A stretch of DNA of 64,000 bases, taken from positions 62,001 to 126,000 of the forward strand of contig NZ_JAFEIG010000033.1 in the NCBI RefSeq assembly GCF_017495225.1, in the 5' to 3' direction. Under the pieces are notes generated by a model. The model did no database searches. It was given only the letters and a program-made list of their open reading frames with translations, and was not told where the DNA came from. Below, piece after piece: positions 1-64,000 of the stretch (within the stretch, counting starts at the first letter, position 1; the number at the start of each line of letters is the position of its first letter). Origin of the DNA: Daejeonella sp. Lineage in GTDB: Bacteria > Bacteroidota > Bacteroidia > Sphingobacteriales > Sphingobacteriaceae. The translations under genes were made by a program, and so were the position numbers.

Positions 1-134
1 CTTCGCGGCTCTAAGGATTAGCAAATGATCAGAGTCTTCAGACTCGATTTTAAAAAAAATCTTCCCTGTCCTTAGAGTTTAGCCCTTCGCGGCTCTAAGG
101 ATTAGCAAATGATTAGAGTCTTCAGACTCAATTT
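1..134. repeat. Tandemly spaced direct repeat, two ~50-bp copies
   Basis: A ~50-bp unit beginning CTTCGCGGCTCTAAGGATTA occurs at 1-50 and again at 85-134 with only a couple of differences. Inside it, GAGTCTTCAGACTC forms a short palindrome. The 34 bases between the copies carry a partial echo of the unit (CTTAGAG). The first copy touches the window edge, so more copies may lie outside. It is non-coding and has no assigned function. Confidence 0.7.
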
Positions 135-173
135 AATAATGGAATACCCCCTTGTCTTTGCGAGGAGGCACGA

Positions 174-236
174 CGAAGCAATCTATATAATCATCCAAAG
201 CCTTAAAATTACTATGTCTAGAATGGGATTGCTTCG
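174..236. repeat. Inverted repeat CGAAGCAATC / GATTGCTTCG
   Basis: A perfect 10-bp inverted repeat (174-183 and 227-236) is separated by 43 bases and preceded by a short GC-richer stretch, CGAGGAGGCACGA. It looks like a dispersed intergenic palindromic element. The remaining bases 237-519 before the first gene are AT-rich and show no other feature I can support. Confidence 0.55.
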
Positions 237-519
237 ATACCCTACCATTGACAATACCTAGTTTTCATCAATTACTTAAAAATTATATATCTAAAACTCT
301 CCTTGGTTTTTTAAAATCAAATTTTCTAATCCACTCATTTCTAAATACTATGTACTAATTACTAAGTACTAATCACCCTATCAACCTCATTTTTTCCAAT
401 ATTTTCTATCCCTTTTCAGCTTTTTGACTTACCTTCGATAATCTTCACAAAATAATTTTTGTTTAGATATTATCCTGTGGTCGGTGTTATCACCGCACCA
501 CTTTTAATTGAATAGATAC

Positions 520-1815
520 ATGAAAAATTTATACATAGCTATTGTTGCCCTTTTATTTTTAAGCTCTTGTGCAGTCCAAAAGCCTGAGAAACTAATAAAA
601 GAAGCCGATGTTGCCCGTTTAATAAAAACGCTTTCATCTGATGAAATGGAAGGTAGAGCATCTTTCACTCCCGGAATAGATAAGGCCGCTAAATTTATTG
701 AAAATGAGTTTGAAGAAATTGGACTTCAGCCGGTAGAGGTACACATGGGTTACCGTCAGGAGTTCAGCGTAAAAAGAATTAAAGCCGGACAAATTGAGGC
801 GATACTCAATGGTAAGTCAATTGAATCGCAAAATGTGTTTGCAGTTTCTGATCTTCCTAATTTTGAATTTAATAATAATGCAGGAAATACGGTTTACCGT
901 ATCGCAGCAAGCGAGCAGTTTATTCCTCGTTACCGCGAAATTATTGCCACGAAAACTAAAGCCCTAGTACTTGTTGATAATCAGCATGCTACAGCCTTTA
1001 AGCGATTTAAAGATAATTCTTCTAGAGGGCGTGTAGTAGAAAGTGTGAATGAATCGGCCGCCATCGTTTTTGTTTTAGGTGAAACAGATGCTAATTCTTT
1101 CAATGTAAAAGCAAGTAATGTTATTGAGGAGCTTCCATTGTTTAATGTGGCAGGTATGATTCCTGGAAAAACTAAACCAAAGGAAATTGTATTAATTTCT
1201 GCTCATTATGATCATTTAGGCATCGTGAAAGCTGTTGATGGTGATGCTATTGCCAATGGTGCTGATGATGATGCATCAGGTACTACCGCAGTTATTTCTT
1301 TAGCAAGATATTACAAGAAATTAAATAATAATGAGCGTAGCCTAGTATTTGTGGCCTTCACTGCCGAAGAAATTGGTGGTTTCGGTGCTCGATACTTTTC
1401 ATCTCAGTTAAACCCTGAAGATGTTGTGGCTATGTTTAACATCGAAATGATTGGTAAGGAGTCGAAATTTGGTAAAAATGCGGCTTTTATAACAGGTTAT
1501 GATAAATCTGATTTCGGTGAGATACTTCAGAAAAACTTAGTTGGCACAGATTTTAAATTTCATCCAGATCCTTATCCAAGTCAAAATCTTTTTTACCGTA
1601 GTGATAATGCTACACTTGCTGCATTGGGTGTTCCTGCGCATACAATTTCAACAGATCAGATTGACACCGATAAATTTTATCATACAGTCAATGATGAATT
1701 TGAAACCTTAGATGTATCAAATATTTATTCGACCATTAAAGCCATTGCTTTGAGTGCTAGGAGCATTATTTCCGGGACTGATACGCCAAAGAGAATACCG
1801 AAATTGAAGCAATAA
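520..1815 (+). CDS. M28-family zinc peptidase, lipoprotein
   Basis: Predicted outer-membrane or periplasmic metallo-exopeptidase. ATG at 520 is preferred over the upstream in-frame TTG at 508, because it places a classic lipoprotein signal (hydrophobic stretch then LSSC, Cys near residue 17) at the N-terminus. The M28 metal-ligand set is visible: AHYDH (His), GADDDASG (Asp), TAEEIGG (catalytic and ligand Glu), then NIEMIGK and a late FYHTVND (His). At the fourth position most family members have Asp (N-x-D-M-I-G); here it is Glu. A PA-like insertion probably precedes the catalytic part. Length, about 430 residues, fits a single-domain family member with an N-terminal extension. Substrate unknown. 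It stands alone, followed by repeats. Confidence 0.85.
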   Translation: MKNLYIAIVALLFLSSCAVQKPEKLIKEADVARLIKTLSSDEMEGRASFTPGIDKAAKFIENEFEEIGLQPVEVHMGYRQEFSVKRIKAGQIEAILNGKSIESQNVFAVSDLPNFEFNNNAGNTVYRIAASEQFIPRYREIIATKTKALVLVDNQHATAFKRFKDNSSRGRVVESVNESAAIVFVLGETDANSFNVKASNVIEELPLFNVAGMIPGKTKPKEIVLISAHYDHLGIVKAVDGDAIANGADDDASGTTAVISLARYYKKLNNNERSLVFVAFTAEEIGGFGARYFSSQLNPEDVVAMFNIEMIGKESKFGKNAAFITGYDKSDFGEILQKNLVGTDFKFHPDPYPSQNLFYRSDNATLAALGVPAHTISTDQIDTDKFYHTVNDEFETLDVSNIYSTIKAIALSARSIISGTDTPKRIPKLKQ

Positions 1816-1852
1816 TTTTGTTTTTTAACAGTTTAGTGAACTTCGTTAAAAT

Positions 1853-1961
1853 GTCATCCCGAAACTTGCTTTTCCGCAGGTGAGGGAACTTCGTTAAGCA
1901 CAAAAACTTTAGCCTTTATAAAAATTTCTCTCACTAAGTTCCCTCAAACGTTCGGGATGAC
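1853..1961. repeat. Long inverted-repeat element, copy A
   Basis: Begins GTCATCCCGAA and ends TTCGGGATGAC. The outer arms are complementary, and so are inner blocks (AGGTGAGGGAACTT versus AAGTTCCCTCA), so the ~109-bp unit could fold into one imperfect hairpin. It is nearly identical to the element at 2450-2559 and is followed by the tail CAGGTGCATGGTGTTTAAAAA. Confidence 0.8.
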
Positions 1962-1988
1962 AGGTGCATGGTGTTTAAAAAAAACGAT

Positions 1989-2039
1989 GTCATCCCGAAA
2001 CCTGCCCTTCCGCAGGTGAGGGACCTTTATTAAATCACA
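1989..2039. repeat. Inverted-repeat element, truncated copy B
   Basis: Left half only of the same element: starts GTCATCCCGAAACCTGC and runs through CCGCAGGTGAGGGACC, then diverges before the right arm. It lies about 80 bp upstream of the GIY-YIG gene. The junction CGATGTCATCCCGAA is shared with the copy at 2450. Confidence 0.7.
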
Positions 2040-2119
2040 AAAAATCGCCATTTCCTCAATCAAATCTACCGCTCAATAGATTTTTTATTTCGTTCGTATG
2101 AATCTGGATAAATTTATTT

Positions 2120-2410
2120 ATGTGGAATTACAATTACTACGTTTACATAACTACCAATCCAGATAAAACTGTACTTTATGTTGGAGTAACAAACGATATC
2201 GAAAGAAGGCTTTTCGAGCATCATGAAAACAAAGGGAAATGGGAAACTTTTGCAGGAAGGTATTTTTGTTATAATCTCATTTGGTTTGAACATTTTTTTG
2301 ATATTAATGAAGCTATTATGCGGGAAAAAGAGATCAAAGGTTGGAGAAGAGAAAAAAAAGAGCTCTTAATTGCTAAATCAAATCCTGATTGGAAAACGAT
2401 TAAATTGTAA
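2120..2410 (+). CDS. GIY-YIG nuclease domain protein
   Basis: Small single-domain endonuclease-like protein of 96 residues. The N-terminal YYVYITT and LYVGVTNDIERRLFEH correspond to the GIY and YIG motifs with the following Arg, and IKGWRREKK is the usual C-terminal motif of these short UvrC/YhbQ-like proteins. The catalytic Glu is probably in the EAIMREKEIKG helix. The gene has no operon partner. It sits between a truncated copy (1989) and a full copy (2450) of one inverted-repeat element, with an intact copy at 1853. Cellular role unknown; DNA cleavage is a family-level inference. Confidence 0.85.
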   Translation: MWNYNYYVYITTNPDKTVLYVGVTNDIERRLFEHHENKGKWETFAGRYFCYNLIWFEHFFDINEAIMREKEIKGWRREKKELLIAKSNPDWKTIKL

Positions 2411-2449
2411 AGAAATCAATTTTACGCGCATAGCGTTTAAAAAATCGAT

Positions 2450-2559
2450 GTCATCCCGAAACCTGCTCTTCCGCAGGTGAGGGACCTTCGTTAAGCACAA
2501 AAACTTTAGCCTTTATAAAAATTTCTCTCACTAAGTTCCCTCACTGCGTTCGGGATGAC
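2450..2559. repeat. Long inverted-repeat element, copy C
   Basis: Starts GTCATCCCGAAACCTGC and ends CGTTCGGGATGAC. The interior, including CACAAAAACTTTAGCC and TTTATAAAAATTTCTCTCAC, matches copy A almost base for base. It lies about 40 bp downstream of the GIY-YIG stop codon and carries the same tail, AGGTGCATGGCGTTTAAAAAA. Confidence 0.8.
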
Positions 2560-2620
2560 AGGTGCATGGCGTTTAAAAAAATTAATGTTCACCAATCTGA
2601 TTTTCATCAGTATGACTGAT

Positions 2621-3109
2621 TTATAATTCCTTGCGCATCACATAGTCATTTAGCACAAAATGATGGTAATTGATGTCTAGCGTTTGGTAGATTTCAAAGC
2701 CTGTCTTTTTATAAAAATGCTGTGCCGGATTGCCTCTATTTACATTTAATTCGAGTGTTTTTCCACCTTTGAGCTTAGCAGAATCAGCCACATGCTCAAT
2801 TAGTTTTTTGCCAGTTCCTAATCCTTGTTCGCTTGGTAAAATATAGAGTTTGTGTAGCTTAAACACCTGATTTTCAGCATCAATTAATGAATAGGCTGCA
2901 AATCCAATACCTATATTTTCTCTTTCAGCAATCAAGAAATCAATACCCGAATTCATTTGTTTTTGGAGACTTCCAGGAGAATACATATCCTCTAACATGA
3001 AGCTGATTTGTTCATCGCTGATAATCGAGCTATAGCTAGGCCACCATGTTTTTTCGGCTAATTCACTGATGAGTGGGATGTCTATTTCTGTGGCAATTCT
3101 AATGATCAT
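2621..3109 (-). CDS. GNAT family N-acetyltransferase
   Basis: Predicted acyl-CoA-dependent acetyltransferase of about 162 residues. The acetyl-CoA motif A is seen as LPSEQGLGTGKKLIEHV, preceded by the beta-strand HKLYI and followed by LELNVNRGN and HFYKKTGFE. I chose ATG at 3109 (MIIRIATEID) rather than 3148, because the upstream frame overlaps the preceding gene and the family normally starts just before RIATE. This start lies one base after the stop of the preceding gene, so the two are probably cotranscribed as the tail of the thiamine cluster. Substrate unknown. Confidence 0.8.
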   Translation of the reverse strand: MIIRIATEIDIPLISELAEKTWWPSYSSIISDEQISFMLEDMYSPGSLQKQMNSGIDFLIAERENIGIGFAAYSLIDAENQVFKLHKLYILPSEQGLGTGKKLIEHVADSAKLKGGKTLELNVNRGNPAQHFYKKTGFEIYQTLDINYHHFVLNDYVMRKEL

Positions 3110-3110
3110 A

Positions 3111-3677
3111 TTAAATGGATTCGGCGATAAAAATAAAGGGCTGCTCAAAGGTTAGGGAGTAAAAGCCATCTTTTTCGGTAGCAAATATATGATCTTCCAC
3201 TTTTTTTAATCCGCTACAATGTAAGTTATGTACTTCATGAAGGATATGAATTTCCTCTCCTGCGGCTTGCCATTTGCTAAATCCAGATCGGACTGGAAAT
3301 ATTTTTTGATTCCCAATAAATACCACAATGTCAAGGTCATCCACAAAAAGAACATAATCCTTCAATGAAAATTCCTTGGTGATGATGTTAACTGCGGGGT
3401 AATGCTCGCCATCTAAAAACTTTAGCGCATCCTCCAATGGTTCGCTATCTGATAAAATGAGTTTGGTGCTTTCCTGAGTATAAAAATGCGGGTCTTTAGT
3501 GAGTACAGCATCTATTTTTATGCCCATAGAATCTACCAATTCATAAATATCTTCGTTTACAATTAACGTCGGACTCCATTCTAAGATTTGTCCCAAGTTC
3601 TCACTTTCAAAGCCTTCCAAACTCATAATTAATAAGGCAGGCTCCTGTTTTTCGCGAACTATGTGATGTGATGACAT
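3111..3677 (-). CDS. Possible thiamine pyrophosphokinase-like protein
   Basis: A 188-residue soluble protein that I recognise only tentatively as one of the short proteins annotated as thiamine pyrophosphokinase in Sphingobacteriaceae. The N-terminal half (EWSPTLIVNEDIYELVDSMGIKIDAVL) looks like the Rossmann-like sugar-nucleotide or TPK fold. The C-terminal part (FEQPFIFIAES) could be the small beta-domain. The standard GDxDS substrate motif is not evident, so catalytic activity is uncertain. The main support is context: it follows a TPP-riboswitch-controlled TonB receptor and a ThiE-like gene on the same strand, where a kinase converting imported thiamine to TPP would complete salvage. Confidence 0.5.
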   Translation of the reverse strand: MSSHHIVREKQEPALLIMSLEGFESENLGQILEWSPTLIVNEDIYELVDSMGIKIDAVLTKDPHFYTQESTKLILSDSEPLEDALKFLDGEHYPAVNIITKEFSLKDYVLFVDDLDIVVFIGNQKIFPVRSGFSKWQAAGEEIHILHEVHNLHCSGLKKVEDHIFATEKDGFYSLTFEQPFIFIAESI

Positions 3678-3713
3678 GAATCAAAAATAACAAAGCCTTT
3701 TGATTGTTTCACC

Positions 3714-4349
3714 TTAATAGATCTTTTTGTAAAAATCTTTGATCATTAAGCCCGGATTCTCAGCCAGATTTACAGCTCCAGAAACGGCTATACCATAAAT
3801 TCCTGTGCTAATTAGATCTTCCGTATCTTCCAGTTTTATGCCTCCAACAGCTATCAGAGGGATGTCTATCTCAAGTTCTTGCATTTTTTGTACCATCTCT
3901 TGATATCCCGAAAGGCCTAAAATTGGATAATCATTAACTTTTGTTTTTGTGATGGCAAAAGGACCGCAACCTATATAATCAACCACCCCAGAAGCATAAA
4001 TACGTTGAATATCTTCTATAGTATTTGCCGAAGCACCTAATGTTTTTTCATCGCTAATGGCATGACGAATGGCATTAAAATCAGCATTCATATCTTCTAT
4101 ATGAACACCTTGAGCATCTACTTGATCGAGTAAATGATAATGATTAGTAAGAATTAGAGTCGCGCCCCAATCATCACAAATGGAAGCAATTTCATGTATT
4201 TCTTGAATCAATGCCTCATCATTTTTTGATAAACATCGGTACTGAATCCAGTTGGCACCAGACTGACAGGCTATTTCTACTTGCTCAACATGTTTGCGCT
4301 GCGGTAAATCCTGACTCAGGTAATGAAATTTAGAAATGTATTTTCTCAT
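3714..4349 (-). CDS. thiE: ThiE/TenI-like thiamine phosphate synthase
   Basis: TIM-barrel protein of 211 residues, the usual length for ThiE, which joins HMP-pyrophosphate and thiazole phosphate to make thiamine phosphate. Landmarks in order: WIQYR (~34-38), GVHIED (~80), LGASANT (~103), DYIGCGPFAITKTK (~124-137) and IAVGGI (~164). Several family motifs are altered. The N-D pair after the third strand reads NH. The GVHxGQxD motif reads GVHIEDMN. GxSxH reads GASAN. In ThiE the two Asp residues bind magnesium, so this may be a diverged enzyme or a TenI-type protein rather than a standard synthase. It lies 6 bp downstream of the receptor gene, in one operon under the TPP riboswitch. Confidence 0.7.
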   Translation of the reverse strand: MRKYISKFHYLSQDLPQRKHVEQVEIACQSGANWIQYRCLSKNDEALIQEIHEIASICDDWGATLILTNHYHLLDQVDAQGVHIEDMNADFNAIRHAISDEKTLGASANTIEDIQRIYASGVVDYIGCGPFAITKTKVNDYPILGLSGYQEMVQKMQELEIDIPLIAVGGIKLEDTEDLISTGIYGIAVSGAVNLAENPGLMIKDFYKKIY

Positions 4350-4355
4350 AGCGAA

Positions 4356-6722
4356 TTAAAATTTTAAACCTAAGGCAAGCAGAAAGTTACGTGTTGCTTG
4401 TGGATAATAGTAGTTTTCTGTTGTAAAATCACCGCCATACATATAGCTAAAAGTATAACCATTTGCTTCGTATAATTCAGAGAAAACATTATTCACCATC
4501 AAGGTAATTCCTAGATTTTTTATGGCGCCAACTTTGGTATTATATCTCAAGCGAATATCATTCACAAAAAAAGCATCTAATTTTCTTTGTGAATTGGATG
4601 TATTATCTAGGAATTGTTGAGAAACATACTTGCTGATGAATGCCATTTCAGTTTTTTTCATGGGAATAAAACTGAGTTCACTTGAGCTAATGAAGTTCGG
4701 AGAAAATGCAAGGTCGGTATTGCTATAATTGTTCACAATTTGTCCGCCATTATCATAATCATCTACGTATTCAGTAAAGTTTTTAACTCTATTTTGACTC
4801 AATGATGCGCTGAAGTTCCAAGATAAGCTATTGTTAATTTGGACTCTAGAATCGAGTTCTAAGCCATATCTATAGCTTTTTTCAACATTTTGGCGTATGT
4901 ATTCGCCCACATCATTTACTTTACCAGTTAGTACTAGCTGGTCATTATAGAACATGGCATAGGCATTAATTCCGGCATTAAAATTCTGTCTCCGATGTCT
5001 GTAGCCAGTTTCAATATTCAAAAGATTTTCTGCTTTTGGGCGATTTGAGCTATTCGAATTGATATAATCATCGCGATTAGGCTCTTTATTGGCTACAGCA
5101 AGAGAAGCGTAAAGATTGCTTTGTGGATTAATGTCGTAGCTAAAACCTAGCTTCGGATTGAAAAAGTTTAATTCATCAGTCTGATCAAGAGCCATTCTAT
5201 TTTTATCGGTTCCATTTACCCTGTAGTTTACACGAAAATATTGTAAATCTGCGTACAAATTAAACTGCCCTACATTAAATTCTGCTTTCGCGAATGTATT
5301 GAAATCGGTTTTAAAGCCATTTCCTTTGTAATAGGGCACGATATTATTTCCTATCGGGATAAACTGGCCTCTAATTACCTCCCCAAAATGATCTCCATCA
5401 TATTCATTATAAGCACCACCAAGGGTATAATTTATTTTTGAATTGGGATTATAATTCAGGGAATAGGTTAATCCATAGTAATGATTATCGAGCCAACGGC
5501 GTCTGATAAGATCACTTCTATCTATCGTAATAGACCCTGCTGGAAAAGGTGAAATACCATAATTTTCTAAGTCTTGATCTTCTTTAAATTCCTCAAAATA
5601 ACCTCTTCCTTTGGTATAATGAAGAGCGGTATTGGCCGAAAATACGGGCGAAAAGCTATGCGAATAGAGTAATTGATAATGATCTTGAATATAATTATCC
5701 GTTTGATCATCATATGTAAAACTATTGTAGGTGCGGTTGCTTTTCAATAAATTTTCAGGAACACCATTCCATGCTTGATATGTTTTTTCGGATCCAGAAA
5801 ACACATTAAAGCGCAATAAATCTTTTTTGCCATAATAGGCACCACTTAAGAAATAGGATTTTAAATCGGATGAACCTCTGTCGATATAGCCATCCGACTC
5901 AATTCTTGATAATCGGCCATCAAAACTAAATTTATTGTTAATGAGACCCGTACCCACATTCACCGTATTTTTTATCGTATTAAAAGATCCCAAAGTATTA
6001 TTGATTTCCGCATAAGCAGAATCATTTTTAGTGGTAGTTTGAATGTTTAAGCTGGCTCCAAAGGCACCTGCACCATTGGTGGATGTACCTACGCCTCTTT
6101 GAATTTGAATATTATCAACAGATGAGGCGAAGTCGGGGAGGTTTACCCAAAACGTCCCTTGACTTTCAGGGTCATTATAAGGAATCCCATTGATGGTCAC
6201 GTTAATTCGTGTTGGGTCGCTTCCGCGGATACGAATACCGGTATAGCCAACGCCATTTCCAGCATCGGAGTTAACTACTACCGAGGGACTTTGATTTAGG
6301 AGGAAGGGAAGGTCTTGTCCCAGATTGTTTTTCTGCAATTGCGCCTTGTTGATATTGCTATAGGTTGTGGCCGAGTTTTCGGAGGCACGAGTTGCTCTGA
6401 CTAAAACTTCATCAGCAATGAGGCTATTTTTAGTGAGCAGTAAGTCTAAGCTTGTATTTCCAGTCAAATTGATGGAACGTTCAAGTGTTTGATAGCCGAT
6501 AAAACTTACCTTTAATAGATAATTTCCTGCTTTTAAATTCTTGATTGTGAAATTCCCTGATTCATCACTCCGACTGTTGATTAATGAATTATCAAGGCTA
6601 ATGCTGGCACCAGAAAGTGCTGAATCTGAATTTTTTTCTGAAATTTTCCCGCTAATAGAAAATTGAGCTGAAGCCATAAAAGGCATCAAGATTGCCGTAG
6701 CAATAAGTAATAACTTTTTCAA
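4356..6722 (-). CDS. TonB-dependent receptor, probably for thiamine
   Basis: Outer-membrane active transporter of 788 residues. In order: signal peptide ending ASAQ (~19), a carboxypeptidase-regulatory-like beta-sandwich (~20-100), the plug domain with VGYTGIRIRGSDPTRINVTI and GIPYNDPESQG (~160-190), then a long 22-strand-type barrel ending in the aromatic terminus LALGLKF. The only reasonable start is a TTG at 6722, since an in-frame TAA lies upstream with no ATG between. The 5-prime leader holds a TPP riboswitch, so substrate assignment to thiamine or a thiamine precursor follows from regulation and from the ThiE-like and TPK-like genes downstream. Energy comes from TonB-ExbBD, which is not in the window. 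Confidence 0.85.
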   Translation of the reverse strand: MKKLLLIATAILMPFMASAQFSISGKISEKNSDSALSGASISLDNSLINSRSDESGNFTIKNLKAGNYLLKVSFIGYQTLERSINLTGNTSLDLLLTKNSLIADEVLVRATRASENSATTYSNINKAQLQKNNLGQDLPFLLNQSPSVVVNSDAGNGVGYTGIRIRGSDPTRINVTINGIPYNDPESQGTFWVNLPDFASSVDNIQIQRGVGTSTNGAGAFGASLNIQTTTKNDSAYAEINNTLGSFNTIKNTVNVGTGLINNKFSFDGRLSRIESDGYIDRGSSDLKSYFLSGAYYGKKDLLRFNVFSGSEKTYQAWNGVPENLLKSNRTYNSFTYDDQTDNYIQDHYQLLYSHSFSPVFSANTALHYTKGRGYFEEFKEDQDLENYGISPFPAGSITIDRSDLIRRRWLDNHYYGLTYSLNYNPNSKINYTLGGAYNEYDGDHFGEVIRGQFIPIGNNIVPYYKGNGFKTDFNTFAKAEFNVGQFNLYADLQYFRVNYRVNGTDKNRMALDQTDELNFFNPKLGFSYDINPQSNLYASLAVANKEPNRDDYINSNSSNRPKAENLLNIETGYRHRRQNFNAGINAYAMFYNDQLVLTGKVNDVGEYIRQNVEKSYRYGLELDSRVQINNSLSWNFSASLSQNRVKNFTEYVDDYDNGGQIVNNYSNTDLAFSPNFISSSELSFIPMKKTEMAFISKYVSQQFLDNTSNSQRKLDAFFVNDIRLRYNTKVGAIKNLGITLMVNNVFSELYEANGYTFSYMYGGDFTTENYYYPQATRNFLLALGLKF

Positions 6723-6783
6723 TTTGATTAATTTTTTAGTTAAAAACCCTGCATAATGGGGTTATATGCAGCACATTAACTCT

Positions 6784-6939
6784 TACCTCCCTACGCCGGC
6801 ATTATCCGGATCAGGTGCTCTCAAGAATTGTATTTTTCGTTTTTGGGCTTTTTAAAAGCTGTAAAACAATACAAAACTATCGATGGGTATATTCTCAGCC
6901 TGTTTTTGTGTTTGATTTCGCAAACAAGGCACCCCTTTT
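6784..6939 (-). promoter_or_regulatory. TPP (thi-box) riboswitch
   Basis: Read on the minus strand, the conserved elements appear in order: GGGGTGCC, GGCTGAGAATATACCC, then CACCTGATCCGGATAATG and GCCGGCGTAGGGA. These are the pyrimidine-sensor and pyrophosphate-sensor segments of the thiamine pyrophosphate aptamer. About 60 bases lie between ACCC and the CCTGATC segment, an enlarged P3 arm. The aptamer lies ~60 bp before the TTG start of the receptor gene, so TPP binding most likely blocks translation or elongation of the receptor operon. I see no obvious strong terminator, which favours translational control (inference). Confidence 0.93.
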
Positions 6940-6946
6940 GATTCTA

Positions 6947-6954
6947 CAAAGATA
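6947..6954 (-). promoter_or_regulatory. -7 box TATCTTTG for riboswitch operon
   Basis: The minus strand reads TATCTTTG just 8 bases before the first aptamer base. It matches the Bacteroidota TAnnTTTG -7 element, so transcription would start close to the first paired stem of the riboswitch. Confidence 0.65.
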
Positions 6955-7017
6955 CGAATAATTCTGGATTGGGGTTGGGAGTGACATTTTTTACATTTAA
7001 TTTATTTGTTGGTGCTG

Positions 7018-7244
7018 CCCCCTCTAGAGGGGGATAAGCACAGCGACCCCTGCAATCGCGCTACAAAAAATAAATTTCATTATTTACCAGGTTGAATAGG
7101 CGCCTAGTATCCCCCGCAGGCGGGGGAATAAAAGGGGGTGGAATTTGGTTGGCAATTGGCAGAAAAATAATTTGTGCTATTCCTCCCCCTACCCCCTCTA
7201 GAGGGGGATATATGCACAGCGACCCCTGCTATCGTGCTAAAAAA
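7018..7244. repeat. Pair of palindromic intergenic repeats
   Basis: Two copies of a ~54-bp unit start with the perfect palindrome CCCCCTCTAGAGGGGG (7018-7033 and 7192-7207) and continue with GCACAGCGACCCCTGC and ATCG(C/T)GCTA. Between them is another palindrome, CCCCCGCAGGCGGGGG (7111-7126). This occupies most of the gap between the riboswitch and aspS; no coding sequence is seen. Confidence 0.75.
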
Positions 7245-7329
7245 ATACATATCAGCTCAGAATTGTGAGTTTTTTTGGTACATAAAACACCATCCCAAAT
7301 TTCCGTTTAGTCTTTACCGCCAAAAATCT

Positions 7330-7337
7330 TACTTTTG
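7330..7337 (+). promoter_or_regulatory. -7 box TACTTTTG for aspS
   Basis: TACTTTTG matches TAnnTTTG and lies 22 bp upstream of the chosen aspS start. A weak TTTAG sits about 20 bp further upstream in the -33 position. Confidence 0.6.
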
Positions 7338-7358
7338 CATTCAATAAAATATAAAATA

Positions 7359-9104
7359 ATGCTTAGAACACATACTTGCGGAGATCTAACTATCAATGAT
7401 TTAAATAAGGAAGTTACGCTTACGGGTTGGGTGCAAAAATCGCGCGACTTAGGGGGAATGACTTTTATTGATATGCGTGATCGCTACGGAATAACACAAT
7501 TAACCTTTAATTCGGACGATAATGCTGAATTGAGAGCACAGGCACGCGAATTGGGTCGTGAATTTGTTATTCGTGTAACAGGCAAAGTAATTGAGCGTTC
7601 TAACAAAAATTTAAAAATATCTACAGGAGAAGTTGAAATTAAAGTTTCCAATCTCGAATTACTAAATGCAGCAAAGCTTCCTCCCTTCCTTATTGAGGAT
7701 GAAACGGATGGTGGTGATGACTTGCGTTTAAAATATCGCTATTTGGATTTACGTCGTAATCCGGTAAGAAATAACCTTGTTTTACGCCATAAAATGGCTC
7801 AAGAGGTAAGAAAATACTTAGATGGTTTAGACTTTATCGAAGTAGAAACTCCAGTATTGATTAAATCTACTCCTGAAGGGGCACGCGATTTTGTGGTTCC
7901 AAGTAGAATGAACCCAGGTGAGTTTTATGCCTTGCCACAGTCGCCACAAACCTTCAAGCAATTATTGATGGTTTCTGGTTTCGACCGCTATTTCCAGATT
8001 GTAAAGTGTTTTAGAGATGAAGATCTTCGCGCCGACAGACAGCCAGAATTTACGCAAATCGATTGCGAAATGGCATTTATTGAGCAGGAAGATATATTAA
8101 ACGTATTCGAAGGCCTAATTCGTCAGCTTTTCAAAAATGTGAAAGGTGTTGATATTCCAGAGGTTCCAAGAATGCAATATGCCGATGCGATGCGTTTATA
8201 CGGTTCTGATAAGCCAGATACCCGCTTCGACATGCAATTTGTGGAGTTAACTAGCATTGTTCAAGGACAAGGATTTCCGGTATTTGATGCCGCTGAACTG
8301 GTAATCGGAATCAATGCAAAGGGCTGCGCCGAGTACACCAGAAAGCAATTAGACGAATTGACAGATTTTATAAAACGCCCTCAAATTGGTGCTACAGGCT
8401 TAATTTATTTAAGACATGGTGCGGATGGAAGTTTAAAGTCGTCTGTAGATAAATTCTATTCTGAAGAAGAGCTTAAAAAATGGTCGGCAGCCTTTAATTC
8501 ACAGCCTGGCGATTTAATTTTAGTAATGGCGGGTCATAAAGATAAAGTTCGTAAGCAATTAAGTGAGCTTCGCTTAGAAATGGGTAACCGTTTAGGTTTA
8601 CGCGATAAAAATGTTTTTGCTCCATTATGGGTACTTGATTTCCCATTATTGGAGTGGGATGAAGATAGCCAACGTTACCATGCCATGCACCATCCATTTA
8701 CTTCACCAAAGCCAGAAGATATTGCCATGCTTGATACCAATCCAGGTGAAGTGCGTGCAAATGCTTATGATATGGTAGTAAACGGGACTGAAATAGGCGG
8801 TGGTTCAATACGTATTCACGATAGAGATTTACAGTCTTTGATGTTTAAGCACCTAGGATTTAGTGTGGAAGAAGCACAAAAGCAATTCGGTTTCCTTTTG
8901 GATGCCTTTGAATATGGAGCTCCTCCACATGGTGGTATTGCCTTTGGTTTTGACCGTTTGGTATCAATTTTTGCCGGTTTAGATTCAATTCGTGATGTAA
9001 TTGCATTCCCTAAAAACAACTCGGGCAGAGACGTTATGATCGATTCTCCTTCAACTATTGCTGATGAGCAATTGAAGGAGTTGAAGATTAAAACAACGGT
9101 ATAG
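7359..9104 (+). CDS. aspS: Aspartate--tRNA ligase
   Basis: Class II aminoacyl-tRNA synthetase that charges tRNA-Asp with aspartate using ATP, in the cytoplasm. ATG at 7359 ([10 protein letters not shown]) is preferred over the upstream start at 7335, because it gives the standard bacterial N-terminus and lies correctly after the -7 box. Domains: OB-fold anticodon-binding ([20 protein letters not shown], ~20-40), motif 2 ([18 protein letters not shown]), the bacterial GAD insertion and motif 3 ([10 protein letters not shown]) near the C-terminus. Length of 581 residues is normal for the bacterial type. The gene is monocistronic. Confidence 0.97.
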
Positions 9105-9772
9105 CCCGGTGTTTTAGCTCCGGTTTAGGGTGCGGTTTTCATATCGTACCACTCTGAACGGAGTTCATCCAGACGGCTTAAGCCCAAAATTTAAGCGACC
9201 AGAACGGAGCCAATACCGGTGCTTTAGCGCCATATTTCCGATATATAATCTACATCTACCAATCCCGAATGTTGATATCCCAAAATATCTAAACATTGTA
9301 TTTTAGGGGATAAAGCCCAAAACCGAACGACTCATAAATCCCAGCTAAAGCTGGGACTTATTGAGCAATTGTTCTAGTGTCATGAAATAACAATTTTAAG
9401 GAGCCTATTGGAATAGGAAGAAGCCTAAACAATAGATTTTAACTGTGCTGATATCAGTTAAATATAAAAAAAATTTAAATGCAAAAAATCACTAAACCTA
9501 CCAAGTTTTTTTGATTAGATTCATTCACATTAGTAAATATGTAGATCTTTCATATTGATATTTTGTTTTAACCCAGCAATTCAGATAAGTCAAAGGCATT
9601 ATTTTCTATTTTGACCCATTAATAGATTTATAAGTATTTTGTCATGAAAATGTAAAAATAATTTAATTTTAATGTAAAAAAATACCGTTCAATATAAATT
9701 ATAATTAAATTTATATCAATAAGTTTTAAATAATAAACTTAAAGTAGATACCATACTTATTAAAAGTTGCGT
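9105..9772. other. Gene-free spacer before the peptide locus
   Basis: No coding sequence is supported. The first ~250 bp have GC-richer degenerate repeats of a TTTAGC(T/G)CC type motif (GTGTTTTAGCTCCGG, GTGCTTTAGCGCC) and a perfect hairpin TCCCAGCTAAAGCTGGGA at 9339-9356 without a T-tract. The rest is very AT-rich and is the likely promoter region of the following gene, but I see no convincing TAnnTTTG box. Confidence 0.5.
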
Positions 9773-11416
9773 ATGAATATTTCCATAATCCTGCCATACT
9801 TAAACCCTTTATATAGCCATCATCCGATAGGTTTTATTGTGGAACGACTACTCAAAAATCAAGGAATCAAGATTAGTACCAATTTACTTAACCAAAAGCT
9901 AACTGAACACCCTTATTTTCCGAGTTTATTAAGTATAAGCGATGTACTTACAGAAATTGGTATACCAAGCAATGCATACAAAACTGATCTGGATGACCTT
10001 AAACAAAACTTTGAAACTGCCGTACTGATACCTATGCAGATCGAGCAGGGCTTATTTTGTATCCTTGATAAAATAAAAGACGGGAATTTCAGAGTTATTA
10101 CCGAAAAAGGGGAAGTGAAGTGGTTTGCAGAAGAAGATTTTATTAAAGCATGGTCCAGTGGTGTTTTGTTAGATGTCGAACAGCCTGCGGTGCCCATAGT
10201 ATCTGTTAAGACTGATCCAAAAGTTTATCCAGGTTATTTAAAAAGTCTGTTGGCAATCTGTTGGGCAATATTAACTTTTTATGTTCTTCAAAGCCGGCTA
10301 TCAGATTTAAATTTACAGCAAGTTACCTTAGTAATGTTAAATCTCAGTGGAACCTTTGTCTCATGGTTGCTGATATTACAACAATTAAATAAAAATAATG
10401 TCTTGGTTCAGCAGTTATGTCAAAGCAAAACCCACGAAGGTTGCAACTCTGTTTTAAACAATAATACGGCCATGATTACCACTTGGTTTAGTATGGCAGA
10501 AGCAGGCTTTGTATATTTTGCAGGAATGACATTACTTACCTTGTTTTCTAATACATACTCTTCACTTTATTTGCTTTTGTTTTGCGCGCCTGCATTTTCA
10601 TTATATGCCATTTATTTACAAGCTTTTATAATTAAGCAGTGGTGTAGATTGTGCATGGCAGTACATACAATTGTAATTCTCTCGTTTTTAATAGCTGTTT
10701 ATAATTATTGGGGAGGTATCCCTTTATTCCCAACTTTTGGAGAGTTAAGTGTTTTCATTTTGCCCGGGTTAGTGTGGCTTTTCCTTAAGCCCTACATTAT
10801 TCAGCTAAAAGATATTAAACATTTTAAGTCGGAATTCACTAAATTAAAATACAATCCTGATATTTTTCTTGCCTTGATAACCCAAAAATCCAGAATAAAT
10901 ATTCCTCAAAGCCTGAAAGTATTTACACTTGGAAATAGGGCAGCAGAGCATGAACTTACCTTTGTTTCAAATCCTTACTGCGGACCCTGCGCAATGGCCC
11001 ATGAAATAATTGATGAATGGTTAAAACAAGACCTGAACTTCAAGATCAATATTATTTTTATTCATTCCACTGATAAAAATGATAGACAACGGGTTTTTGT
11101 ACAACATATAGCGAAAATATCTGACCAGGAAATATTTAAGGAAGTTATTCATGCTTGGTTTAGCTCGCATGGTACAAAAGATATCAGCAAATGGGCAGAA
11201 GAGTATGATCTTCAAAATAACGAATTACCTTATGATGAAGCGCATTTGCAAGCATGGGTTAATTTAGCTGAAATTGCTGCTACACCAACTTTTTTTATAA
11301 ACGGTTACCCTCTTCCCAAAACTTACCAACTTGCACAAATACGCTATTTGATATCTGAAGTTCCCATTGAATATTCGGATACGAGCTCCCCTATCCTGCA
11401 AACTGAAATAATATAA
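9773..11416 (+). CDS. C39-like / VKOR / DsbA-like fusion membrane protein
   Basis: Three-part protein of ~547 residues. Residues ~15-140 resemble a peptidase C39 domain (HPYFPSLLSISDVL, then SNAYK) but lack the catalytic Cys, and the His region reads GLFCIL, so it should not cleave. Residues ~150-360 form a multi-pass VKOR domain with the loop pair CQSKTHEGC and the active-site CRLC. Residues ~385-540 are a DsbA/thioredoxin-like domain with CGPC (NPYCGPC) and the cis-Pro signature ATPTFF. VKOR-DsbA fusions oxidise cysteines to disulfides in the periplasm and pass electrons to quinone. ATG at 9773 is preferred over TTG at 9767. It opens a locus of six-Cys peptides, so the inactive C39-like part may bind their double-glycine leaders (inference). 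Confidence 0.85.
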   Translation: MNISIILPYLNPLYSHHPIGFIVERLLKNQGIKISTNLLNQKLTEHPYFPSLLSISDVLTEIGIPSNAYKTDLDDLKQNFETAVLIPMQIEQGLFCILDKIKDGNFRVITEKGEVKWFAEEDFIKAWSSGVLLDVEQPAVPIVSVKTDPKVYPGYLKSLLAICWAILTFYVLQSRLSDLNLQQVTLVMLNLSGTFVSWLLILQQLNKNNVLVQQLCQSKTHEGCNSVLNNNTAMITTWFSMAEAGFVYFAGMTLLTLFSNTYSSLYLLLFCAPAFSLYAIYLQAFIIKQWCRLCMAVHTIVILSFLIAVYNYWGGIPLFPTFGELSVFILPGLVWLFLKPYIIQLKDIKHFKSEFTKLKYNPDIFLALITQKSRINIPQSLKVFTLGNRAAEHELTFVSNPYCGPCAMAHEIIDEWLKQDLNFKINIIFIHSTDKNDRQRVFVQHIAKISDQEIFKEVIHAWFSSHGTKDISKWAEEYDLQNNELPYDEAHLQAWVNLAEIAATPTFFINGYPLPKTYQLAQIRYLISEVPIEYSDTSSPILQTEII

Positions 11417-11417
11417 T

Positions 11418-11632
11418 TAATAGATCATATTAAAACAAAGAAATTGTTTGGCCAACAATGTTTGCCTGTCATCAGAATAACAGGATAGGGAAAGCCGAAC
11501 CCGAAAATAGAGGCCTAAATTATTCAAATTTTTAATCATGAAAAAATTAAGTTTAAAAATGAAAGGCATTGGCGAAGTGCTAAGCAGAGAACAAATGAAA
11601 AATGTTTTAGGTGGTCGTGCATCTGAGGTTGA
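11418..11632 (+). repeat. Leader-cassette duplication, copy 1
   Basis: This 215-bp stretch recurs at 14107-14321 (constant offset 2689) with about six differences by eye. It starts 2 bp after the stop of the VKOR gene, covers the whole upstream region and the leader-coding part of the first peptide gene, and ends six codons into the core. It contains the near-palindrome ATTGTTTGGCCAACAAT (11443-11459) and the small inverted repeat CCTGT..ACAGG. Confidence 0.9.
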
Positions 11633-11735
11633 TGGATGCAAAAATGAATGTGGTCCAGATTTACCTCCTTGTGCTATAGGAGATTGTAAAAACGTGGCTT
11701 GTGGTACTCAGGAAATATTCAAAATGTGCTACTAA
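11538..11735 (+). CDS. Double-glycine leader precursor peptide 1, six-Cys core
   Basis: 65-residue precursor. The leader (residues 1-26) contains MKGIGEVLSREQMKNVLGG, a typical Bacteroidota double-glycine leader (bacteriocin/ComC-type or GG-Bacteroidales natural-product precursor), and is basic and Cys-free. The predicted 39-residue core, RASEVDGC onward, has exactly six Cys in C-x3-C-x6-C-x4-C-x4-C-x8-C spacing and ends CY. It should be cleaved after GG and exported by a C39-type ABC transporter; none is encoded in the window. Neighbouring thiol-redox genes suggest three disulfides in the mature peptide (inference). A hairpin follows the stop codon. Activity (bacteriocin, signal or other) is unknown. 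Confidence 0.8.
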   Translation: MKKLSLKMKGIGEVLSREQMKNVLGGRASEVDGCKNECGPDLPPCAIGDCKNVACGTQEIFKMCY

Positions 11736-11741
11736 TTGTAA

Positions 11742-11771
11742 CAAAGGGGTTCGGTAATTCGAGCCCCTTTG
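11742..11771 (+). terminator. Hairpin after precursor gene 1
   Basis: CAAAGGGGTTCG and CGAGCCCCTTTG form a stem of about 12 bp with one mismatch and a 6-base loop, 6 bp after the stop codon. No T-tract follows, so partial termination or mRNA 3-prime-end protection of the peptide message is more likely than full termination. Confidence 0.7.
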
Positions 11772-11821
11772 AATAGTTTAAGTGGGAAGTGTATAAAGAA
11801 TCAATTTAAATTTCAGGACAA

Positions 11822-13348
11822 ATGCAAGATAATAAGAGATTTAGAACAATGGGTTTAAGGCATTTTATCTATTGTTTGTTTTTTGTAGCAATTATCGATA
11901 GTGTTCAAGCTCAATCAAAATTCATTAAAACTCCTCCACAGTTAGCCAACATAAAAAGGCTTCAAGCAATGGTTGAGGCTAATCCTGAAAATTTGAAAGC
12001 TCACCAGACTTTCCTGAATGCCTTGGCTCCTGAGGACCCTTATCTTAAGATCCAATACGCTATATGGTTAAAACGTTTTCCAAAATCATTCAATGTGCCA
12101 TTTTCAATTGGAAAATCGCTTACCAATAGGCTTTATCCGGAAGGCAGAGCCTTTCTTCTTAAGGCTGTAGAATTGAATCCAAAACATGCTGAAAGTTGGT
12201 TTTTATTAGGAATTGATGCAGCAAACTATGGGGACACTTTAGCCCAGCAGAAGTATATGGCAAAAGCGAAAGAGGCTGAACCAGAAAATTCTAAATATGC
12301 ATTTCAATATGCATACTCATTTAAAGATACAAATCCTGCCACATTTGATTCCCTATCTATAGCTGTTGCCTTTAAGTTTCCTGATAGTGAGGAGGCGCCT
12401 TTAGCACTTACTTACCTTGCCTTAAACTCTAAAAATCCAAATGAAAAAATTGCATTTTTTGAGCAATTATATAAAAGATATTCAGCAAAGCCATATCCCT
12501 CTTCTTCTTACGGCATTCAGGCTTTTTTCAATTTACTACTTGAGAAAAATCCACAAAGGGCATTTGAAGTAGCTTTGAATATGGTAATTGAACCAAAGGT
12601 AAATCACTATGAATGGAGTAAAAATTTAAATTTAGTAAGAACTTATAGAGATGCCAAGAATATGATGGATTTAAATAATCCTTCAAAGGCACTTGAAGTA
12701 CTTGATGGTCTTTCTGCAGAAAACAGAAAAAATGATAGATATGTTTTATTCAAAACAGAAATCATAGAAGCAATTTATGATAGTGAAGCTGCTTATGATA
12801 CCTTATCATTGTTCTATGCGAAACGTCCCGGAATTAAGAGTCGTTTTGCCTTATTAGCTTATGCAAAGAAGTTTGGAAAAGATGAAGAACAAGTTGATTT
12901 GGATATTCGAAGTTTACGAGAAGCAGCAGCACCAATAGCTAAGGATTTTTATTTACAGAGATACACCGATACCAACAGAGTTTCTCTTTCGGATTATAAA
13001 GGCAAGATCATATTACTCACATATTGGTTTCCTACTTGCCCCCCATGCTTAGCAGAGTTTCCACACTTAGAATCGGTTGTAAAAAAATATACTAATAGGG
13101 AACTAGTTTACCTAGGTATTAATACAGAAAGAAAACAAGATGCATACGTTCTGCCATTTTTGAGGTCTAAGAGGTATAGTTTTCTTCCTCTGAAAGAAGA
13201 ACCCAGAGATAAAGGCAATTTACATTATTGGGGGGTTCCTCAAAATTATCTGATTGATCAAAAAGGACGTGTTATGTTTTCAGATTTCCGAATTGATGAG
13301 AGCAACGAAGATATGCTGGATTTAATGATCAAGGAACTATTAGAGTAA
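11822..13348 (+). CDS. TPR protein with C-terminal TlpA-like thioredoxin domain
   Basis: Exported protein of 508 residues. A signal peptide ends SVQAQ (~31; an internal Met at codon 10 is an alternative start). Residues ~35-370 are helical TPR-like repeats (ELNPKHAESWFLLG, AEPENSKYAFQYAY). Residues ~375-505 form a TlpA/AhpC-TSA-type thioredoxin fold with the active site PTCPPCLAEFP and the cis-Pro loop WGVPQNYLID. Such proteins usually reduce or isomerise disulfides in the periplasm. It lies between the first and second six-Cys precursor genes, so it probably serves their folding. The TPR part may bind a partner or substrate. Confidence 0.85.
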   Translation: MQDNKRFRTMGLRHFIYCLFFVAIIDSVQAQSKFIKTPPQLANIKRLQAMVEANPENLKAHQTFLNALAPEDPYLKIQYAIWLKRFPKSFNVPFSIGKSLTNRLYPEGRAFLLKAVELNPKHAESWFLLGIDAANYGDTLAQQKYMAKAKEAEPENSKYAFQYAYSFKDTNPATFDSLSIAVAFKFPDSEEAPLALTYLALNSKNPNEKIAFFEQLYKRYSAKPYPSSSYGIQAFFNLLLEKNPQRAFEVALNMVIEPKVNHYEWSKNLNLVRTYRDAKNMMDLNNPSKALEVLDGLSAENRKNDRYVLFKTEIIEAIYDSEAAYDTLSLFYAKRPGIKSRFALLAYAKKFGKDEEQVDLDIRSLREAAAPIAKDFYLQRYTDTNRVSLSDYKGKIILLTYWFPTCPPCLAEFPHLESVVKKYTNRELVYLGINTERKQDAYVLPFLRSKRYSFLPLKEEPRDKGNLHYWGVPQNYLIDQKGRVMFSDFRIDESNEDMLDLMIKELLE

Positions 13349-13376
13349 AACATATATGTTATTCAAATTTTCAATC

Positions 13377-13589
13377 ATGAAAAAATTAAGTTTAAAAATG
13401 AAAGGCATTGGAGAAATGCTAAGCAGAGAACAAATGAAAAATGTTTTAGGTGGTAAAGAATTTGAGGGTGGTGGAAACAATTGTGTGTGTTTACCTACAG
13501 CTTTGTTATGCAGCGGTGGTAATCCTTTAATGGCAACTACGTGTTACAGTACGAGTTTTGGAAATGGTATAAATTGTTGTAGATATTAA
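13377..13589 (+). CDS. Double-glycine leader precursor peptide 2, six-Cys core
   Basis: 70-residue precursor starting at the ATG of MKKLSLKMKG (13377); an upstream in-frame ATG at 13356 would only add MLFKFSI. The 26-residue leader is identical to that of peptide 1 except Met for Val at position 14, and ends VLGG. The 44-residue core (KEFEGGGNN onward) is unrelated to the other cores in sequence yet again has exactly six Cys: CVC, LLC, TTC and a terminal NCC. The upstream TTATTCAAATTTT is shared with the other two precursors, but the long upstream cassette is not. A hairpin follows at 13596. Confidence 0.8.
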   Translation: MKKLSLKMKGIGEMLSREQMKNVLGGKEFEGGGNNCVCLPTALLCSGGNPLMATTCYSTSFGNGINCCRY

Positions 13590-13595
13590 TGGTAT

Positions 13596-13620
13596 ACTGG
13601 GTCATTTCATATGATCCAGT
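13596..13620 (+). terminator. Hairpin after precursor gene 2
   Basis: ACTGGGTCAT pairs with ATGATCCAGT (one mismatch) 6 bp after the stop codon; a weak AT-rich tail follows. Its position relative to the stop matches the hairpin of precursor 1. Confidence 0.65.
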
Positions 13621-13656
13621 TATTTAAAAGGGCAGTTTACCTCTAAATAAAAAATT

Positions 13657-14109
13657 ATGAAATTGTATATTCTAGGTCTATTATTTATAATTCAATTTAG
13701 TGCTGAAGCACAGATATTAGTTCCAGTGAAATGGACATTTACAAATACTAAAATTAGTACAAATGTTTACGATTTGCACTTCAAAGCATTCATCAAATCT
13801 GGTTGGCATATTTATTCTCAAGTACAACCTAAAAATAGTGTTGCTACACCATTAAATGTTGTTTTTGAAAAGAATAAGTCAATTAAATTTATAAATAACA
13901 TAAAGGAGGTCGGTAAACTTTCAAAACATTATGAAAAAAGTATTGGAGTTACTAATTATCAATATTCTAACAGCTTGGATGTGATTCAAAGGGTAGAAAT
14001 TTTAGCAGGAAGTAAAACTGTGATTAAAGGCACTTTAACCTATCAAACATGTAACGACAAACAATGTTTACCTCCAGAGGATGAATTTTTCGAAATTAGG
14101 ATAAACTAA
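13657..14109 (+). CDS. Stand-alone DsbD N-terminal (alpha) domain protein
   Basis: Exported 150-residue protein: a signal peptide ends SAEAQ (~19), then an immunoglobulin-like DsbD alpha domain with KSGWHIYSQ and the Cys pair in TYQTCNDKQCLPP near the C-terminus. In DsbD this domain receives electrons from the membrane beta domain and reduces periplasmic partners. The beta and gamma domains are absent here, so it would need a DsbD/CcdA-type donor elsewhere or could act as a shuttle for the TlpA-like neighbours. Its stop codon is the first base of the duplicated leader cassette, immediately before precursor 3. Confidence 0.8.
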   Translation: MKLYILGLLFIIQFSAEAQILVPVKWTFTNTKISTNVYDLHFKAFIKSGWHIYSQVQPKNSVATPLNVVFEKNKSIKFINNIKEVGKLSKHYEKSIGVTNYQYSNSLDVIQRVEILAGSKTVIKGTLTYQTCNDKQCLPPEDEFFEIRIN

Positions 14110-14321
14110 TAGATCATATTAAAACAAAGAAATTGTTTGGCCAACAATGTTTGCCTGACATCAGAATAACAGGATAGGGAAAGCCGAACCCGAAAATGGA
14201 TGCGTAAATTATTCAAATTTTTAATCATGAAAAAGTTAAGTTTAAAAATGAAAGGCATTGGCGAAATGCTAAGCAGAGAACAAATGAAAAATGTTTTAGG
14301 TGGTCGTGCATCTGAGGTTGA
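14107..14321 (+). repeat. Leader-cassette duplication, copy 2
   Basis: Copy of 11418-11632. Its left boundary coincides with the TAA stop of the DsbD-alpha gene, and its right boundary falls six codons after the GG of precursor 3. Visible differences are scattered single bases around GAAAATGGATGCGTAAA and two in the leader. Confidence 0.9.
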
Positions 14322-14457
14322 GGTTGAGGGTGGTGAGGGAAGAAAGTATCAATGTTGCCCTGGACCTGGGAACGGGACTGTCTCGTGTAGCGAATGTGTT
14401 TTTGTTCCAAGTGGCTCACATGCACAGTGTACTTTAGGGACTTTAACCGCTTGTTAA
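14227..14457 (+). CDS. Double-glycine leader precursor peptide 3, six-Cys core
   Basis: 76-residue precursor beginning at ATG 14227; an upstream in-frame ATG at 14200 lies in the duplicated intergenic DNA and is unlikely. The leader ends VLGG and is the same as in peptide 2. The 50-residue core starts RASEVEVEGGEG, sharing RASEVxV with peptide 1, then diverges. It has six Cys (QCC, SCSEC, QC, AC) and a Gly/Pro-rich PGPGNG loop. Shared leader with a different core suggests diversification by cassette duplication. A long hairpin follows at 14471-14518. Confidence 0.8.
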   Translation: MKKLSLKMKGIGEMLSREQMKNVLGGRASEVEVEGGEGRKYQCCPGPGNGTVSCSECVFVPSGSHAQCTLGTLTAC

Positions 14458-14470
14458 AATTATTGATTAT

Positions 14471-14518
14471 TTAAGTAGTTATTGTGCTGATTGTTTAAAA
14501 AGCATGATAGCTACTTAA
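14471..14518 (+). terminator. Hairpin after precursor gene 3
   Basis: TTAAGTAG pairs with CTACTTAA, with a second helix TGCT/AGCA inside. It starts 14 bp after the stop codon. AT-rich sequence follows but no clean T-tract on the plus strand. Confidence 0.6.
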
Positions 14519-14595
14519 AATATAATTAATTTATTTTTTCAATCATAAATAGAACAAGCACAAATCGTCTAAAAATACTTTTATTCAAATTTTTC

Positions 14596-15885
14596 ATGAA
14601 AAAATTATTTCTTATTGCACTAGTCTTTATCAGCCGCATTGTCGTAGCGCAGGAAAACAATGGGATAAAATTCCAACATAATCTTACTTGGACACAAATT
14701 AAACAAAAAGCGAAAAATGAAAACAAATACATTTTTATGGATGCTTTTACAACCTGGTGCCTGCCATGTAAAATTATGTCAAATGAAATTTTTCCTCAAC
14801 CGAATGTTGCAAATTTTTTTAATACCAATTTCATTAATGTAGCCGTTCAATTTGATGTAACAAAAAAAGACGATGATCATGTAAAAAGCTGGTATAATGA
14901 TGTTGATGAATTAAGGAAATCCTACAAGGTTGATAGTTACCCTACCTATCTTTTTTTCAATCCACAAGGAGAACTTGTACATAGCGTTTATGGTGCCTCC
15001 AAGACTTCTGAAGAGTTTATCACCAAATCTAAAGATGCTCTGGATCCCCAAAAACAATATTTAAGCCTTAAACAGCAATATAGTTTAGGTAACAAACAAC
15101 CAAATTTTCTTTTAATTCTTTTAAAATCAGCGATCCAGAATCGAGACAAGGATTTAATTCCCAAATTATCTTCTGAATATTTTGCCACACAAAAAGATCT
15201 TTTAATTGAGGATAACTTAAAGATTCTTGCTACTACCACCCTTAAAAGTTCTGATATTGGTTTTCCGGTTTTCAGAAATAATGCTATGAAGGCAGATCTT
15301 ATTTTAGGAATTGGAAAAAGTGCTGGAATTATCAGAACTATTTTGTTTGATGAAATTGCATTAAAATATCTTAGAAGTAGCAGTATAAAAACTAATTACG
15401 GTGGTGGAATGTTCGGTTATTCTGGTACTTTAAACCAAAAAGTTGAGTGGGATTTATTAAAAGCAGAATTAGATTCCCAATACCCTGAATTGTCAGAAGA
15501 AATATTCTTGTATGCAAAAGTTTTTTATTTTGAAATGGCCGAAAGTTGGCCAGAATATAGTTTGGCAGTTTCTGAATTCCGTTCAAAACATAAGGATCGA
15601 ATCAGTATTGATGATTTAAACCATTATGCTGGCATGATCTTACGAAATACTGATGATGAACAAAGTATTAAAGCAGCAATAAATTGGGCGAAGGAAAATA
15701 TGGAAAATTCCGTCGTGGACAAGAAATTGATGTGCTTATACACCTATTCTAATTTGTTATATAAGTCAGGTGATAAAAATGAGGCCATCAAACTGGTTGG
15801 TGAGGCAATTGAACTTACTTCCGGGAAGGACATTTATTTTGTAAAATTGCTAGATAAGATGAAAAAAGGCGAAAAGACATGGTAA
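14596..15885 (+). CDS. Exported thioredoxin-like protein with long C-terminal helical region
   Basis: 429-residue protein with a signal peptide ending RIVVAQ (~19). Residues ~30-145 are a thioredoxin-like domain (Thioredoxin_7 type): FMDAFTTWCLPCKIM carries the CxxC, and DSYPTYLFFNPQGE the cis-Pro. Residues ~150-429 are helical, with a tetratricopeptide-like end (LYKSGDKNEAIKLVGEA). A periplasmic disulfide reductase or isomerase role is a family-level inference. The start region TTATTCAAATTTTT-cATG resembles that of the precursor genes, so it likely shares their control. Confidence 0.8.
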   Translation: MKKLFLIALVFISRIVVAQENNGIKFQHNLTWTQIKQKAKNENKYIFMDAFTTWCLPCKIMSNEIFPQPNVANFFNTNFINVAVQFDVTKKDDDHVKSWYNDVDELRKSYKVDSYPTYLFFNPQGELVHSVYGASKTSEEFITKSKDALDPQKQYLSLKQQYSLGNKQPNFLLILLKSAIQNRDKDLIPKLSSEYFATQKDLLIEDNLKILATTTLKSSDIGFPVFRNNAMKADLILGIGKSAGIIRTILFDEIALKYLRSSSIKTNYGGGMFGYSGTLNQKVEWDLLKAELDSQYPELSEEIFLYAKVFYFEMAESWPEYSLAVSEFRSKHKDRISIDDLNHYAGMILRNTDDEQSIKAAINWAKENMENSVVDKKLMCLYTYSNLLYKSGDKNEAIKLVGEAIELTSGKDIYFVKLLDKMKKGEKTW

Positions 15886-15952
15886 AAAAATAGTGTTTTA
15901 GTTTAAGGGCTTAGCTTAGATTTTAATTTACTAGAAAGTAAAGTTAAATACC

Positions 15953-17083
15953 ATGAAAAAATATTTTTTAATTAGTCTGATAGGACTTTGTTTTTGTTAT
16001 AATTTGTACGCACAAAAAGCTGTTTTAAGTCCATTTACTATACAGGGCTATATTAATGCTGACACTGGTACAGTAAAATTGATTTTGCTAACTGACAGCA
16101 GTTTTTATCCCAAAGGCATACATGGTTTAAGTGCACAAGTAAAGAAAGGAAGGTTCTCTTTTCAAGGCCATCTGCCATACCCACAAGGTTTCGAATTAAT
16201 TTATGGTTCCAGTTATTTAAGTTCTTTGTTTGTTATAGAGAAAGGCGTTCAATCAATAACTATAAACATTGACTCTAATCGCACAACTCCAGACGTTCGC
16301 AATCAGGTCATGAAAGAACCCGCTGAAGTCAAAAATTTGCGAAATGGCTTAGCTGCTAAAATGAATTTACTTTATCACACTTGGGATAGCCTAAATAAAG
16401 TTTATCAACGTAAAATACCAAAGAATATTGAACTTGATTTGAGGGCTAAGCAGAATGCTTATTATGCTGAAAGTGACCAGAATTTATTAAAATATGCTAC
16501 TGCTTATCCAAATTCATATTTGGCATTCTGGAAATTTATTAGACTATCCAGTTTTTCTGGTCATGAAAAGATTTTTGATTCTATTTTTAATCAGTTTTCA
16601 GATTCTTTAAAAAACACACATGCTGGTAGAGTTCTGTCAAAAAATTTATATATAGGAGGTACACTTGGAATGGGAAAAAGATTTCCATCTCTTATCAGTG
16701 TAAGCGATCAGGGTAAAAAGCTAGACTCTACTTCCTTTTTAAAAAATCAATATACCTTAATTGATTTTTGGTATAGTAACTGCGGTCCATGCATTGCACA
16801 ATTTCCAACCTTAAAGAATTTATATGAGAAGTACAAAGCCAGCGGTTTCGAAATTGTTGGAGTTTCTACTGATAAAGAAAAATATAAAACAGATTGGCAA
16901 AATGCTATTAAAAAATACCAGCTGCTATGGCCTCAATATTGGGATAAGAATGGTGTTGAAGCAACTAAAATGTCTATAAATGCTTTTCCAACAAATTTTC
17001 TCTTAGATAAGGAAGGCATGATAATAAGGAAAAATATATCACCGGTTGAATTGGAGGATTTTTTGTTAAAACAGATTAATTAA
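15953..17083 (+). CDS. TlpA-family thiol-disulfide protein (DUF4369-type N-terminus)
   Basis: 376-residue exported protein. A signal peptide ends NLYAQ (~21). Residues ~30-130 are a beta-rich DUF4369-like domain (FTIQGYINADTGTVKLI), followed by a helical linker and, from ~235, an AhpC-TSA/TlpA thioredoxin fold with active site SNCGPCIAQFP and cis-Pro loop NAFPTNFLLD. Proteins of this architecture are common in Bacteroidota and act in periplasmic disulfide reduction. It closes the peptide locus and is the fifth thiol-redox gene in 7.3 kb. Confidence 0.85.
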   Translation: MKKYFLISLIGLCFCYNLYAQKAVLSPFTIQGYINADTGTVKLILLTDSSFYPKGIHGLSAQVKKGRFSFQGHLPYPQGFELIYGSSYLSSLFVIEKGVQSITINIDSNRTTPDVRNQVMKEPAEVKNLRNGLAAKMNLLYHTWDSLNKVYQRKIPKNIELDLRAKQNAYYAESDQNLLKYATAYPNSYLAFWKFIRLSSFSGHEKIFDSIFNQFSDSLKNTHAGRVLSKNLYIGGTLGMGKRFPSLISVSDQGKKLDSTSFLKNQYTLIDFWYSNCGPCIAQFPTLKNLYEKYKASGFEIVGVSTDKEKYKTDWQNAIKKYQLLWPQYWDKNGVEATKMSINAFPTNFLLDKEGMIIRKNISPVELEDFLLKQIN

Positions 17084-17228
17084 CCTGTGCTCAACAATTA
17101 AAGATCTATTACATTTTTGACTCGCTTCAGTGCCTAATATCGGTAAATATTCTCCTTTACCATTCAAGCCCCTGTATTTTAATATCCCAAAATATTTCAC
17201 TTAAAGGTATCTTTTATTATCTTTAATC

Positions 17229-18257
17229 ATGATTAGTCGCCGTAAATTTTTAGCCGCCACCTCCCTTACAGGAGCATCTATTGTGGCAGGCAATAAATCT
17301 TTCTCAAAAGTTTTTGAAGAAAAGTCAATTACCCCAGTTTTAAACTCCCCAATTGTAATTTCCACTTGGGATTTCGGTATCGCAGCCAATGCAGCGGCAT
17401 GGGAGGTTTTAAAAAACAAGGGTAGAGCACTAGATGCAGTAGAAAAAGGAGTTCATGTTCCAGAGGCCGATGAAAGTAATCAGTCGGTAGGATATGGCGG
17501 TTTACCCGACCGTGATGGACGAGTTACTTTGGATGCTTGCATCATGGATGAATTGGGAAATTGTGGTAGTGTAGCTGCACTAGAGCATATTTTGCATCCT
17601 ATTTCGGTGGCTAGATTAGTGATGGAGAAAACACCCCATGTAATGCTTGTAGGTGCTGGAGCACTTCAATTTGCAATGGAGCAAGGCTTTAAAAAAGAAA
17701 ATTTACTAACTCCAGCTTCAGAAAAAGCATGGAAAGCATGGCTTAAAAATGCCAGATATCAACCGGAAATAAACATTGAAAACAGATTGTTTAGTCCGAC
17801 GAAACTCCCAGGAAATCAATACAATCACGATACCATCGGTATGCTAGCCATCGATGCGGCAGGCAATATGTCGGGTGCTTGTACCACCAGCGGAATGGCT
17901 TATAAAATGCATGGCAGGGTGGGCGATTCGCCAATAATTGGTGCAGGCTTATACGTTGATAATGAGGTAGGTGGAGCAACTTCTACCGGTGTTGGTGAGG
18001 AAGTTATCCGAAATGTAGGAAGCTTCTTAGTGGTCGAATTAATGCGTCAAGGCTATCCACCTGAAGAGGCTTGTAAGGAAGCGGTGATGCGAATAATCAG
18101 AAAAAAACCGAATACAGCCAAGGAAATTCAAGTTGGATTTTTAGCGCTTAATAAAAAAGGTGAATATGGTGCCTACGCAATACAACAGGGCTTTAGTTAT
18201 GCCGTTTGTAATGAAAAGGACCAGAAATTATTGGTTAAGGCGAATAGTTATTCATAA
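17229..18257 (+). CDS. Glycosylasparaginase / isoaspartyl peptidase-type Ntn hydrolase
   Basis: N-terminal-nucleophile hydrolase of 342 residues. The N-terminus MISRRKFLAATSLTGAS has a twin-arginine (RRKFL) export signal. The autocleavage and catalytic Thr lies in NHDTIGMLAID (~200), followed by GACTTSGM and the substrate-binding GRVGDSPIIGAG; a GATSTGVGE motif follows. This matches N4-(beta-N-acetylglucosaminyl)-L-asparaginase, which removes asparagine from GlcNAc-Asn and so fits glycoprotein breakdown in the periplasm. The cutC gene follows 9 bp later in a probable operon. Isoaspartyl peptidase activity is an alternative. Confidence 0.88.
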   Translation: MISRRKFLAATSLTGASIVAGNKSFSKVFEEKSITPVLNSPIVISTWDFGIAANAAAWEVLKNKGRALDAVEKGVHVPEADESNQSVGYGGLPDRDGRVTLDACIMDELGNCGSVAALEHILHPISVARLVMEKTPHVMLVGAGALQFAMEQGFKKENLLTPASEKAWKAWLKNARYQPEINIENRLFSPTKLPGNQYNHDTIGMLAIDAAGNMSGACTTSGMAYKMHGRVGDSPIIGAGLYVDNEVGGATSTGVGEEVIRNVGSFLVVELMRQGYPPEEACKEAVMRIIRKKPNTAKEIQVGFLALNKKGEYGAYAIQQGFSYAVCNEKDQKLLVKANSYS

Positions 18258-18266
18258 GCTAAAGCT

Positions 18267-18986
18267 ATGTCTAATAAGCAATTAGAGATCTGTGTTGGCT
18301 CTTGGGACTCTGCTATGGCCGCTCAATTAGGTGGAGCAGATCGAATTGAATTATGCGATAATCTTGCTGAAGGGGGAACAACACCTTCCTATGGGATGCT
18401 CCTAAAATGCCAAAAAACACTAAAAATTCCATTTTTTCCAATTATTAGGCCTCGTGGTGGTGATTTCTATTTTTCGAATGATGAATTTGAAATCATGAAG
18501 GAGGATGTGATTGCTTGCAGAGACTTAGGCTGCAAAGGAATTGTGATTGGTATCCTAAGAAAAGATGGAAGCATTGACACCGAACGTTGCGCTCAGTTGA
18601 TTGATCTAGCTAAGGGATTAGAAATTACCTTTCACAGGGCTTTTGATCGCTGCAGTGACTTAGAACAAGGCTTAGAAGACATTATAGCGCTTGGTTGTCA
18701 TCGCGTTTTAACCTCAGGTGGCAAGGAAAATGCTTTAGAAGGATTAGAAGTTTTAAAATCTCTTTTTATTCAAGCAGGTTCAAGGATTTCCATTATGCCT
18801 GGATCTGGAGTTAATGAACAAAATTTAGCTCAAATTGCTCTAGAAAGTGGCGCGCATGAATTTCATACTACAGCTAAAATCAATGTTGAATATGGAATTG
18901 ATGCCACAACAGGTAAAAAATATTCCATGATGGAGACTTCTACTGAAAAAGTAGCTCAATTAAAGCAAATTTTATCCCAAATTTAG
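18267..18986 (+). CDS. cutC: CutC family protein
   Basis: 239-residue TIM-barrel protein of the CutC family, historically linked to copper homeostasis though the biochemical role is unsettled. The N-terminus LEICVGSWDSAMAAQLGGAD and RIELCDNLAEGGTTPS are diagnostic. IRPRGGDFYFSNDE, TFHRAFD and LTSGGKENALEG follow in the usual order. No signal peptide, so it is cytoplasmic. It lies directly after the glycosylasparaginase gene. Confidence 0.92.
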   Translation: MSNKQLEICVGSWDSAMAAQLGGADRIELCDNLAEGGTTPSYGMLLKCQKTLKIPFFPIIRPRGGDFYFSNDEFEIMKEDVIACRDLGCKGIVIGILRKDGSIDTERCAQLIDLAKGLEITFHRAFDRCSDLEQGLEDIIALGCHRVLTSGGKENALEGLEVLKSLFIQAGSRISIMPGSGVNEQNLAQIALESGAHEFHTTAKINVEYGIDATTGKKYSMMETSTEKVAQLKQILSQI

Positions 18987-19046
18987 GCGAGATCTTCCTT
19001 CCTTGATTTTAATATTCTTTTCACTAATTTAATTAAAAAAACAAAC

Positions 19047-20354
19047 ATGAATAAATCATATTTAGCAGGACTGCTTTTATTTTCATTACCTGCATTCTCT
19101 CAGACTAGTCCGCTGAAGGCTAAAGCAAATACCTCCACCGATCAAATTGAATCGAAAATTATTGAATGGCGTCGCGATTTTCATGAACACCCAGAATTGG
19201 GCAATTATGAAACTAGAACAGCCGCAATTGTTGCTAAACATCTCCAAAGTTTGGGAATGGAAGTTAAGACCGGAGTGGCTAGAACAGGGGTTGTAGGAGT
19301 TTTAAAGGGTGGAAAGCCGGGTCCCGTTATCGCTTTGCGTGCGGATATGGACGCATTACCTGTTACTGAGCGTGGTTCTTTACCATTTGCATCAAAGGTA
19401 AAAACTCAATATAATAATCAAGAAGTTGGGGTGATGCATGCTTGTGGGCATGATTCGCATACTGCCATGTTAATGGGCGTTGCCGAAGTTTTAGCTGGAA
19501 TGAAAGCTGATTTGAAAGGTAGCGTTAAATTTATTTTCCAACCTGCTGAAGAAGGTTCAGCTCCTGGAGTTGAAGGTGGTGCAGAGCTCATGGTAAAGGA
19601 GGGAGTTCTTGAAAATCCTAAGGTTGATGTCATTTTTGGATTACATATTTGGGCTTCTACCGAGGTTGGGAAAGTTGCCTATCGCTCGGGGGGGATGATG
19701 GCTGGCGTGAATGATATGCAGATTATTGTGAAAGGTCGCCAGGCACATGGTGCAGCACCTTGGGCATCAATAGATCCGATTGTTGTTTCGGCACAAATCA
19801 TTAATAATTTACAGACCATTGTTAGTAGAAACCTGAATATTACTGAAAATGCAGGTGTGGTAACTATTGGTGCAATTCATTCTGGTGTACGTTCAAATAT
19901 TATTCCTGAGCAAGCAGAAATGTTAGGTACTATCCGTTCGCTGAGCCTTGAAGATGAAAAATTATTGATTGATAGAATTAGAACTATCGCGACAAAAACT
20001 GCTGAAGCGGCAGGCGCTGTTGCTGAAGTTAAAATTCCGTATAGCAATCATTATCCTGTAACCTTTAATGATCCAGAACTAACCCAAAAAATGGTCCCAA
20101 GCCTTGTAAAAACCCTTGGTGCAGAAAATGTATTAATTACTCCGCCAATAACTGGCGCTGAAGATTTTTCATTCTTTCAGGAGAAAGTCCCAGGTTTATT
20201 CTTCTTTTTAGGAGCTTTACCTAAGGGTGCTGATCCGAAGACGGCACCTTCACATCATACTCCCGACTTTTTTATTGACGAGAGCTCTTTTAAAGTTGGA
20301 GTGAAGGCATTAACCGGACTCACACTCGATTATATGGAGATGACTAAGAAGTAG
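19047..20354 (+). CDS. M20-family amidohydrolase, exported
   Basis: Zinc amidohydrolase of 435 residues with a signal peptide (LPAFSQ, ~19). M20D motifs: ALRADMDALP (metal Asp), MHACGHDSHTAMLMG (His ligands and catalytic region), QPAEEG (catalytic Glu) and GAEDFSFFQ (C-terminal ligand region). A dimerisation lid domain with HGAAPW sits in the middle. Family members cleave N-acyl or amide-linked amino acids (hippurate- or IAA-conjugate-type); the exact substrate cannot be read. It ends at a bidirectional terminator. Confidence 0.9.
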   Translation: MNKSYLAGLLLFSLPAFSQTSPLKAKANTSTDQIESKIIEWRRDFHEHPELGNYETRTAAIVAKHLQSLGMEVKTGVARTGVVGVLKGGKPGPVIALRADMDALPVTERGSLPFASKVKTQYNNQEVGVMHACGHDSHTAMLMGVAEVLAGMKADLKGSVKFIFQPAEEGSAPGVEGGAELMVKEGVLENPKVDVIFGLHIWASTEVGKVAYRSGGMMAGVNDMQIIVKGRQAHGAAPWASIDPIVVSAQIINNLQTIVSRNLNITENAGVVTIGAIHSGVRSNIIPEQAEMLGTIRSLSLEDEKLLIDRIRTIATKTAEAAGAVAEVKIPYSNHYPVTFNDPELTQKMVPSLVKTLGAENVLITPPITGAEDFSFFQEKVPGLFFFLGALPKGADPKTAPSHHTPDFFIDESSFKVGVKALTGLTLDYMEMTKK

Positions 20355-20374
20355 TTTTAGAATTTTATAAACGT

Positions 20375-20412
20375 AAAAAAGGGGATTAAATAATCATTTA
20401 ATCCCCTTTTTT
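20375..20412. terminator. Bidirectional rho-independent terminator
   Basis: AAAAAAGGGGATTAAA and its complement TTTAATCCCCTTTTTT form a strong stem between two convergent genes. A-tract on one side and T-tract on the other serve both strands. Confidence 0.92.
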
Positions 20413-20426
20413 GTAAAGAACTTTAA

Positions 20427-23400
20427 TTACTTTGTTCCCAATTGCTTCATTAATTCATCCACAGCAGTTTTTAGCTGCTCATCCACACCCTTTGTTCTAT
20501 AATCAATGGAATTATCGATTAAGATATCAGGTACTGCGGGACCGAGCTCTTGATTTTCGTTGGTTGCTTTAACATACCATCCTCTAAGTGGAACACGAAC
20601 CGAAGAGCCATCTAAAAATGATTTAGCACCAGTTGAAATTACAGATCCATTGGTTGGAATACCTACTAATTTACCAATACCTAATTGCTTGAAGGCATGT
20701 GAGAAAATCTCTGCATTTGAATAACTATTTTCATTACAAATGGCGATTGTTGGCTTCAAATAGGCAGCATAAACTAAACGTTCGCCAACTGGATAATAAT
20801 CGCGGAATTTTAATTTATTCTTTTCTAAATCATCAGTAGCACCCCTAGGAATGGCATAAGAGTGCTGTTTATAGTTTAAAACAGACATTAAATAATCTGT
20901 TGTACTTCCACCACCATTATAGCGTACATCAATAACTAAGCCTTCTTTTCCATAGCCTGCAGCAGCAAATTCGCGCTCAGTCTCCTCAAAACTTGGCATG
21001 TTCATCGCTTGAATATGAATATAACCTAATTTACCATTAGAATATTTCTCTACAAGTTTCTTACGCTCAAGCACCCATTCGTCGTATAATGCACCAGAAT
21101 TACTTCCCACTGGTCTGATTACCACCTCTCTAGATGCTCCCTTACTATCTTTTACCGTAATTAATAGCTTTTGGTTGACTGTTCCAGCTAGGTGACTGTA
21201 GAAATTCTCATTTTTATTTACAGTTTCACCATTTACAGCGGTAATAATATCACCTTCCATTAGGCGACTTCCCACTCTGCTTGCTGGTCCATTAGGTATC
21301 ACATGAATAACTTTCATGCCATCTGCAATTGGACTGAGCTCTGCTCCTAATAATCCAGTAGTTTCTCTTTGTGTTTCTGTTCTATCGGCAGCAGTAAAGC
21401 CCATGTGGCTACTGTTAAGCTCGCCAAGCATGAGGTTGAACATATCCCTAAAATCGGAGCTCGTGGAAGCCGAAATAGTTCTTTCCTTGTATTTAGCACG
21501 TAGAGCATTCCAATCGTATCCATGCATTTTAGGATCATAAAATTGATCGCGTAATGTTCTCCATGCCTCCTCAAATACCTGCTCTTTTTCATTTGGATAA
21601 TCGATGGTCATTTTTGCTAAATAAGGCAATGATTCTTGTGCCGAACTCTTTTGGTCAATTTTTGCAAGTGAACCACCTTGGCGGAAGAAATAAACCGACT
21701 TCCCTTCATTATCAGTTGTTAATGAATATGGGTTTGTTCCACCTTTAGTGATTTCCTTTAATTCTTTACCATCCCACTTCACGCTGTAAAGATCTCTACC
21801 TCTTGCGGCGCTATTTGTAGCGGTATAGAAAAATGTGTTTCCATCTTTAGAAATAACAAAATCGTTTTCATCACCGGGTAAACTGGTAACTTGAACGGTT
21901 CTTTTGCTAATGTCTTCAAAATCTATTTGGATAGCTTTTGTGCTTGATTTAGCTGTTTTGCTTGAGGCAGGGGCTTCGTTTGAAGGTGCATCTTGCCAAT
22001 CTTCATTTACTTTTTCCCAATCTTCCTTCTTTAACCAAACAAACCAAACATCAGTGCTTAGGTTATTTCGGGAGCTTAGGAAACCTAGTTTTGAACCATC
22101 GGGACTCCAAAAAGGCTTGGTTTCTGTCCTAGGGTGCATGGTTACATTCACAGGTTTTGAAGAATTATCTGCCGCCTGAATAAAGATTTCAAAATTGGCA
22201 TAAAGGTCGCTTTTTGAGTAGGCTAACCATTTATTATCAGGGCTCCAAGTTATTCCTGATGGTACTGCCCAACCATCGACCAAGATTTTTTCATTCTTTA
22301 ATTGGCCGGCATCATTGATTTCTGCCACAACTAATTGGCCTCGTCCTCTAACGAATGCAATTTTTTTACCGTCATAGGATACTATTGGAGAAGTTTCATC
22401 CTCTGCAGTAGTACTTATTTGAATAATACGATGCTTCAGGGTTTTAAACAGATTTTTCTCTTTTTCATCACCAGAAACGGCCATGAATAAATCGAAATTA
22501 CCTCCCTTACGATCAGATGTAAAAATTAGTGTTGAGTCGTTTAACCAAACGGGATTCATATCTCGATAGGCATGATTAGAAATGTTTACACTTCTATTTT
22601 TTTCTTTATCAGCTTCTTTTATAAATACTTCTCCACGAATGGTATAGGCAAAAAGTTTAGCATTTGGAGATAGCGCAAATTCGCTAGCACCACTTGTAAG
22701 CATTTTGCTTTCCGAAGAATCGTAACGATCATCAGCATTGATTTCTATTTTTATTTTTTGAGCCTCCGGATTTCCAGTTTTTAGAAGATAGAAGCCCATA
22801 TCTTTTTCAAATACGATACTTGATCCATCTTTAGAAATGCTGTAATGCCTAATGGCCTCATCTTTATAGTTCGTAATCTGTTCTGACTTTCCATTAGCTT
22901 TTCCATCGGCATCAATAGAAACTTTGAATAAATTATAGGTTCCTGATGTAGAACTTAAAAAGTATAAACTATTATTGGGCCCCCATTGTGGCATTATGTC
23001 GTTTGTAGAAAATAATGGAAGTTTATTAAAGCTTTTGGTTTTAGTGTTCATGATCCAAATTTCGCGGTCGGATGATCCAGTATAGTCCTCTCTAGCAACC
23101 GGATTACTACCACCACGAGTAAAGGCAATAAATTTTCCGTCGGGAGAGGTAACTGGCTCAAAGCCTAAAACATCTGCTATTCTTTGCTCTGTACCCCCGT
23201 TTGAGGATATGGAGAACATTTCAGGATCTCTTTCAATCTGACGAAAATCTCTAGCAGTAGTGAAAATTATCGAGCCATCATTGGTCCAGCTAGATACATT
23301 ATCACCCGCCGAATGATAAGTAAGACGTTTTGCAGTACCCCCTTCAACAGGAATAGTGAAAATATCATTATTGCCATATCGATTTGCTGAGAAAGCTATG

Positions 23401-23630
23401 GTTTTATCATCGGGACTAAATACGGGGTTGCTTTCATATGCTTCATGGATTGTTAGGCGATTAGCCTTCCCACCATTTGTTGGAACCGTCCAAATATCCC
23501 CTTGAAAAGAAAAAGAAATAAGGGATCCATTTTTATTTATGGATGGATGACGTAATAATAGCTTTTCTTGGGAATAAGCCGTTAAGACGAAAAGACAGGA
23601 TAGCGCTGTCAATAAAAAATGCTTCTTCAT
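20427..23630 (-). CDS. Tricorn-like S41 protease, exported
   Basis: 1067-residue secreted protease. ATG at 23630 (MKKHFLLTAL) is chosen over 23642, as it directly precedes a signal peptide ending TAYSQ. Residues ~20-330 and ~330-670 form two beta-propellers with PD40/TolB-like repeats (FSPDDKTIAFSANRYG, WSPDNKWLAYSKS). A PDZ domain follows (~745-840; ADGMKVIHVIPNGPASRVG), then an S41 catalytic domain with the nucleophile Ser in NSYSNAEIFSHAF and upstream VIDVRYNGGG. This is the tricorn architecture, digesting peptides, here probably in the periplasm. The gene stands alone. Confidence 0.92.
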   Translation of the reverse strand: MKKHFLLTALSCLFVLTAYSQEKLLLRHPSINKNGSLISFSFQGDIWTVPTNGGKANRLTIHEAYESNPVFSPDDKTIAFSANRYGNNDIFTIPVEGGTAKRLTYHSAGDNVSSWTNDGSIIFTTARDFRQIERDPEMFSISSNGGTEQRIADVLGFEPVTSPDGKFIAFTRGGSNPVAREDYTGSSDREIWIMNTKTKSFNKLPLFSTNDIMPQWGPNNSLYFLSSTSGTYNLFKVSIDADGKANGKSEQITNYKDEAIRHYSISKDGSSIVFEKDMGFYLLKTGNPEAQKIKIEINADDRYDSSESKMLTSGASEFALSPNAKLFAYTIRGEVFIKEADKEKNRSVNISNHAYRDMNPVWLNDSTLIFTSDRKGGNFDLFMAVSGDEKEKNLFKTLKHRIIQISTTAEDETSPIVSYDGKKIAFVRGRGQLVVAEINDAGQLKNEKILVDGWAVPSGITWSPDNKWLAYSKSDLYANFEIFIQAADNSSKPVNVTMHPRTETKPFWSPDGSKLGFLSSRNNLSTDVWFVWLKKEDWEKVNEDWQDAPSNEAPASSKTAKSSTKAIQIDFEDISKRTVQVTSLPGDENDFVISKDGNTFFYTATNSAARGRDLYSVKWDGKELKEITKGGTNPYSLTTDNEGKSVYFFRQGGSLAKIDQKSSAQESLPYLAKMTIDYPNEKEQVFEEAWRTLRDQFYDPKMHGYDWNALRAKYKERTISASTSSDFRDMFNLMLGELNSSHMGFTAADRTETQRETTGLLGAELSPIADGMKVIHVIPNGPASRVGSRLMEGDIITAVNGETVNKNENFYSHLAGTVNQKLLITVKDSKGASREVVIRPVGSNSGALYDEWVLERKKLVEKYSNGKLGYIHIQAMNMPSFEETEREFAAAGYGKEGLVIDVRYNGGGSTTDYLMSVLNYKQHSYAIPRGATDDLEKNKLKFRDYYPVGERLVYAAYLKPTIAICNENSYSNAEIFSHAFKQLGIGKLVGIPTNGSVISTGAKSFLDGSSVRVPLRGWYVKATNENQELGPAVPDILIDNSIDYRTKGVDEQLKTAVDELMKQLGTK

Positions 23631-23736
23631 ATATTCTTTCATTATTTTAAGTGAAAGTAATAAAAAAGAAGCATTTAGGGTTTAAGACTTATTTTGTATT
23701 CAATGTTTTACAAAATTGTTCTTGGACAGAAAGGAT

Positions 23737-24195
23737 TTAAAACGGTAAAATATCATCGGCAGCTTCTCCAGCTTCATAGTTCATTGGTTTATCCTCTTTA
23801 GCTATTTCAGAAGAGTTTTCGGGCTTTTCAGATTTTAATTGATCATTTTGTTCATTTTCGAAATCAGTCTTGCGCCCAAGCATTGTGAAATTTTCGGCTA
23901 CAATTTCTGTGGTATATTTCTTGTGACCCTCACGATCTTCAAAGGAACGTGTTCTTAATTTCCCTTCCAGATAAATCAGTTTGCCTTTTTTGAGATATTT
24001 TGATGCGGTATCGGCCAAACCTCTCCACATAACTATATTATGCCATTCGGTTTGTTCAATTTTTTTGCCGTCTTTATTATAAGTTTCGGAGGTTGCCAGA
24101 GGGAAGCTCGCTACGGTTACCCCTCCATCTAAATATCGTACTTCAGGATCTTTTCCTAAATGCCCGACTAAAATAACTTTGTTAATTCCAGACAT
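23737..24195 (-). CDS. ssb: Single-stranded DNA-binding protein
   Basis: 152-residue SSB. The OB-fold covers ~1-105 (INKVILVGHLGKDPEVRY, WHNIVMWRGLAD, KGKLIYLEGKLRTRS). A low-complexity acidic tail ends DDILPF, the conserved tip that recruits repair and replication partners. It protects ssDNA during replication and repair. It lies 15 bp downstream of mutY on the same strand, so the two may be cotranscribed. Confidence 0.95.
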   Translation of the reverse strand: MSGINKVILVGHLGKDPEVRYLDGGVTVASFPLATSETYNKDGKKIEQTEWHNIVMWRGLADTASKYLKKGKLIYLEGKLRTRSFEDREGHKKYTTEIVAENFTMLGRKTDFENEQNDQLKSEKPENSSEIAKEDKPMNYEAGEAADDILPF

Positions 24196-24210
24196 GTTTT
24201 TCTCAATAGA

Positions 24211-25269
24211 TTATTGACTTAATATACGAAAATTTTCTAAGAAATGAAAAATTAATTTGGGTTGTGCTAATTGATTTAGCTCATTTTGATTCACAAAGAA
24301 CCAGTTTTTTTGCGAAATAAATTCTTCTGAGAAGTTTTCTATATTAATGAAAATGGTGTGTAATTTTTGGTGACTCAGTATATGTTTGACTGGTTTTGAG
24401 ATGGATTTTATGCGGACATTCTTTCCAAAGCAATTAATAAACTCTTCCGATTGAATTAAATCTTCTGCAAGGCAAGCAGATTTGCTCTCAAATAGAGGAA
24501 GTTCATGTAAATTTTCCCAAATATCACCTGCCCCACGTTTATTCAGCAGAATTTGGTCATCTTTTAGTGCAAGAATATAATTAAAATAGCGATCGCGGCT
24601 TTTTTGCGATTTGATTTTAATGGGTAATTCATGAATACGATTTGATTTTTTTGCTTCACATCCAACTTGTAAAGGACATGCAAGGCAGTCGGGGTTTTTA
24701 GGTTTACATTGCAAAGAGCCAAATTCCATGATAGCCTGATTAAACTCTCCAGCTTGCGATTTATCAAGTAATTCATTCGCTAATTCGGTAAAAAGTTTTT
24801 TCCCTTTTCCCGAATTGATGGGGGTGTCAATACCGAAATATCGAGATAATAACCTAAAAACATTACCATCAACAACTGCTTTTGCTTCATTTGATGAAAA
24901 GGAAGAAATAGCTGCAGCGGTATATTCACCAATGCCCTTAAGTTTTATCAAGCTTTCATAACTGCTTGGGAAATATCCAGCATGTTCTTCCATCACAATT
25001 TTGGCGGTGTGATGCATATTTCTACCCCTTGAATAATAACCCAAACCTTGCCAAAGTTTCAATATTTCTTCCTCTTTTGCATCGGCAAATTGCTTCACTG
25101 TAGGGTATTTTTCGGCAAAACGGTTGAAATAGGGAGTACCTTGCTCTACGCGTGTTTGTTGCATGATAATTTCCGAAAGCCAAATGATGTATGGATCATT
25201 TGTATTTCTCCAAGGCAGATCTCTTTTGTGCAATTGGTACCATTCAATTATTTCTTCAGCGAAATTCAT
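24211..25269 (-). CDS. mutY: A/G-specific adenine DNA glycosylase
   Basis: 352-residue base-excision repair enzyme removing adenine mispaired with 8-oxoguanine. Visible: catalytic Glu in WLSEIIMQQTRV (~35), helix-hairpin-helix LKGIGEYTAAAI (~110), catalytic Asp in VVDGNVFRLLSR (~133), the [4Fe-4S] cluster CKPKNPDCLACPLQVGC (~190-206), and a C-terminal NUDIX-like 8-oxoG recognition domain. Start and length are normal. It is transcribed divergently from the HU gene. Confidence 0.95.
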   Translation of the reverse strand: MNFAEEIIEWYQLHKRDLPWRNTNDPYIIWLSEIIMQQTRVEQGTPYFNRFAEKYPTVKQFADAKEEEILKLWQGLGYYSRGRNMHHTAKIVMEEHAGYFPSSYESLIKLKGIGEYTAAAISSFSSNEAKAVVDGNVFRLLSRYFGIDTPINSGKGKKLFTELANELLDKSQAGEFNQAIMEFGSLQCKPKNPDCLACPLQVGCEAKKSNRIHELPIKIKSQKSRDRYFNYILALKDDQILLNKRGAGDIWENLHELPLFESKSACLAEDLIQSEEFINCFGKNVRIKSISKPVKHILSHQKLHTIFINIENFSEEFISQKNWFFVNQNELNQLAQPKLIFHFLENFRILSQ

Positions 25270-25380
25270 TTATATAGAGTATATTAGATAAAATGGGGAC
25301 ACAAAAGTACCTTAATATTGTATTATAGCGACTTGCTTTAAAAAAAAGTAGAATTATTTCCCTAATTCAATTAAAACCAA

Positions 25381-25388
25381 TACTTTTG
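25381..25388 (+). promoter_or_regulatory. -7 box TACTTTTG for the HU gene
   Basis: TACTTTTG matches TAnnTTTG and lies 49 bp before the HU start codon; a weak TTTC lies about 20 bp upstream in the -33 position. Confidence 0.6.
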
Positions 25389-25436
25389 CATCCCCAAATA
25401 AGGTATTATTTAGGATAAAAATAAAAGAAATTAGAT

Positions 25437-25721
25437 ATGACCAAGGCAGAAATCATTACAGAGATCTCTAACAAAACCGGAATCGAAAAAGTAGATGTTC
25501 AAGAGGCTGTAGAAGCATTTTTCAAAGTTGTAAAAAATTCAATGGTAAATGGTGAGAACGTTTACGTGAGAGGTTTTGGAAGCTTTGTAGTAAAGAAGAG
25601 AGCAAAGAAAACTGCTCGTAATATTTCAAAAAACACGGCTATTATCATTCCAGAGCATTTTGTTCCAAGTTTTAAGCCAGCAAAAGTTTTTGTTGAAAAG
25701 GTAAAAACAGGTAATAAATAA
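25437..25721 (+). CDS. HU/IHF-family DNA-binding protein
   Basis: 94-residue histone-like nucleoid protein. The family signature is present: helices MTKAEIITEISNKTG and VEAFFKVVKNSM, the beta-arm start VYVRGFGSFVVKKR, and C-terminal VPSFKPAKVFVEKV. It bends and compacts DNA as a dimer. A TPR gene follows 19 bp later. Confidence 0.95.
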   Translation: MTKAEIITEISNKTGIEKVDVQEAVEAFFKVVKNSMVNGENVYVRGFGSFVVKKRAKKTARNISKNTAIIIPEHFVPSFKPAKVFVEKVKTGNK

Positions 25722-25740
25722 TAGAGTTTTTAATTAATAA

Positions 25741-26595
25741 ATGATGTTAAACAAAAAGCAAATCATAGTCATAACTTCAGTAATTTTACTGTTTGGCATG
25801 ATGCTTATGTTAGACATCCAAGGTTTAGTAAAACCCGGCGAAGGTGAAGAAACTCAGTCGGCAGCTACTACACCAACCCCCACAGATGCTAAGTCAATTT
25901 CATTAGAAGAGGTATCAAAAACCTCGATGGAAGGCTTAAATGCTAGTTTAAAGTCGCTAATTGGCGATCTAGAATCTCAGTTAAAAAGCGCATCTGATGA
26001 TGAAAAATTAGAATTGTATAAAAAACTAGCCCAGCAATGGGATGATGTAAATCTTACAACTCCATCTTCATTATATTATGAGTTAATTGCTGAAAAAGAA
26101 CCGAATTTTGAAGCATGGTTAAAAGCCGGAGATAAATTTACGGATGCATATCAGCAAAGTATGGACACATTGGTTCAACCGGTATTAGTCCAGAAAGCCA
26201 TTAACTCTTATCAAAAGGCTGATAAATTAAAGCCAAATACCCTTGAAGTGAAAACAGGATTGGGTATTGCCTATGTTAGTGGAACACCTAACCCTATGAA
26301 GGGAATCACTTTATTACTTGATGTGGTAAAGCAGGATCCTAAAAATTTGAAGGCAAATTTAAATTTGGGCTTGTTTTCTATGAAATCAGGTCAGTTTGAT
26401 AGGGCTGTTGAACGTTTTAAGACAGTCATTGAAATAGCTCCAAGCGCTGAAGCATGGTTCTATTTAGCTTCAAGTTATGAAAGCATGAATAGAAATGCAG
26501 ATGCAATTGCTGCCTATTTGAAAACAAAAGAGATTGCTGCCGACCCTAACATGAGTCAGTTTGTGGATCGGAAAATAAACGAATTAAGTAATTAG
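25741..26595 (+). CDS. Membrane-anchored TPR protein
   Basis: 284 residues. One N-terminal membrane segment (IIVITSVILLFGMMLML, ~7-23) anchors a periplasm- or cytoplasm-facing domain. A polar linker rich in Thr/Ser/Glu leads to a helical region, and at least three TPR units occupy ~140-280 (INSYQKADKLKPNTLEV, LKANLNLGLFSMKSGQFDRA, AEAWFYLASSYESMNRNADA). Such proteins are scaffolds; the partner is unknown. Next to the HU gene on the same strand. Confidence 0.75.
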   Translation: MMLNKKQIIVITSVILLFGMMLMLDIQGLVKPGEGEETQSAATTPTPTDAKSISLEEVSKTSMEGLNASLKSLIGDLESQLKSASDDEKLELYKKLAQQWDDVNLTTPSSLYYELIAEKEPNFEAWLKAGDKFTDAYQQSMDTLVQPVLVQKAINSYQKADKLKPNTLEVKTGLGIAYVSGTPNPMKGITLLLDVVKQDPKNLKANLNLGLFSMKSGQFDRAVERFKTVIEIAPSAEAWFYLASSYESMNRNADAIAAYLKTKEIAADPNMSQFVDRKINELSN

Positions 26596-26623
26596 ATTAT
26601 AAAACATTTTAAACAACAACATT

Positions 26624-26713
26624 ATGCCAAGCGGTAAGAAAAGAAAAAGACATAAAATGGCTACCCACAAACGTAAAAAGCGTTTGAGAAAGAACAGACA
26701 TAAGAAAAAATAG
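26624..26713 (+). CDS. AURKAIP1/COX24-domain mini-protein
   Basis: A 29-codon gene reading MPSGKKRKRHKMATHKRKKR and nine more mostly basic residues to a TAG at 26711. I recognise this as the very short COX24-type protein conserved in Bacteroidota. More than half its residues are Lys, Arg or His, so binding to rRNA in the ribosome is the likely role. It is related in pattern to the small basic ribosomal proteins such as bS22. It sits 28 bp after the TPR gene and is followed by a hairpin at 26764. Confidence 0.82.
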   Translation: MPSGKKRKRHKMATHKRKKRLRKNRHKKK

Positions 26714-26763
26714 TCGGAGTAGTTAGATCTTTCTAGATCAAATTATTTTCAAGACCTATGAAC

Positions 26764-26801
26764 ATTTAAACCTCCCGCATCACTGCGTCGGAGGTTTAAA
26801 T
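26764..26801 (+). terminator. Rho-independent terminator
   Basis: ATTTAAACCTCC and GGAGGTTTAAAT form a stem with a GC-rich apex, in front of TTTGTTTTTATTTTTT. It ends the HU-TPR-COX24 unit. Confidence 0.85.
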
Positions 26802-26873
26802 CATTCATTTGTTTTTATTTTTTCTATATTTTAAACGTATACCGGCTTCTCGCTGGTGTCTTAAATTTAGCCA

Positions 26874-28424
26874 TTGGTAAAGGAATTAATTATCAATTCA
26901 TCCCCTAGCGGGGTTACTATTGCTTTACTGCAAGACAAGCAACTCGTAGAACTAAATACTGAGCAAGTCAGCAATAATTATGCTGTTGGCGATATCTATC
27001 TAGGCAAAATCAAAAAGATTATGCCCGGATTAAATGCAGCTTTTGTGGATGTAGGCTATGAGAAAGATGCTTTTCTGCATTATCTAGACCTTGGTCCGCA
27101 GGTCCAGTCGCTTTTAAAGCTGACAAAGATTGTAAAGGGAGGCAGTTATAAAGATAAACTGCTCAATAGTTTCAGACTGGAAACGGATATTAGTAAATCC
27201 GGTAAAATTTCAGAAATTCTGAATCGGAACATGATTTTGCCTGTGCAAATAGCCAAAGAACCCATCTCAACTAAGGGTCCGCGCTTGAGCTCAGACATTT
27301 CTATTGCAGGTCGTTTTGCTGTATTAGTACCATTTTCGGATGTTATTTCAATATCAAAGAAAATTAAGAGTAATACAGAGCGCAACCGACTTAAAAAGAT
27401 TGTTGAAGGGATTAAGCCTAAAAATTTCGGGGTAATTATTCGTACAGTTTCTGAGGGAAAAGGTGTTTCTGAGCTTCAAAAGGATCTTTTAGATCTTATA
27501 GCGAAGTGGGAGAAATTTACTACTCGCCTACCTGGCACAGAGCCTTCAAAAAAGATTTTAGGAGAAATGGGTCGCACATCGACCATCCTTCGTGATATTT
27601 TGAATACCGATTTTACCAATATTCACATTGGTGATCCATCTTTATTTGAGGAGGTAAGATCTTATGTACATGAGATATCTCCAGAAATGGATAAAATCGT
27701 TAAGCTTTATCGTGGTAAAGAGCCTATTTTCGAACATTTTGGCATCGAAAAGCAGATTAAAGCAGCTTTTGGTCGTACAGTAAATCTTCCCGGTGGTGCT
27801 TATCTAGTAATAGAGCATACCGAAGCTTTGCACGTTATTGATGTGAATAGCGGAAATAGAACAGCAAACAATGAAAATCAGGAGCAAAATGCCCTGATGA
27901 TTAATATGGAAGCTGCCAAAGAAATTGCTCGTCAGCTTCGTTTGCGTGATATGGGTGGTATTGTTGTGATCGATTTTATTGATATGCACAAGCCTCAGAA
28001 TCGTAAGGAACTGTTCGACTACCTAAAGGAGCTGATGCTTCTCGATCGTGCTAAGCATACCATCTTGCCTCCAAGTAAATTTGGTTTAGTACAGCTAACT
28101 CGTCAACGTGTTAGACCAGAAATGAATATTGTTACCAATGAAAAATGCCCTGCTTGTAATGGTACTGGCGAAATCAAGGCTAGCATTATTTTAATGGACG
28201 ATATTGAGAGCAACCTCAATTATATTCTCAATGAGCAGAATGAAAGTAGCATAACTTTATGCGTTCATCCTTACATTGAGGCTTATATTAAAAAAGGACT
28301 AATTTCAATACAATGGAAATGGTTCTTTAAATTCAGTAAGTGGATCAAGGTAAAAGCCGTTCCATCTTATTACCTAACAGAGTTTCATTTTTTAAACTCC
28401 AAAGAAGAAGAAATTAAGCTGTAA
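26874..28424 (+). CDS. rng: Ribonuclease E/G family protein
   Basis: 516-residue endoribonuclease of the RNase E/G family, acting in rRNA maturation and mRNA decay. The start is a TTG at 26874 (decoded VKELIINS after Met): an in-frame TAG lies only 6 bp upstream and homologues begin with VKELII, so no ATG is available. Visible: S1 RNA-binding region GDIYLGKIKKIMPGLNAAFV (~35-55), metal-binding catalytic DVNSGN and VVIDFIDM (~325 and ~363), and the Zn-link CPACNGTG (~427). Normal RNase G length. Confidence 0.93.
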   Translation: MVKELIINSSPSGVTIALLQDKQLVELNTEQVSNNYAVGDIYLGKIKKIMPGLNAAFVDVGYEKDAFLHYLDLGPQVQSLLKLTKIVKGGSYKDKLLNSFRLETDISKSGKISEILNRNMILPVQIAKEPISTKGPRLSSDISIAGRFAVLVPFSDVISISKKIKSNTERNRLKKIVEGIKPKNFGVIIRTVSEGKGVSELQKDLLDLIAKWEKFTTRLPGTEPSKKILGEMGRTSTILRDILNTDFTNIHIGDPSLFEEVRSYVHEISPEMDKIVKLYRGKEPIFEHFGIEKQIKAAFGRTVNLPGGAYLVIEHTEALHVIDVNSGNRTANNENQEQNALMINMEAAKEIARQLRLRDMGGIVVIDFIDMHKPQNRKELFDYLKELMLLDRAKHTILPPSKFGLVQLTRQRVRPEMNIVTNEKCPACNGTGEIKASIILMDDIESNLNYILNEQNESSITLCVHPYIEAYIKKGLISIQWKWFFKFSKWIKVKAVPSYYLTEFHFLNSKEEEIKL

Positions 28425-28440
28425 GGCTACCAATAAAATA

Positions 28441-28480
28441 AAAAATGTGCAAATGGTGTTTATTCCTTTGCACATTTTTT
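28441..28480 (+). terminator. Rho-independent terminator
   Basis: AAAAATGTGCAAA pairs with TTTGCACATTTTTT around a 13-base loop, 17 bp after the RNase gene. Confidence 0.9.
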
Positions 28481-28545
28481 ATTTATAATTATTCTGTTCT
28501 CTATCCCTATCTTTTTAATAAATTAGTGCAAAAATCTACGTAAAC

Positions 28546-29964
28546 ATGGCAAAAACACGTTCCGCTTATTTCTGTCAAAGTTGTGGCTACGAATCTGCTA
28601 AATGGTTAGGCAAATGCCCTTCTTGTAATCAGTGGAACACCTTTGTTGAAGAGATTATTGAAAAGGCTAATACTTCAATTCCTGATTGGAAATCAAGCTC
28701 CACAAGTACACAGCGAGCCAATAAACCTGCCGCAATTCATGAAATTGTTTATACCGAAGAAAATAGGTTGATCACACCCGACAAAGAACTGAATCGGGTA
28801 TTGGGTGGTGGTATTGTTAGTGGCTCAATTGTTTTGATTGGTGGTGAGCCGGGCATAGGTAAATCTACGCTCATGCTTCAAGTGGCCCTTAATTTACCCG
28901 GTTTAAAGGTGCTTTATGTATCTGGAGAGGAAAGTGAACAGCAAATAAAAATGCGTGCCGAACGATTAGTCCCTCAATCTGGTAAAATTGGCTCCGCATC
29001 TGCTGATACCTATATTTTAACTGAAACTTCCACTCAAAATATCTTTAAGCAAATTGAGATTTTACAGCCTGATTTGCTCGTGGTCGACTCTATACAAACC
29101 CTTCATTCAGCACATATTGAATCAACGCCGGGTAGTGTTTCTCAGGTGAGAGAGTGTACTGCCGAACTCTTGCGTTTTGCCAAGGAAAGTGGAACTCCCG
29201 TTTTTCTAATTGGGCATATCACCAAGGATGGGATGATTGCAGGTCCGAAAATTTTGGAACACATGGTGGATACTGTTCTTCAGTTTGAGGGCGACAGACA
29301 TCATGTTTATCGTATTTTACGTGCAGTTAAAAATCGCTTTGGTTCGGCTTCAGAACTGGGTATTTATGAGATGCAAGGTAGCGGCTTGAGAGAGGTTTCA
29401 AACCCATCTGAGATTTTATTATCCCAAAGAGAAGAACCCCTTAGTGGAATTACCATTTCGGCGATGATGGAGGGCCTCAGACCAATGCTAATTGAAACGC
29501 AGGCATTAGTTAGCGTTTCGGCATATGGAACGCCTCAGCGCTCCGCTACGGGCTTTGATACCAAGAGAATGAATATGCTCCTTGCTGTGCTTGAGAAGCG
29601 TTGCGGATTTAAACTAAGTGCAAAGGATGTATTTTTGAATATTGCTGGGGGATTGAGAGTAGAAGATCCTGGAATTGACCTTGCAGTTGTTGTTGCTATT
29701 ATTTCATCACATGAAGATATGCCTGTGGATTCAAAAATTTGCTTTGCCGCAGAAGTTGGTTTATCAGGTGAAATTAGAGCTGTTAACCGCATTGAGCAAC
29801 GTATTGCCGAAGCCGAAAAACTAGGTTTTGAACAGATATTTATCTCAAAGTATAATCTTCCATCTGGAAAGGGTGTAAAATCATCTCCAGAATGGCAGAA
29901 ATACAATATTGAAATAAAAACTGTGGCTAAGGTGGAAGAAGTCTTTAATGCACTTTTTGGTTAA
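28546..29964 (+). CDS. radA: DNA repair protein RadA
   Basis: 472-residue RecA-like branch-migration ATPase used in homologous recombination. It starts with a Cys4 zinc finger (CQSCG ... CPSC, ~10-27). Then come Walker A GGEPGIGKST (~104), Walker B LLVVDSIQT, and the RadA-specific KNRFGSASELGIYEM. The C-terminal Lon-protease-like domain (~300-470) contains GGLRVEDPGIDLAVV. Typical length and order. Confidence 0.96.
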   Translation: MAKTRSAYFCQSCGYESAKWLGKCPSCNQWNTFVEEIIEKANTSIPDWKSSSTSTQRANKPAAIHEIVYTEENRLITPDKELNRVLGGGIVSGSIVLIGGEPGIGKSTLMLQVALNLPGLKVLYVSGEESEQQIKMRAERLVPQSGKIGSASADTYILTETSTQNIFKQIEILQPDLLVVDSIQTLHSAHIESTPGSVSQVRECTAELLRFAKESGTPVFLIGHITKDGMIAGPKILEHMVDTVLQFEGDRHHVYRILRAVKNRFGSASELGIYEMQGSGLREVSNPSEILLSQREEPLSGITISAMMEGLRPMLIETQALVSVSAYGTPQRSATGFDTKRMNMLLAVLEKRCGFKLSAKDVFLNIAGGLRVEDPGIDLAVVVAIISSHEDMPVDSKICFAAEVGLSGEIRAVNRIEQRIAEAEKLGFEQIFISKYNLPSGKGVKSSPEWQKYNIEIKTVAKVEEVFNALFG

Positions 29965-30039
29965 TACATTATCAAATCGAATAATTTTTAATTAAAACAA
30001 TAATTTATTTCTCGATATTTATCAATTAAAATTAAACAA

Positions 30040-30516
30040 ATGAAAAAACTATTTATTTCAGTAATTGCATTAGCTTTCTTTGCTGCATGTACAAATACAC
30101 CTAAGACAATTGAAAATGTAAAGGGTATTGCCGTTTATGGTGATTCTGTTAAAAATGATCAGGTGATTGAACTTGCTGGTCTCCAAAAAGAAATGGCAGA
30201 TCAAGCTAAAAAAGATGTCAAAGTTAAAGGAATAGTGAAGGAAGTTTGCCAAAGCAAGGGTTGTTGGATGCTTATGGACTTAGGTGATGGTAAAGATATT
30301 CGTGTCACCTTTAAGGATTATAAAATATTTATGCCAAAGGATTTAGCAGGTAAAGAGGTTGTATTAGATGGCTTCGCATATACTGATACCACATCAATTG
30401 AAAGCCTTAGACATTATGCAGAAGATGCTGGTAAATCTGAAGCTGAAATTGCCGCAATTACTAGTCCCAAAATACAATTAGCCTATGAGGCGAAGGGTGT
30501 AGTGGTGATGAAATAG
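30040..30516 (+). CDS. DUF4920-domain lipoprotein
   Basis: 158 residues. The signal peptide ends FFAAC, a lipobox, so it is a lipoprotein. The rest is a small beta-domain with VKGIVKEVCQSKGCWMLM, DIRVTFKDYKIFMPKD and GKEVVLDGFAY, typical of DUF4920. The conserved Cys pair CQSKGCWM may bind metal or form a disulfide. Function unknown. Confidence 0.85.
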   Translation: MKKLFISVIALAFFAACTNTPKTIENVKGIAVYGDSVKNDQVIELAGLQKEMADQAKKDVKVKGIVKEVCQSKGCWMLMDLGDGKDIRVTFKDYKIFMPKDLAGKEVVLDGFAYTDTTSIESLRHYAEDAGKSEAEIAAITSPKIQLAYEAKGVVVMK

Positions 30517-30909
30517 TAACATACAAATCTAATAGACTTTAAAATAATCCATTAGAGAACTATAAAGCTATCAATCATTGACATCAAGCCCAGAGTTTTA
30601 AGATATTTTCGTTTTATCTCGACATTGATCAGGAGACCAATTTTTCGATAGATGCACATGTTGGGAAAATAAAACACCCATATCTCACAAAAAATGAATT
30701 TCTGTCATCTATAATTGTCGCATTTTGATTTTATTGCCCTCGATGCTAGCCTTTGTCAATACAAATAGAGTCAATTTTACTTCTGTAATAAATAATCTAT
30801 TGCAAATTTTTAAATATTTGTAGAATCAGTACTTAAATATTTTTTCAAATAAAATTTGCCAATTAAAAAATTTTACCTACTTTTGTAGCGTCATTACAAA
30901 GAAATAAAT
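30517..30909 (+). promoter_or_regulatory. Spacer with promoter of the type I R-M island
   Basis: 393 AT-rich bases with no coding potential I can support. At its end TTTG (30855-30858), 19 bp, and TACTTTTG (30878-30885) form an exact Bacteroidota promoter, 24 bp before the TTG start of the first R-M gene. Confidence 0.7.
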
Positions 30910-31467
30910 TTGAAAACGCTAATAAAAGATATTACAAACATCCAAACCGGACTCTTCGCAAAGCCTACTGATAAAGGCGAAGTGGTCTATTTGCAGTCAA
31001 AGCATTTTGACGAAAACGGAAAGTTGTTAGGCGAACTACACCCTGACCTGCTAGCAAATAGCATTTCTGAAAAGCACTTACTAAAAGATGGAGATGTCCT
31101 TTTTGCAGCCAAGGGAACAAAAAACTTTGCGGCCGTTTATGAGAACCAAAATCCTGCTGCTGTTGCTTCCACTTCCTTTTTTGTATTAAGACCTACCGAT
31201 AATAAAATTATACCGGAATATCTGTCTTGGTTTCTTAATCATCCTGAAACACAAAAATTGATAAAGGATAATGCAAGAGGAACGGCTATTCCATCTATTA
31301 GAAAAACGGTGTTGGAAGATCTTGAAATTTCAATTCCTTCTATTGAAAAACAAAGGACGGTGATAAAGCTTTCTGCTTTAGTGCGAAAAGAAAACGAACT
31401 CCGTATGAAAATTCTACAACAACGAAAACAATTAATCGATCAACAAATAATCAACGCAATAAAATAA
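30910..31467 (+). CDS. Half-size HsdS-like specificity protein, one recognition domain
   Basis: 185 residues, about half a normal HsdS. A single target-recognition domain (~1-135; IQTGLFAKPTD, LLKDGDVLFAAKG, IPEYLSWFLNHPET) is followed by one conserved helix (SIPSIEKQRTVIKLSALVRK, ~140-180). TTG start at 30910; an in-frame TAG at 30886 and no ATG between. Type I S subunits normally carry two such halves; half-size forms can work as dimers. It sits 5 bp before hsdM, with a full hsdS downstream, so it could give an alternative specificity or be a leftover half. Confidence 0.8.
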   Translation: MKTLIKDITNIQTGLFAKPTDKGEVVYLQSKHFDENGKLLGELHPDLLANSISEKHLLKDGDVLFAAKGTKNFAAVYENQNPAAVASTSFFVLRPTDNKIIPEYLSWFLNHPETQKLIKDNARGTAIPSIRKTVLEDLEISIPSIEKQRTVIKLSALVRKENELRMKILQQRKQLIDQQIINAIK

Positions 31468-31472
31468 ATATC

Positions 31473-33032
31473 ATGGCTAAAATAACTCAGAAAGACATCA
31501 ATGATGCAGTTTGGAAAGCTTGCGACACCTTTAGAGGTAGCATTGACCCAAGCGTTTATAAAGACTATGTGCTTACCATGCTTTTCCTAAAGTATCTCAG
31601 CGATGTGCATGATGATAAAATGGAAAGCTATTTAGCCAAATACAATGGTGATGCGGAACGTGCCAAACGTGCTATGCAACACGAACGCTTTATTGTGCCT
31701 GAAAATAGCCATTTTAAATTCCTATATGATTCTCGAAACGAATCCAATGTTGGAGAACTCATAAATATTGCTTTGGCAGATTTGGAAGAAGCCAACCGTG
31801 AAAAATTGTATAGTGAAGACGGTGCAGGAATATTCCAAAACATTGACTTTAACAATAGCAAATTGGGTGAGCCTAAGGACAAAAACACCCGACTGAAAAA
31901 CCTATTGCTCGATTTTAATAAAGATGCTTTGAACTTACGCCCTTCGCATTTGGATGGGAACGATATTATTGGAGGTGCTTACGAGTACTTAATATCCAAC
32001 TTTGCGAGTGATGCTGGTAAGAAAGCAGGAGAATTTTACACACCAAGTGAAGTATCTACCTTGTTGGCAAAACTTACACACTCTAAACCCGGTTCTCGTA
32101 TTTGTGACCCTACTTGCGGTTCTGGTTCTTTGCTTATAAAAGCAGGTAACGAAGTAGGCTCTGATAACTTTTCACTCTACGGACAAGAAGCCAATGGAAG
32201 CACCTGGGCTTTGGCAGTGATGAACATGTTTTTGCATGGTTTTGATAATGCTACTATTCGCTGGGGAGATACCATACGCAACCCGAAACTGAAAGAAGGC
32301 GATACGCTAATGAAGTTTGATACCGTTGTAGCAAATCCGCCATTCTCTTTAGATAAATGGGGAAAGGTTGAAGATAAAGAAGGCGACAAAACCACCATCA
32401 GCTACGACCCTGAAACCGATAAATACAATCGTTTTTGGAGAGGTGTTCCACCTAAGAGCAAAGGCGACTGGGCATTTATCAGCCACATGATAGAAACGCT
32501 TAATGAACAAGGTAAAGCGGGTGTGGTAGTACCACATGGCGTATTGTTTCGTGGAAGCAGTGAAGGCCGTATACGCCAACGCACTATTGAAGAAAACCTA
32601 CTGGAAGCAGTAATTGGCTTACCTGCCAATCTGTTTTTTGGCACAGGTATTCCGGCGGCTATATTGGTATTTAATAAGCAAAAAACTAGCAACAGCTTTT
32701 TGTTTATAGATGCTAGCAAACATTACGAAAGTGCCAAAAACCAAAACAAACTGCGTGAAAGCGATATTGAACACATTGTGAATACTTACCGTGATTTTGC
32801 TGCGGGCAAAAACAACCCAGGGGTAGTGGAAGACAAGTTTAGCTATGTAGCCACTGCCGCAGAAATACAGGAAAACGACTTTAACCTGAACATCCCACGC
32901 TATGTGGACACTTTTGAAGAAGAAGCCGAAGTGGATATTGCTGGGGTGCAAACGGAGATTGTAAAATTGGAAGATGAACTGGTAAAAGTGCAAAAAGAGA
33001 TTGACGTTTATTTGAAACAGTTAATTGATTAG
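31473..33032 (+). CDS. hsdM: Type I restriction-modification DNA methyltransferase subunit
   Basis: 519-residue N6-adenine methyltransferase subunit. The N-terminal HsdM domain covers ~1-150. Motif I DPTCGSGSLL lies at ~212 (AdoMet binding) and catalytic motif IV NPPF at ~288. GEFYTPSEV (~190) is the usual HsdM lead-in. The C-terminal coiled-coil tail (EIVKLEDELVKVQKEIDVYL) binds HsdS. It methylates host DNA to protect it from HsdR. Confidence 0.96.
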   Translation: MAKITQKDINDAVWKACDTFRGSIDPSVYKDYVLTMLFLKYLSDVHDDKMESYLAKYNGDAERAKRAMQHERFIVPENSHFKFLYDSRNESNVGELINIALADLEEANREKLYSEDGAGIFQNIDFNNSKLGEPKDKNTRLKNLLLDFNKDALNLRPSHLDGNDIIGGAYEYLISNFASDAGKKAGEFYTPSEVSTLLAKLTHSKPGSRICDPTCGSGSLLIKAGNEVGSDNFSLYGQEANGSTWALAVMNMFLHGFDNATIRWGDTIRNPKLKEGDTLMKFDTVVANPPFSLDKWGKVEDKEGDKTTISYDPETDKYNRFWRGVPPKSKGDWAFISHMIETLNEQGKAGVVVPHGVLFRGSSEGRIRQRTIEENLLEAVIGLPANLFFGTGIPAAILVFNKQKTSNSFLFIDASKHYESAKNQNKLRESDIEHIVNTYRDFAAGKNNPGVVEDKFSYVATAAEIQENDFNLNIPRYVDTFEEEAEVDIAGVQTEIVKLEDELVKVQKEIDVYLKQLID

Positions 33033-33170
33033 TCAAGGAAAATTTTAAATATTCCTGATACAAATGCTTCTTATGTATCCAGACTGTTTTCTGAAATGGT
33101 AATTAATGGCCATATTGAAATAGCTGAAGAAACTAAACATAACCAAAGAACCTATAAATTGAAACCATGA
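33033..33170 (+). pseudogene. C-terminal remnant of a winged-helix protein gene
   Basis: Directly after the hsdM TAG and in the same frame, 45 sense codons run to a TGA at 33168. They read IPDTNASYVSRLFSEMV then HNQRTYKLKP, a helix plus wing as at the end of AlbA_2- or RhuM-like transcription-factor proteins. There is no start codon of its own near the 5-prime end except an internal ATG. Either it is a degraded gene left by insertion or deletion next to hsdM, or a readthrough extension. The rest of the gap to 33360 has no gene I can support. Confidence 0.45.
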
Positions 33171-33360
33171 TTGCAAAGAAAAATATACTGAAAATCAATA
33201 AGTTACAACTTTCTTCTTTGCAGATTTCTTTGCAAAGTTGCCAACTTAACACATTGACTTGTCTGCAGGTTCAGGCGGTGTCTTTTGTAGTTTGCAAAGA
33301 GCAAACAGTTATAAACCAATTTATTTACTCAAACTTCTTAGCACAAAACTCAAATTAGAA

Positions 33361-34650
33361 ATGATAACAGAAACAAAAAATACTAAAGCGTTTTATAATG
33401 CTGAAATTCCATGTGATTGGGAAGTATGTTCATTGGGGAGTTTAGCAGATAAGAAAAAAAAATGGAGTTTCACGGGTGGTCCGTTTGGTTCTAACTTAAA
33501 AGCAGAGGATTACACTGAAACAGGGATTAGGATAATTCAACTACAGAATATTGGAGATGGAGAATTTCTGGATAATTATAAAATTTACACTTCTGATAAA
33601 AAGGCAGATGAACTATTGAGTTGTAATATTTATCCTGGTGAAATTATACTTTCGAAAATGGGTGATCCTGTAGCTAGAGGTTGTTTTATTCCAAATGAAG
33701 ATAAACGATACTTAATGGCATCAGATGGAATTAGAGTCTTACCCGATTCTTCACGAGTTGATAGTTTCTATTTATTGAGTTTTATCAATTATTCAATTTT
33801 CAGAACAGAAGCAGTAAAGATTAGCACAGGGTCAACAAGGCAAAGAATTGGTCTTGATGATTTAAAATCCATAAAAATCCCACTTCCCCCACTTCCCGAG
33901 CAAAAAGCCATAGCCCAAGTGCTCAGCACGGCAGATGCCGCCATCCACACCACCGAAAAACTCATCACCCAAAAAGAACTCCTCAAAAAATGGCTCATGC
34001 AGCAATTGCTTACGGGAAAGAAAAGGTTGAAGGGGTTTGAGGGGGAGTGGAAGGAACATTCTTATGAGAAAATACTTAAAGTGGTAAAGAGAAATTTTGA
34101 TTGGGATGAAAACGAATTGTATAAACTGATTAGCGTTAGACGAAGGTCAGGAGGTATATTCTACCGTGAAGCTTTATATGGTCATCAAATACTAGTCAAA
34201 ACTTTACGTACAGCCAGCGAGGGAGATTTTTTGTTTTCGAAAATGCAAATCCTACACGGTGCATCAGCTTTGGTTACAAAAGAATTCGATGGGGCTAAGA
34301 TTTCAGGTTCATATATAGCTGTGGTTCCAAAAGAAAAGAAGCAGTTGAATATGGAATTCTTTCAATGGTATTCACAAACACCATATTTCTATCATCAAAC
34401 TTATATCTCAAGTTATGGTGTGCATATTGAGAAAATGACATTTGACTTTGATACGTTTCTTCAACTCGAAATGAAACTCCCATCCATCGAAGAACAAACC
34501 GCCATTTCCCAAGTGCTGCAAGCTGCAGATAAAGAAATCAGCCTGCTCAAAGCCAAAGCAGAAAAGTTGAGGGAGCAGAAAAAGGGGTTGATGCAGCAGT
34601 TGTTGACGGGGAAGGTGAGGTTGAAAATTGATAAAGTAAAAACTGCATAA
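33361..34650 (+). CDS. hsdS: Type I restriction-modification specificity subunit
   Basis: 429-residue HsdS with two target-recognition domains (~10-175 and ~235-370), each followed by a conserved helical spacer: LPPLPEQKAIAQVLSTADA ... LMQQLLTGKKRLKG, and SIEEQTAISQVLQAADKE ... GLMQQLLTGKVRLK. The spacers set the distance between the two half-sites of the recognised DNA. ATG at 33361 is preferred over 33259, since the family starts near the first TRD. The TRD-coding DNA is AT-rich and the spacers are much GC-richer, consistent with TRD exchange. Confidence 0.94.
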   Translation: MITETKNTKAFYNAEIPCDWEVCSLGSLADKKKKWSFTGGPFGSNLKAEDYTETGIRIIQLQNIGDGEFLDNYKIYTSDKKADELLSCNIYPGEIILSKMGDPVARGCFIPNEDKRYLMASDGIRVLPDSSRVDSFYLLSFINYSIFRTEAVKISTGSTRQRIGLDDLKSIKIPLPPLPEQKAIAQVLSTADAAIHTTEKLITQKELLKKWLMQQLLTGKKRLKGFEGEWKEHSYEKILKVVKRNFDWDENELYKLISVRRRSGGIFYREALYGHQILVKTLRTASEGDFLFSKMQILHGASALVTKEFDGAKISGSYIAVVPKEKKQLNMEFFQWYSQTPYFYHQTYISSYGVHIEKMTFDFDTFLQLEMKLPSIEEQTAISQVLQAADKEISLLKAKAEKLREQKKGLMQQLLTGKVRLKIDKVKTA

Positions 34651-34688
34651 TAAAGTGACTGGCTTTATTGTGCAAAAACGTATAGAAT

Positions 34689-35360
34689 ATGAACAAGACT
34701 TTTAATTTTTACTGCGATGAAAGTTGTCATCTCGAAAACGACCATCAGCCCTACATGCTTATTGGTTATATAAGCTGTTCAGTAAACCAGGTAAAACTGC
34801 ATTCTAAAAATATCCGACAACTTAAAGCAAAACACCATGTGTTCTATGAAACCAAATGGAGCGGTTTGTCCAAATCTGCCTACCCATTATACAACGATTT
34901 GATTGATTATTTCTTTGCTACCGATTTGCAATATCGTGCCATTGTGATAGATAAAAGTCAGTTAAAGCATGAGGAATACAATCAAAACCACGATGACTTT
35001 TACTACAAAATGTATTTCCAGTTACTCAGTAAAAAGTTGGTTCCCGAGCATAACTACAATATTTATCTCGATATCAAAGACACCCGTAGTGCCAAAAAGG
35101 TAAATGGTTTAAAAAACTTTCTGAACAATAATTTTATTTCCGTTCGCAACCTTCAAAATATCCGTTCGCACGAAAGTGAGTTGATGCAGTTGACCGACAT
35201 CATAACGGGTGCATTATCCTATCATTTAAGAGGGTTAAATACAGTTATTGCCAAGAATAAAATCATTGAAAAAATTCAACAGCACAGTAAGCTACCATTG
35301 AATCATTCAACGCCGAAAGACCATCCGAAGTTTAACCTTTTTTTCATCGATCTGAAATAA
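34689..35360 (+). CDS. DUF3800-domain protein
   Basis: 223 residues. N-terminal FNFYCDESCHLEN is the DUF3800 signature (D-E-S), followed by KYETKW-like FYETKWSG and a central IYLDIKDTRSAKKV. Near the C-terminus, RSHESELMQLTDIITGALSY provides further acidic residues that fit an RNase H-like metal nuclease fold. These proteins are frequent in R-M and defence islands, and their activity is uncharacterised. Only 5 bp separate it from the next gene, so the two form a pair. Confidence 0.85.
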   Translation: MNKTFNFYCDESCHLENDHQPYMLIGYISCSVNQVKLHSKNIRQLKAKHHVFYETKWSGLSKSAYPLYNDLIDYFFATDLQYRAIVIDKSQLKHEEYNQNHDDFYYKMYFQLLSKKLVPEHNYNIYLDIKDTRSAKKVNGLKNFLNNNFISVRNLQNIRSHESELMQLTDIITGALSYHLRGLNTVIAKNKIIEKIQQHSKLPLNHSTPKDHPKFNLFFIDLK

Positions 35361-35365
35361 TTGCT

Positions 35366-35902
35366 ATGCCATTAAATTTATTAAAGACATATCCGCAGCT
35401 ATTGGAGTTAGGTCATTTGAACAAGCATCAAAGGACTGAATCACTGCAAAGAATTTTTAAAAGAGACATTGAAGAAAACCCCGGATTGAATTTTAGAACG
35501 AAAACTATCCGTCCCATCAAAGGAGAAGAACCGGCAATGGTTATTTTATTCCGACATCTAACTACTGAAGAAATAGAAGTAGAAGATGAAAATGACAAGA
35601 AATACCCGAAGCGGATTTTTGAGATGGACAGGTCGAAACGCTTGCATTGGGTGAGATATCATCTTGAAGAAAGTAAAAAGGAAAATGTCGAGATATTCAG
35701 TGTTGAGGAAAGAGACCAAAAGAAGCGTAAGGATATCATTAGGACATACATCTATGATACAGAGCAGAAATACATTATTGTCTTAGACCCGCAGCGTACC
35801 CAAAAGGATTATTATTTGGTTACCGCATATTATTTAAACAAGGGTTACGGAGAAAAGAAAATTAAAAAACTAATAAAAAGGAGGCTTGCTGAACTGCATT
35901 AA
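35366..35902 (+). CDS. Uncharacterised basic protein paired with DUF3800
   Basis: 178 residues, not recognised with confidence. The middle (TKTIRPIKGEEPAMVILFRHL, EMDRSKRLHWVRYHLEE) is charged. The C-terminal ~55 residues (TYIYDTEQKYIIVLDP, DYYLVTAYYLN, KKLIKRRLAEL) resemble the end of small barnase/EndoU/colicin-like nucleases of the PBECR type, where the substrate strand is followed by a dY-YLxTAYY pattern. That likeness is tentative. Tight coupling to the DUF3800 gene suggests a two-gene accessory module inside the restriction island. Confidence 0.55.
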   Translation: MPLNLLKTYPQLLELGHLNKHQRTESLQRIFKRDIEENPGLNFRTKTIRPIKGEEPAMVILFRHLTTEEIEVEDENDKKYPKRIFEMDRSKRLHWVRYHLEESKKENVEIFSVEERDQKKRKDIIRTYIYDTEQKYIIVLDPQRTQKDYYLVTAYYLNKGYGEKKIKKLIKRRLAELH

Positions 35903-35909
35903 AAGCGCA

Positions 35910-35941
35910 AGGCTCGGTACATTTCTGGATGTATCGAGCCT
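35910..35941 (+). terminator. Hairpin after the DUF3800 pair
   Basis: AGGCTCGGTACAT pairs with ATGTATCGAGCCT (one mismatch) around a 6-base loop, 7 bp after the stop codon. The T-tract is poor (CTTTTT about 10 bp later). Confidence 0.6.
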
Positions 35942-36029
35942 CGAAACTCCTTTTTCCAAATGGGAAAATGAGCACTGCAAAGGTAAGCACATAATTTAAA
36001 AAAGCAAACAAAATCAAAAAACAGGCGCC

Positions 36030-37115
36030 ATGGCATATAGAATACCACAACTTCCTTTGGATTTCGATTTAGAATCTAAAGCCATCCTAAAAAAAACGGC
36101 CGCTGCACGTAGTGCATTAGCTGAAATGAAAGGAGCTGCCCTGAGCATTCCGAATGAAAGTATTTTAATCAGCACACTTTCTTTGCAGGAAGCCAAAGAC
36201 AGTTCGGCCATTGAGAACATCATCACCACACATGATGAATTATATCAAGGTGATTATTTAAAAAGGGAGTTTAAGTCAATTGCATCCAAGGAAGTTCACA
36301 ACTATGCCGAAGCCTTGCGTTGGGGTTTTGAAACGGTAAGGCAAAAGGGAATATTGACAAACAACCACATCATTCAAATGCAGGCAACCCTGGAAGAAAA
36401 TGATGCAGGTTTTAGAAAAGTGCCTGGTACAGAACTGAAAAATGAGCAAACGGGAGAAATAGTGTATACACCACCCCAAATCCATGATGAAGTGGTGGCC
36501 TTGATGAGCAATCTGGAGCAGTTTATGAATGACAATGCACTCAGCGATTGGGATCCATTGGTGAAAATGGCTATCATCCATCATCAGTTTGAGAGCATCC
36601 ACCCTTTTTATGATGGTAACGGAAGAACGGGAAGGATTATCAATATCCTGTATTTGGTAAAAGAAGGTTTGTTGAATTTGCCCATACTGTATTTAAGCCG
36701 CTACATCAATCAAAACAAAGCAGATTATTACCGCTTGCTCCAAAAAGTAAGAACCGAAAACGCCTGGGAAGAATGGGTGCTGTATATACTTGATGGTGTT
36801 GAACAGACTTCCTTGCAAACCATCAAAATCATTGAAGGGATAAAGAACCTGATGCTGAAGCACAAGAAGAAAATCAGGGAAAACACAAAGTTTTACAGTC
36901 AAGATTTAATCAATAACCTATTTAAGCACCCTTACACCAAAATAGATTTCATCATGACCGATTTGGACGTAAGCCGAATTACTGCCACCAAATATTTGGA
37001 TGAACTTGACCAAATTGGAATACTGAAAAAAGTGAAGCTTGGAAGGGATAATTATTACATCAATACCGACTTGTATAACTTATTGTCGAACGTGAATCAA
37101 ATAAAACATGTATAG
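36030..37115 (+). CDS. Fic family protein with C-terminal winged helix
   Basis: 361-residue Fic protein, expected to transfer AMP (or another NMP) to target proteins. The catalytic motif HPFYDGNGRTGR lies at ~190. SSAIENIITTHDELY at ~55 matches the N-terminal autoinhibitory helix (S/TxxxE(G/N)) that blocks ATP binding. The C-terminal ~70 residues (FIMTDLDVSRITATKYLDEL, IGILKKVKLGRDNYYIN) form a winged-helix DNA-binding domain. Two palindromes lie at its 3-prime end and just downstream, before hsdR. Whether it regulates or protects the R-M system is inference. Confidence 0.93.
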   Translation: MAYRIPQLPLDFDLESKAILKKTAAARSALAEMKGAALSIPNESILISTLSLQEAKDSSAIENIITTHDELYQGDYLKREFKSIASKEVHNYAEALRWGFETVRQKGILTNNHIIQMQATLEENDAGFRKVPGTELKNEQTGEIVYTPPQIHDEVVALMSNLEQFMNDNALSDWDPLVKMAIIHHQFESIHPFYDGNGRTGRIINILYLVKEGLLNLPILYLSRYINQNKADYYRLLQKVRTENAWEEWVLYILDGVEQTSLQTIKIIEGIKNLMLKHKKKIRENTKFYSQDLINNLFKHPYTKIDFIMTDLDVSRITATKYLDELDQIGILKKVKLGRDNYYINTDLYNLLSNVNQIKHV

Positions 37116-37140
37116 AAAAACCAATTTTCCTATACATGTT
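37105..37140. promoter_or_regulatory. Operator-like palindrome 1 (AACATGTATAG...)
   Basis: AACATGTATAGAAAA pairs with TTTTCCTATACATGTT around a short spacer. It overlaps the last codons of the Fic gene and lies ~200 bp upstream of hsdR. A partial half-site (TGTGTATAGTATGA) follows at about 37147-37160. Confidence 0.65.
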
Positions 37141-37263
37141 TCTGAAATGTGTATAGTATGAATTATCTGAGTAGAAAAGCTACAAAATGAAAAAAAGGTA
37201 AAATATTACTCAAAAATGGGTTCATGTAAAGAAAACAGACAAAAACTACACATGAGCAACGCA

Positions 37264-37297
37264 TCATGTATAGAAAAAAGCACTTTTCTATACATGA
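37264..37297. promoter_or_regulatory. Operator-like palindrome 2 (TCATGTATAGAAAA)
   Basis: A perfect 14-bp inverted repeat, TCATGTATAGAAAA / TTTTCTATACATGA with a 6-base spacer, is 22 bp upstream of the hsdR start codon. Same core (CATGTATAG-AAA) as palindrome 1, so both are probably bound by one regulator. A plain hairpin terminator is less likely because of the two-copy arrangement and lack of a T-tract. Confidence 0.7.
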
Positions 37298-37318
37298 CAC
37301 AAACGAAATTATAAAGCA

Positions 37319-40300
37319 ATGGAAACACCAAGTTTTAAAGAAGACCATATCAGCCAGATACCGGCATTACAAATGTTGGTGAATTTAGGCTACACCTATT
37401 TAAATCCGGCAGAAGCAGACAGGCAAAGAGGTGGCAAAACCACCAATGTATTGCTGGAAGATGTATTGCGGAAGCAGTTGAAGGAAATCAACAGCATCCG
37501 AGTAAGTGCTACTAAAACCAGCATTTTCACAGACGACAATGTTGAACGGGGTATATTGGCACTGAAAAACCTTCCCATGAACGAAGGCTACATTGCAGCC
37601 AGTGAAAAGGCCTACAACTTGCTCACTTTAGGCCAGGCCTTGGAACAAAGCGTAGATGGCGACAAAAAGAGTTTTACCCTGCAATATATCGACTGGAAAA
37701 ACATCAGCAACAATGTGTTTCATGTAAGCGAAGAATTCAGCGTAATGCGAAGCACAAGCAAAGAGCATTATCGCCCAGATTTGGTGTTGTTTGTCAATGG
37801 TATTCCACTTTGCATCATTGAGTGCAAAAGGCCTGACATGAAAGAGCCATTGAAACAGGCAATCAGTCAGCATTTACGCAATCAACAAGAAGACGGTATC
37901 CGCAGTTTGTACGTATATTCACAATTGACTTTGAGCATCGCTACACAAGAGGCTGCTTATGCAACCAATGCCACACCAGAAAAATTTTGGGCCAAATGGC
38001 AGGAGAAGTTTACCAGTGATGAGGAAGAGAAAAATTACAAATTAAACTTACAAGAGCTCAAAAACAAACCACTTTCTGTATCAGTAAAAGAGCAACTTTT
38101 TACTGACCGTTTCAAATACGTTCGTCAATATTTTGATGCTTTAGAGCAACGAGAAATTTTACCAACAGAACAAGATGAATACTTATTTGGCTTATGTCGT
38201 CCTGAACGATTGATGGATATTGTTTTCAATTTTGTTTTATTCGATAATGGTGATAAAAAAGTAGCCCGTTATCAGCAGTTTTTCGCCATCAAAAAATCCA
38301 TGCAACGCATCAGGAATGTTGAACACGGAAAGCGAAAAGGTGGTGTTATCTGGCACACTCAAGGTAGTGGAAAATCATTAACGATGGTGATGTTGGCACA
38401 AGCTATAGCGATGGAACCAAGCATTCGCAATCCTAAAATTGTATTGGTTACAGACCGAACTGATTTAGACAATCAAATTACAGGTACATTCCGTAAGTGT
38501 GGCAGGTTTGTAGAAAATGCAACTACAGGTCAGCGTTTGGTTGAATTATTGGAAAACAAAAGTGATGCAGTAGTAACTACCATCATCAACAAATTTGTGG
38601 CGGCCGTTAAGAAAATAGATAAGCCTTTAGAAAGCCATGATATTTTTGTTTTGGTAGATGAAGGACACCGAACACAGCATGGAACTTTTAATATTGACAT
38701 GCAAAAGACTTTGCCGAACGCCTGTTTCATTGCCATGACGGGAACACCGCTTTTTAAGAAAGACAAAAGCACAGCAGAGAAGTTTGGCGGTATGATTGAT
38801 GCTTACACGGTTGACCAAGCTGTAAAAGACAAAGCAGTTGTTCCATTACTTTATGAAGGAAGATTGGCTTTACAAAATGTAAATGCAAGTCCGATTGATA
38901 CTTTTTTCGGAATGGTTTCAGAACCCTTAACCGAATACCAAAAAGCAGACATCAAAAAGAAGTTTGCCCGATATGACCACTTGAATTCTGCCGAACAAAA
39001 AATGCGAATGATTGCCTGGAACATCAGTTATCATTTTCGAGATAACTGGCAAGGCAGAACACCATTTAAAGGGCAATTGGTTTGCGATAAAAAAGTGAAT
39101 GCCATTAAATACAAAGAATATTTGGATGAAATTGGCATTGTAACTAGTGAAGTGTTAATTTCATCCATTGACGAAAGAGAAGGTGAACAAAGTGCTTATG
39201 AGAAGTCGACAGAAAAAGAAAATCAATTTTGGAAAAAAATGATGGATGAACATGGCAATTCAAAAAGCTATGAAAAGAACATTATCAGTCGTTTCAAAAA
39301 TCAAAAAGACCCAGAAATTATTATCGTAGTTGATAAATTACTTACTGGTTTTGATGAACCTAAAAACACGGTTTTATATTTAACAAGAAATTTACAAAGT
39401 CATAAACTTTTACAAGCTATTGCTAGAGTAAACCGCATTTATCCTGACAAAGAATTTGGTTACATTATTGATTATTATGGTGTGATTGAAAACCTGGATA
39501 ATGCTTTGCAAATGTATTCATCTTTTGATGATTTTGATGATGAAGATTTGGCGGGTACACTCACCAATATTTCGGATGAAATCAATAAGCTACCACAAAA
39601 GCATTCAGACCTTTGGGATATTTTTAAAACCATTGCAAACAAACGTGATGCGGAGGCTTATCAACAATTATTAAAAGATGAGGCAGTAAGAGTTTTGTTT
39701 TACGATAAACTGGCTGCATTTGCCAAGGCTTTAAAACTGGCACTATCCTCAATTCAATTTCATAAGGAAATAGAAGATAGGGTGATCAGTCGCTACAAAG
39801 AAGATTTGACAATGTTCCTAAAATTGCGTTTGGCAGTTGTTGAGAGATATAGTGATGAAATAGATTACAAACAATACGAAGGACAAATTCAAAAACTGAT
39901 TGACACACATATCACCACCGAAAAAATTGAAACTATCACAGAGTTAGTCAACATCTTTGATAAGGACAAGTTTCAGGAGGAAGTAGAAAATACCATAGGC
40001 AAATCTGCCAAAGCAGATAAGATTGCGAGCAGAACAGCGAAGCACATCACAGAGAAAATGGATGAAGATCCAGCATTCTACAAAAAGTTTTCGCAAATGC
40101 TCAGTGAAACCATAGCCGACTATGAGGCTAAAAGAATCAGTGAGGCACAATACCTGAGCAAGGTGCAAGACATTATGAACAATATTTTGGCAAATACTGA
40201 CAATGATATTCCAGTTCAATTAAAAGATAGAGTTGTTGCGAAAGCGTTTTATGGACTAACAGTTGAAGCACTATCTGAAAAAATTATTGACAATTTAGTA

Positions 40301-40546
40301 CGTAAAGAAGTTGCTACACAAACTGCTCTGCATATTGACGCTCTGATTCAAGATTCTGTTTTAGACAATGGTAAACCAATTATAGACTGGCAATACAAAA
40401 CTAACATCACAGGCAAACTGCTTATTGAAATTGGTGACCATCTGATTGATGAAGTACGCGACAAATACAACGTGGACTTGTCGTTTAAGGACATGGACAA
40501 GATTGCAGAAGATTGTATCGAAGTAGCTAAAATTCGTTACAAGTGA
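37319..40546 (+). CDS. hsdR: Type I restriction-modification endonuclease/translocase subunit
   Basis: 1075-residue motor nuclease subunit. N-terminal PD-(D/E)xK nuclease: CIIECKRPDM at ~165. SF2 helicase motor: Walker A HTQGSGKSLT (~345), DEGH box VDEGHRTQHG (~445), AMTGTP (~475), motif V VVDKLLTGFDEPKN (~675) and motif VI AIARVNRIYP (~700). A helical C-terminal region binds HsdM/S. It cleaves unmethylated DNA after ATP-driven translocation. The first ~720 bp are visibly richer in GC than the rest. Overlaps the next gene by 4 bp. Confidence 0.96.
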   Translation: METPSFKEDHISQIPALQMLVNLGYTYLNPAEADRQRGGKTTNVLLEDVLRKQLKEINSIRVSATKTSIFTDDNVERGILALKNLPMNEGYIAASEKAYNLLTLGQALEQSVDGDKKSFTLQYIDWKNISNNVFHVSEEFSVMRSTSKEHYRPDLVLFVNGIPLCIIECKRPDMKEPLKQAISQHLRNQQEDGIRSLYVYSQLTLSIATQEAAYATNATPEKFWAKWQEKFTSDEEEKNYKLNLQELKNKPLSVSVKEQLFTDRFKYVRQYFDALEQREILPTEQDEYLFGLCRPERLMDIVFNFVLFDNGDKKVARYQQFFAIKKSMQRIRNVEHGKRKGGVIWHTQGSGKSLTMVMLAQAIAMEPSIRNPKIVLVTDRTDLDNQITGTFRKCGRFVENATTGQRLVELLENKSDAVVTTIINKFVAAVKKIDKPLESHDIFVLVDEGHRTQHGTFNIDMQKTLPNACFIAMTGTPLFKKDKSTAEKFGGMIDAYTVDQAVKDKAVVPLLYEGRLALQNVNASPIDTFFGMVSEPLTEYQKADIKKKFARYDHLNSAEQKMRMIAWNISYHFRDNWQGRTPFKGQLVCDKKVNAIKYKEYLDEIGIVTSEVLISSIDEREGEQSAYEKSTEKENQFWKKMMDEHGNSKSYEKNIISRFKNQKDPEIIIVVDKLLTGFDEPKNTVLYLTRNLQSHKLLQAIARVNRIYPDKEFGYIIDYYGVIENLDNALQMYSSFDDFDDEDLAGTLTNISDEINKLPQKHSDLWDIFKTIANKRDAEAYQQLLKDEAVRVLFYDKLAAFAKALKLALSSIQFHKEIEDRVISRYKEDLTMFLKLRLAVVERYSDEIDYKQYEGQIQKLIDTHITTEKIETITELVNIFDKDKFQEEVENTIGKSAKADKIASRTAKHITEKMDEDPAFYKKFSQMLSETIADYEAKRISEAQYLSKVQDIMNNILANTDNDIPVQLKDRVVAKAFYGLTVEALSEKIIDNLVRKEVATQTALHIDALIQDSVLDNGKPIIDWQYKTNITGKLLIEIGDHLIDEVRDKYNVDLSFKDMDKIAEDCIEVAKIRYK

Positions 40547-41241
40547 TGACAGAAGCGATACAATTTGGAAGCAGAACATTAGATTTTCGTTTGGAGTATT
40601 CAGACAGAAAATCGCTTGGCATAACAGTCACCCCCGAAATGGAAGTGTTGGTAAAAGCACCGATAAACACAACCATAGAAAACATAAAAGAGAAAATCAG
40701 AAAAAAGGCACCGTGGATAATTAAACAACAAAGCTTCTTTCTTTCCTTTCAACCAAAGACACCAACCCGAATGTACATTAGCGGAGAAACGCATTTGTAC
40801 TTGGGCAGACAATACCGTTTGAAAATTGAAATTGGTAAATTAGAATCGGTAAAATTGAAAGGCAAGTTCATTCTAATAACTGCAAGGGAAAAAGCAAGAA
40901 CTAAAACCTTATTACATGACTGGTATTTACAACACGCACGGTCAAAGCTTCATACACTAGCAGCACCACTAATTGACAAATTCAAAAAACATAAAGTGGA
41001 GCCAAGTTCTATTGTTCTGCGAGACATGCCGACACGTTGGGGCAGTTGCACACCAAAAGGAAAAATCATTTTAAACCCTGAGTTGATTAAAGCACCCAAA
41101 GGTTGCATTGAATATGTTATTATACATGAACTTTGTCATTTGATTCATCATGACCATACTCAGAAATTTATTGATTTGCAGACTAGGGAAATGAGAGACT
41201 GGGAGAAGTGGAAAATGAAATTAGAGAAGTTATTAGCATAA
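40543..41241 (+). CDS. YgjP/DUF45-type zinc metallopeptidase
   Basis: 232 residues. The zinc-peptidase motif HELCHLIHHDHTQKF (HExxH, ~195) is preceded by TRWGSCTPKGKIILNPEL, the standard DUF45/SprT-like signature. Its start codon overlaps the hsdR stop (ATGA), showing translational coupling. Such peptidases recur next to type I restriction genes; they may control HsdR levels or act in DNA-protein repair (inference). A terminator follows. Confidence 0.9.
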   Translation: MMTEAIQFGSRTLDFRLEYSDRKSLGITVTPEMEVLVKAPINTTIENIKEKIRKKAPWIIKQQSFFLSFQPKTPTRMYISGETHLYLGRQYRLKIEIGKLESVKLKGKFILITAREKARTKTLLHDWYLQHARSKLHTLAAPLIDKFKKHKVEPSSIVLRDMPTRWGSCTPKGKIILNPELIKAPKGCIEYVIIHELCHLIHHDHTQKFIDLQTREMRDWEKWKMKLEKLLA

Positions 41242-41310
41242 GATTATACAAATAGAAAGATATACATCTTCATCCCACAAAAGCTAATGCCCATCGCTTT
41301 TAACAAAACA

Positions 41311-41349
41311 AAAAAAAAGGGAGTTTTTCGATAGAAAAACTCCCTTTTT
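41311..41349. terminator. Bidirectional terminator
   Basis: AAGGGAGTTTTTC and GAAAAACTCCCTT form a strong stem flanked by an A-tract and TTTTGTTTTT, between the convergent metallopeptidase and carB genes. Confidence 0.92.
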
Positions 41350-41368
41350 GTTTTTATTGTATTGCTAA

Positions 41369-44185
41369 TTACTTAGACAAATACATTGATTTCTCTTTGT
41401 ATAAATGTCTGAAATAAGGATCCTCTAAATCTTTGATAAAGCGTATTGCCTCACCTGTAGATTTCATCTCTGGACCTAGTTCCTTTTTAACTTCTGGGAA
41501 TTTATCAAAAGAGAATACAGGTTCTTTGATAGCATAACCTTCAAGCTTACGTACAATAGTAAAATCTTTAAGTTTATTGGTACCCAACATGATTTTGGTT
41601 GCAATATTGATGTATGGCACATCGTATGCTTTCGCAATAAATGGAACAGTACGTGAAGCTCTTGGATTGGCTTCAATCACATAAACTTTTTCGTCTTTTA
41701 TTGCAAATTGAATGTTTAATAAACCTCTAACATTGAGTGCTTTAGCAATTCTTTTGCTGTATTCTTCCATTAATCCGATTACCTTTTCAGATAAATTGAA
41801 TGGAGGTAAAACAGCGTACGAATCGCCGGAGTGTATACCTGCTGGTTCAATGTGTTCCATCAAACCGATGATATGACAGTCTTCTCCATCAGAAATTGAG
41901 TCCGACTCAGCTTCTTCAGCTCTATCCAAGAAATGATCAATTAAAACACGGTTGCCAGGAAGATTTCGCAATAATTTAACAACTGCTTTTTCAAGGTCTT
42001 CGTCGTTAATTACAATACTCATTCCTTGTCCACCTAAAACATAACTCGGACGAACAAGCACCGGATAGCCAACCTTATGTGCTACTTCTAAAGCTTCTTC
42101 AGCACTTTCGGCTACACCATATAATGGATAAGGAATATCCATTTCTTTCAGGAGATCAGAAAATCTTCCACGGTCTTCAGCAATGTCCATGCTGTCAAAT
42201 GAGGATCCAATAATCTTGATTCCCTTCTCATGAAGCTTCTCAGCCATTTTTAATGCTGTTTGTCCGCCAAGTTGAACAATCACCCCTTCAGGTTTTTCAA
42301 GTTCAATTATTTCACGAACATGCTCCCAGAACACCGGCTCAAAATATAGTTTATCAGCCATATTGAAGTCGGTAGAAACCGTTTCAGGATTACAATTAAT
42401 CATAATTGCCTCATAACCAGCTTCTTTTGCTGCTAAGAGTCCGTGAACACAAGAATAATCAAATTCTATTCCCTGACCGATACGATTCGGGCCAGAACCT
42501 AGAACAATAATTTTCTTTTTATCGCTAACAATCGACTCATTTTCAAATTCGAAGGTAGAGTAGAAATACGGTGTTTGAGCTGGGAATTCGGCAGCGCAGG
42601 TGTCTACCATTTTGTAAACTCTACGTATTCCTAATTCAACTCTACGATCATAAACTTCATCTTCAGTTACATTTCCAAGTAGCCAAGCGATTTGAGCATC
42701 GCCATAGCCCTTTTGCTTCAGGGTAATGAAGAAATCAGTGGGAATATTTTTTAGAGAATAGCGTTTTAATTCGGTCTCCATAGTAACTAGCTCCATAATT
42801 TGGACTAGGAACCATTTATCAATATTTGTAACCTTGCGAATGGATTCTAGAGGAACGCCGAGGCTCATTGCATCCTTAACGTGGAATAATCTATCCCAAC
42901 TTGGATGCTCTAAGCTTTGCATAATCTCTTCGAGGTTACGGCTTTGGCGACCATCGGCACCTAGCCCTAGGCGATTAGTTTCTAAACTTTGACAAGCTTT
43001 TTGAAGGGCTTCGATGAAGGTACGGCCAATGGCCATTACTTCACCTACCGACTTCATTTGCAAGCCTAGTTCGGTATTGGCACCTTTAAATTTATCAAAG
43101 TTCCAACGTGGTATTTTAACAATCACATAATCTAATGTGGGCTCAAAATATGCCGAAGTAGTTTTAGTGATTTGGTTTTCAATTTCGTCTAGATTATATC
43201 CTATAGCTAATTTAGCTGCAATCTTTGCAATTGGATAACCAGTTGCTTTAGATGCTAATGCTGAAGAGCGAGAAACCCTAGGGTTAATCTCAATAGCGAT
43301 AATATCTTCTGTAGCGGGGTCAACCGAAAATTGCACATTACAACCACCTGCAAAATTACCAATTGCGCGCATCATTTTGATGGCTTGATTACGCATTTCC
43401 TGATAACAACGATCACTCAATGTCATGGCAGGGGCAACCGTAATTGAATCTCCAGTATGGATTCCCATTGGGTCGAAATTTTCTATTGAGCAGATAATGA
43501 TTACATTATCATTTCCGTCTCTAAGGAGCTCGAGCTCATATTCTTTCCAACCTATAACAGCTTTCTCAACTAATACTTCATGGGTAGGTGAGGCTTGTAA
43601 ACCGCGACTTAAAGCCTGATCAAAATCCTCTTTTTTATGAACAAAACCACCTCCAGAACCTCCAAGGGTGTACGAAGGACGGATAACTAGTGGATAGCCA
43701 ATATCTTGTGCCGCTTCTTTCCCTTCAAGAAATGAATTGGCAATTTTAGATTTTGCTACTCCAACACCAATCTCAACCATCAATTTACGGAACTCTTCAC
43801 GGTTCTCAGTTTTTTCAACCGCATCCATGTCAACACCCACAATCCGGACATTATGAGCCGCCCAAATACCACGCTCTTCAGCTTCTTTACACAGATTTAG
43901 AGCAGTTTGTCCACCCATGGTAGGTAAAACAGCATCAATTTTCTGCTCCTTTAAAATCTGTTCAATACTTTCACAAGTTAAAGGGAGTAGGTAAACATGA
44001 TCAGCAATAACCTTATCTGTCATGATTGTGGCAGGGTTAGAGTTGATAATGGATACTGTAATTCCTTCGTCTTTTAATGAAAGGGCTGCTTGTGATCCTG
44101 CGTAATCAAATTCACAGGCTTGTCCGATAATGATTGGTCCTGAACCGATAATTAGGACTGAGCGGATGGAAGTGTCTAATGGCAT
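41369..44185 (-). CDS. carB: Carbamoyl-phosphate synthase large subunit
   Basis: 938 residues. Makes carbamoyl phosphate from bicarbonate, ammonia (from CarA glutamine) and 2 ATP, for pyrimidine and arginine synthesis. Both homologous ATP-grasp halves are complete: VLIIGSGPIIIGQACEFDYA at the N-terminus and VLGSGPNRIGQGIEFDYS at ~560, with PSYTLGGSGGG and PSYVLGGQGMS as the glycine loops. The chain ends right after the second synthetase half (EKSMYLSK). The E. coli enzyme continues ~135 residues with an allosteric UMP/ornithine domain, which is absent here. carA is not adjacent. Confidence 0.96.
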   Translation of the reverse strand: MPLDTSIRSVLIIGSGPIIIGQACEFDYAGSQAALSLKDEGITVSIINSNPATIMTDKVIADHVYLLPLTCESIEQILKEQKIDAVLPTMGGQTALNLCKEAEERGIWAAHNVRIVGVDMDAVEKTENREEFRKLMVEIGVGVAKSKIANSFLEGKEAAQDIGYPLVIRPSYTLGGSGGGFVHKKEDFDQALSRGLQASPTHEVLVEKAVIGWKEYELELLRDGNDNVIIICSIENFDPMGIHTGDSITVAPAMTLSDRCYQEMRNQAIKMMRAIGNFAGGCNVQFSVDPATEDIIAIEINPRVSRSSALASKATGYPIAKIAAKLAIGYNLDEIENQITKTTSAYFEPTLDYVIVKIPRWNFDKFKGANTELGLQMKSVGEVMAIGRTFIEALQKACQSLETNRLGLGADGRQSRNLEEIMQSLEHPSWDRLFHVKDAMSLGVPLESIRKVTNIDKWFLVQIMELVTMETELKRYSLKNIPTDFFITLKQKGYGDAQIAWLLGNVTEDEVYDRRVELGIRRVYKMVDTCAAEFPAQTPYFYSTFEFENESIVSDKKKIIVLGSGPNRIGQGIEFDYSCVHGLLAAKEAGYEAIMINCNPETVSTDFNMADKLYFEPVFWEHVREIIELEKPEGVIVQLGGQTALKMAEKLHEKGIKIIGSSFDSMDIAEDRGRFSDLLKEMDIPYPLYGVAESAEEALEVAHKVGYPVLVRPSYVLGGQGMSIVINDEDLEKAVVKLLRNLPGNRVLIDHFLDRAEEAESDSISDGEDCHIIGLMEHIEPAGIHSGDSYAVLPPFNLSEKVIGLMEEYSKRIAKALNVRGLLNIQFAIKDEKVYVIEANPRASRTVPFIAKAYDVPYINIATKIMLGTNKLKDFTIVRKLEGYAIKEPVFSFDKFPEVKKELGPEMKSTGEAIRFIKDLEDPYFRHLYKEKSMYLSK

Positions 44186-44250
44186 TTTCTTCTTTAGAGT
44201 CTAGTTTTGACTAATCAAAATGCGAGATTAAATACTAAAAAAGAACAAAA

Positions 44251-44280
44251 TCCCGATTGCTTTGTCGGGATACAAAGATA
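44251..44280 (-). promoter_or_regulatory. carB promoter with leader hairpin
   Basis: On the minus strand TATCTTTG (44280-44273) matches the -7 box. It is followed within 2 bp by TCCCGACAAAGCAATCGGGA, a 6-bp stem with 8-base loop (44270-44251), and then TTTTGTTCTTTTTT. Placed at the transcription start, this looks like a small terminator or a 5-prime protective hairpin in the ~75-bp leader of carB. Confidence 0.55.
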
Positions 44281-44482
44281 TGTTTTTTTAAGCGAATGGA
44301 CGTGAATAATTGTAAAAATCTCATTCAAAAAATAATTTTTAGAGATTTTTAATTTAAAATGTTTTTCTATGAGAATTCCTTAATAATATTGTATCAGAAA
44401 TGGCATTGTTAATGAATTTTTCAATATTCTATAAAATTTGAATTTTCATCTTAGTTGATGCCTATTTAAAAACACATTTATC

Positions 44483-45013
44483 ATGAGAAAATTAGTTTTA
44501 GGATTTATAGTTTTAGTCACCTTTTTAAGTGCTTGCTCAGCAGTTCAATCTGTTATACGTTCAACATTTCCCTATACAGCTAGCTTAATAATCCCGAAAA
44601 CGGATAAAATTGATACGCTTTTATCTGTTAGGAGTCAGGCGAGTACCCTAGACCAGATAATTACAGGTTATGGATCAAATACTAAAGCTATTAAAGATGT
44701 GCGTTTAGCATCTTTAAAGATTGATGCAAATACACCTGTAGGTCAAAGTATTGGTATTTTCAAATCAATAAAGGTTTATATTTCTCGTGGCGATAGTAGT
44801 AAGGAGTTGCTGATTGCATCACGAAATGAAATTGCCCCTAGCCTTGGTAGCATCATCATGCTAGATACTGATAGCACAGTATTTTTAGACGATTTTATAA
44901 AGGGATCAACAGTACGTATTAGGCTGGAGTATGAGTTACGTAATTCAATTTCTAATGAAATAAATCTGAAGGCTAGTTTAGCATTAAGTGTAGCAAGTAA
45001 AAAGGCAAAATAA
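44483..45013 (+). CDS. Uncharacterised lipoprotein
   Basis: 176 residues. The signal peptide ends FLSACS, a lipobox (Cys ~18), so it is probably anchored to a membrane. The remainder is predicted beta-rich (TASLIIPKTDKIDTLLSVRS, VRIRLEYELRNSIS, LKASLALSVASKK) without a domain I recognise. A PnuC gene follows 43 bp later but has its own promoter, so no functional link is implied. Confidence 0.65.
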   Translation: MRKLVLGFIVLVTFLSACSAVQSVIRSTFPYTASLIIPKTDKIDTLLSVRSQASTLDQIITGYGSNTKAIKDVRLASLKIDANTPVGQSIGIFKSIKVYISRGDSSKELLIASRNEIAPSLGSIIMLDTDSTVFLDDFIKGSTVRIRLEYELRNSISNEINLKASLALSVASKKAK

Positions 45014-45043
45014 TTCATTATTCGCTAAATCTAATTTCTGGCT

Positions 45044-45051
45044 TATCTTTG
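45044..45051 (+). promoter_or_regulatory. -7 box TATCTTTG for pnuC
   Basis: TATCTTTG ends 5 bases before the pnuC ATG at 45057. With the usual distance from -7 box to start point, transcription would begin at or next to the start codon, so the message may be leaderless. Confidence 0.55.
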
Positions 45052-45056
45052 TCCCG

Positions 45057-45683
45057 ATGAATTTTATTCTCACTGTTACCGACTGGCTTAAGAGTCAAAG
45101 TCTGCTTGAAGTTTCTGGCGTGATTAGCGGTATTTTATGCGTTTACCTCGCTGCAAAGAATAATATTTGGAGTTGGCCTCTCGCTATAATTAGTGTGTCG
45201 ATTTATACCATTATATTTTTTGAGGAAAAGCTATACGCCGATACAGGTTTACAGATTTATTTTTTGTTCACAAATATCTATGGCTGGTATTTTTGGAGTA
45301 GAAAATCGAGTGCGGAAAATAAGACGCCAGTCACTTTTGCTTCAAAAAAGCTTATTTTACTGTCAATTGTAAGTATCCTGCTTTTTACATTTTTACTCGG
45401 GACTTTCCTCATCAAAAGTACAGATGCCTCTTTCCCATTCATAGATAGTTTTTGCACCGCTTGCAGTCTTGTTGCACAATTTTTTCTTGCCCGAAAAATT
45501 ATTGAAAACTGGTTGATTTGGATTTTTGTAGATATAATTTATGTGGGGGTTTATTTAATGAAGGACTTACATTTAACTGCAGGAATGTATGCTTTATATA
45601 TTTTTATTGCTGCAATGGGCTATATTAACTGGAAAAGGGATTATAATCAATCCGAACTGTCGAACAAGACTCGGCCTTTATAA
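45057..45683 (+). CDS. pnuC: Nicotinamide riboside transporter PnuC family
   Basis: 208-residue integral membrane protein with about seven helices. Family landmarks: VSGIISG-like VSGVISGILCVYLAAK, NIWSWPLAIISV and FFEEKLYADTGLQIYFLFTNIYGWYFW. PnuC imports nicotinamide riboside by facilitated diffusion with trapping by phosphorylation. The next gene encodes a NadR-type kinase that would do this. No TPP riboswitch precedes it, which argues against the thiamine-specific PnuT variant. Confidence 0.9.
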   Translation: MNFILTVTDWLKSQSLLEVSGVISGILCVYLAAKNNIWSWPLAIISVSIYTIIFFEEKLYADTGLQIYFLFTNIYGWYFWSRKSSAENKTPVTFASKKLILLSIVSILLFTFLLGTFLIKSTDASFPFIDSFCTACSLVAQFFLARKIIENWLIWIFVDIIYVGVYLMKDLHLTAGMYALYIFIAAMGYINWKRDYNQSELSNKTRPL

Positions 45684-45696
45684 ATAGAATGGCTTT

Positions 45697-46242
45697 ATGA
45701 ATAATATAATGGAATCGGGCTTGATTAAGATAGCGATTGTGGGGCCTGAATCTACAGGGAAATCAACAATTTCTGAACAATTAGCCAATCACTATCAAAC
45801 TGTTTGGGTACCTGAATATGCTCGCGGCTATTGCGAAAAGTTAACCGCACCTTGTACTTGGGAGGATGAAATTAATATGTTTAGAGGTCAGCTTGAATTA
45901 GAAGCCGAACTCGCTGCAAAAGCAAAGCGTATTCTTATTTGTGATACTACCATCATTACTGTTAAAATTTGGAGCGATCATATTTTTGGGAGCTCACCTC
46001 AGGAAGTGCTCGACAAATTGCCGCATCATTCATACGATTTATACTTATTAATGAATATTGACCTTCCATGGGAGGAGGATCCTTTGAGAGATTTCCCTGA
46101 TTTGCGCGAACATTTCTTAGGTGTTTGGCATTCAGAACTCAAATCTTTAAATGCGAATTATACGCTTATTTCTGGCTCAGATGATTTAAGATTACAAAAT
46201 GCCATTCAGTGTATTGATTCGTTTTTGGTAGGCATTAACTAA
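45697..46242 (+). CDS. NadR-like ribosylnicotinamide kinase (AAA domain)
   Basis: 181-residue P-loop kinase resembling the C-terminal kinase domain of NadR. Walker A is VGPESTGKSTI (~18), then VPEYARGYCEKL and ICDTTIITVKIW, and the lid-like WEEDPLRDFPDLREHF. It lacks the NadR repressor and adenylyltransferase domains, so it should simply phosphorylate nicotinamide riboside to NMN. It lies 13 bp after pnuC, forming a two-gene NAD salvage operon. ATG at 45709 is an alternative start. Confidence 0.88.
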   Translation: MNNIMESGLIKIAIVGPESTGKSTISEQLANHYQTVWVPEYARGYCEKLTAPCTWEDEINMFRGQLELEAELAAKAKRILICDTTIITVKIWSDHIFGSSPQEVLDKLPHHSYDLYLLMNIDLPWEEDPLRDFPDLREHFLGVWHSELKSLNANYTLISGSDDLRLQNAIQCIDSFLVGIN

Positions 46243-46422
46243 TTATTTATCATTTTCTGATAATTTGCTATTCACTTTGATGAGTATATTGGAATAAAAA
46301 TTCAAAAAAATAATTCCTAAATTCTTCTTTGAGTACTCTCATCGCATACTCAAATTTTATTTTTTTTATTGATGCAACACAGTGGAAAAGTCTGCGTCTT
46401 ATAAAAAACAAAGCTTAAAAAT

Positions 46423-46986
46423 TTGGAATCTGTTTACGTAGATCAGCATCATGGCCTTGTGCTTGAGTGCAGAAATGGCAGTAGGAAAGCGCATAATGAC
46501 CTATACAAACTCTACTCAAGAGCGATGTTCAATATTGCTATGCGTATTCTTAATGATACAGAAGAAGCCTCAGATGTTTTACAAGAATCTTTTGTTGATG
46601 CTTTTTCGCGTATTGCTGATTTCAGACAGGAAACTACTTTTGGGATGTGGTTGAAACAGATTATTATTAATAAATCGATTAGCCAGCTTCGAAAGCGTAA
46701 AATGGAGCTTATTTCAATTGATGAAACAGATGTGGATTCTATTCCGGATTCAGATTTTCTAGATTCTGAAGATCTCGAGTTCCAGGTAAAACAAGTGCGC
46801 GATGCAATTCAGAAACTTCCTGATGGCTACCGCGTGGTATTAAGCTTATATCTGCTAGAGGGTTATGATCATGAAGAGATTTCTCATATTTTGAGGATTA
46901 GTGAAAATACCTCAAGATCGCAATACATGCGTGCTAGAAGAAAACTCATTGATATATTAAAAAATATAGGAATTACATATAATTAA
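46423..46986 (+). CDS. ECF-type RNA polymerase sigma factor
   Basis: 187-residue sigma-70 family protein with region 2 (FNIAMRILNDTEEASDVLQE, ~30-55; TTFGMWLKQIIINKSISQLR, ~68-88) and region 4 helix-turn-helix (LPDGYRVVLSLYLLEGYDHE, ISENTSRSQYMRARRKL). Region 1.1 and 3 are absent. The start is TTG at 46423 with no suitable ATG before region 2. It heads a three-gene unit with a membrane anti-sigma-like protein and an exported protein. Confidence 0.93.
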   Translation: MESVYVDQHHGLVLECRNGSRKAHNDLYKLYSRAMFNIAMRILNDTEEASDVLQESFVDAFSRIADFRQETTFGMWLKQIIINKSISQLRKRKMELISIDETDVDSIPDSDFLDSEDLEFQVKQVRDAIQKLPDGYRVVLSLYLLEGYDHEEISHILRISENTSRSQYMRARRKLIDILKNIGITYN

Positions 46987-47028
46987 TTAAAGATCCGGGT
47001 AAATAATCCCCGGATTAAGGAGAGGCTT

Positions 47029-47598
47029 ATGATGAAAGAAAGATTAGAGAGTTTTGTAAGAAATAATAAAAGAGATTTCGACCAGTTTGAAGCACCTGCT
47101 GACATTTGGAATAAGATTCAAGATCAGTTGGATGAAAAAAACATTGTGGCTGACTCAAAGCTAAAAAATGAAAGAGTTGTGCGTGTAAGTTTTTTATTAA
47201 AAATAGCCGCCAGTTTAGTCCCACTAATTATTGCAGCTCTATGGTTTTATCAATACCAGCTAATGCAATCTTCAGATTTAAACAATATTAATCCACAACT
47301 CGCAAAAGAGCAAATTCATTATACATCACTTATTGAAATAAAACGTGCTGAAATAAAACGAATAGAACGAGAAGATCCTCAATTATATGAGGAGTTTTCA
47401 TCCGAAATAAAAAAAATGGATTCAAGCTATCAAAAATTAAAGAATGAATTACCAGTTAGCCCTAATCAGGAGGAAACTGTAAAGGCGATGATTCAAAATC
47501 TTCAAATACAAACTGAATTGCTAAATCAGCAGCTACAAATAATTCAACAGATTAATCAAATTAAAAAAGACAAGGAGTATGGAAATCAAGATATTTAA
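47029..47598 (+). CDS. Probable anti-sigma factor, membrane-anchored
   Basis: 189 residues. A cytoplasmic N-terminus (FEAPADIWNKIQDQLDEK, ~20-37) looks like a sigma-binding helical region. A single membrane helix (AASLVPLIIAALWFY, ~60-75) is followed by a long, probably coiled-coil, Gln- and Glu-rich periplasmic segment (QIQTELLNQQLQIIQQINQI). Position right after an ECF sigma gene and the topology support anti-sigma function. It overlaps the next gene by 20 bp. Confidence 0.7.
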   Translation: MMKERLESFVRNNKRDFDQFEAPADIWNKIQDQLDEKNIVADSKLKNERVVRVSFLLKIAASLVPLIIAALWFYQYQLMQSSDLNNINPQLAKEQIHYTSLIEIKRAEIKRIEREDPQLYEEFSSEIKKMDSSYQKLKNELPVSPNQEETVKAMIQNLQIQTELLNQQLQIIQQINQIKKDKEYGNQDI

Positions 47599-48808
47599 AA
47601 AGGCAATAGTATTGAGTCTTACACTTTTGTTTAGTGAAATGGCATTAGCTCAGACTACCCAAATTGTTTATTTGAACGACTCAAAAATCAGGGTTGATCT
47701 AAATAACATTGAATTTGATGTTGCTAAGGCACTTAAAACAGTGCGTCTTGAATTGAAAAGCTTAAACTTTAGGCGTATTGGTGCTGCGTTTGACGCGATT
47801 GGAAAAGATATAGACAGAGAATTTAGTGATGTTGACTTTGAAATTATTGATGTAAATCCCGGAGTAGAACCCAAGTATGGCAATACAGCAGAAAAAACTA
47901 AAAGAGTAGTTAAGTCTTATCAAGTTGATAAGGATGATAAACTTGTAATTAATAACCAATACGGGAAAGTTGCTGTGCATGTTTGGAATAAGAATGAAAT
48001 CAAAGTTGAAGTGGAGATTAAAGCCTTTGAATCCTCCGAAAATAGAGCCAATCAATTACTAGATCATGTAAACATTTCAGAAACTCAGGTAAACAATCTC
48101 ATCAGTTTTAAAACTAATTTTGGAAAGATTTCGGAAAATTTCAGATCCTACATAAATAAGGGTGGAGGAGATGCAAGAAGAATTCAAGTTAATTATGTTA
48201 TCTACATGCCTGCAAAAAACGCATTGGATATTGATAATAAATACGGGGGTATAGAAATTGATGACTTTGCCGGGCCGCTTAATATTAATAGCGTTTACGG
48301 TTCATTTTCTGCGGGAAAAATCGACCACCCTGAAAATCAAGTAAAAGTGACTTATGGGTCTGCAAGTATAGATAATTTTTCGAATGGGGATTTATTGGTT
48401 ACTTATGGAAGTTTAAAGCTAAATGAGGCTGATAAACTTAACGCAACAATTAAGTACAGCAGTGCCAAAATTGCTCACCTTAGCAATGGAGGTACATTTA
48501 GTTTAGCTTATAGTGGCGGTTTTAAAATTGACACAGTTGATAAAAATGTCAAAAATCTCAATATTAATTCAGCTTATTCTGGTTTAACACTTGGTTTTGA
48601 TGAAGCTGCTGATTTTGATTTAGATGTTACAGTAAGTTATGCTGGTTTTAATTATATAGCAAACCAAATTACAATTATGGATCAGGCACTTAATAATCCA
48701 AAATCAAAGGCTTGGAATCCAACAAAGCATTTTTTAGGGCGAATAGGAAAGGGATCGGAATCTAAAATTGTGATTAAATCTAGTTATGGTTCCGTAAAGT
48801 TTTTATAA
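47579..48808 (+). CDS. Exported beta-structured protein, DUF4097-like
   Basis: 409 residues with a signal peptide ending EMALAQ (~25). From ~120 it has repeated short strands (KVAVHVWNKNEIKVEVEI, INSVYGSFSAGKI, KVTYGSASIDNFSNG, LLVTYGSLKLNEAD), which suggest a right-handed beta-helix or DUF4097-type adhesin-like fold. It is likely periplasmic or at the cell surface. Overlap with the anti-sigma gene indicates coupled translation, so it is a candidate target or sensor component of this sigma system. Confidence 0.65.
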   Translation: MEIKIFKKAIVLSLTLLFSEMALAQTTQIVYLNDSKIRVDLNNIEFDVAKALKTVRLELKSLNFRRIGAAFDAIGKDIDREFSDVDFEIIDVNPGVEPKYGNTAEKTKRVVKSYQVDKDDKLVINNQYGKVAVHVWNKNEIKVEVEIKAFESSENRANQLLDHVNISETQVNNLISFKTNFGKISENFRSYINKGGGDARRIQVNYVIYMPAKNALDIDNKYGGIEIDDFAGPLNINSVYGSFSAGKIDHPENQVKVTYGSASIDNFSNGDLLVTYGSLKLNEADKLNATIKYSSAKIAHLSNGGTFSLAYSGGFKIDTVDKNVKNLNINSAYSGLTLGFDEAADFDLDVTVSYAGFNYIANQITIMDQALNNPKSKAWNPTKHFLGRIGKGSESKIVIKSSYGSVKFL

Positions 48809-48827
48809 TTTATTTCTAAGAATCAAG

Positions 48828-48860
48828 AACCTTTCGCTCACTAACGAGAGGTTTTTGTTT
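48828..48860 (+). terminator. Rho-independent terminator
   Basis: AACCTTTCG pairs with CGAGAGGTT (one mismatch), followed by TTTGTTTTTTTT. It closes the sigma-factor operon. Confidence 0.85.
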
Positions 48861-48908
48861 TTTTTATAAACTCTTTTAACTTATTTTTACAAAAAATAAT
48901 TTTCAATT

Positions 48909-49685
48909 ATGGAATGGTTAGCAAACCCTGAAATCTGGATATCATTAATCACTTTAACAGTTTTAGAAATTGTACTCGGAATAGATAATATCATATTTAT
49001 TTCCATTATGGCATCAAAACTGCCAGCTAGCAAGCAGAAAAAAGCACGTCAGGTTGGTTTAGCATTAGCCATGATCACTAGAGTTTTATTGCTTTTGTCT
49101 TTATCATGGATAATGACATTAACTAGTCCACTGTTTAATATGGCCGAATGGATTGATTCGACTGATACTGAATTACTTAAACAGTTTGCAGTTTCTGGTC
49201 GAGATTTAATTCTAATTATTGGAGGTTTATTTTTAATTTATAAAAGCACAAGCGAGATTCATGATAAACTAGAAGGTGCTGAGCATCATTCTGATACAAA
49301 GGCAGTTGTGACTTTCTCTGGAGTAATCCTACAAATTTTAATTCTTGATATTGTATTTTCTCTCGACTCCGTAATTACTGCGGTAGGAATGGCAGATCAT
49401 ATTGAAGTGATGATAACTGCTGTAATTATAGCTGTTGCAGTAATGATGCTTTCTGCGGGTGCCATTAGTGAATTTGTAAATAAACATCCTACAGTAAAGA
49501 TGTTGGCTTTATCCTTTCTATTATTGATTGGAGTTTCTCTTTTAGCGGAAGGTTTCGATCAGCATATTCCTAAAGGATACATCTATTTTGCAATGGCTTT
49601 CTCAGTTTTAGTAGAAATGCTAAATCTAAAGATGAACAAAGGCAAAAAGGCCGTTCATTTACATAATGTACCAGAAGAAAAATAG
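48909..49685 (+). CDS. TerC family integral membrane protein
   Basis: 258 residues with about seven membrane helices. The TerC signature Asp residues occur in EIVLGIDNIIFISI (~22) and LDIVFSLDSVITAVGMAD (~145). TerC proteins are thought to move metal ions such as manganese or protect against metal or tellurite stress; the ion is not readable from the sequence. Single gene. Confidence 0.9.
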   Translation: MEWLANPEIWISLITLTVLEIVLGIDNIIFISIMASKLPASKQKKARQVGLALAMITRVLLLLSLSWIMTLTSPLFNMAEWIDSTDTELLKQFAVSGRDLILIIGGLFLIYKSTSEIHDKLEGAEHHSDTKAVVTFSGVILQILILDIVFSLDSVITAVGMADHIEVMITAVIIAVAVMMLSAGAISEFVNKHPTVKMLALSFLLLIGVSLLAEGFDQHIPKGYIYFAMAFSVLVEMLNLKMNKGKKAVHLHNVPEEK

Positions 49686-49693
49686 ATTTTAAT

Positions 49694-50881
49694 CTACATT
49701 ACGCGGCAGAGCAGACCTTTAAGATATTCGCCTTCAGGGAAGGATGACCTTACGGGATGGTCTGCCGCTTGTGAAAATTGCTGAATAAACTGCACTTCTT
49801 TTCCCGCATCTAGGGCTGCCCAAGCTAAAATTTGTTTAAATGTGCTAATATCAACAGCTCCTGAACATGAATAAGTGGCTAAAAGTCCCCCCTCATTTAA
49901 CAACAACATCGCCATTCTGTTAAGGTCTTTATAAGCTCTTGATGCCTTAGTTAATGCTGAACGCGATGGCGCGTATTTAGGTGGATCTAAAATTATGATA
50001 TCAAATTTTGCATTTCCCTCTCTAAAGGCTCTCAACTGCTTATTTACATCAGATTGAATAAGTTGGTGTGGGATTCCTGTAAAATTATTGCTTTCAATAT
50101 TTCGCTTTAAGGTTTCTAATGCCAAAGCTGAGCTGTCTACACTGATTACTTCTGCTGCTTTATTTCCCAAAGCATTCAGACTAAATCCGCCAGAGTAAGA
50201 AAAACAATCTAACACTTTTTTACCCTTAGCATATGCTGCTACCCATTTTCGATTATCACGCTGATCGCAATAAAAACCAGATTTTTGCCCTTCAGCAATA
50301 TTTACTTGATATAAAATTCCATTTTCTTTTACGCTCACAAACTCAGGTGGTTCTGCACCCAATAAAATACCACCAGAGGAGGCTTCCATGCCCTCATGTG
50401 CACGTGCTGAGGCATCACTTCTATCAAATATCCCTTTGGGACTCAGTAATTGTTGTAATTCGTCTAAAATAATGCCTTTTATTCGCTCTATGCCTGAGGT
50501 TAGGATTTGTACGGAAAGAAAATCGGCATAACGATCAACAATCAATCCTGGAAGAAAATCTGCCTCGCTAAAAATTAATCGATAGGTATTGGTATCATCA
50601 GTATTTAGATCTTCTCTATGTTTTACAGCAGTTCTAATCTTTTTCCGCCACCAGTTTTCATCAATCTCTGTTTCAAGATTCCATTCGAGGAGTCTGACTG
50701 CCACTCTAGATTTATCATTAAAAAAGCCATAGGCAAGAAAAGCGTTATTGCTGTCGTTCACCATCACAATATCCCCATTTTCAGGCTTTCCCTTTATCTG
50801 TTCAATTGCGCCCGAAAACACCCAAGGGTGCATTTGTCTGACCGCTTTTTCTTTCCCTTTTTTTAATTTTACTGAATGCAT
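49694..50881 (-). CDS. rlmI: RlmI-like 23S rRNA cytosine-C5 methyltransferase
   Basis: 395 residues. N-terminal PUA domain (~1-80; KGKEKAVRQMHPWVFSGAI), an EEHEE-like linker, then the AdoMet methyltransferase: VLDCFSYSGGFSLNAL (motif I, ~222), IIILDPPKYAPSR (motif IV) and the catalytic Cys in TYSCSGA (~355). The family methylates cytosine 1962 of 23S rRNA; assignment to that position is by homology. Confidence 0.9.
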   Translation of the reverse strand: MHSVKLKKGKEKAVRQMHPWVFSGAIEQIKGKPENGDIVMVNDSNNAFLAYGFFNDKSRVAVRLLEWNLETEIDENWWRKKIRTAVKHREDLNTDDTNTYRLIFSEADFLPGLIVDRYADFLSVQILTSGIERIKGIILDELQQLLSPKGIFDRSDASARAHEGMEASSGGILLGAEPPEFVSVKENGILYQVNIAEGQKSGFYCDQRDNRKWVAAYAKGKKVLDCFSYSGGFSLNALGNKAAEVISVDSSALALETLKRNIESNNFTGIPHQLIQSDVNKQLRAFREGNAKFDIIILDPPKYAPSRSALTKASRAYKDLNRMAMLLLNEGGLLATYSCSGAVDISTFKQILAWAALDAGKEVQFIQQFSQAADHPVRSSFPEGEYLKGLLCRVM

Positions 50882-50930
50882 GGCGCAAATTTACAATTTA
50901 TGTTCCAATCATATTGTAAAACCATGTAGC

Positions 50931-50962
50931 TTGGATATATTTCACAATTCCTGCTAACTTTG
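50931..50962 (+). promoter_or_regulatory. Promoter TTGG - 21 bp - TAACTTTG
   Basis: TTG(G) at 50931 and TAACTTTG at 50955-50962 match the Bacteroidota promoter spacing. Only 3 bases separate the -7 box from the ATG at 50966, so the message is probably leaderless or starts within the first codons. Confidence 0.6.
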
Positions 50963-50965
50963 TAC

Positions 50966-51301
50966 ATGGAAGAAATACAATGGTCGGATTTTGAGAAAGT
51001 TGCTCTGAAAGTGGGTACTGTTCTGGAGGTCCTTGATTTTCCGGAAGCTCGAAAACCAGCCTATAAGCTTAAAGTAGATTTTGGCGATTTTGGTCAAAAG
51101 TGGAGTAGCGCCCAAATAACCAAGCATTATTCAAAAGAAGAATTGATTGGAAAGCAGATTATTGGGGTTATCAATTTTCCTAAAAAACAGATTGCTAATT
51201 TTATTTCCGAATTTTTAGTTACTGGTTTTGCCGATCAACAGGGTGATATTGTTTTATCCGCTGTTGAACGAAAAGTTCCAAATGGTTCATCTTTACTCTA
51301 G
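50966..51301 (+). CDS. CsaA/Trbp111-like tRNA-binding protein
   Basis: 111-residue OB-fold protein of the tRNA-binding-domain family. MEEIQWSDFEKVALKVGTVL and the DFPEARKPAYKLKVDFG strand are diagnostic, followed by NFPKKQIANFISEFLVTGF. Such proteins bind structured tRNA and have been linked to translation-associated folding. ATG at 50966 is preferred over TTG at 50960. tadA follows 4 bp after the stop, so both probably form one operon. Confidence 0.9.
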   Translation: MEEIQWSDFEKVALKVGTVLEVLDFPEARKPAYKLKVDFGDFGQKWSSAQITKHYSKEELIGKQIIGVINFPKKQIANFISEFLVTGFADQQGDIVLSAVERKVPNGSSLL

Positions 51302-51305
51302 TTTT

Positions 51306-51782
51306 ATGAAATATATCAGTTTTACAGATGAACCACTTATAAATCCCGATGATTTTTTCATGAAGGAAGCACTCAAGGAAGCGCAAAAGGCACTTGCCCT
51401 TGATGAAGTTCCTATTGGTGCAGTGATTGTTCATGGAGGAAGAATTATTGGTAGAGGACATAATTTGACAGAACAATTAACAGATGTTACTGCTCATGCA
51501 GAAATGCAAGCTTTTACGGCTGCAGCAAATTATACCGGGGGTAAATATTTAAAAGATTGTACACTCTATGTAACCATTGAGCCTTGTGTGATGTGTGCTG
51601 GGGCATCCTACTGGACCCAAATAAGTCGGATAGTGTATGGCGCCACTGATTCAAAGAGGGGCTATTCGCATATCTCTGAAAAGATTATGCATCCCAAAAC
51701 AGAGGTGCTATCTGGTGTACGCGCCGAAGAGGCGGCAAATTTAATGAAAGATTTTTTTGCTTCGAAGCGCGATAAATCTTGA
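51306..51782 (+). CDS. tadA: tRNA-specific adenosine deaminase
   Basis: 158-residue zinc deaminase. ATG at 51306 (MKYISFTDEP) replaces the upstream frame start at 51228, which lies within the previous gene. Zinc and catalytic motifs: THAE-type TAHAEMQAF (~72) and PCVMCAGA (~102). It converts A34 to inosine in tRNA-Arg(ACG). Guanine-type nucleoside deaminase is an alternative in this family, but coupling with a tRNA-binding protein supports TadA. Confidence 0.88.
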   Translation: MKYISFTDEPLINPDDFFMKEALKEAQKALALDEVPIGAVIVHGGRIIGRGHNLTEQLTDVTAHAEMQAFTAAANYTGGKYLKDCTLYVTIEPCVMCAGASYWTQISRIVYGATDSKRGYSHISEKIMHPKTEVLSGVRAEEAANLMKDFFASKRDKS

Positions 51783-51815
51783 CATCAAATTGAAAAATTT
51801 ATAACATTTCAATCT

Positions 51816-51823
51816 TATATTTG
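51816..51823 (+). promoter_or_regulatory. -7 box TATATTTG for superoxide dismutase
   Basis: TATATTTG matches TAnnTTTG and lies 35 bp before the SOD start codon; TTG at 51790-51792 is in the -33 position. Confidence 0.55.
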
Positions 51824-51858
51824 TTAAAGAAAAAAGTATTAACCTTAAATATAAAATT

Positions 51859-52467
51859 ATGGCTTTTGAACTACCAGCGTTAGCATACGCTACAGATGCA
51901 CTAGAACCGCATATCGATAAAATGACTATGGAAATTCACCATGGTAAACATCACCAAGCTTATGTAGATAATCTAAATAAAGCTCTTGCTGGTACAGATG
52001 GCGAGAAAATGAGCATTGAAGATATCATTAAAAATATTTCTAAATACCCAATGGCTGTTAGAAATAATGGTGGTGGTCATTTCAATCATACGCTTTATTG
52101 GTCTACCATGTCGCCAAATGGCGGTGGTGCTCCAAGTGGCGACCTAGCAAAGGCAATTGATGCGGCTTTCGGTTCTTTTGATGAATTTAAAAAGAAGTTT
52201 GCTGAAGCAGGTATGACTCGTTTTGGATCTGGATGGTCGTGGCTTTCTGTTGCTGCTGATGGTAAATTACAAGTTAGCTCAACTCCTAATCAAGATAATC
52301 CAATGATGGATATCGCTGAAGTAAAAGGTACTCCAATCTTAGGAATGGATGTTTGGGAACATGCTTACTATTTAAAATATCAAAATAAACGTGCTGATTA
52401 TGTTGGCGCATTTATGAATGTAGTTAACTGGGATGCAGTTTCTAAGCTCTTCGCACAAGCAAAATAA
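51859..52467 (+). CDS. Superoxide dismutase, Fe/Mn type
   Basis: 202 residues. Converts superoxide to hydrogen peroxide and oxygen. Metal ligands: His in [13 protein letters not shown] (~27), His in [13 protein letters not shown] (~74-80), Asp and His in [11 protein letters not shown] (~165-169). The GGGHFNH segment resembles the Mn-type rather than the Fe-type (AQ) pattern, but metal use cannot be fixed from this alone. No signal peptide. An oxyR gene lies ~240 bp downstream on the other strand. Confidence 0.95.
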
Positions 52468-52490
52468 TTTTCTTTAAAACTTTATTGGGA

Positions 52491-52524
52491 AAGTGATGTA
52501 TTATATAGTACATCACTTTTTTTA
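52491..52524 (+). terminator. Rho-independent terminator
   Basis: AAGTGATGTA pairs perfectly with TACATCACTT around an 8-base loop, then TTTTTTATTT, 24 bp after the SOD stop. Confidence 0.88.
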
Positions 52525-52534
52525 TTTAGAAAAT

Positions 52535-52702
52535 ATGAGAAAATTATATTGGGTCCTCGCAATAAGCTCTATAACTTTATTATCCTCCTGTGAAATTATT
52601 GGAGGTATTTTCAAAGCAGGTGCTTATACCGGAATATTTATTGTTTTGGTACTAGTTGTCTTTGTTATTTGGCTTCTGTCGAAAATTATGCGCAAAAACT
52701 AA
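52535..52702 (+). CDS. Small lipoprotein with one membrane helix
   Basis: 55 residues from ATG 52535. An N-terminal signal with lipobox LLSSC (Cys ~17) is followed by a second hydrophobic helix (TGIFIVLVLVVFVIWLL) and a basic end. It overlaps the end of the SOD terminator region, ends 1 bp before the oxyR stop on the other strand, and has no recognised domain. ATG at 52493 lies inside the terminator hairpin and is unlikely. Confidence 0.6.
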   Translation: MRKLYWVLAISSITLLSSCEIIGGIFKAGAYTGIFIVLVLVVFVIWLLSKIMRKN

Positions 52703-52703
52703 A

Positions 52704-53642
52704 TCAGGAATAAATCTCTAACACTTCCTTTTTATTTTTATTCCTCATACGCTTCGGTATTGCATCTAAAATTTCTTTTTCTAATGCCATAATCAGCCTT
52801 CGCTTTAGGAAATTTCGGTGGGTTACTATACTTATTTCTCGGGTAGGCTGTGGCGATTTAAAATAACGAATTCGATCAAGCTGCTTCACTGAAAAATCAC
52901 TAATCGAAAGCTCAGGCAATAGGGTAATCCCCTTATTCATTTCTACCATTCGCTTGAGTGTTTCAACGCTGTCTGTATTGTATTCAAAAGCCCGAACCTC
53001 AGTCGACTTTTTCCGATTACAGATATTTAAAATCTGATTTCGCATGCAATGACCCTCATTTAATAACCATAAATCGTCTAAATTTATGTCGGATGCTTGT
53101 AGCGTTTTTTTGCTTGTTAGCGGACTCGATTTGGAAAGATAGGCTACAAATGATTCATAAAATAAAGGGTTTTCTTGTAGACTTTTATCTTCCAATGGTG
53201 TAGAAAGAATCCCGCAGTCTAAGAGTCCGTTTTTTAACTCGCTTACTATCTGATCGGTCATGTATTCCCAAACTACTAGCTGCACATCTGGATATTTCTT
53301 CATGAATGCAGAAATTATTTGAGGCATTAAATAGGGTGCCATGGTAGGGATAATCCCTATTCTTAACTCCCCAGAAATCACGCTCTTCTGATTGTTAATT
53401 AGCTCCTTAAGCTTATAACTTTCCTTTAAAATAGTTCTAGCTTGTTCGATCACTTCAATCCCAATATCTGTGGGTGTAATGGGCTGCTTACTCCTGTCGA
53501 AAAGTTTAATTCCAAGCTCCTCCTCCAATTTTTGCACCTGCATACTCATGGTAGGCTGTGTCACAAAACACTTCTCTGCGGCAATGCCAAAACTACGATA
53601 GGTATCAAGGGCAACAATGTATTCGAGCTGGACTAAAGTCAT
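52704..53642 (-). CDS. oxyR: Hydrogen-peroxide sensor regulator OxyR
   Basis: 312-residue LysR-type regulator. The N-terminal helix-turn-helix is AAEKCFVTQPTMSMQVQKLE (~20-40). The redox switch is readable in the C-terminal domain: NEGHCMRNQILNIC, with the two Cys spaced C-x8-C exactly as Cys199/Cys208 of E. coli OxyR. Oxidation forms a disulfide and activates peroxide-defence genes. It is adjacent to SOD. Two OxyR-box-like sites sit immediately upstream. Confidence 0.93.
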   Translation of the reverse strand: MTLVQLEYIVALDTYRSFGIAAEKCFVTQPTMSMQVQKLEEELGIKLFDRSKQPITPTDIGIEVIEQARTILKESYKLKELINNQKSVISGELRIGIIPTMAPYLMPQIISAFMKKYPDVQLVVWEYMTDQIVSELKNGLLDCGILSTPLEDKSLQENPLFYESFVAYLSKSSPLTSKKTLQASDINLDDLWLLNEGHCMRNQILNICNRKKSTEVRAFEYNTDSVETLKRMVEMNKGITLLPELSISDFSVKQLDRIRYFKSPQPTREISIVTHRNFLKRRLIMALEKEILDAIPKRMRNKNKKEVLEIYS

Positions 53643-53645
53643 GAT

Positions 53646-53690
53646 ATAGATTTTAACTATGTAAATATAAATAATATTGATAATATCTAT
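53646..53690. promoter_or_regulatory. Two OxyR-box-like sites upstream of oxyR
   Basis: ATAGATTTTAACTAT (53646-53660) fits ATAGnTnnnAnCTAT at every fixed position, and ATTGATAATATCTAT (53676-53690) fits with one mismatch. Centres are 30 bp apart. The first box begins 4 bp from the oxyR start codon, so autorepression by steric block is likely; the divergent metalloprotease gene starts ~84 bp from the second box. Confidence 0.65.
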
Positions 53691-53773
53691 ATTGAATATT
53701 TTAAATAATGTAAATTGAAATCTGATGGTTTATTAAATAATTATTAATAGGTTTAAACATAAATCAATTTGAA

Positions 53774-56233
53774 ATGAAAATGCTTTTCTCATCCCCTCAA
53801 TTCAGGAAAATTTGGGTTTTAATGTCATTGTTCTTCTTAACATGCACATTATCCTTCGCCCAATCAATTGTTTCAATCTCCGAAAAAACCAACAACATGA
53901 AGCCCTTTAATGGCTTTCTAAATTATTATTGGGATGAAAGCACGGGTAAAATTTGGTTACAAATTGATAAACTTGATCAAGAAATTTTATATCAAACTTC
54001 ACTTCCTGCAGGTTTGGGTTCTAATGATATAGGATTAGATCGCGGGGTGATGGGAACTACTTCAGTGGTTAAGTTTAATCGCGTAGGGAATAAAGTGCTC
54101 ATGATTGAGCCAAATTATTCTTATCGTGCATTAAGTAGTGATCTTGCTGAAAAGCGAGCTATTGAACAATCTTTCGCGCAATCTACCCTTTGGGGATTTG
54201 TTATTGCAGCTGAAGGCTCTGGCTCAGTGCTTGTTGATGCTACTGATTTTATTATTCGCGATGCACTAAAAGTGTCAAATAAATTGAGAGCTTTAAAACA
54301 AGGCTCTTATAATCTGGATGCTAGTCGCTCTGCAATGTACCAGCCTCGGACTAAAAACTTTCCTCTAAATACAGAGTTTGAAGCCACGCTTACTTTTACA
54401 AATGCGGATGGTCAGACTGGCAGTTTTGTAAATTCTGTTACTCCTTCTTCTGAAGCAATTACCCTTAGAGTACATCATACTTTTGCTCAATTGCCTGATG
54501 CTAATTTTCAAACCAGACTTTATGATGCCCGATCACCTTACATCACAAATTCTTATTTCGATTATAGCAGTCCCGTAAATGAACCCATTCAAAAGAACAT
54601 AATTCTCCGTCACCGTTTGGAAAAGAAAGATCCAAATGCTACAAAGAGTGAGGCTGTAAAACCGATTGTTTATTACCTTGATAATGGCACTCCAGAACCG
54701 ATTAGATCTGCTCTGATGGAGGGCGCTAGCTGGTGGAATCAAGCATTTGAAGCCGCAGGTTTTATCAATGCATTTCAAGTTAAAATCTTGCCAGAAGATG
54801 CCGATCCCATGGATTTACGATATAATATGATCCACTGGGTGCACCGATCTACGCGCGGCTGGAGCTATGGCGCTGCAGTTGTTGATCCACGTACCGGCGA
54901 AATAATTAAGGGCAATGTTAGTTTGGGATCTTTGCGTGTTCGTCAGGATTATTTAATTGCTCAAGGCTTACTCGCTCCTTTTGAAAATGATGCGCTTCCT
55001 AAAGATGATAAAATGTTAAAAATGGCTCTTCAGCGATTAAAGCAATTGTCGGCACATGAAATTGGCCATACCATTGGTTTAATGCATAATTATATTTCAA
55101 GTGCGCAAAATCGTGCGAGTGTGATGGATTATCCACCTCCAATGGTGACTTTAAATGGGAAAAATGAGATCGATTTATCGGATGCCTATACCAATGAAAT
55201 TGGAGATTGGGATAAAGTGAGCATTCAGTATGGATATACCCAATTTCCAAAAGGGACAGATGAAGCGCAGGCTTTAAATAAAATATTGAGCGATGCGGCA
55301 AAATCAGGTTTAACTTTTATTTCTGATCGCGATGCACGTGATCCAGCGGGAATGCATCCTAGCGCGCATCTATGGGATAATGGCAATAATCCCGTTAAGG
55401 AATTGGAAAAAGTGATGAAGGTACGTGCTGTGGCTCTTTCTAATTTTGGCTTGAATAATATCCCCAAAGGGACTCCAATGGCCATGCTTGAAGATGTTTT
55501 GGTTCCTGTTTACCTTTTTCATCGCTATCAAGTGGAAGCAGTGTCTAAGCTTGTTGGAGGCATGAACTATTCTTATGCTTTGAAGGGTGACGGACAAATT
55601 ACCACCCTTCCATTATCAAAAAATGAGCAGATGGATGCTTTAAAGGCATTAGCGTCTTGTATGGAGCCTCAATTTTTAACGATTCCTGAAAATATTGTAA
55701 AACTTATTCCTCCTCGTCCTGCCGGATTTGATTACACTAGAGAGTTATTTAACCGTAGAACGGGATTAAATTTCGATCCATTGGCAGCTGCGGAAACTGC
55801 CGCTGATTTACCTCTTTCCTTTTTGTTTAATGCCAATAGACTAAACAGAATGGTTCAATTGCAGGCTTCGAATAATGGCTTGGGTATAGATGAAATGATT
55901 AATTTATTGATTGATAAAACTTGGAAATCTGCTAGATTAAAAGGTATGGAGGGATTAATTCAAAAGCAGAATGAGCAATTATTGTTAACGTATTTGCTTT
56001 CCGCATCGATTAACGAAAATGCTTCATTTGCAAGCAAAGCACAACTATTAAAGGCATTAGACACATTAAAGAACTATGCTTCAGAGCAATTAAAATTGTC
56101 GAAAGATGAGAACGAAAAAGCTTATTTCTTGCTTAGTCTCGATCGCATGAAAAATCCTGAAAAGGCAAAGCCTACGCTTCATCAAGTGGCGCCTCCAGGA
56201 GCTCCGATTGGTTGTATGATGGATGAAATTTAA
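53774..56233 (+). CDS. Zinc-dependent metalloprotease, DUF5117/DUF4953 type
   Basis: 819-residue exported protease. Signal peptide ends LSFAQ (~30). N-terminal DUF5117-like domain (FNGFLNYYWDESTGKIWLQI). The catalytic zinc motif is SAHEIGHTIGLMHNY (HExxHxxGxxH, ~428), followed by a MDYPPP Met-turn-like segment. DUF4953-like C-terminus. Substrates are unknown. Divergent from oxyR, sharing the regulatory gap. Confidence 0.88.
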   Translation: MKMLFSSPQFRKIWVLMSLFFLTCTLSFAQSIVSISEKTNNMKPFNGFLNYYWDESTGKIWLQIDKLDQEILYQTSLPAGLGSNDIGLDRGVMGTTSVVKFNRVGNKVLMIEPNYSYRALSSDLAEKRAIEQSFAQSTLWGFVIAAEGSGSVLVDATDFIIRDALKVSNKLRALKQGSYNLDASRSAMYQPRTKNFPLNTEFEATLTFTNADGQTGSFVNSVTPSSEAITLRVHHTFAQLPDANFQTRLYDARSPYITNSYFDYSSPVNEPIQKNIILRHRLEKKDPNATKSEAVKPIVYYLDNGTPEPIRSALMEGASWWNQAFEAAGFINAFQVKILPEDADPMDLRYNMIHWVHRSTRGWSYGAAVVDPRTGEIIKGNVSLGSLRVRQDYLIAQGLLAPFENDALPKDDKMLKMALQRLKQLSAHEIGHTIGLMHNYISSAQNRASVMDYPPPMVTLNGKNEIDLSDAYTNEIGDWDKVSIQYGYTQFPKGTDEAQALNKILSDAAKSGLTFISDRDARDPAGMHPSAHLWDNGNNPVKELEKVMKVRAVALSNFGLNNIPKGTPMAMLEDVLVPVYLFHRYQVEAVSKLVGGMNYSYALKGDGQITTLPLSKNEQMDALKALASCMEPQFLTIPENIVKLIPPRPAGFDYTRELFNRRTGLNFDPLAAAETAADLPLSFLFNANRLNRMVQLQASNNGLGIDEMINLLIDKTWKSARLKGMEGLIQKQNEQLLLTYLLSASINENASFASKAQLLKALDTLKNYASEQLKLSKDENEKAYFLLSLDRMKNPEKAKPTLHQVAPPGAPIGCMMDEI

Positions 56234-56296
56234 TTGGTGTAAATGGCCTTAATTGCGTAATATTTACGATTTTTGTAAACCTGAACGCCTAGATTA

Positions 56297-57040
56297 ATGA
56301 GTACTGAGGAAACAACAAGAATTAATAAATATTTGAGTGAAATTGGCTTTTGCTCACGCCGGGCTGCCGATAAACTTATACTCGAAAATCGGGTGACCAT
56401 CAATGGTGTTGTGCCAGAAATGGGGACTAAAATCGTGGCAGGTGATGTTGTTAAAGTAGATGGTAAATTAGTCTCGAAGCCTGAAGAAAAGCCAGTTTAT
56501 ATTGCTTTTAATAAGCCAATTGGTATTGTTTGTACTACCGATACCAAAGTTGAAAAAGACAATATTATTGATTATATTAAGTATCCTAAGCGTATTTTCC
56601 CTATTGGGAGATTAGATAAACCGAGCGAGGGACTTATCTTATTAACTAGCGATGGAGATATTGTCAATAAGATTTTAAGAGCTAGAAATAATCATGAAAA
56701 GGAATATTTGGTATCCGTTAACCGACCCATTACTAATGATTTTTTAAAGAAAATGAGAGCTGGTGTTCCTATTCTGGATACGATTACTCGTGAATGTGAA
56801 GTGGAGCAGATAGATAAAAATAGATTTAAGATTATTTTAACCCAAGGGCTCAATAGGCAGATAAGAAGGATGTGTGAATACCTTGATTATAAGGTTACTA
56901 AGTTAAAAAGAGTGAGGATCATGAATATAAAATTAGATATCCCCATTGGTAAATGGAGATATCTAAGTGATGATGAGATGAATGAAATTAATAGATTAAT
57001 TTCAAGCTCTTCAAAAACTCATATAGATTTCGAAGAATAG
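56297..57040 (+). CDS. rluF: 23S rRNA pseudouridine synthase, RluF/RsuA type
   Basis: 247 residues. S4 RNA-binding domain (INKYLSEIGFCSRRAADKLI, ~8-30), then the RsuA/RluB-family catalytic domain with Asp in GRLDKPSEGLILLTSDGD (~102) and LNRQIRRMCEYL (~190). Isomerises uridine in rRNA; the RluF group acts on U2604 of 23S rRNA. Assignment within RluB/E/F rests on the short single-enzyme architecture and is less sure than the fold. Confidence 0.82.
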   Translation: MSTEETTRINKYLSEIGFCSRRAADKLILENRVTINGVVPEMGTKIVAGDVVKVDGKLVSKPEEKPVYIAFNKPIGIVCTTDTKVEKDNIIDYIKYPKRIFPIGRLDKPSEGLILLTSDGDIVNKILRARNNHEKEYLVSVNRPITNDFLKKMRAGVPILDTITRECEVEQIDKNRFKIILTQGLNRQIRRMCEYLDYKVTKLKRVRIMNIKLDIPIGKWRYLSDDEMNEINRLISSSSKTHIDFEE

Positions 57041-57041
57041 A

Positions 57042-57545
57042 CTATTTCAGTTCTTTTAAGCGGTATTTTAAGGCCATGTACAGACTTAAAATTAAACCCA
57101 CTAGGAATAATCCGCCCATGTAACCAAACACGGCAAATTTCTCTTTTGCTGCCTCACGACCCATTTCCGGACCATAAATTGCGGCAAAAAGCCATATAAA
57201 TGGATATAAAAAGCCCCCAATCGATACCGCAAAAGAGGTAATTGCTTTAATTCTTTCTGGTGCTGATAAAAAGGAAATAAATAAAAGCACACCCATAATC
57301 ATTGCTCCAATTCCAGTAGCATGGAAGTGAAATCTTTGATAATAACGCCAGTTTTTGTCGGCTTCTGTTTTTAGCACAGCTGCTTTTTCTTCTGGATCTT
57401 GAATCAGATTTACTTTCTCATTCTTTTTTAAACCTTCATTAATTTTATCCTTAAAATAATCTTCGTTTGCACCGAAAATAATGGAGATAAAAACACCACC
57501 AATGAGTGTTAAAATGGCAATTACGTAAGGGATTCTTTGTGTCAT
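57042..57545 (-). CDS. Uncharacterised membrane protein, four helices
   Basis: 167 residues with about four hydrophobic helices (VIAILTLIGGVFISIIFG, GIGAMIMGVLLFISFL, FAVSIGGFLYPFIWLFAAIY, YMGGLFLVGLILSLYMAL). A lysine-rich loop lies after the first helix. No motif I recognise. It ends 1 bp after the convergent rluF stop. Confidence 0.65.
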   Translation of the reverse strand: MTQRIPYVIAILTLIGGVFISIIFGANEDYFKDKINEGLKKNEKVNLIQDPEEKAAVLKTEADKNWRYYQRFHFHATGIGAMIMGVLLFISFLSAPERIKAITSFAVSIGGFLYPFIWLFAAIYGPEMGREAAKEKFAVFGYMGGLFLVGLILSLYMALKYRLKELK

Positions 57546-57601
57546 AATTTAAATCTTTAGAAAATTAATATTTAAAGATAAGTTTTGAAAATAATCATTG
57601 C

Positions 57602-57952
57602 TTATTTAAGCAGGTTGGTGTCTTCATCAGGAAATATAACTGTTGGTTTGAAAGTTTTAGCTTCTTCAAAATCCATAATTGCATAGGCAATGATAATAAT
57701 CACATCGCCACGCATTACTCTTCTAGCTGCTGCTCCATTTAAAACAATTTCTCCACTTCCTCTCTTACCAGGAATGGTATATGTTTCAAAGCGTTCGCCA
57801 TTATTATTGTTTACAATTTGAACTTTTTCACCGTGAAGCAAATTTGCGGCATCCATTAAATCCTCATCTATGGTAATGCTACCTATATAATTCAGATCTG
57901 CGTCAGTTACCTTTACCCGGTGTATTTTAGATTTTAGTATATGAATTTGCAT
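57602..57952 (-). CDS. panD: Aspartate 1-decarboxylase
   Basis: 116-residue proenzyme that makes beta-alanine for pantothenate synthesis. Self-cleavage between Gly24 and Ser25 (NYIGSITID) creates the pyruvoyl cofactor; both are present. [20 protein letters not shown] and [12 protein letters not shown] follow as expected. Normal length. Confidence 0.95.
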
Positions 57953-58043
57953 GGCGCAATTTAATCATTTGTATTGAATTGGTAATAATTTATGATTTTC
58001 CTTGCTTTTTTGTCTTGTTTGAACTGTATATGCTCAAAAAGAA

Positions 58044-58073
58044 AAACCCCGGAATTTTTAAAAAACCGGGGAT
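58044..58073 (-). terminator. Terminator of the BlaR1-like gene
   Basis: AACCCCGG pairs with CCGGGGATT (minus-strand reading) with an AT loop; on the minus strand a T-run (TTTTTC) follows. It lies ~30 bp beyond the stop of the M56 gene. Confidence 0.75.
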
Positions 58074-58101
58074 TATCTCGCGTGAATTTTAACCAAATTA
58101 T

Positions 58102-59742
58102 TTATTTTTTCTTAGTAATTATTTCAATTACTCCCTTCCCCTTTAAATCTCCGTATTTTTTTTCTGCATTTTCTCCCTTTAGGACAGACACCGATTGAAT
58201 ATCAGAAGGATTCAAATTTTTAAAGGCACTACCATCTACTATCTTACCATCAATCATGTAAACCGCATCATTGATATCTTTATTTGACCCTGATAACTTA
58301 GTTTCAGGCTTTTCTGCTCTAAATTCTAATTCTATTCGTAGCTTTTCTGCTCTACCATCTGATTGTGACAGCTTTTCTCCCTTTAAATTTTTTACTTTTT
58401 CCCCTAATTTTTCTATTTCAATAACATCACTTGGATTAATGATGTAGAGTTTTTTGCTTTCACTTTTATCACTTGGATCAACCATATAAACTGATTGATC
58501 TTTACCATTTTTAGATTTTGTGGTAATAATCATGATATCATTGTTTTTGTCATTTTTAAATACGACTGAATCAGCAATTATTGTATAACCCTTTACCGCT
58601 AATTCTTTCAAATCTTTAGCTTCTCTTTCCAATTTCACTCCATCTTTCTTAATTAGTCTAATGCTTTCAATATCTTCTGGCTTCAGGTCTGAAATAGTAG
58701 TCTTTCCATCGATAATTACAATTTTCTTTACTTCTTTTCCTTTATCACCATTCACCTTCTCAAGGATTACCGTTGTTTTATCGTTAGATGATTTTTTCTT
58801 AATGGTGTCTGCTTGAATTTCTATAAATGCCTCTTCTATCTTGTTTTCAAGATTTTGAATTCTGTTTACAGCGTTTACTTTGATTGAAAAAATGGCTAGG
58901 GCTATAAGCATAATCGGTAATGCCATTACTCTTCTTAAATAAGAGTATTCTGTTTTGTTTGATTTAGTTAACATGGCTAATCTGCGTTTAATGGATGAGT
59001 AATTAAATGGATGTATTGGATTTAAAAAATGTGTTCCGTAATGTGTTTCTAATAATAATTTTGCAAATGCTTCGGTATTTTGGTTGCCAATCGCTTCCTC
59101 ATCTGCAATAAATTCATGAATGGTTTGTAGCTCTTTTTGAATAATCCAGTTAAAGGGATTAATCCAGAAAATTGAGCTTAATACTTGACAAAATAGTCGG
59201 TCCCAGGAGTGTTTTTGTCTGATGTGGGTTAACTCATGCTTGAATATCTTTTGACCTTTATCATCTTCTAATGACATTGTTTTTTTCCAGAAAAGATTGT
59301 TTAGGAATGAAAAAGGTGCATTATCTACCTCTGTTTCAATAAAATCTATTCCGTCAAGATATCTAATCGGGGAGTTTCTTTTGAGGCTAAAAATCTTCCA
59401 AACGCTAATTAGTAACATCGCAAGAAATATAAATGCAATGATTCCTGCACCTATTAATATACCGTCAGTCCAGCCAAATTGATTCTCAATAATTTGATTA
59501 CTCGGTGCTGTAATTAATTGAATGAGCTCCAAATTTGTGCTTTCTGTTACCGGTCTTTCAAAGGTAAACCAGTGTAAGTCTAAAAAGGGTATCGTCAGAC
59601 TTAAAATCAAACTCCCCAAAAGGTAAAAACGATTATAATAGTGAAATTTATTATCTCTTAATGCTATAAGATAATAGGCATACAAAATCGCTGTTACTAC
59701 GGTGGATTTTAATGCATATATTAAAATTACTTCGCTGTTCAT
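58102..59742 (-). CDS. M56 (BlaR1-like) membrane peptidase with plug-like C-terminus
   Basis: 546 residues. Four or so membrane helices surround an M56 zinc-peptidase motif HELTHIRQKHSWDRL (~170), as in BlaR1/MecR1. A further membrane helix (LPIMLIALAIFSIKV, ~273-287) precedes the periplasmic part. Instead of a penicillin-binding sensor, the last ~250 residues carry repeated segments like VYMIDGKIVDGS, LNPSDIQSVSVLKG and GKGVIEIITKK, which imitate the plug of TonB-dependent receptors. The first four bases overlap the BlaI-like gene (ATGA). It probably cleaves the repressor upon a cell-envelope signal (inference). Confidence 0.85.
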   Translation of the reverse strand: MNSEVILIYALKSTVVTAILYAYYLIALRDNKFHYYNRFYLLGSLILSLTIPFLDLHWFTFERPVTESTNLELIQLITAPSNQIIENQFGWTDGILIGAGIIAFIFLAMLLISVWKIFSLKRNSPIRYLDGIDFIETEVDNAPFSFLNNLFWKKTMSLEDDKGQKIFKHELTHIRQKHSWDRLFCQVLSSIFWINPFNWIIQKELQTIHEFIADEEAIGNQNTEAFAKLLLETHYGTHFLNPIHPFNYSSIKRRLAMLTKSNKTEYSYLRRVMALPIMLIALAIFSIKVNAVNRIQNLENKIEEAFIEIQADTIKKKSSNDKTTVILEKVNGDKGKEVKKIVIIDGKTTISDLKPEDIESIRLIKKDGVKLEREAKDLKELAVKGYTIIADSVVFKNDKNNDIMIITTKSKNGKDQSVYMVDPSDKSESKKLYIINPSDVIEIEKLGEKVKNLKGEKLSQSDGRAEKLRIELEFRAEKPETKLSGSNKDINDAVYMIDGKIVDGSAFKNLNPSDIQSVSVLKGENAEKKYGDLKGKGVIEIITKKK

Positions 59743-60104
59743 GATTTCTTGTTTTTTAATTCCTTTAATAAGAGTTCTAAGTCCTCAATTGACATCTGCT
59801 TTTTATCAACTAGAAAGGATACCACATTGGAATAGGATCCTTCAAAATACCTTTCCGTTAATCCCTCAATGCTTTGCTCAGAATACTTTGATTTTGACAC
59901 CAATGGATAATACAAATTATTGCGATTTGGGTTTTTTATTCCCACGAAACCCTTCTCTACCAATATTTTAAGTAGGGTAGCCACCGTATTATTATGTGGC
60001 TTGGGTTCATCAAGCAATTCTAAAATATCTTTTACATAGCCACCGGTTTTTAGCGACCATAGTACCTGCATTATTTGCTCTTCGGCTTGTGTAAGTTTTT
60101 TCAT
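59739..60104 (-). CDS. BlaI/MecI/CopY-family repressor
   Basis: 121-residue winged-helix regulator. ATG at 60104 (MKKLTQAEEQIMQ) replaces an upstream start at 60182 that runs through the operator. Signature segments: LTQAEEQIMQVLWSL, NNTVATLLKILVEKGFVG, YYPLVSKSKYSEQS. BlaI repressors bind a dyad near their own promoter and are inactivated by cleavage by the BlaR1 partner, which is encoded immediately downstream with a 4-bp overlap. Confidence 0.93.
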   Translation of the reverse strand: MKKLTQAEEQIMQVLWSLKTGGYVKDILELLDEPKPHNNTVATLLKILVEKGFVGIKNPNRNNLYYPLVSKSKYSEQSIEGLTERYFEGSYSNVVSFLVDKKQMSIEDLELLLKELKNKKS

Positions 60105-60105
60105 T

Positions 60106-60149
60106 CTAACTAATTTGTTAGTCAATATTATGACTAATTTTTTAGTTAG
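60106..60149. promoter_or_regulatory. BlaI-type dyad operator
   Basis: CTAACTAATTTGTTAGTC (60106-60123) and GACTAATTTTTTAGTTAG (60132-60149) are inverted copies around an 8-base AT spacer, directly upstream of the repressor start codon. Each arm has the TTAGT(T/C)/ACTAA core typical of BlaI/MecI operators. Confidence 0.78.
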
Positions 60150-60640
60150 ACAAATTTTTTTGAAAATAATTTTAATCCACACAGAAATGCGGGTTGAAGA
60201 ATAGGAAGAATAGTGATTTTATGCTAGAAAACGAGGCTTATTAACAAGGCTTAAGATTGTCGCATCATCAATTAACTCATTTGATTGATGTACAATAGGA
60301 TTTTTTATTTAATAATCTTCCACCAGTATTCCTGATGATGATTGACTTTCCCTGTTGAGAATTAGAAAAAATATAGATCAGAATACTGCTATTGAACATC
60401 AATTACGCTTATCCCAATCCTAATTTAAAAATTATAAATTTCTATAGATTTCACTGCTAGCAGATTCATTAATCTGCTAAACCAGCTTATAAAAGACAGG
60501 CATTATTTGAAAATCAAATTAATTGAGTCCAGATAATATCTGAATAATTATAAGCTGGCCTGTTTACCCTCATTATATTGAAGCAGGTTAAATTAAATTC
60601 TTATTTAAGCATTTTGTGCCTAAAAAAATAGTGCAGATGT
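60150..60640. other. Gene-free spacer with an 11-bp inverted repeat
   Basis: About 490 AT-rich bases with no coding sequence I can support. A perfect 11-bp inverted repeat CCAGCTTATAA / TTATAAGCTGG (60482-60492 and 60548-60558) is separated by 55 bp; lying ~80-160 bp beyond the stop of the minus-strand receptor gene, it may be a weak 3-prime-end structure. Confidence 0.45.
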
Positions 60641-63511
60641 TTAGTTCATAAAGCTTCCATCACCTCTTCTAATCAGAGGTCTGTTATTATTACCTACGGC
60701 GCCGGTCCATTTTTGTAAATTCATACTTAAGTTTAGCATAACATAACGGCTGTTAGGGTTGGTTAAAGTTTCTGTAAATCCTAAATCATTTTGTGTTCTG
60801 TTGATAAAGTTGTTCTGGTTCAACAAATCATAGGCTCTTAATTGCAGAGAGCCTTTATTTTTAAACACCCGCATTTGCAGCATAGTGTTAATAATCAAGG
60901 GATTGTTCGTTATATTGTTGCTAATACCACTCACATAATTTTTGCTTATTGCATACCCAAATTGGTAATTTTTGGCAAAATAAATGTTCCCATCTACACT
61001 CAATGCCCAAATTTTTTGGACAATATCCCTAGAACGAGCTAAAGAAAAATCTATTTTATTATAATCATATGAAACGAATGGATTTATATCAAACCAAGGT
61101 TTGGGAGTCATTCGCGGACCAAAACTTTGTTTAAAACCCCAAGTTTTTGAGCTGTTGATTTGGTTATTACTCATCGAAGCACGGTTTGAGTTGATGATAT
61201 TCCCAAAAAATCTAAGGTTATACCTTCTATCGCTTAATTGCTTAGAAATAGAATAGTCGCCAATAGTGCTATTGTTTCCTTGTAAGTTTACAAATCGTGT
61301 TTCATTTTTAAATATACCAAAAGCACTAGGATCTCTAATCTCAACAACATTATTGACTACCTGGTTTTCTGTAAACGAGGAGTTTAGTCTTAATTCATAG
61401 TTAATTCTTGAGTTAGCAATGTAATTGCTATACTGAGCATTTACGCTGTGTGCAAATGCAACTTTCAAATCGGGATTACCCACAATGGCATTTTGTGGAT
61501 TTGAAACGTCTTTTACAGGTTGAATTTGGTTAAACAAGGGCTCAATAGCTCTGCCACTATAGTTTAATGAAACTCTGTGCGTACTCGAAAGTCTTAATTG
61601 AACACGAGCAATGGGTATAAATCTAAAATTTTGTCTATCAATTCTAGACGCAACACTAGTACTGCTTGCTACTAAAGAAGTATTAACACTGGTTACACCC
61701 AAAGAGAAATTAAACAAAGTGCTATTATTACCATATTTGTAATTTATAGAGTTTCGGTATTGAGTGAAGGAGTAGTTAAACACATTGCTGAAAGTATCTA
61801 AGAGGGATAAATTCCCATTGGCTTCAATATCACTCGTTAGGCGACTATTATCATAGCTTCTGTTTTCTAAATTCGTATTAAATTCTAATCGAGATAATTT
61901 CCCCAAAGGTTCGGTATAAGTTAAACTACCACGGGCACTGTTTTGAAGGTTATTTACATCAATTAGGCGATTAAGAATAGAATCACCCAAGAACAATTGA
62001 TTAACATCTCTATAATTGAAAAGATTTAATTGTTCATCCGCATTATTATTTTGTTGCTGCCTAATGGTAGCTTCGGCAGAGAAAGTCCTTGAAGGAGTTT
62101 TAAAAATGTGTTGATAAGCAACTGTTCCGCCAATGTTTGGACGAGTACTGCTATTATTGTTATTATTAATTTGATCCTGGTTGATCAAGCCTTTTTGAAA
62201 GTTTGTAGACTTGTTGAAACTTGTTGAATTGACAAAACTCAAGTTAGGAGAAAACTGAATATAATTGGCACTATCAATGGCATATTCTATTTCAAAACCA
62301 ATGGTATGTGTTTTATTATTGGATTCAAAATTAGCATCCCTGTCAGAATTAGTTATCCCTAAAGTACTTATTGCTTGAGATCTGCTAATGGTTTGAGTAG
62401 TATTATCGGTATAACTAAAATTATAATTAGCTAAAAAATCTATCTTTTCACCAAATTTATCTCGGTAGGTAAATGCTGGTGCGGTTCTTAAGTTGTTACC
62501 TCCTGTTGCACTTCCACCACCACCACCAAGGCTTACTCCACTTCTTCCACCCTGGTTGGATGCTCCACCCAATCGGCCAATACTCGCATTTTGACCTGCA
62601 ATTCCGTTAGGAGTTTTGAGTAAAGTTGTGTTTACTGTAATGGTTTGATTCTTATTGATACGGGTTAAGTTGGCACTACCTTCGTATTGATCGAGGGTTC
62701 CAAGACCTGCGTTTAACCTTGCCATATTACCAACAGATTTATCTTGCCTTGTAGTAATATTCAACACCTTAGTTGGATCGCCATCTTTCACCCCAGTTCT
62801 GGCAGCAGTATTTCCATAATCATCTACCATTTGAACCTTATCTACAATTTCTGCCGGTAAATTCTGAACTGCTGTAGCTACATCGCCACCATAAATATCT
62901 TTACCATTTAATCGTGCTCTCGCCACAGATGTTCCATTTACAGTCACCGAACCATCATTACCCACTTGAACACCTTCCATTTTTTGCAATAACTCATCAA
63001 CAGTAGCCCCTTTTCTTACCACATAATCACTGGCTCGGTACTCTACCGTATCTGTTTTATATACAATTGATGGCGTACCATCAACAATAACCTCACTTAA
63101 TACTTTCTCATCATTTTTTAAGATGATAGGGTCTAAAGTAATTCGGGCGGTAGCATCATTGTATTTACCAGAAATAACCTTGCTAACATGGCCCAAAGAA
63201 GTTACTTGAACTTTAAAAACCCAGGATTTAACATTTTTAAAAATAAAAATCCCATCCTCGTTGGTTGATGTTTTAAGTGTGTCGGCAGTAGAAGTTAATG
63301 TTACCGTTGCACCAATAACCGTTTGATCTAGTGAATCTTTAACCACACCCGAGACTTGTCTAAGCGGAATAGGTTGGGGCGATGTTGCCGGAGGTCTTGG
63401 TGTGGATTGCGCAAAAAGCTGAGCAATTGTTAGGCTAAAAATCAATGTTAACAGAGCAATTTTAGCGTATTTTTTGCGCAAGAGACACGCCGATCTAGTT
63501 ATTAAATTCAT
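60641..63511 (-). CDS. Large outer-membrane beta-barrel protein, receptor-like
   Basis: 956 residues. Signal peptide ends LFAQ (~35). A carboxypeptidase-regulatory-like beta-sandwich (RQVSGVVKDSLDQTVIGATV, ~50-130) and a plug-like segment (KGATVDELLQKMEGVQVGND) precede a Gly/Asn-rich spacer (SLGGGGGSATGGNN) and a long barrel. The C-terminus ends GDGSFMN rather than in a strong aromatic barrel signal. It matches the outer-membrane-beta-barrel family related to TonB receptors. Substrate unknown. A cut gene lies 18 bp upstream on the same strand. Confidence 0.82.
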   Translation of the reverse strand: MNLITRSACLLRKKYAKIALLTLIFSLTIAQLFAQSTPRPPATSPQPIPLRQVSGVVKDSLDQTVIGATVTLTSTADTLKTSTNEDGIFIFKNVKSWVFKVQVTSLGHVSKVISGKYNDATARITLDPIILKNDEKVLSEVIVDGTPSIVYKTDTVEYRASDYVVRKGATVDELLQKMEGVQVGNDGSVTVNGTSVARARLNGKDIYGGDVATAVQNLPAEIVDKVQMVDDYGNTAARTGVKDGDPTKVLNITTRQDKSVGNMARLNAGLGTLDQYEGSANLTRINKNQTITVNTTLLKTPNGIAGQNASIGRLGGASNQGGRSGVSLGGGGGSATGGNNLRTAPAFTYRDKFGEKIDFLANYNFSYTDNTTQTISRSQAISTLGITNSDRDANFESNNKTHTIGFEIEYAIDSANYIQFSPNLSFVNSTSFNKSTNFQKGLINQDQINNNNNSSTRPNIGGTVAYQHIFKTPSRTFSAEATIRQQQNNNADEQLNLFNYRDVNQLFLGDSILNRLIDVNNLQNSARGSLTYTEPLGKLSRLEFNTNLENRSYDNSRLTSDIEANGNLSLLDTFSNVFNYSFTQYRNSINYKYGNNSTLFNFSLGVTSVNTSLVASSTSVASRIDRQNFRFIPIARVQLRLSSTHRVSLNYSGRAIEPLFNQIQPVKDVSNPQNAIVGNPDLKVAFAHSVNAQYSNYIANSRINYELRLNSSFTENQVVNNVVEIRDPSAFGIFKNETRFVNLQGNNSTIGDYSISKQLSDRRYNLRFFGNIINSNRASMSNNQINSSKTWGFKQSFGPRMTPKPWFDINPFVSYDYNKIDFSLARSRDIVQKIWALSVDGNIYFAKNYQFGYAISKNYVSGISNNITNNPLIINTMLQMRVFKNKGSLQLRAYDLLNQNNFINRTQNDLGFTETLTNPNSRYVMLNLSMNLQKWTGAVGNNNRPLIRRGDGSFMN

Positions 63512-63529
63512 AATTCTTGATAAGAAATT

Positions 63530-64000
63530 CTAATTTCCTTTAGTTAAAATATATTTACCCCAAAAATCTGTCGGAGTGATTAAATCCTGGAAGTTGAAAT
63601 TGCCCATTCCGCCTCCCATTCCACCACCCATTCCGCCACTACCTTCAACTCGTACCACCGATACTTCACTTGAACCACCACCGGGTCTGCCACCGCCGGA
63701 AAAACCTCCAAAATTGATTTGTAAGCCATTAAGCTTAATATTGTATGAGAACTCTTTAGGATTATCAGCCGACATTTCTAATAATTCCAAAGGAATGGAA
63801 GCTTCATACATAAAAACTCCCTCATCACTAATAGAAGCCATTGTTTTAATACTGTATTCATTATAAATAGAAATTAAGCTATCCGGAATATCCTTAAAGC
63901 CGAAAACTTTAATTTCTTTGGCGCTCGCTAATTGTGTTCTGGCTATGGCCCTTTGTAATGAGTCTCTTTGTGCCGGACTCATATCCTGAAAGCGGCCAAA
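63530..64000 (-). CDS. C-terminal part of a Gly-rich protein, cut by window edge
   Basis: Incomplete: the frame stays open to base 64000 and the true start lies outside; the Met at 63982 is internal. The visible 156 residues have charged helical segments (DSLQRAIARTQLASAKEIKV), strands (GVFMYEASIPLELLEM, SYNIKLNGLQINFGGF) and a Gly/Met-rich stretch (GGMGGGMGGGMGNFNF). No known domain recognised. The gene probably forms an operon with the downstream outer-membrane protein. Confidence 0.65.
   Translation of the reverse strand, partial: FGRFQDMSPAQRDSLQRAIARTQLASAKEIKVFGFKDIPDSLISIYNEYSIKTMASISDEGVFMYEASIPLELLEMSADNPKEFSYNIKLNGLQINFGGFSGGGRPGGGSSEVSVVRVEGSGGMGGGMGGGMGNFNFQDLITPTDFWGKYILTKGN

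What the first reader, a model, noticed from the sequence alone, without database searches (positions are those of the whole stretch)
9773..17083. Locus for disulfide-rich double-glycine peptides with a dedicated thiol-redox set
Three precursor genes share a nearly identical 26-residue leader ending LGG but have unrelated cores of 39, 44 and 50 residues. Each core has exactly six Cys and the leaders have none. They alternate with five exported thiol-redox genes: VKOR-DsbA fusion, TPR-TlpA, DsbD alpha domain, thioredoxin-like and TlpA. There is no rSAM, LanM, YcaO or other modifying enzyme in sight. I infer a system for secreting three-disulfide peptides (bacteriocin, toxin or signal) with its own oxidase and isomerase. 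No C39 exporter is in the window, so export would rely on one elsewhere.
Basis: partly seen in the sequence, partly recalled or inferred. Interest (0 to 1): 0.85.

Follow-up and report, generated by a model that had tools for sequence, protein, structure and literature searches.

The report
Disulfide-peptide locus with dedicated C39-VKOR oxidase
This bacterial locus makes small peptides with six cysteines each, together with a membrane enzyme that joins a dead peptide-recognition domain to a disulfide-making domain; relatives suggest a widespread, apparently undescribed way of making fast-changing, toxin-like disulfide-stapled peptides.

Summary
In detail: three precursors share a 26-residue, Cys-free double-glycine leader (96-98% DNA identity) but have unrelated cores of 39, 44 and 50 residues with six Cys each, among five thiol-redox genes. 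The 'VKOR-DsbA fusion' starts with a C39 peptidase-fold domain that has lost its catalytic Cys and His. This C39-like/VKOR/DsbA-like protein occurs in 152 of 400 genomes of the order. It usually sits about 100-200 bp from a double-glycine Cys-rich peptide, then a TlpA gene, a C39 ABC exporter and an HlyD gene. Peptides at these loci have an even, non-zero Cys count in 64 of 65 cases, against 6 of 28 at C39-exporter loci without it. The genome has no DsbB and no other VKOR, so the oxidase is dedicated. All 51 homologues invert the usual VKOR charge pattern, so I predict that it faces the cytoplasm and oxidises leader-bound precursors before export. The three C39 exporters in this genome belong to a different clade, so its cognate exporter is missing or substituted. 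Bacteroidetocins are the closest described system, but defining features fail. I found no paper on this fusion. Product function is unknown; bacteriocin or toxin is likeliest.

The parts
9773..11416 (+). C39-like (peptidase-dead) - VKOR - DsbA-like thioredoxin fusion, six predicted TM helices; the proposed dedicated disulfide oxidase
   Evidence: PF03412, PF07884, PF13462 above cut-off; AF2 pLDDT 86.5; PDB matches to C39 domains, VKOR and ScsC/BdbD; Cys216, 224, 291, 294, 403, 406 invariant in 51 homologues
9812..10213 (+). C39-like domain (residues 14-147) without catalytic Cys/His; inferred leader-docking domain
   Evidence: catalytic Cys and His in 60/60 exporters; no Cys, and His not among the common residues, in the 51 fusions
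10304..10729 (+). VKOR domain (residues 178-319), quinone-coupled oxidase
10880..11374 (+). DsbA-like thioredoxin domain (residues 370-534), CGPC
11538..11735 (+). precursor 1: 26-aa leader + 39-aa core, six Cys (spacing 3-6-4-4-8)
   Evidence: core homologues in other loci
11822..13348 (+). exported TPR-TlpA thioredoxin-like protein
13377..13589 (+). precursor 2: 26-aa leader + 44-aa core, six Cys (1-6-10-10-0)
13657..14109 (+). exported DsbD alpha-domain protein (PF11412)
14227..14457 (+). precursor 3: 26-aa leader + 50-aa core, six Cys (0-9-2-10-7)
   Evidence: core resembles L098 peptide (0-14-2-7-7)
14596..15885 (+). exported thioredoxin-like (DsbH/Thioredoxin_2) protein
   Evidence: homologue at L098
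15953..17083 (+). exported DUF4369-TlpA protein
   Evidence: the TlpA-like cluster found at 24 loci
11415..11632 (+). 218-nt direct repeat copy 1: 5' region plus leader of precursor 1, ending a few codons into the core
14104..14321 (+). 218-nt direct repeat copy 2 (97%): 5' region plus leader of precursor 3

Best explanation
A locus for hypervariable, disulfide-rich secreted peptides with a dedicated, leader-guided oxidase. Shown here by sequence: conserved Cys-free double-glycine leader; cores with even Cys; one membrane protein combining a peptidase-dead C39 fold, VKOR and a DsbA-like domain, syntenic with such peptides and with a C39 exporter and HlyD in relatives; no other VKOR and no DsbB in this genome. 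Inferred: the C39-like domain docks the leader; the thioredoxin domain oxidises the core Cys pairs and is re-oxidised through the VKOR CxxC by quinone; a C39 exporter then cuts after GG and secretes the folded peptide. The charge pattern predicts that all catalytic parts face the cytoplasm, so disulfides would form before export; the exported TlpA/DsbD-alpha proteins would act later on mispaired or over-oxidised thiols. Likeliest product role: antibacterial peptide (bacteriocin), with signal or toxin as alternatives. About 0.8 for a dedicated oxidase of these peptides, 0.6-0.7 for cytoplasmic orientation, 0.5 for an antibacterial product.
For: Even Cys in 64/65 peptides at 50 fusion loci versus 6/28 at controls (two of those six are at L104, next to a deletion remnant of the fusion gene); 54 of 55 core clusters even. 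Fusion-peptide-TlpA-exporter-HlyD synteny: peptide within 3 kb in 37/50, exporter in 36/50, HlyD in 35/50, Trx genes 42/314 near versus 7/245 far, p=7e-6. A C39 exporter in 58/60 fusion-positive versus 33/60 fusion-negative genomes. No other VKOR and no DsbB in the genome. C39 fold at Z 15.6 to a leader-bound C39 domain, VKOR Z 14.7, ScsC Z 14.7, catalytic Cys absent in 51/51. Charge inversion: catalytic side 12.7% K/R versus 2.1% opposite in 51/51 fusions; ordinary VKORs 5.4% versus 19.3% (p=5e-10). Leaders 96-98% identical in DNA while cores are near shuffle level.
Against: Three odd-Cys peptides among 17 outside the order and one within it, so the rule is not absolute. The companion TlpA/DsbD-alpha proteins carry signal peptides (by eye), which fits oxidation or isomerisation outside the cytoplasm. 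The exporters in this genome are of another clade, so export here is unproven. Leader binding by the C39-like domain, expression and disulfides are not shown.
Confidence: 0.7

Rival explanations
1. Conventional orientation: the fusion's VKOR and thioredoxin face the periplasm and oxidise the peptides after the exporter has cut off the leader; the C39-like domain is then also periplasmic and has another role (for example docking on the exporter or holding the core).
For: Characterised bacterial VKOR-Trx proteins face the periplasm (established knowledge); the neighbouring TlpA, Trx and DsbD-alpha genes encode exported proteins; C39 and Trx are on the same side because six TM helices separate them.
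Against: K/R distribution is inverted in 51 of 51 homologues relative to 17 of 20 ordinary VKORs; C39 plus first TM aligns with that of PCAT1, where C39 is cytoplasmic; a leader-recognition fold is of no use after leader removal.
Confidence: 0.3
2. In this genome the locus is an orphan or decaying copy: the peptides and the oxidase are present but the cognate exporter has been lost, so the peptides may not be secreted. (Not exclusive of the best explanation.)
For: The three C39 exporters of the genome fall in a separate clade with other peptides of their own; decay of such loci occurs (split fusion gene in L021; deletion remnant in L160).
Against: All eight genes are open; the exporter is also not local at 14 of 50 loci; the assembly has 36 contigs at 98.6% completeness and may miss it; double-glycine leaders can be served by non-cognate exporters (established knowledge).
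Confidence: 0.35
3. Thioether, radical-SAM or metal-binding product: the Cys residues are modified or bind metal and the redox genes are incidental.
For: The leader of precursor 1 is weakly similar to TIGR04149 (rSAM-modified) and lanthipeptide leader models.
Against: Those scores are below the curated cut-offs (18.3 vs 25; 15.1 vs 27); no such enzyme among the genes of the locus or the recurrent neighbours; even counts argue for pairing.
Confidence: 0.06

Closest known systems
Bacteroidetocins (class IIf bacteriocins; Coyne et al. 2019, PMC6671954)
   Same: Bacteroidota; double-glycine leader; Cys-paired peptide; a thiol oxidoreductase gene needed for full activity; C39 ABC exporter
   Different: 15-16 aa leader, 42-48 aa core with usually four Cys, a 5-TM protein and a local exporter; no C39-VKOR-Trx fusion mentioned ('VKOR' does not occur in the text). 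A locus of that type lies elsewhere in this genome (contig C22)
Ordinary bacterial VKOR-thioredoxin oxidases
   Same: VKOR fold with two Cys pairs and a fused Trx domain
   Different: No C39-like domain, no extra TM helix before the VKOR core, general client range, opposite charge pattern
Inverted VKOR of Aeropyrum pernix (Hibender et al. 2017; title seen only in a reference list)
   Same: VKOR proposed to act on the cytoplasmic side
   Different: Archaeal, general, no C39 or peptide linkage (own knowledge; paper not held)
C39-like domain of HlyB-type ABC exporters
   Same: C39 fold without peptidase activity that binds a substrate (own knowledge; fold match 3zua)
   Different: There fused to an ABC transporter, here to an oxidase
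Conotoxins and other knottins
   Same: Conserved leader, hypervariable core with fixed Cys number; some relatives' cores have squash-inhibitor-like spacing
   Different: Eukaryotic Sec-type precursors; similarity is below cut-offs and may be convergence

Membership tests
Double-glycine leader peptides | leader ending GG with hydrophobic -4, -7, -12 and acidic/Gln -8 | tested here: met
   LSREQMKNVLGG: L-12, Q-8, M-7, V-4
Bacteroidetocins (class IIf) | leader of 15-16 aa | tested here: not met
   26 aa (definition)
Bacteroidetocins (class IIf) | mature peptide of 42-48 aa with four conserved Cys | tested here: not met
   39, 44, 50 aa with six Cys
Bacteroidetocins (class IIf) | 5-TM protein and C39 ABC exporter in the locus | tested here: not met
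   neither among the ORFs at 9-17 kb; exporters only on other contigs
Bacteroidetocins (class IIf) | thiol oxidoreductase gene in the locus | tested here: met
C39 peptidases | catalytic Cys and His | tested here: not met
   Cys aligned position: 60/60 exporters, 0/51 fusions; His 60/60 in exporters, not among the common residues in fusions
C39 peptidase fold | C39 fold | tested here: met
   PF03412 25.3 vs cut-off 22; Z 15.6, 2.9 A over 123 residues to 6mpz
VKOR family | PF07884 domain with loop Cys pair and CxxC | tested here: met
   52.3 vs 27.5 bits; C216, C224, C291, C294 invariant in 51
TIGR04149 rSAM-modified RiPP | score over 25 bits and an rSAM enzyme nearby | tested here: not met
   18.3 bits; no rSAM in the locus
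Knottin / squash inhibitor | sequence score over Pfam cut-off | tested here: not met
   no hit for the window peptides; relative L064 16.3 vs 22 bits
Knottin / squash inhibitor | inhibitor cystine knot fold, C1-C4, C2-C5, C3-C6 | tested here: inconclusive
   AF2 core pLDDT 78.8; one weak PDB match, a spider toxin, E 5.3, Z 2.2 over 30 residues; joint loss of C3 and C6 in one homologue
Inverted (cytoplasm-facing) VKOR | catalytic face in the cytoplasm | tested here: inconclusive
   charge pattern only; needs a topology experiment

The most novel reading that the evidence does not exclude
A new maturation class: a cytoplasm-facing VKOR, guided by a peptidase-dead C39 leader-docking domain, installs all disulfides in leader-bound precursors before export, serving conotoxin-like, fast-diversifying peptide families across Bacteroidota.
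Probability: 0.45. Interest if true: 0.87.

Novelty: new variant of a known kind. Interest (0 to 1): 0.74.

Why it matters
If right, Bacteroidota hold a large, barely noticed reservoir of small disulfide-rich peptides, many with knottin-like cysteine spacing, and a natural enzyme that folds them under the guidance of a removable tag. That would be a testable answer to how bacteria without a general DsbA/DsbB system make disulfide-rich peptides. It would also be a rare case of deliberate disulfide formation in the cytoplasm and a tool for producing disulfide-rich peptides. The even-Cys rule and the fusion gene give a simple marker for genome mining.

Tried and rejected
Literature: ten searches, and passages of five papers looked up; none describes a C39-VKOR-Trx fusion or its peptides in the library held; absence there is not proof. 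The VKOR phylogeny paper has no mention of C39. A first attempt to calibrate topology by automatic TM picking mixed fusions with ordinary VKORs and lost 27 of 51 fusions; redone with aligned segments. PHROGs gave nothing for the precursors. The genome-contig scan found only eight loci, so most relatives come from the genome search. PDB fold search of core 1 gave only one weak match. One exporter locus in a genome scored negative for the fusion had 6- and 8-Cys peptides; it turned out to hold a deletion remnant of the fusion gene. 'Negative' genomes may be undercounted, because at most three candidates per genome were scored. I considered the redox genes as chance neighbours and rejected this.

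Full report
WHAT IS THERE. All eight genes are at the stated coordinates. The three precursors share a Cys-free 26-aa leader with canonical double-glycine positions (L-12, Q-8, M-7, V-4, GG) and have cores of 39, 44 and 50 aa with six Cys each. Leader DNA is 96-98% identical between the three genes, but core DNA is near the identity of shuffled sequence (0.55-0.63 against 0.51-0.56). A 218-nt repeat, 97% identical, covers the 5' region and leader of precursors 1 and 3 and stops a few codons into the core. So the 5' cassette was duplicated recently, and the cores were either exchanged or diverged very fast. The same pattern holds in relatives (45 pairs, medians: leader 78%, core 55%, shuffled 54%).

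THE ENZYME. The gene at 9773-11416 is more than a VKOR-DsbA fusion. Residues 14-147 are a C39 peptidase fold (PF03412 above cut-off; Z 15.6 to a C39 domain solved with its leader peptide). They are followed by VKOR (Z 14.7 to Synechococcus VKOR) and a DsbA-like thioredoxin (Z 14.7 to ScsC). The catalytic Cys of C39 is present in 60 of 60 exporters and in none of 51 fusions, and the catalytic His is likewise lost. All six redox Cys are invariant in 51 homologues. The genome encodes no other VKOR and no DsbB; most relatives in the genus have no VKOR at all.

RELATIVES. The fusion is found in 152 of 400 genomes of the order and in several other orders of Bacteroidota. At 50 loci a double-glycine peptide lies within 3 kb in 37, typically 100-200 bp away on the downstream side. 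Thioredoxin-like genes cluster near it (42 of 314 near genes, 7 of 245 far ones), a C39 exporter lies within about 9 kb in 36 and HlyD in 35. Some loci that seemed to lack a peptide have one whose leader ends in AG rather than GG, again with even Cys. Fusion-positive genomes have a C39 exporter in 58 of 60 cases, fusion-negative ones in 33 of 60.

EVEN-CYS TEST. With one leader pattern applied blindly, fusion loci gave 65 peptides: 64 even, 1 odd, none without Cys. Loci of C39 exporters without the fusion gave 28: 15 without Cys, 7 odd, 6 even. Two of those six lie beside a deletion remnant of the fusion. Clustered at 45% identity, 54 of 55 core groups are even. Peptides are related, so a simple binomial p-value would overstate the case; the contrast with the control loci is the point. 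A held-out set of 12 loci from elsewhere in the phylum gave 13 even, 4 odd and 1 zero as scanned. One of the odd ones becomes even when the second GG is taken as the leader end, leaving 3 odd (my reading). The rule is therefore strong but not absolute.

ORIENTATION. AF2 and hydropathy show six TM helices, so C39, VKOR Cys and thioredoxin lie on one side. In ordinary VKORs from the phylum the catalytic side is poor in Lys/Arg (5.4%) and the other side rich (19.3%; 17 of 20 proteins). In the fusions it is reversed in 51 of 51 (12.7% against 2.1%). By the positive-inside rule the catalytic side is cytoplasmic, which is where a leader-recognition domain can meet its substrate. The profile also aligns C39 plus the first TM with the same stretch of PCAT1, whose C39 is cytoplasmic; the PCAT1 barrel is described as large enough for a small protein (PMC6959990). 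Against this, the accompanying TlpA, Trx and DsbD-alpha proteins have signal peptides. This step is inference.

EXPORT IN THIS GENOME. Three C39 exporters exist on other contigs. Two are flanked by Cys-poor class-II-like peptides. The third has the bacteroidetocin layout: 15-aa leader peptides, a TM protein, TlpA and exporter. A tree puts all three apart, across a very long branch (100/100), from the clade that holds every fusion-linked exporter. The window's peptides thus lack a cognate exporter in the assembly (98.6% complete, 36 contigs); either it is missing, or another exporter serves, or the locus is an orphan.

PRODUCT. Core spacings are very diverse. One family, which includes precursor 1, has the spacing C3C(5-7)C(4-6)C4C(7-10)C in many members. 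A homologue of it with four Cys has lost Cys 3 and Cys 6 together (L021 against L022), as expected if these two are bonded, as in knottins. Relatives L064 and L090 have squash-inhibitor-like spacing, and the best PDB matches of L064 are nearly all knottins, but at E 0.07 or worse and below Pfam cut-off. The fold prediction for core 1 is a small beta hairpin with a single weak PDB match, to a spider toxin. This is suggestive only. Function is not shown; bacteriocin is the default from the leader type, exporter and diversification.

COMPARISON. Bacteroidetocins (PMC6671954) are the nearest described system and share the idea of a local thiol oxidoreductase, but leader length, Cys number and gene content do not match. 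I rate this a new variant of a known kind (double-glycine peptides with a dedicated thiol oxidase). The leader-guided, possibly cytoplasmic oxidase is the part that could become a new class.

Noticed in passing
G000 contig C22, locus L009:5742-9712: Bacteroidetocin-like locus in the same genome: two peptides with 15-aa GG leaders (4 and 2 Cys), a protein in the place of the 5-TM protein, a TlpA-like protein and a C39 ABC exporter.
   Followed up: partly
G000 contig C31, locus L010:7382-7903: Stand-alone C39 peptidase (173 aa, catalytic Cys kept) with one TM helix and no ABC transporter part; no GG precursor recognised beside it.
   Followed up: partly
L021:12963-14556: Second fusion copy in a same-genus genome is split into two overlapping frames; the adjacent peptide has only four Cys, having lost Cys 3 and Cys 6 relative to a six-Cys homologue.
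   Followed up: partly
L160:8811-9119 (G091): Deletion remnant of the fusion gene (C39-like start only) upstream of 6- and 8-Cys peptides.
   Followed up: yes
L030, L071, L077: Leader variant ending AG instead of GG at fusion loci, again with even Cys in the cores.
   Followed up: partly
L021, L022, L023, L030, L068: Glycosyltransferase-like genes (by eye) recur next to some fusion loci; possible glycosylated subgroup.
   Followed up: no
window 31473-40546: Type I restriction-modification genes (HsdM, HsdS, HsdR) with a Fic-family gene in between (36030-37115), judged by eye.
   Followed up: no
L126, L141, L151: Three short VKORs of other Bacteroidota also show an inverted charge pattern, so cytoplasm-facing VKORs may be commoner.
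   Followed up: no
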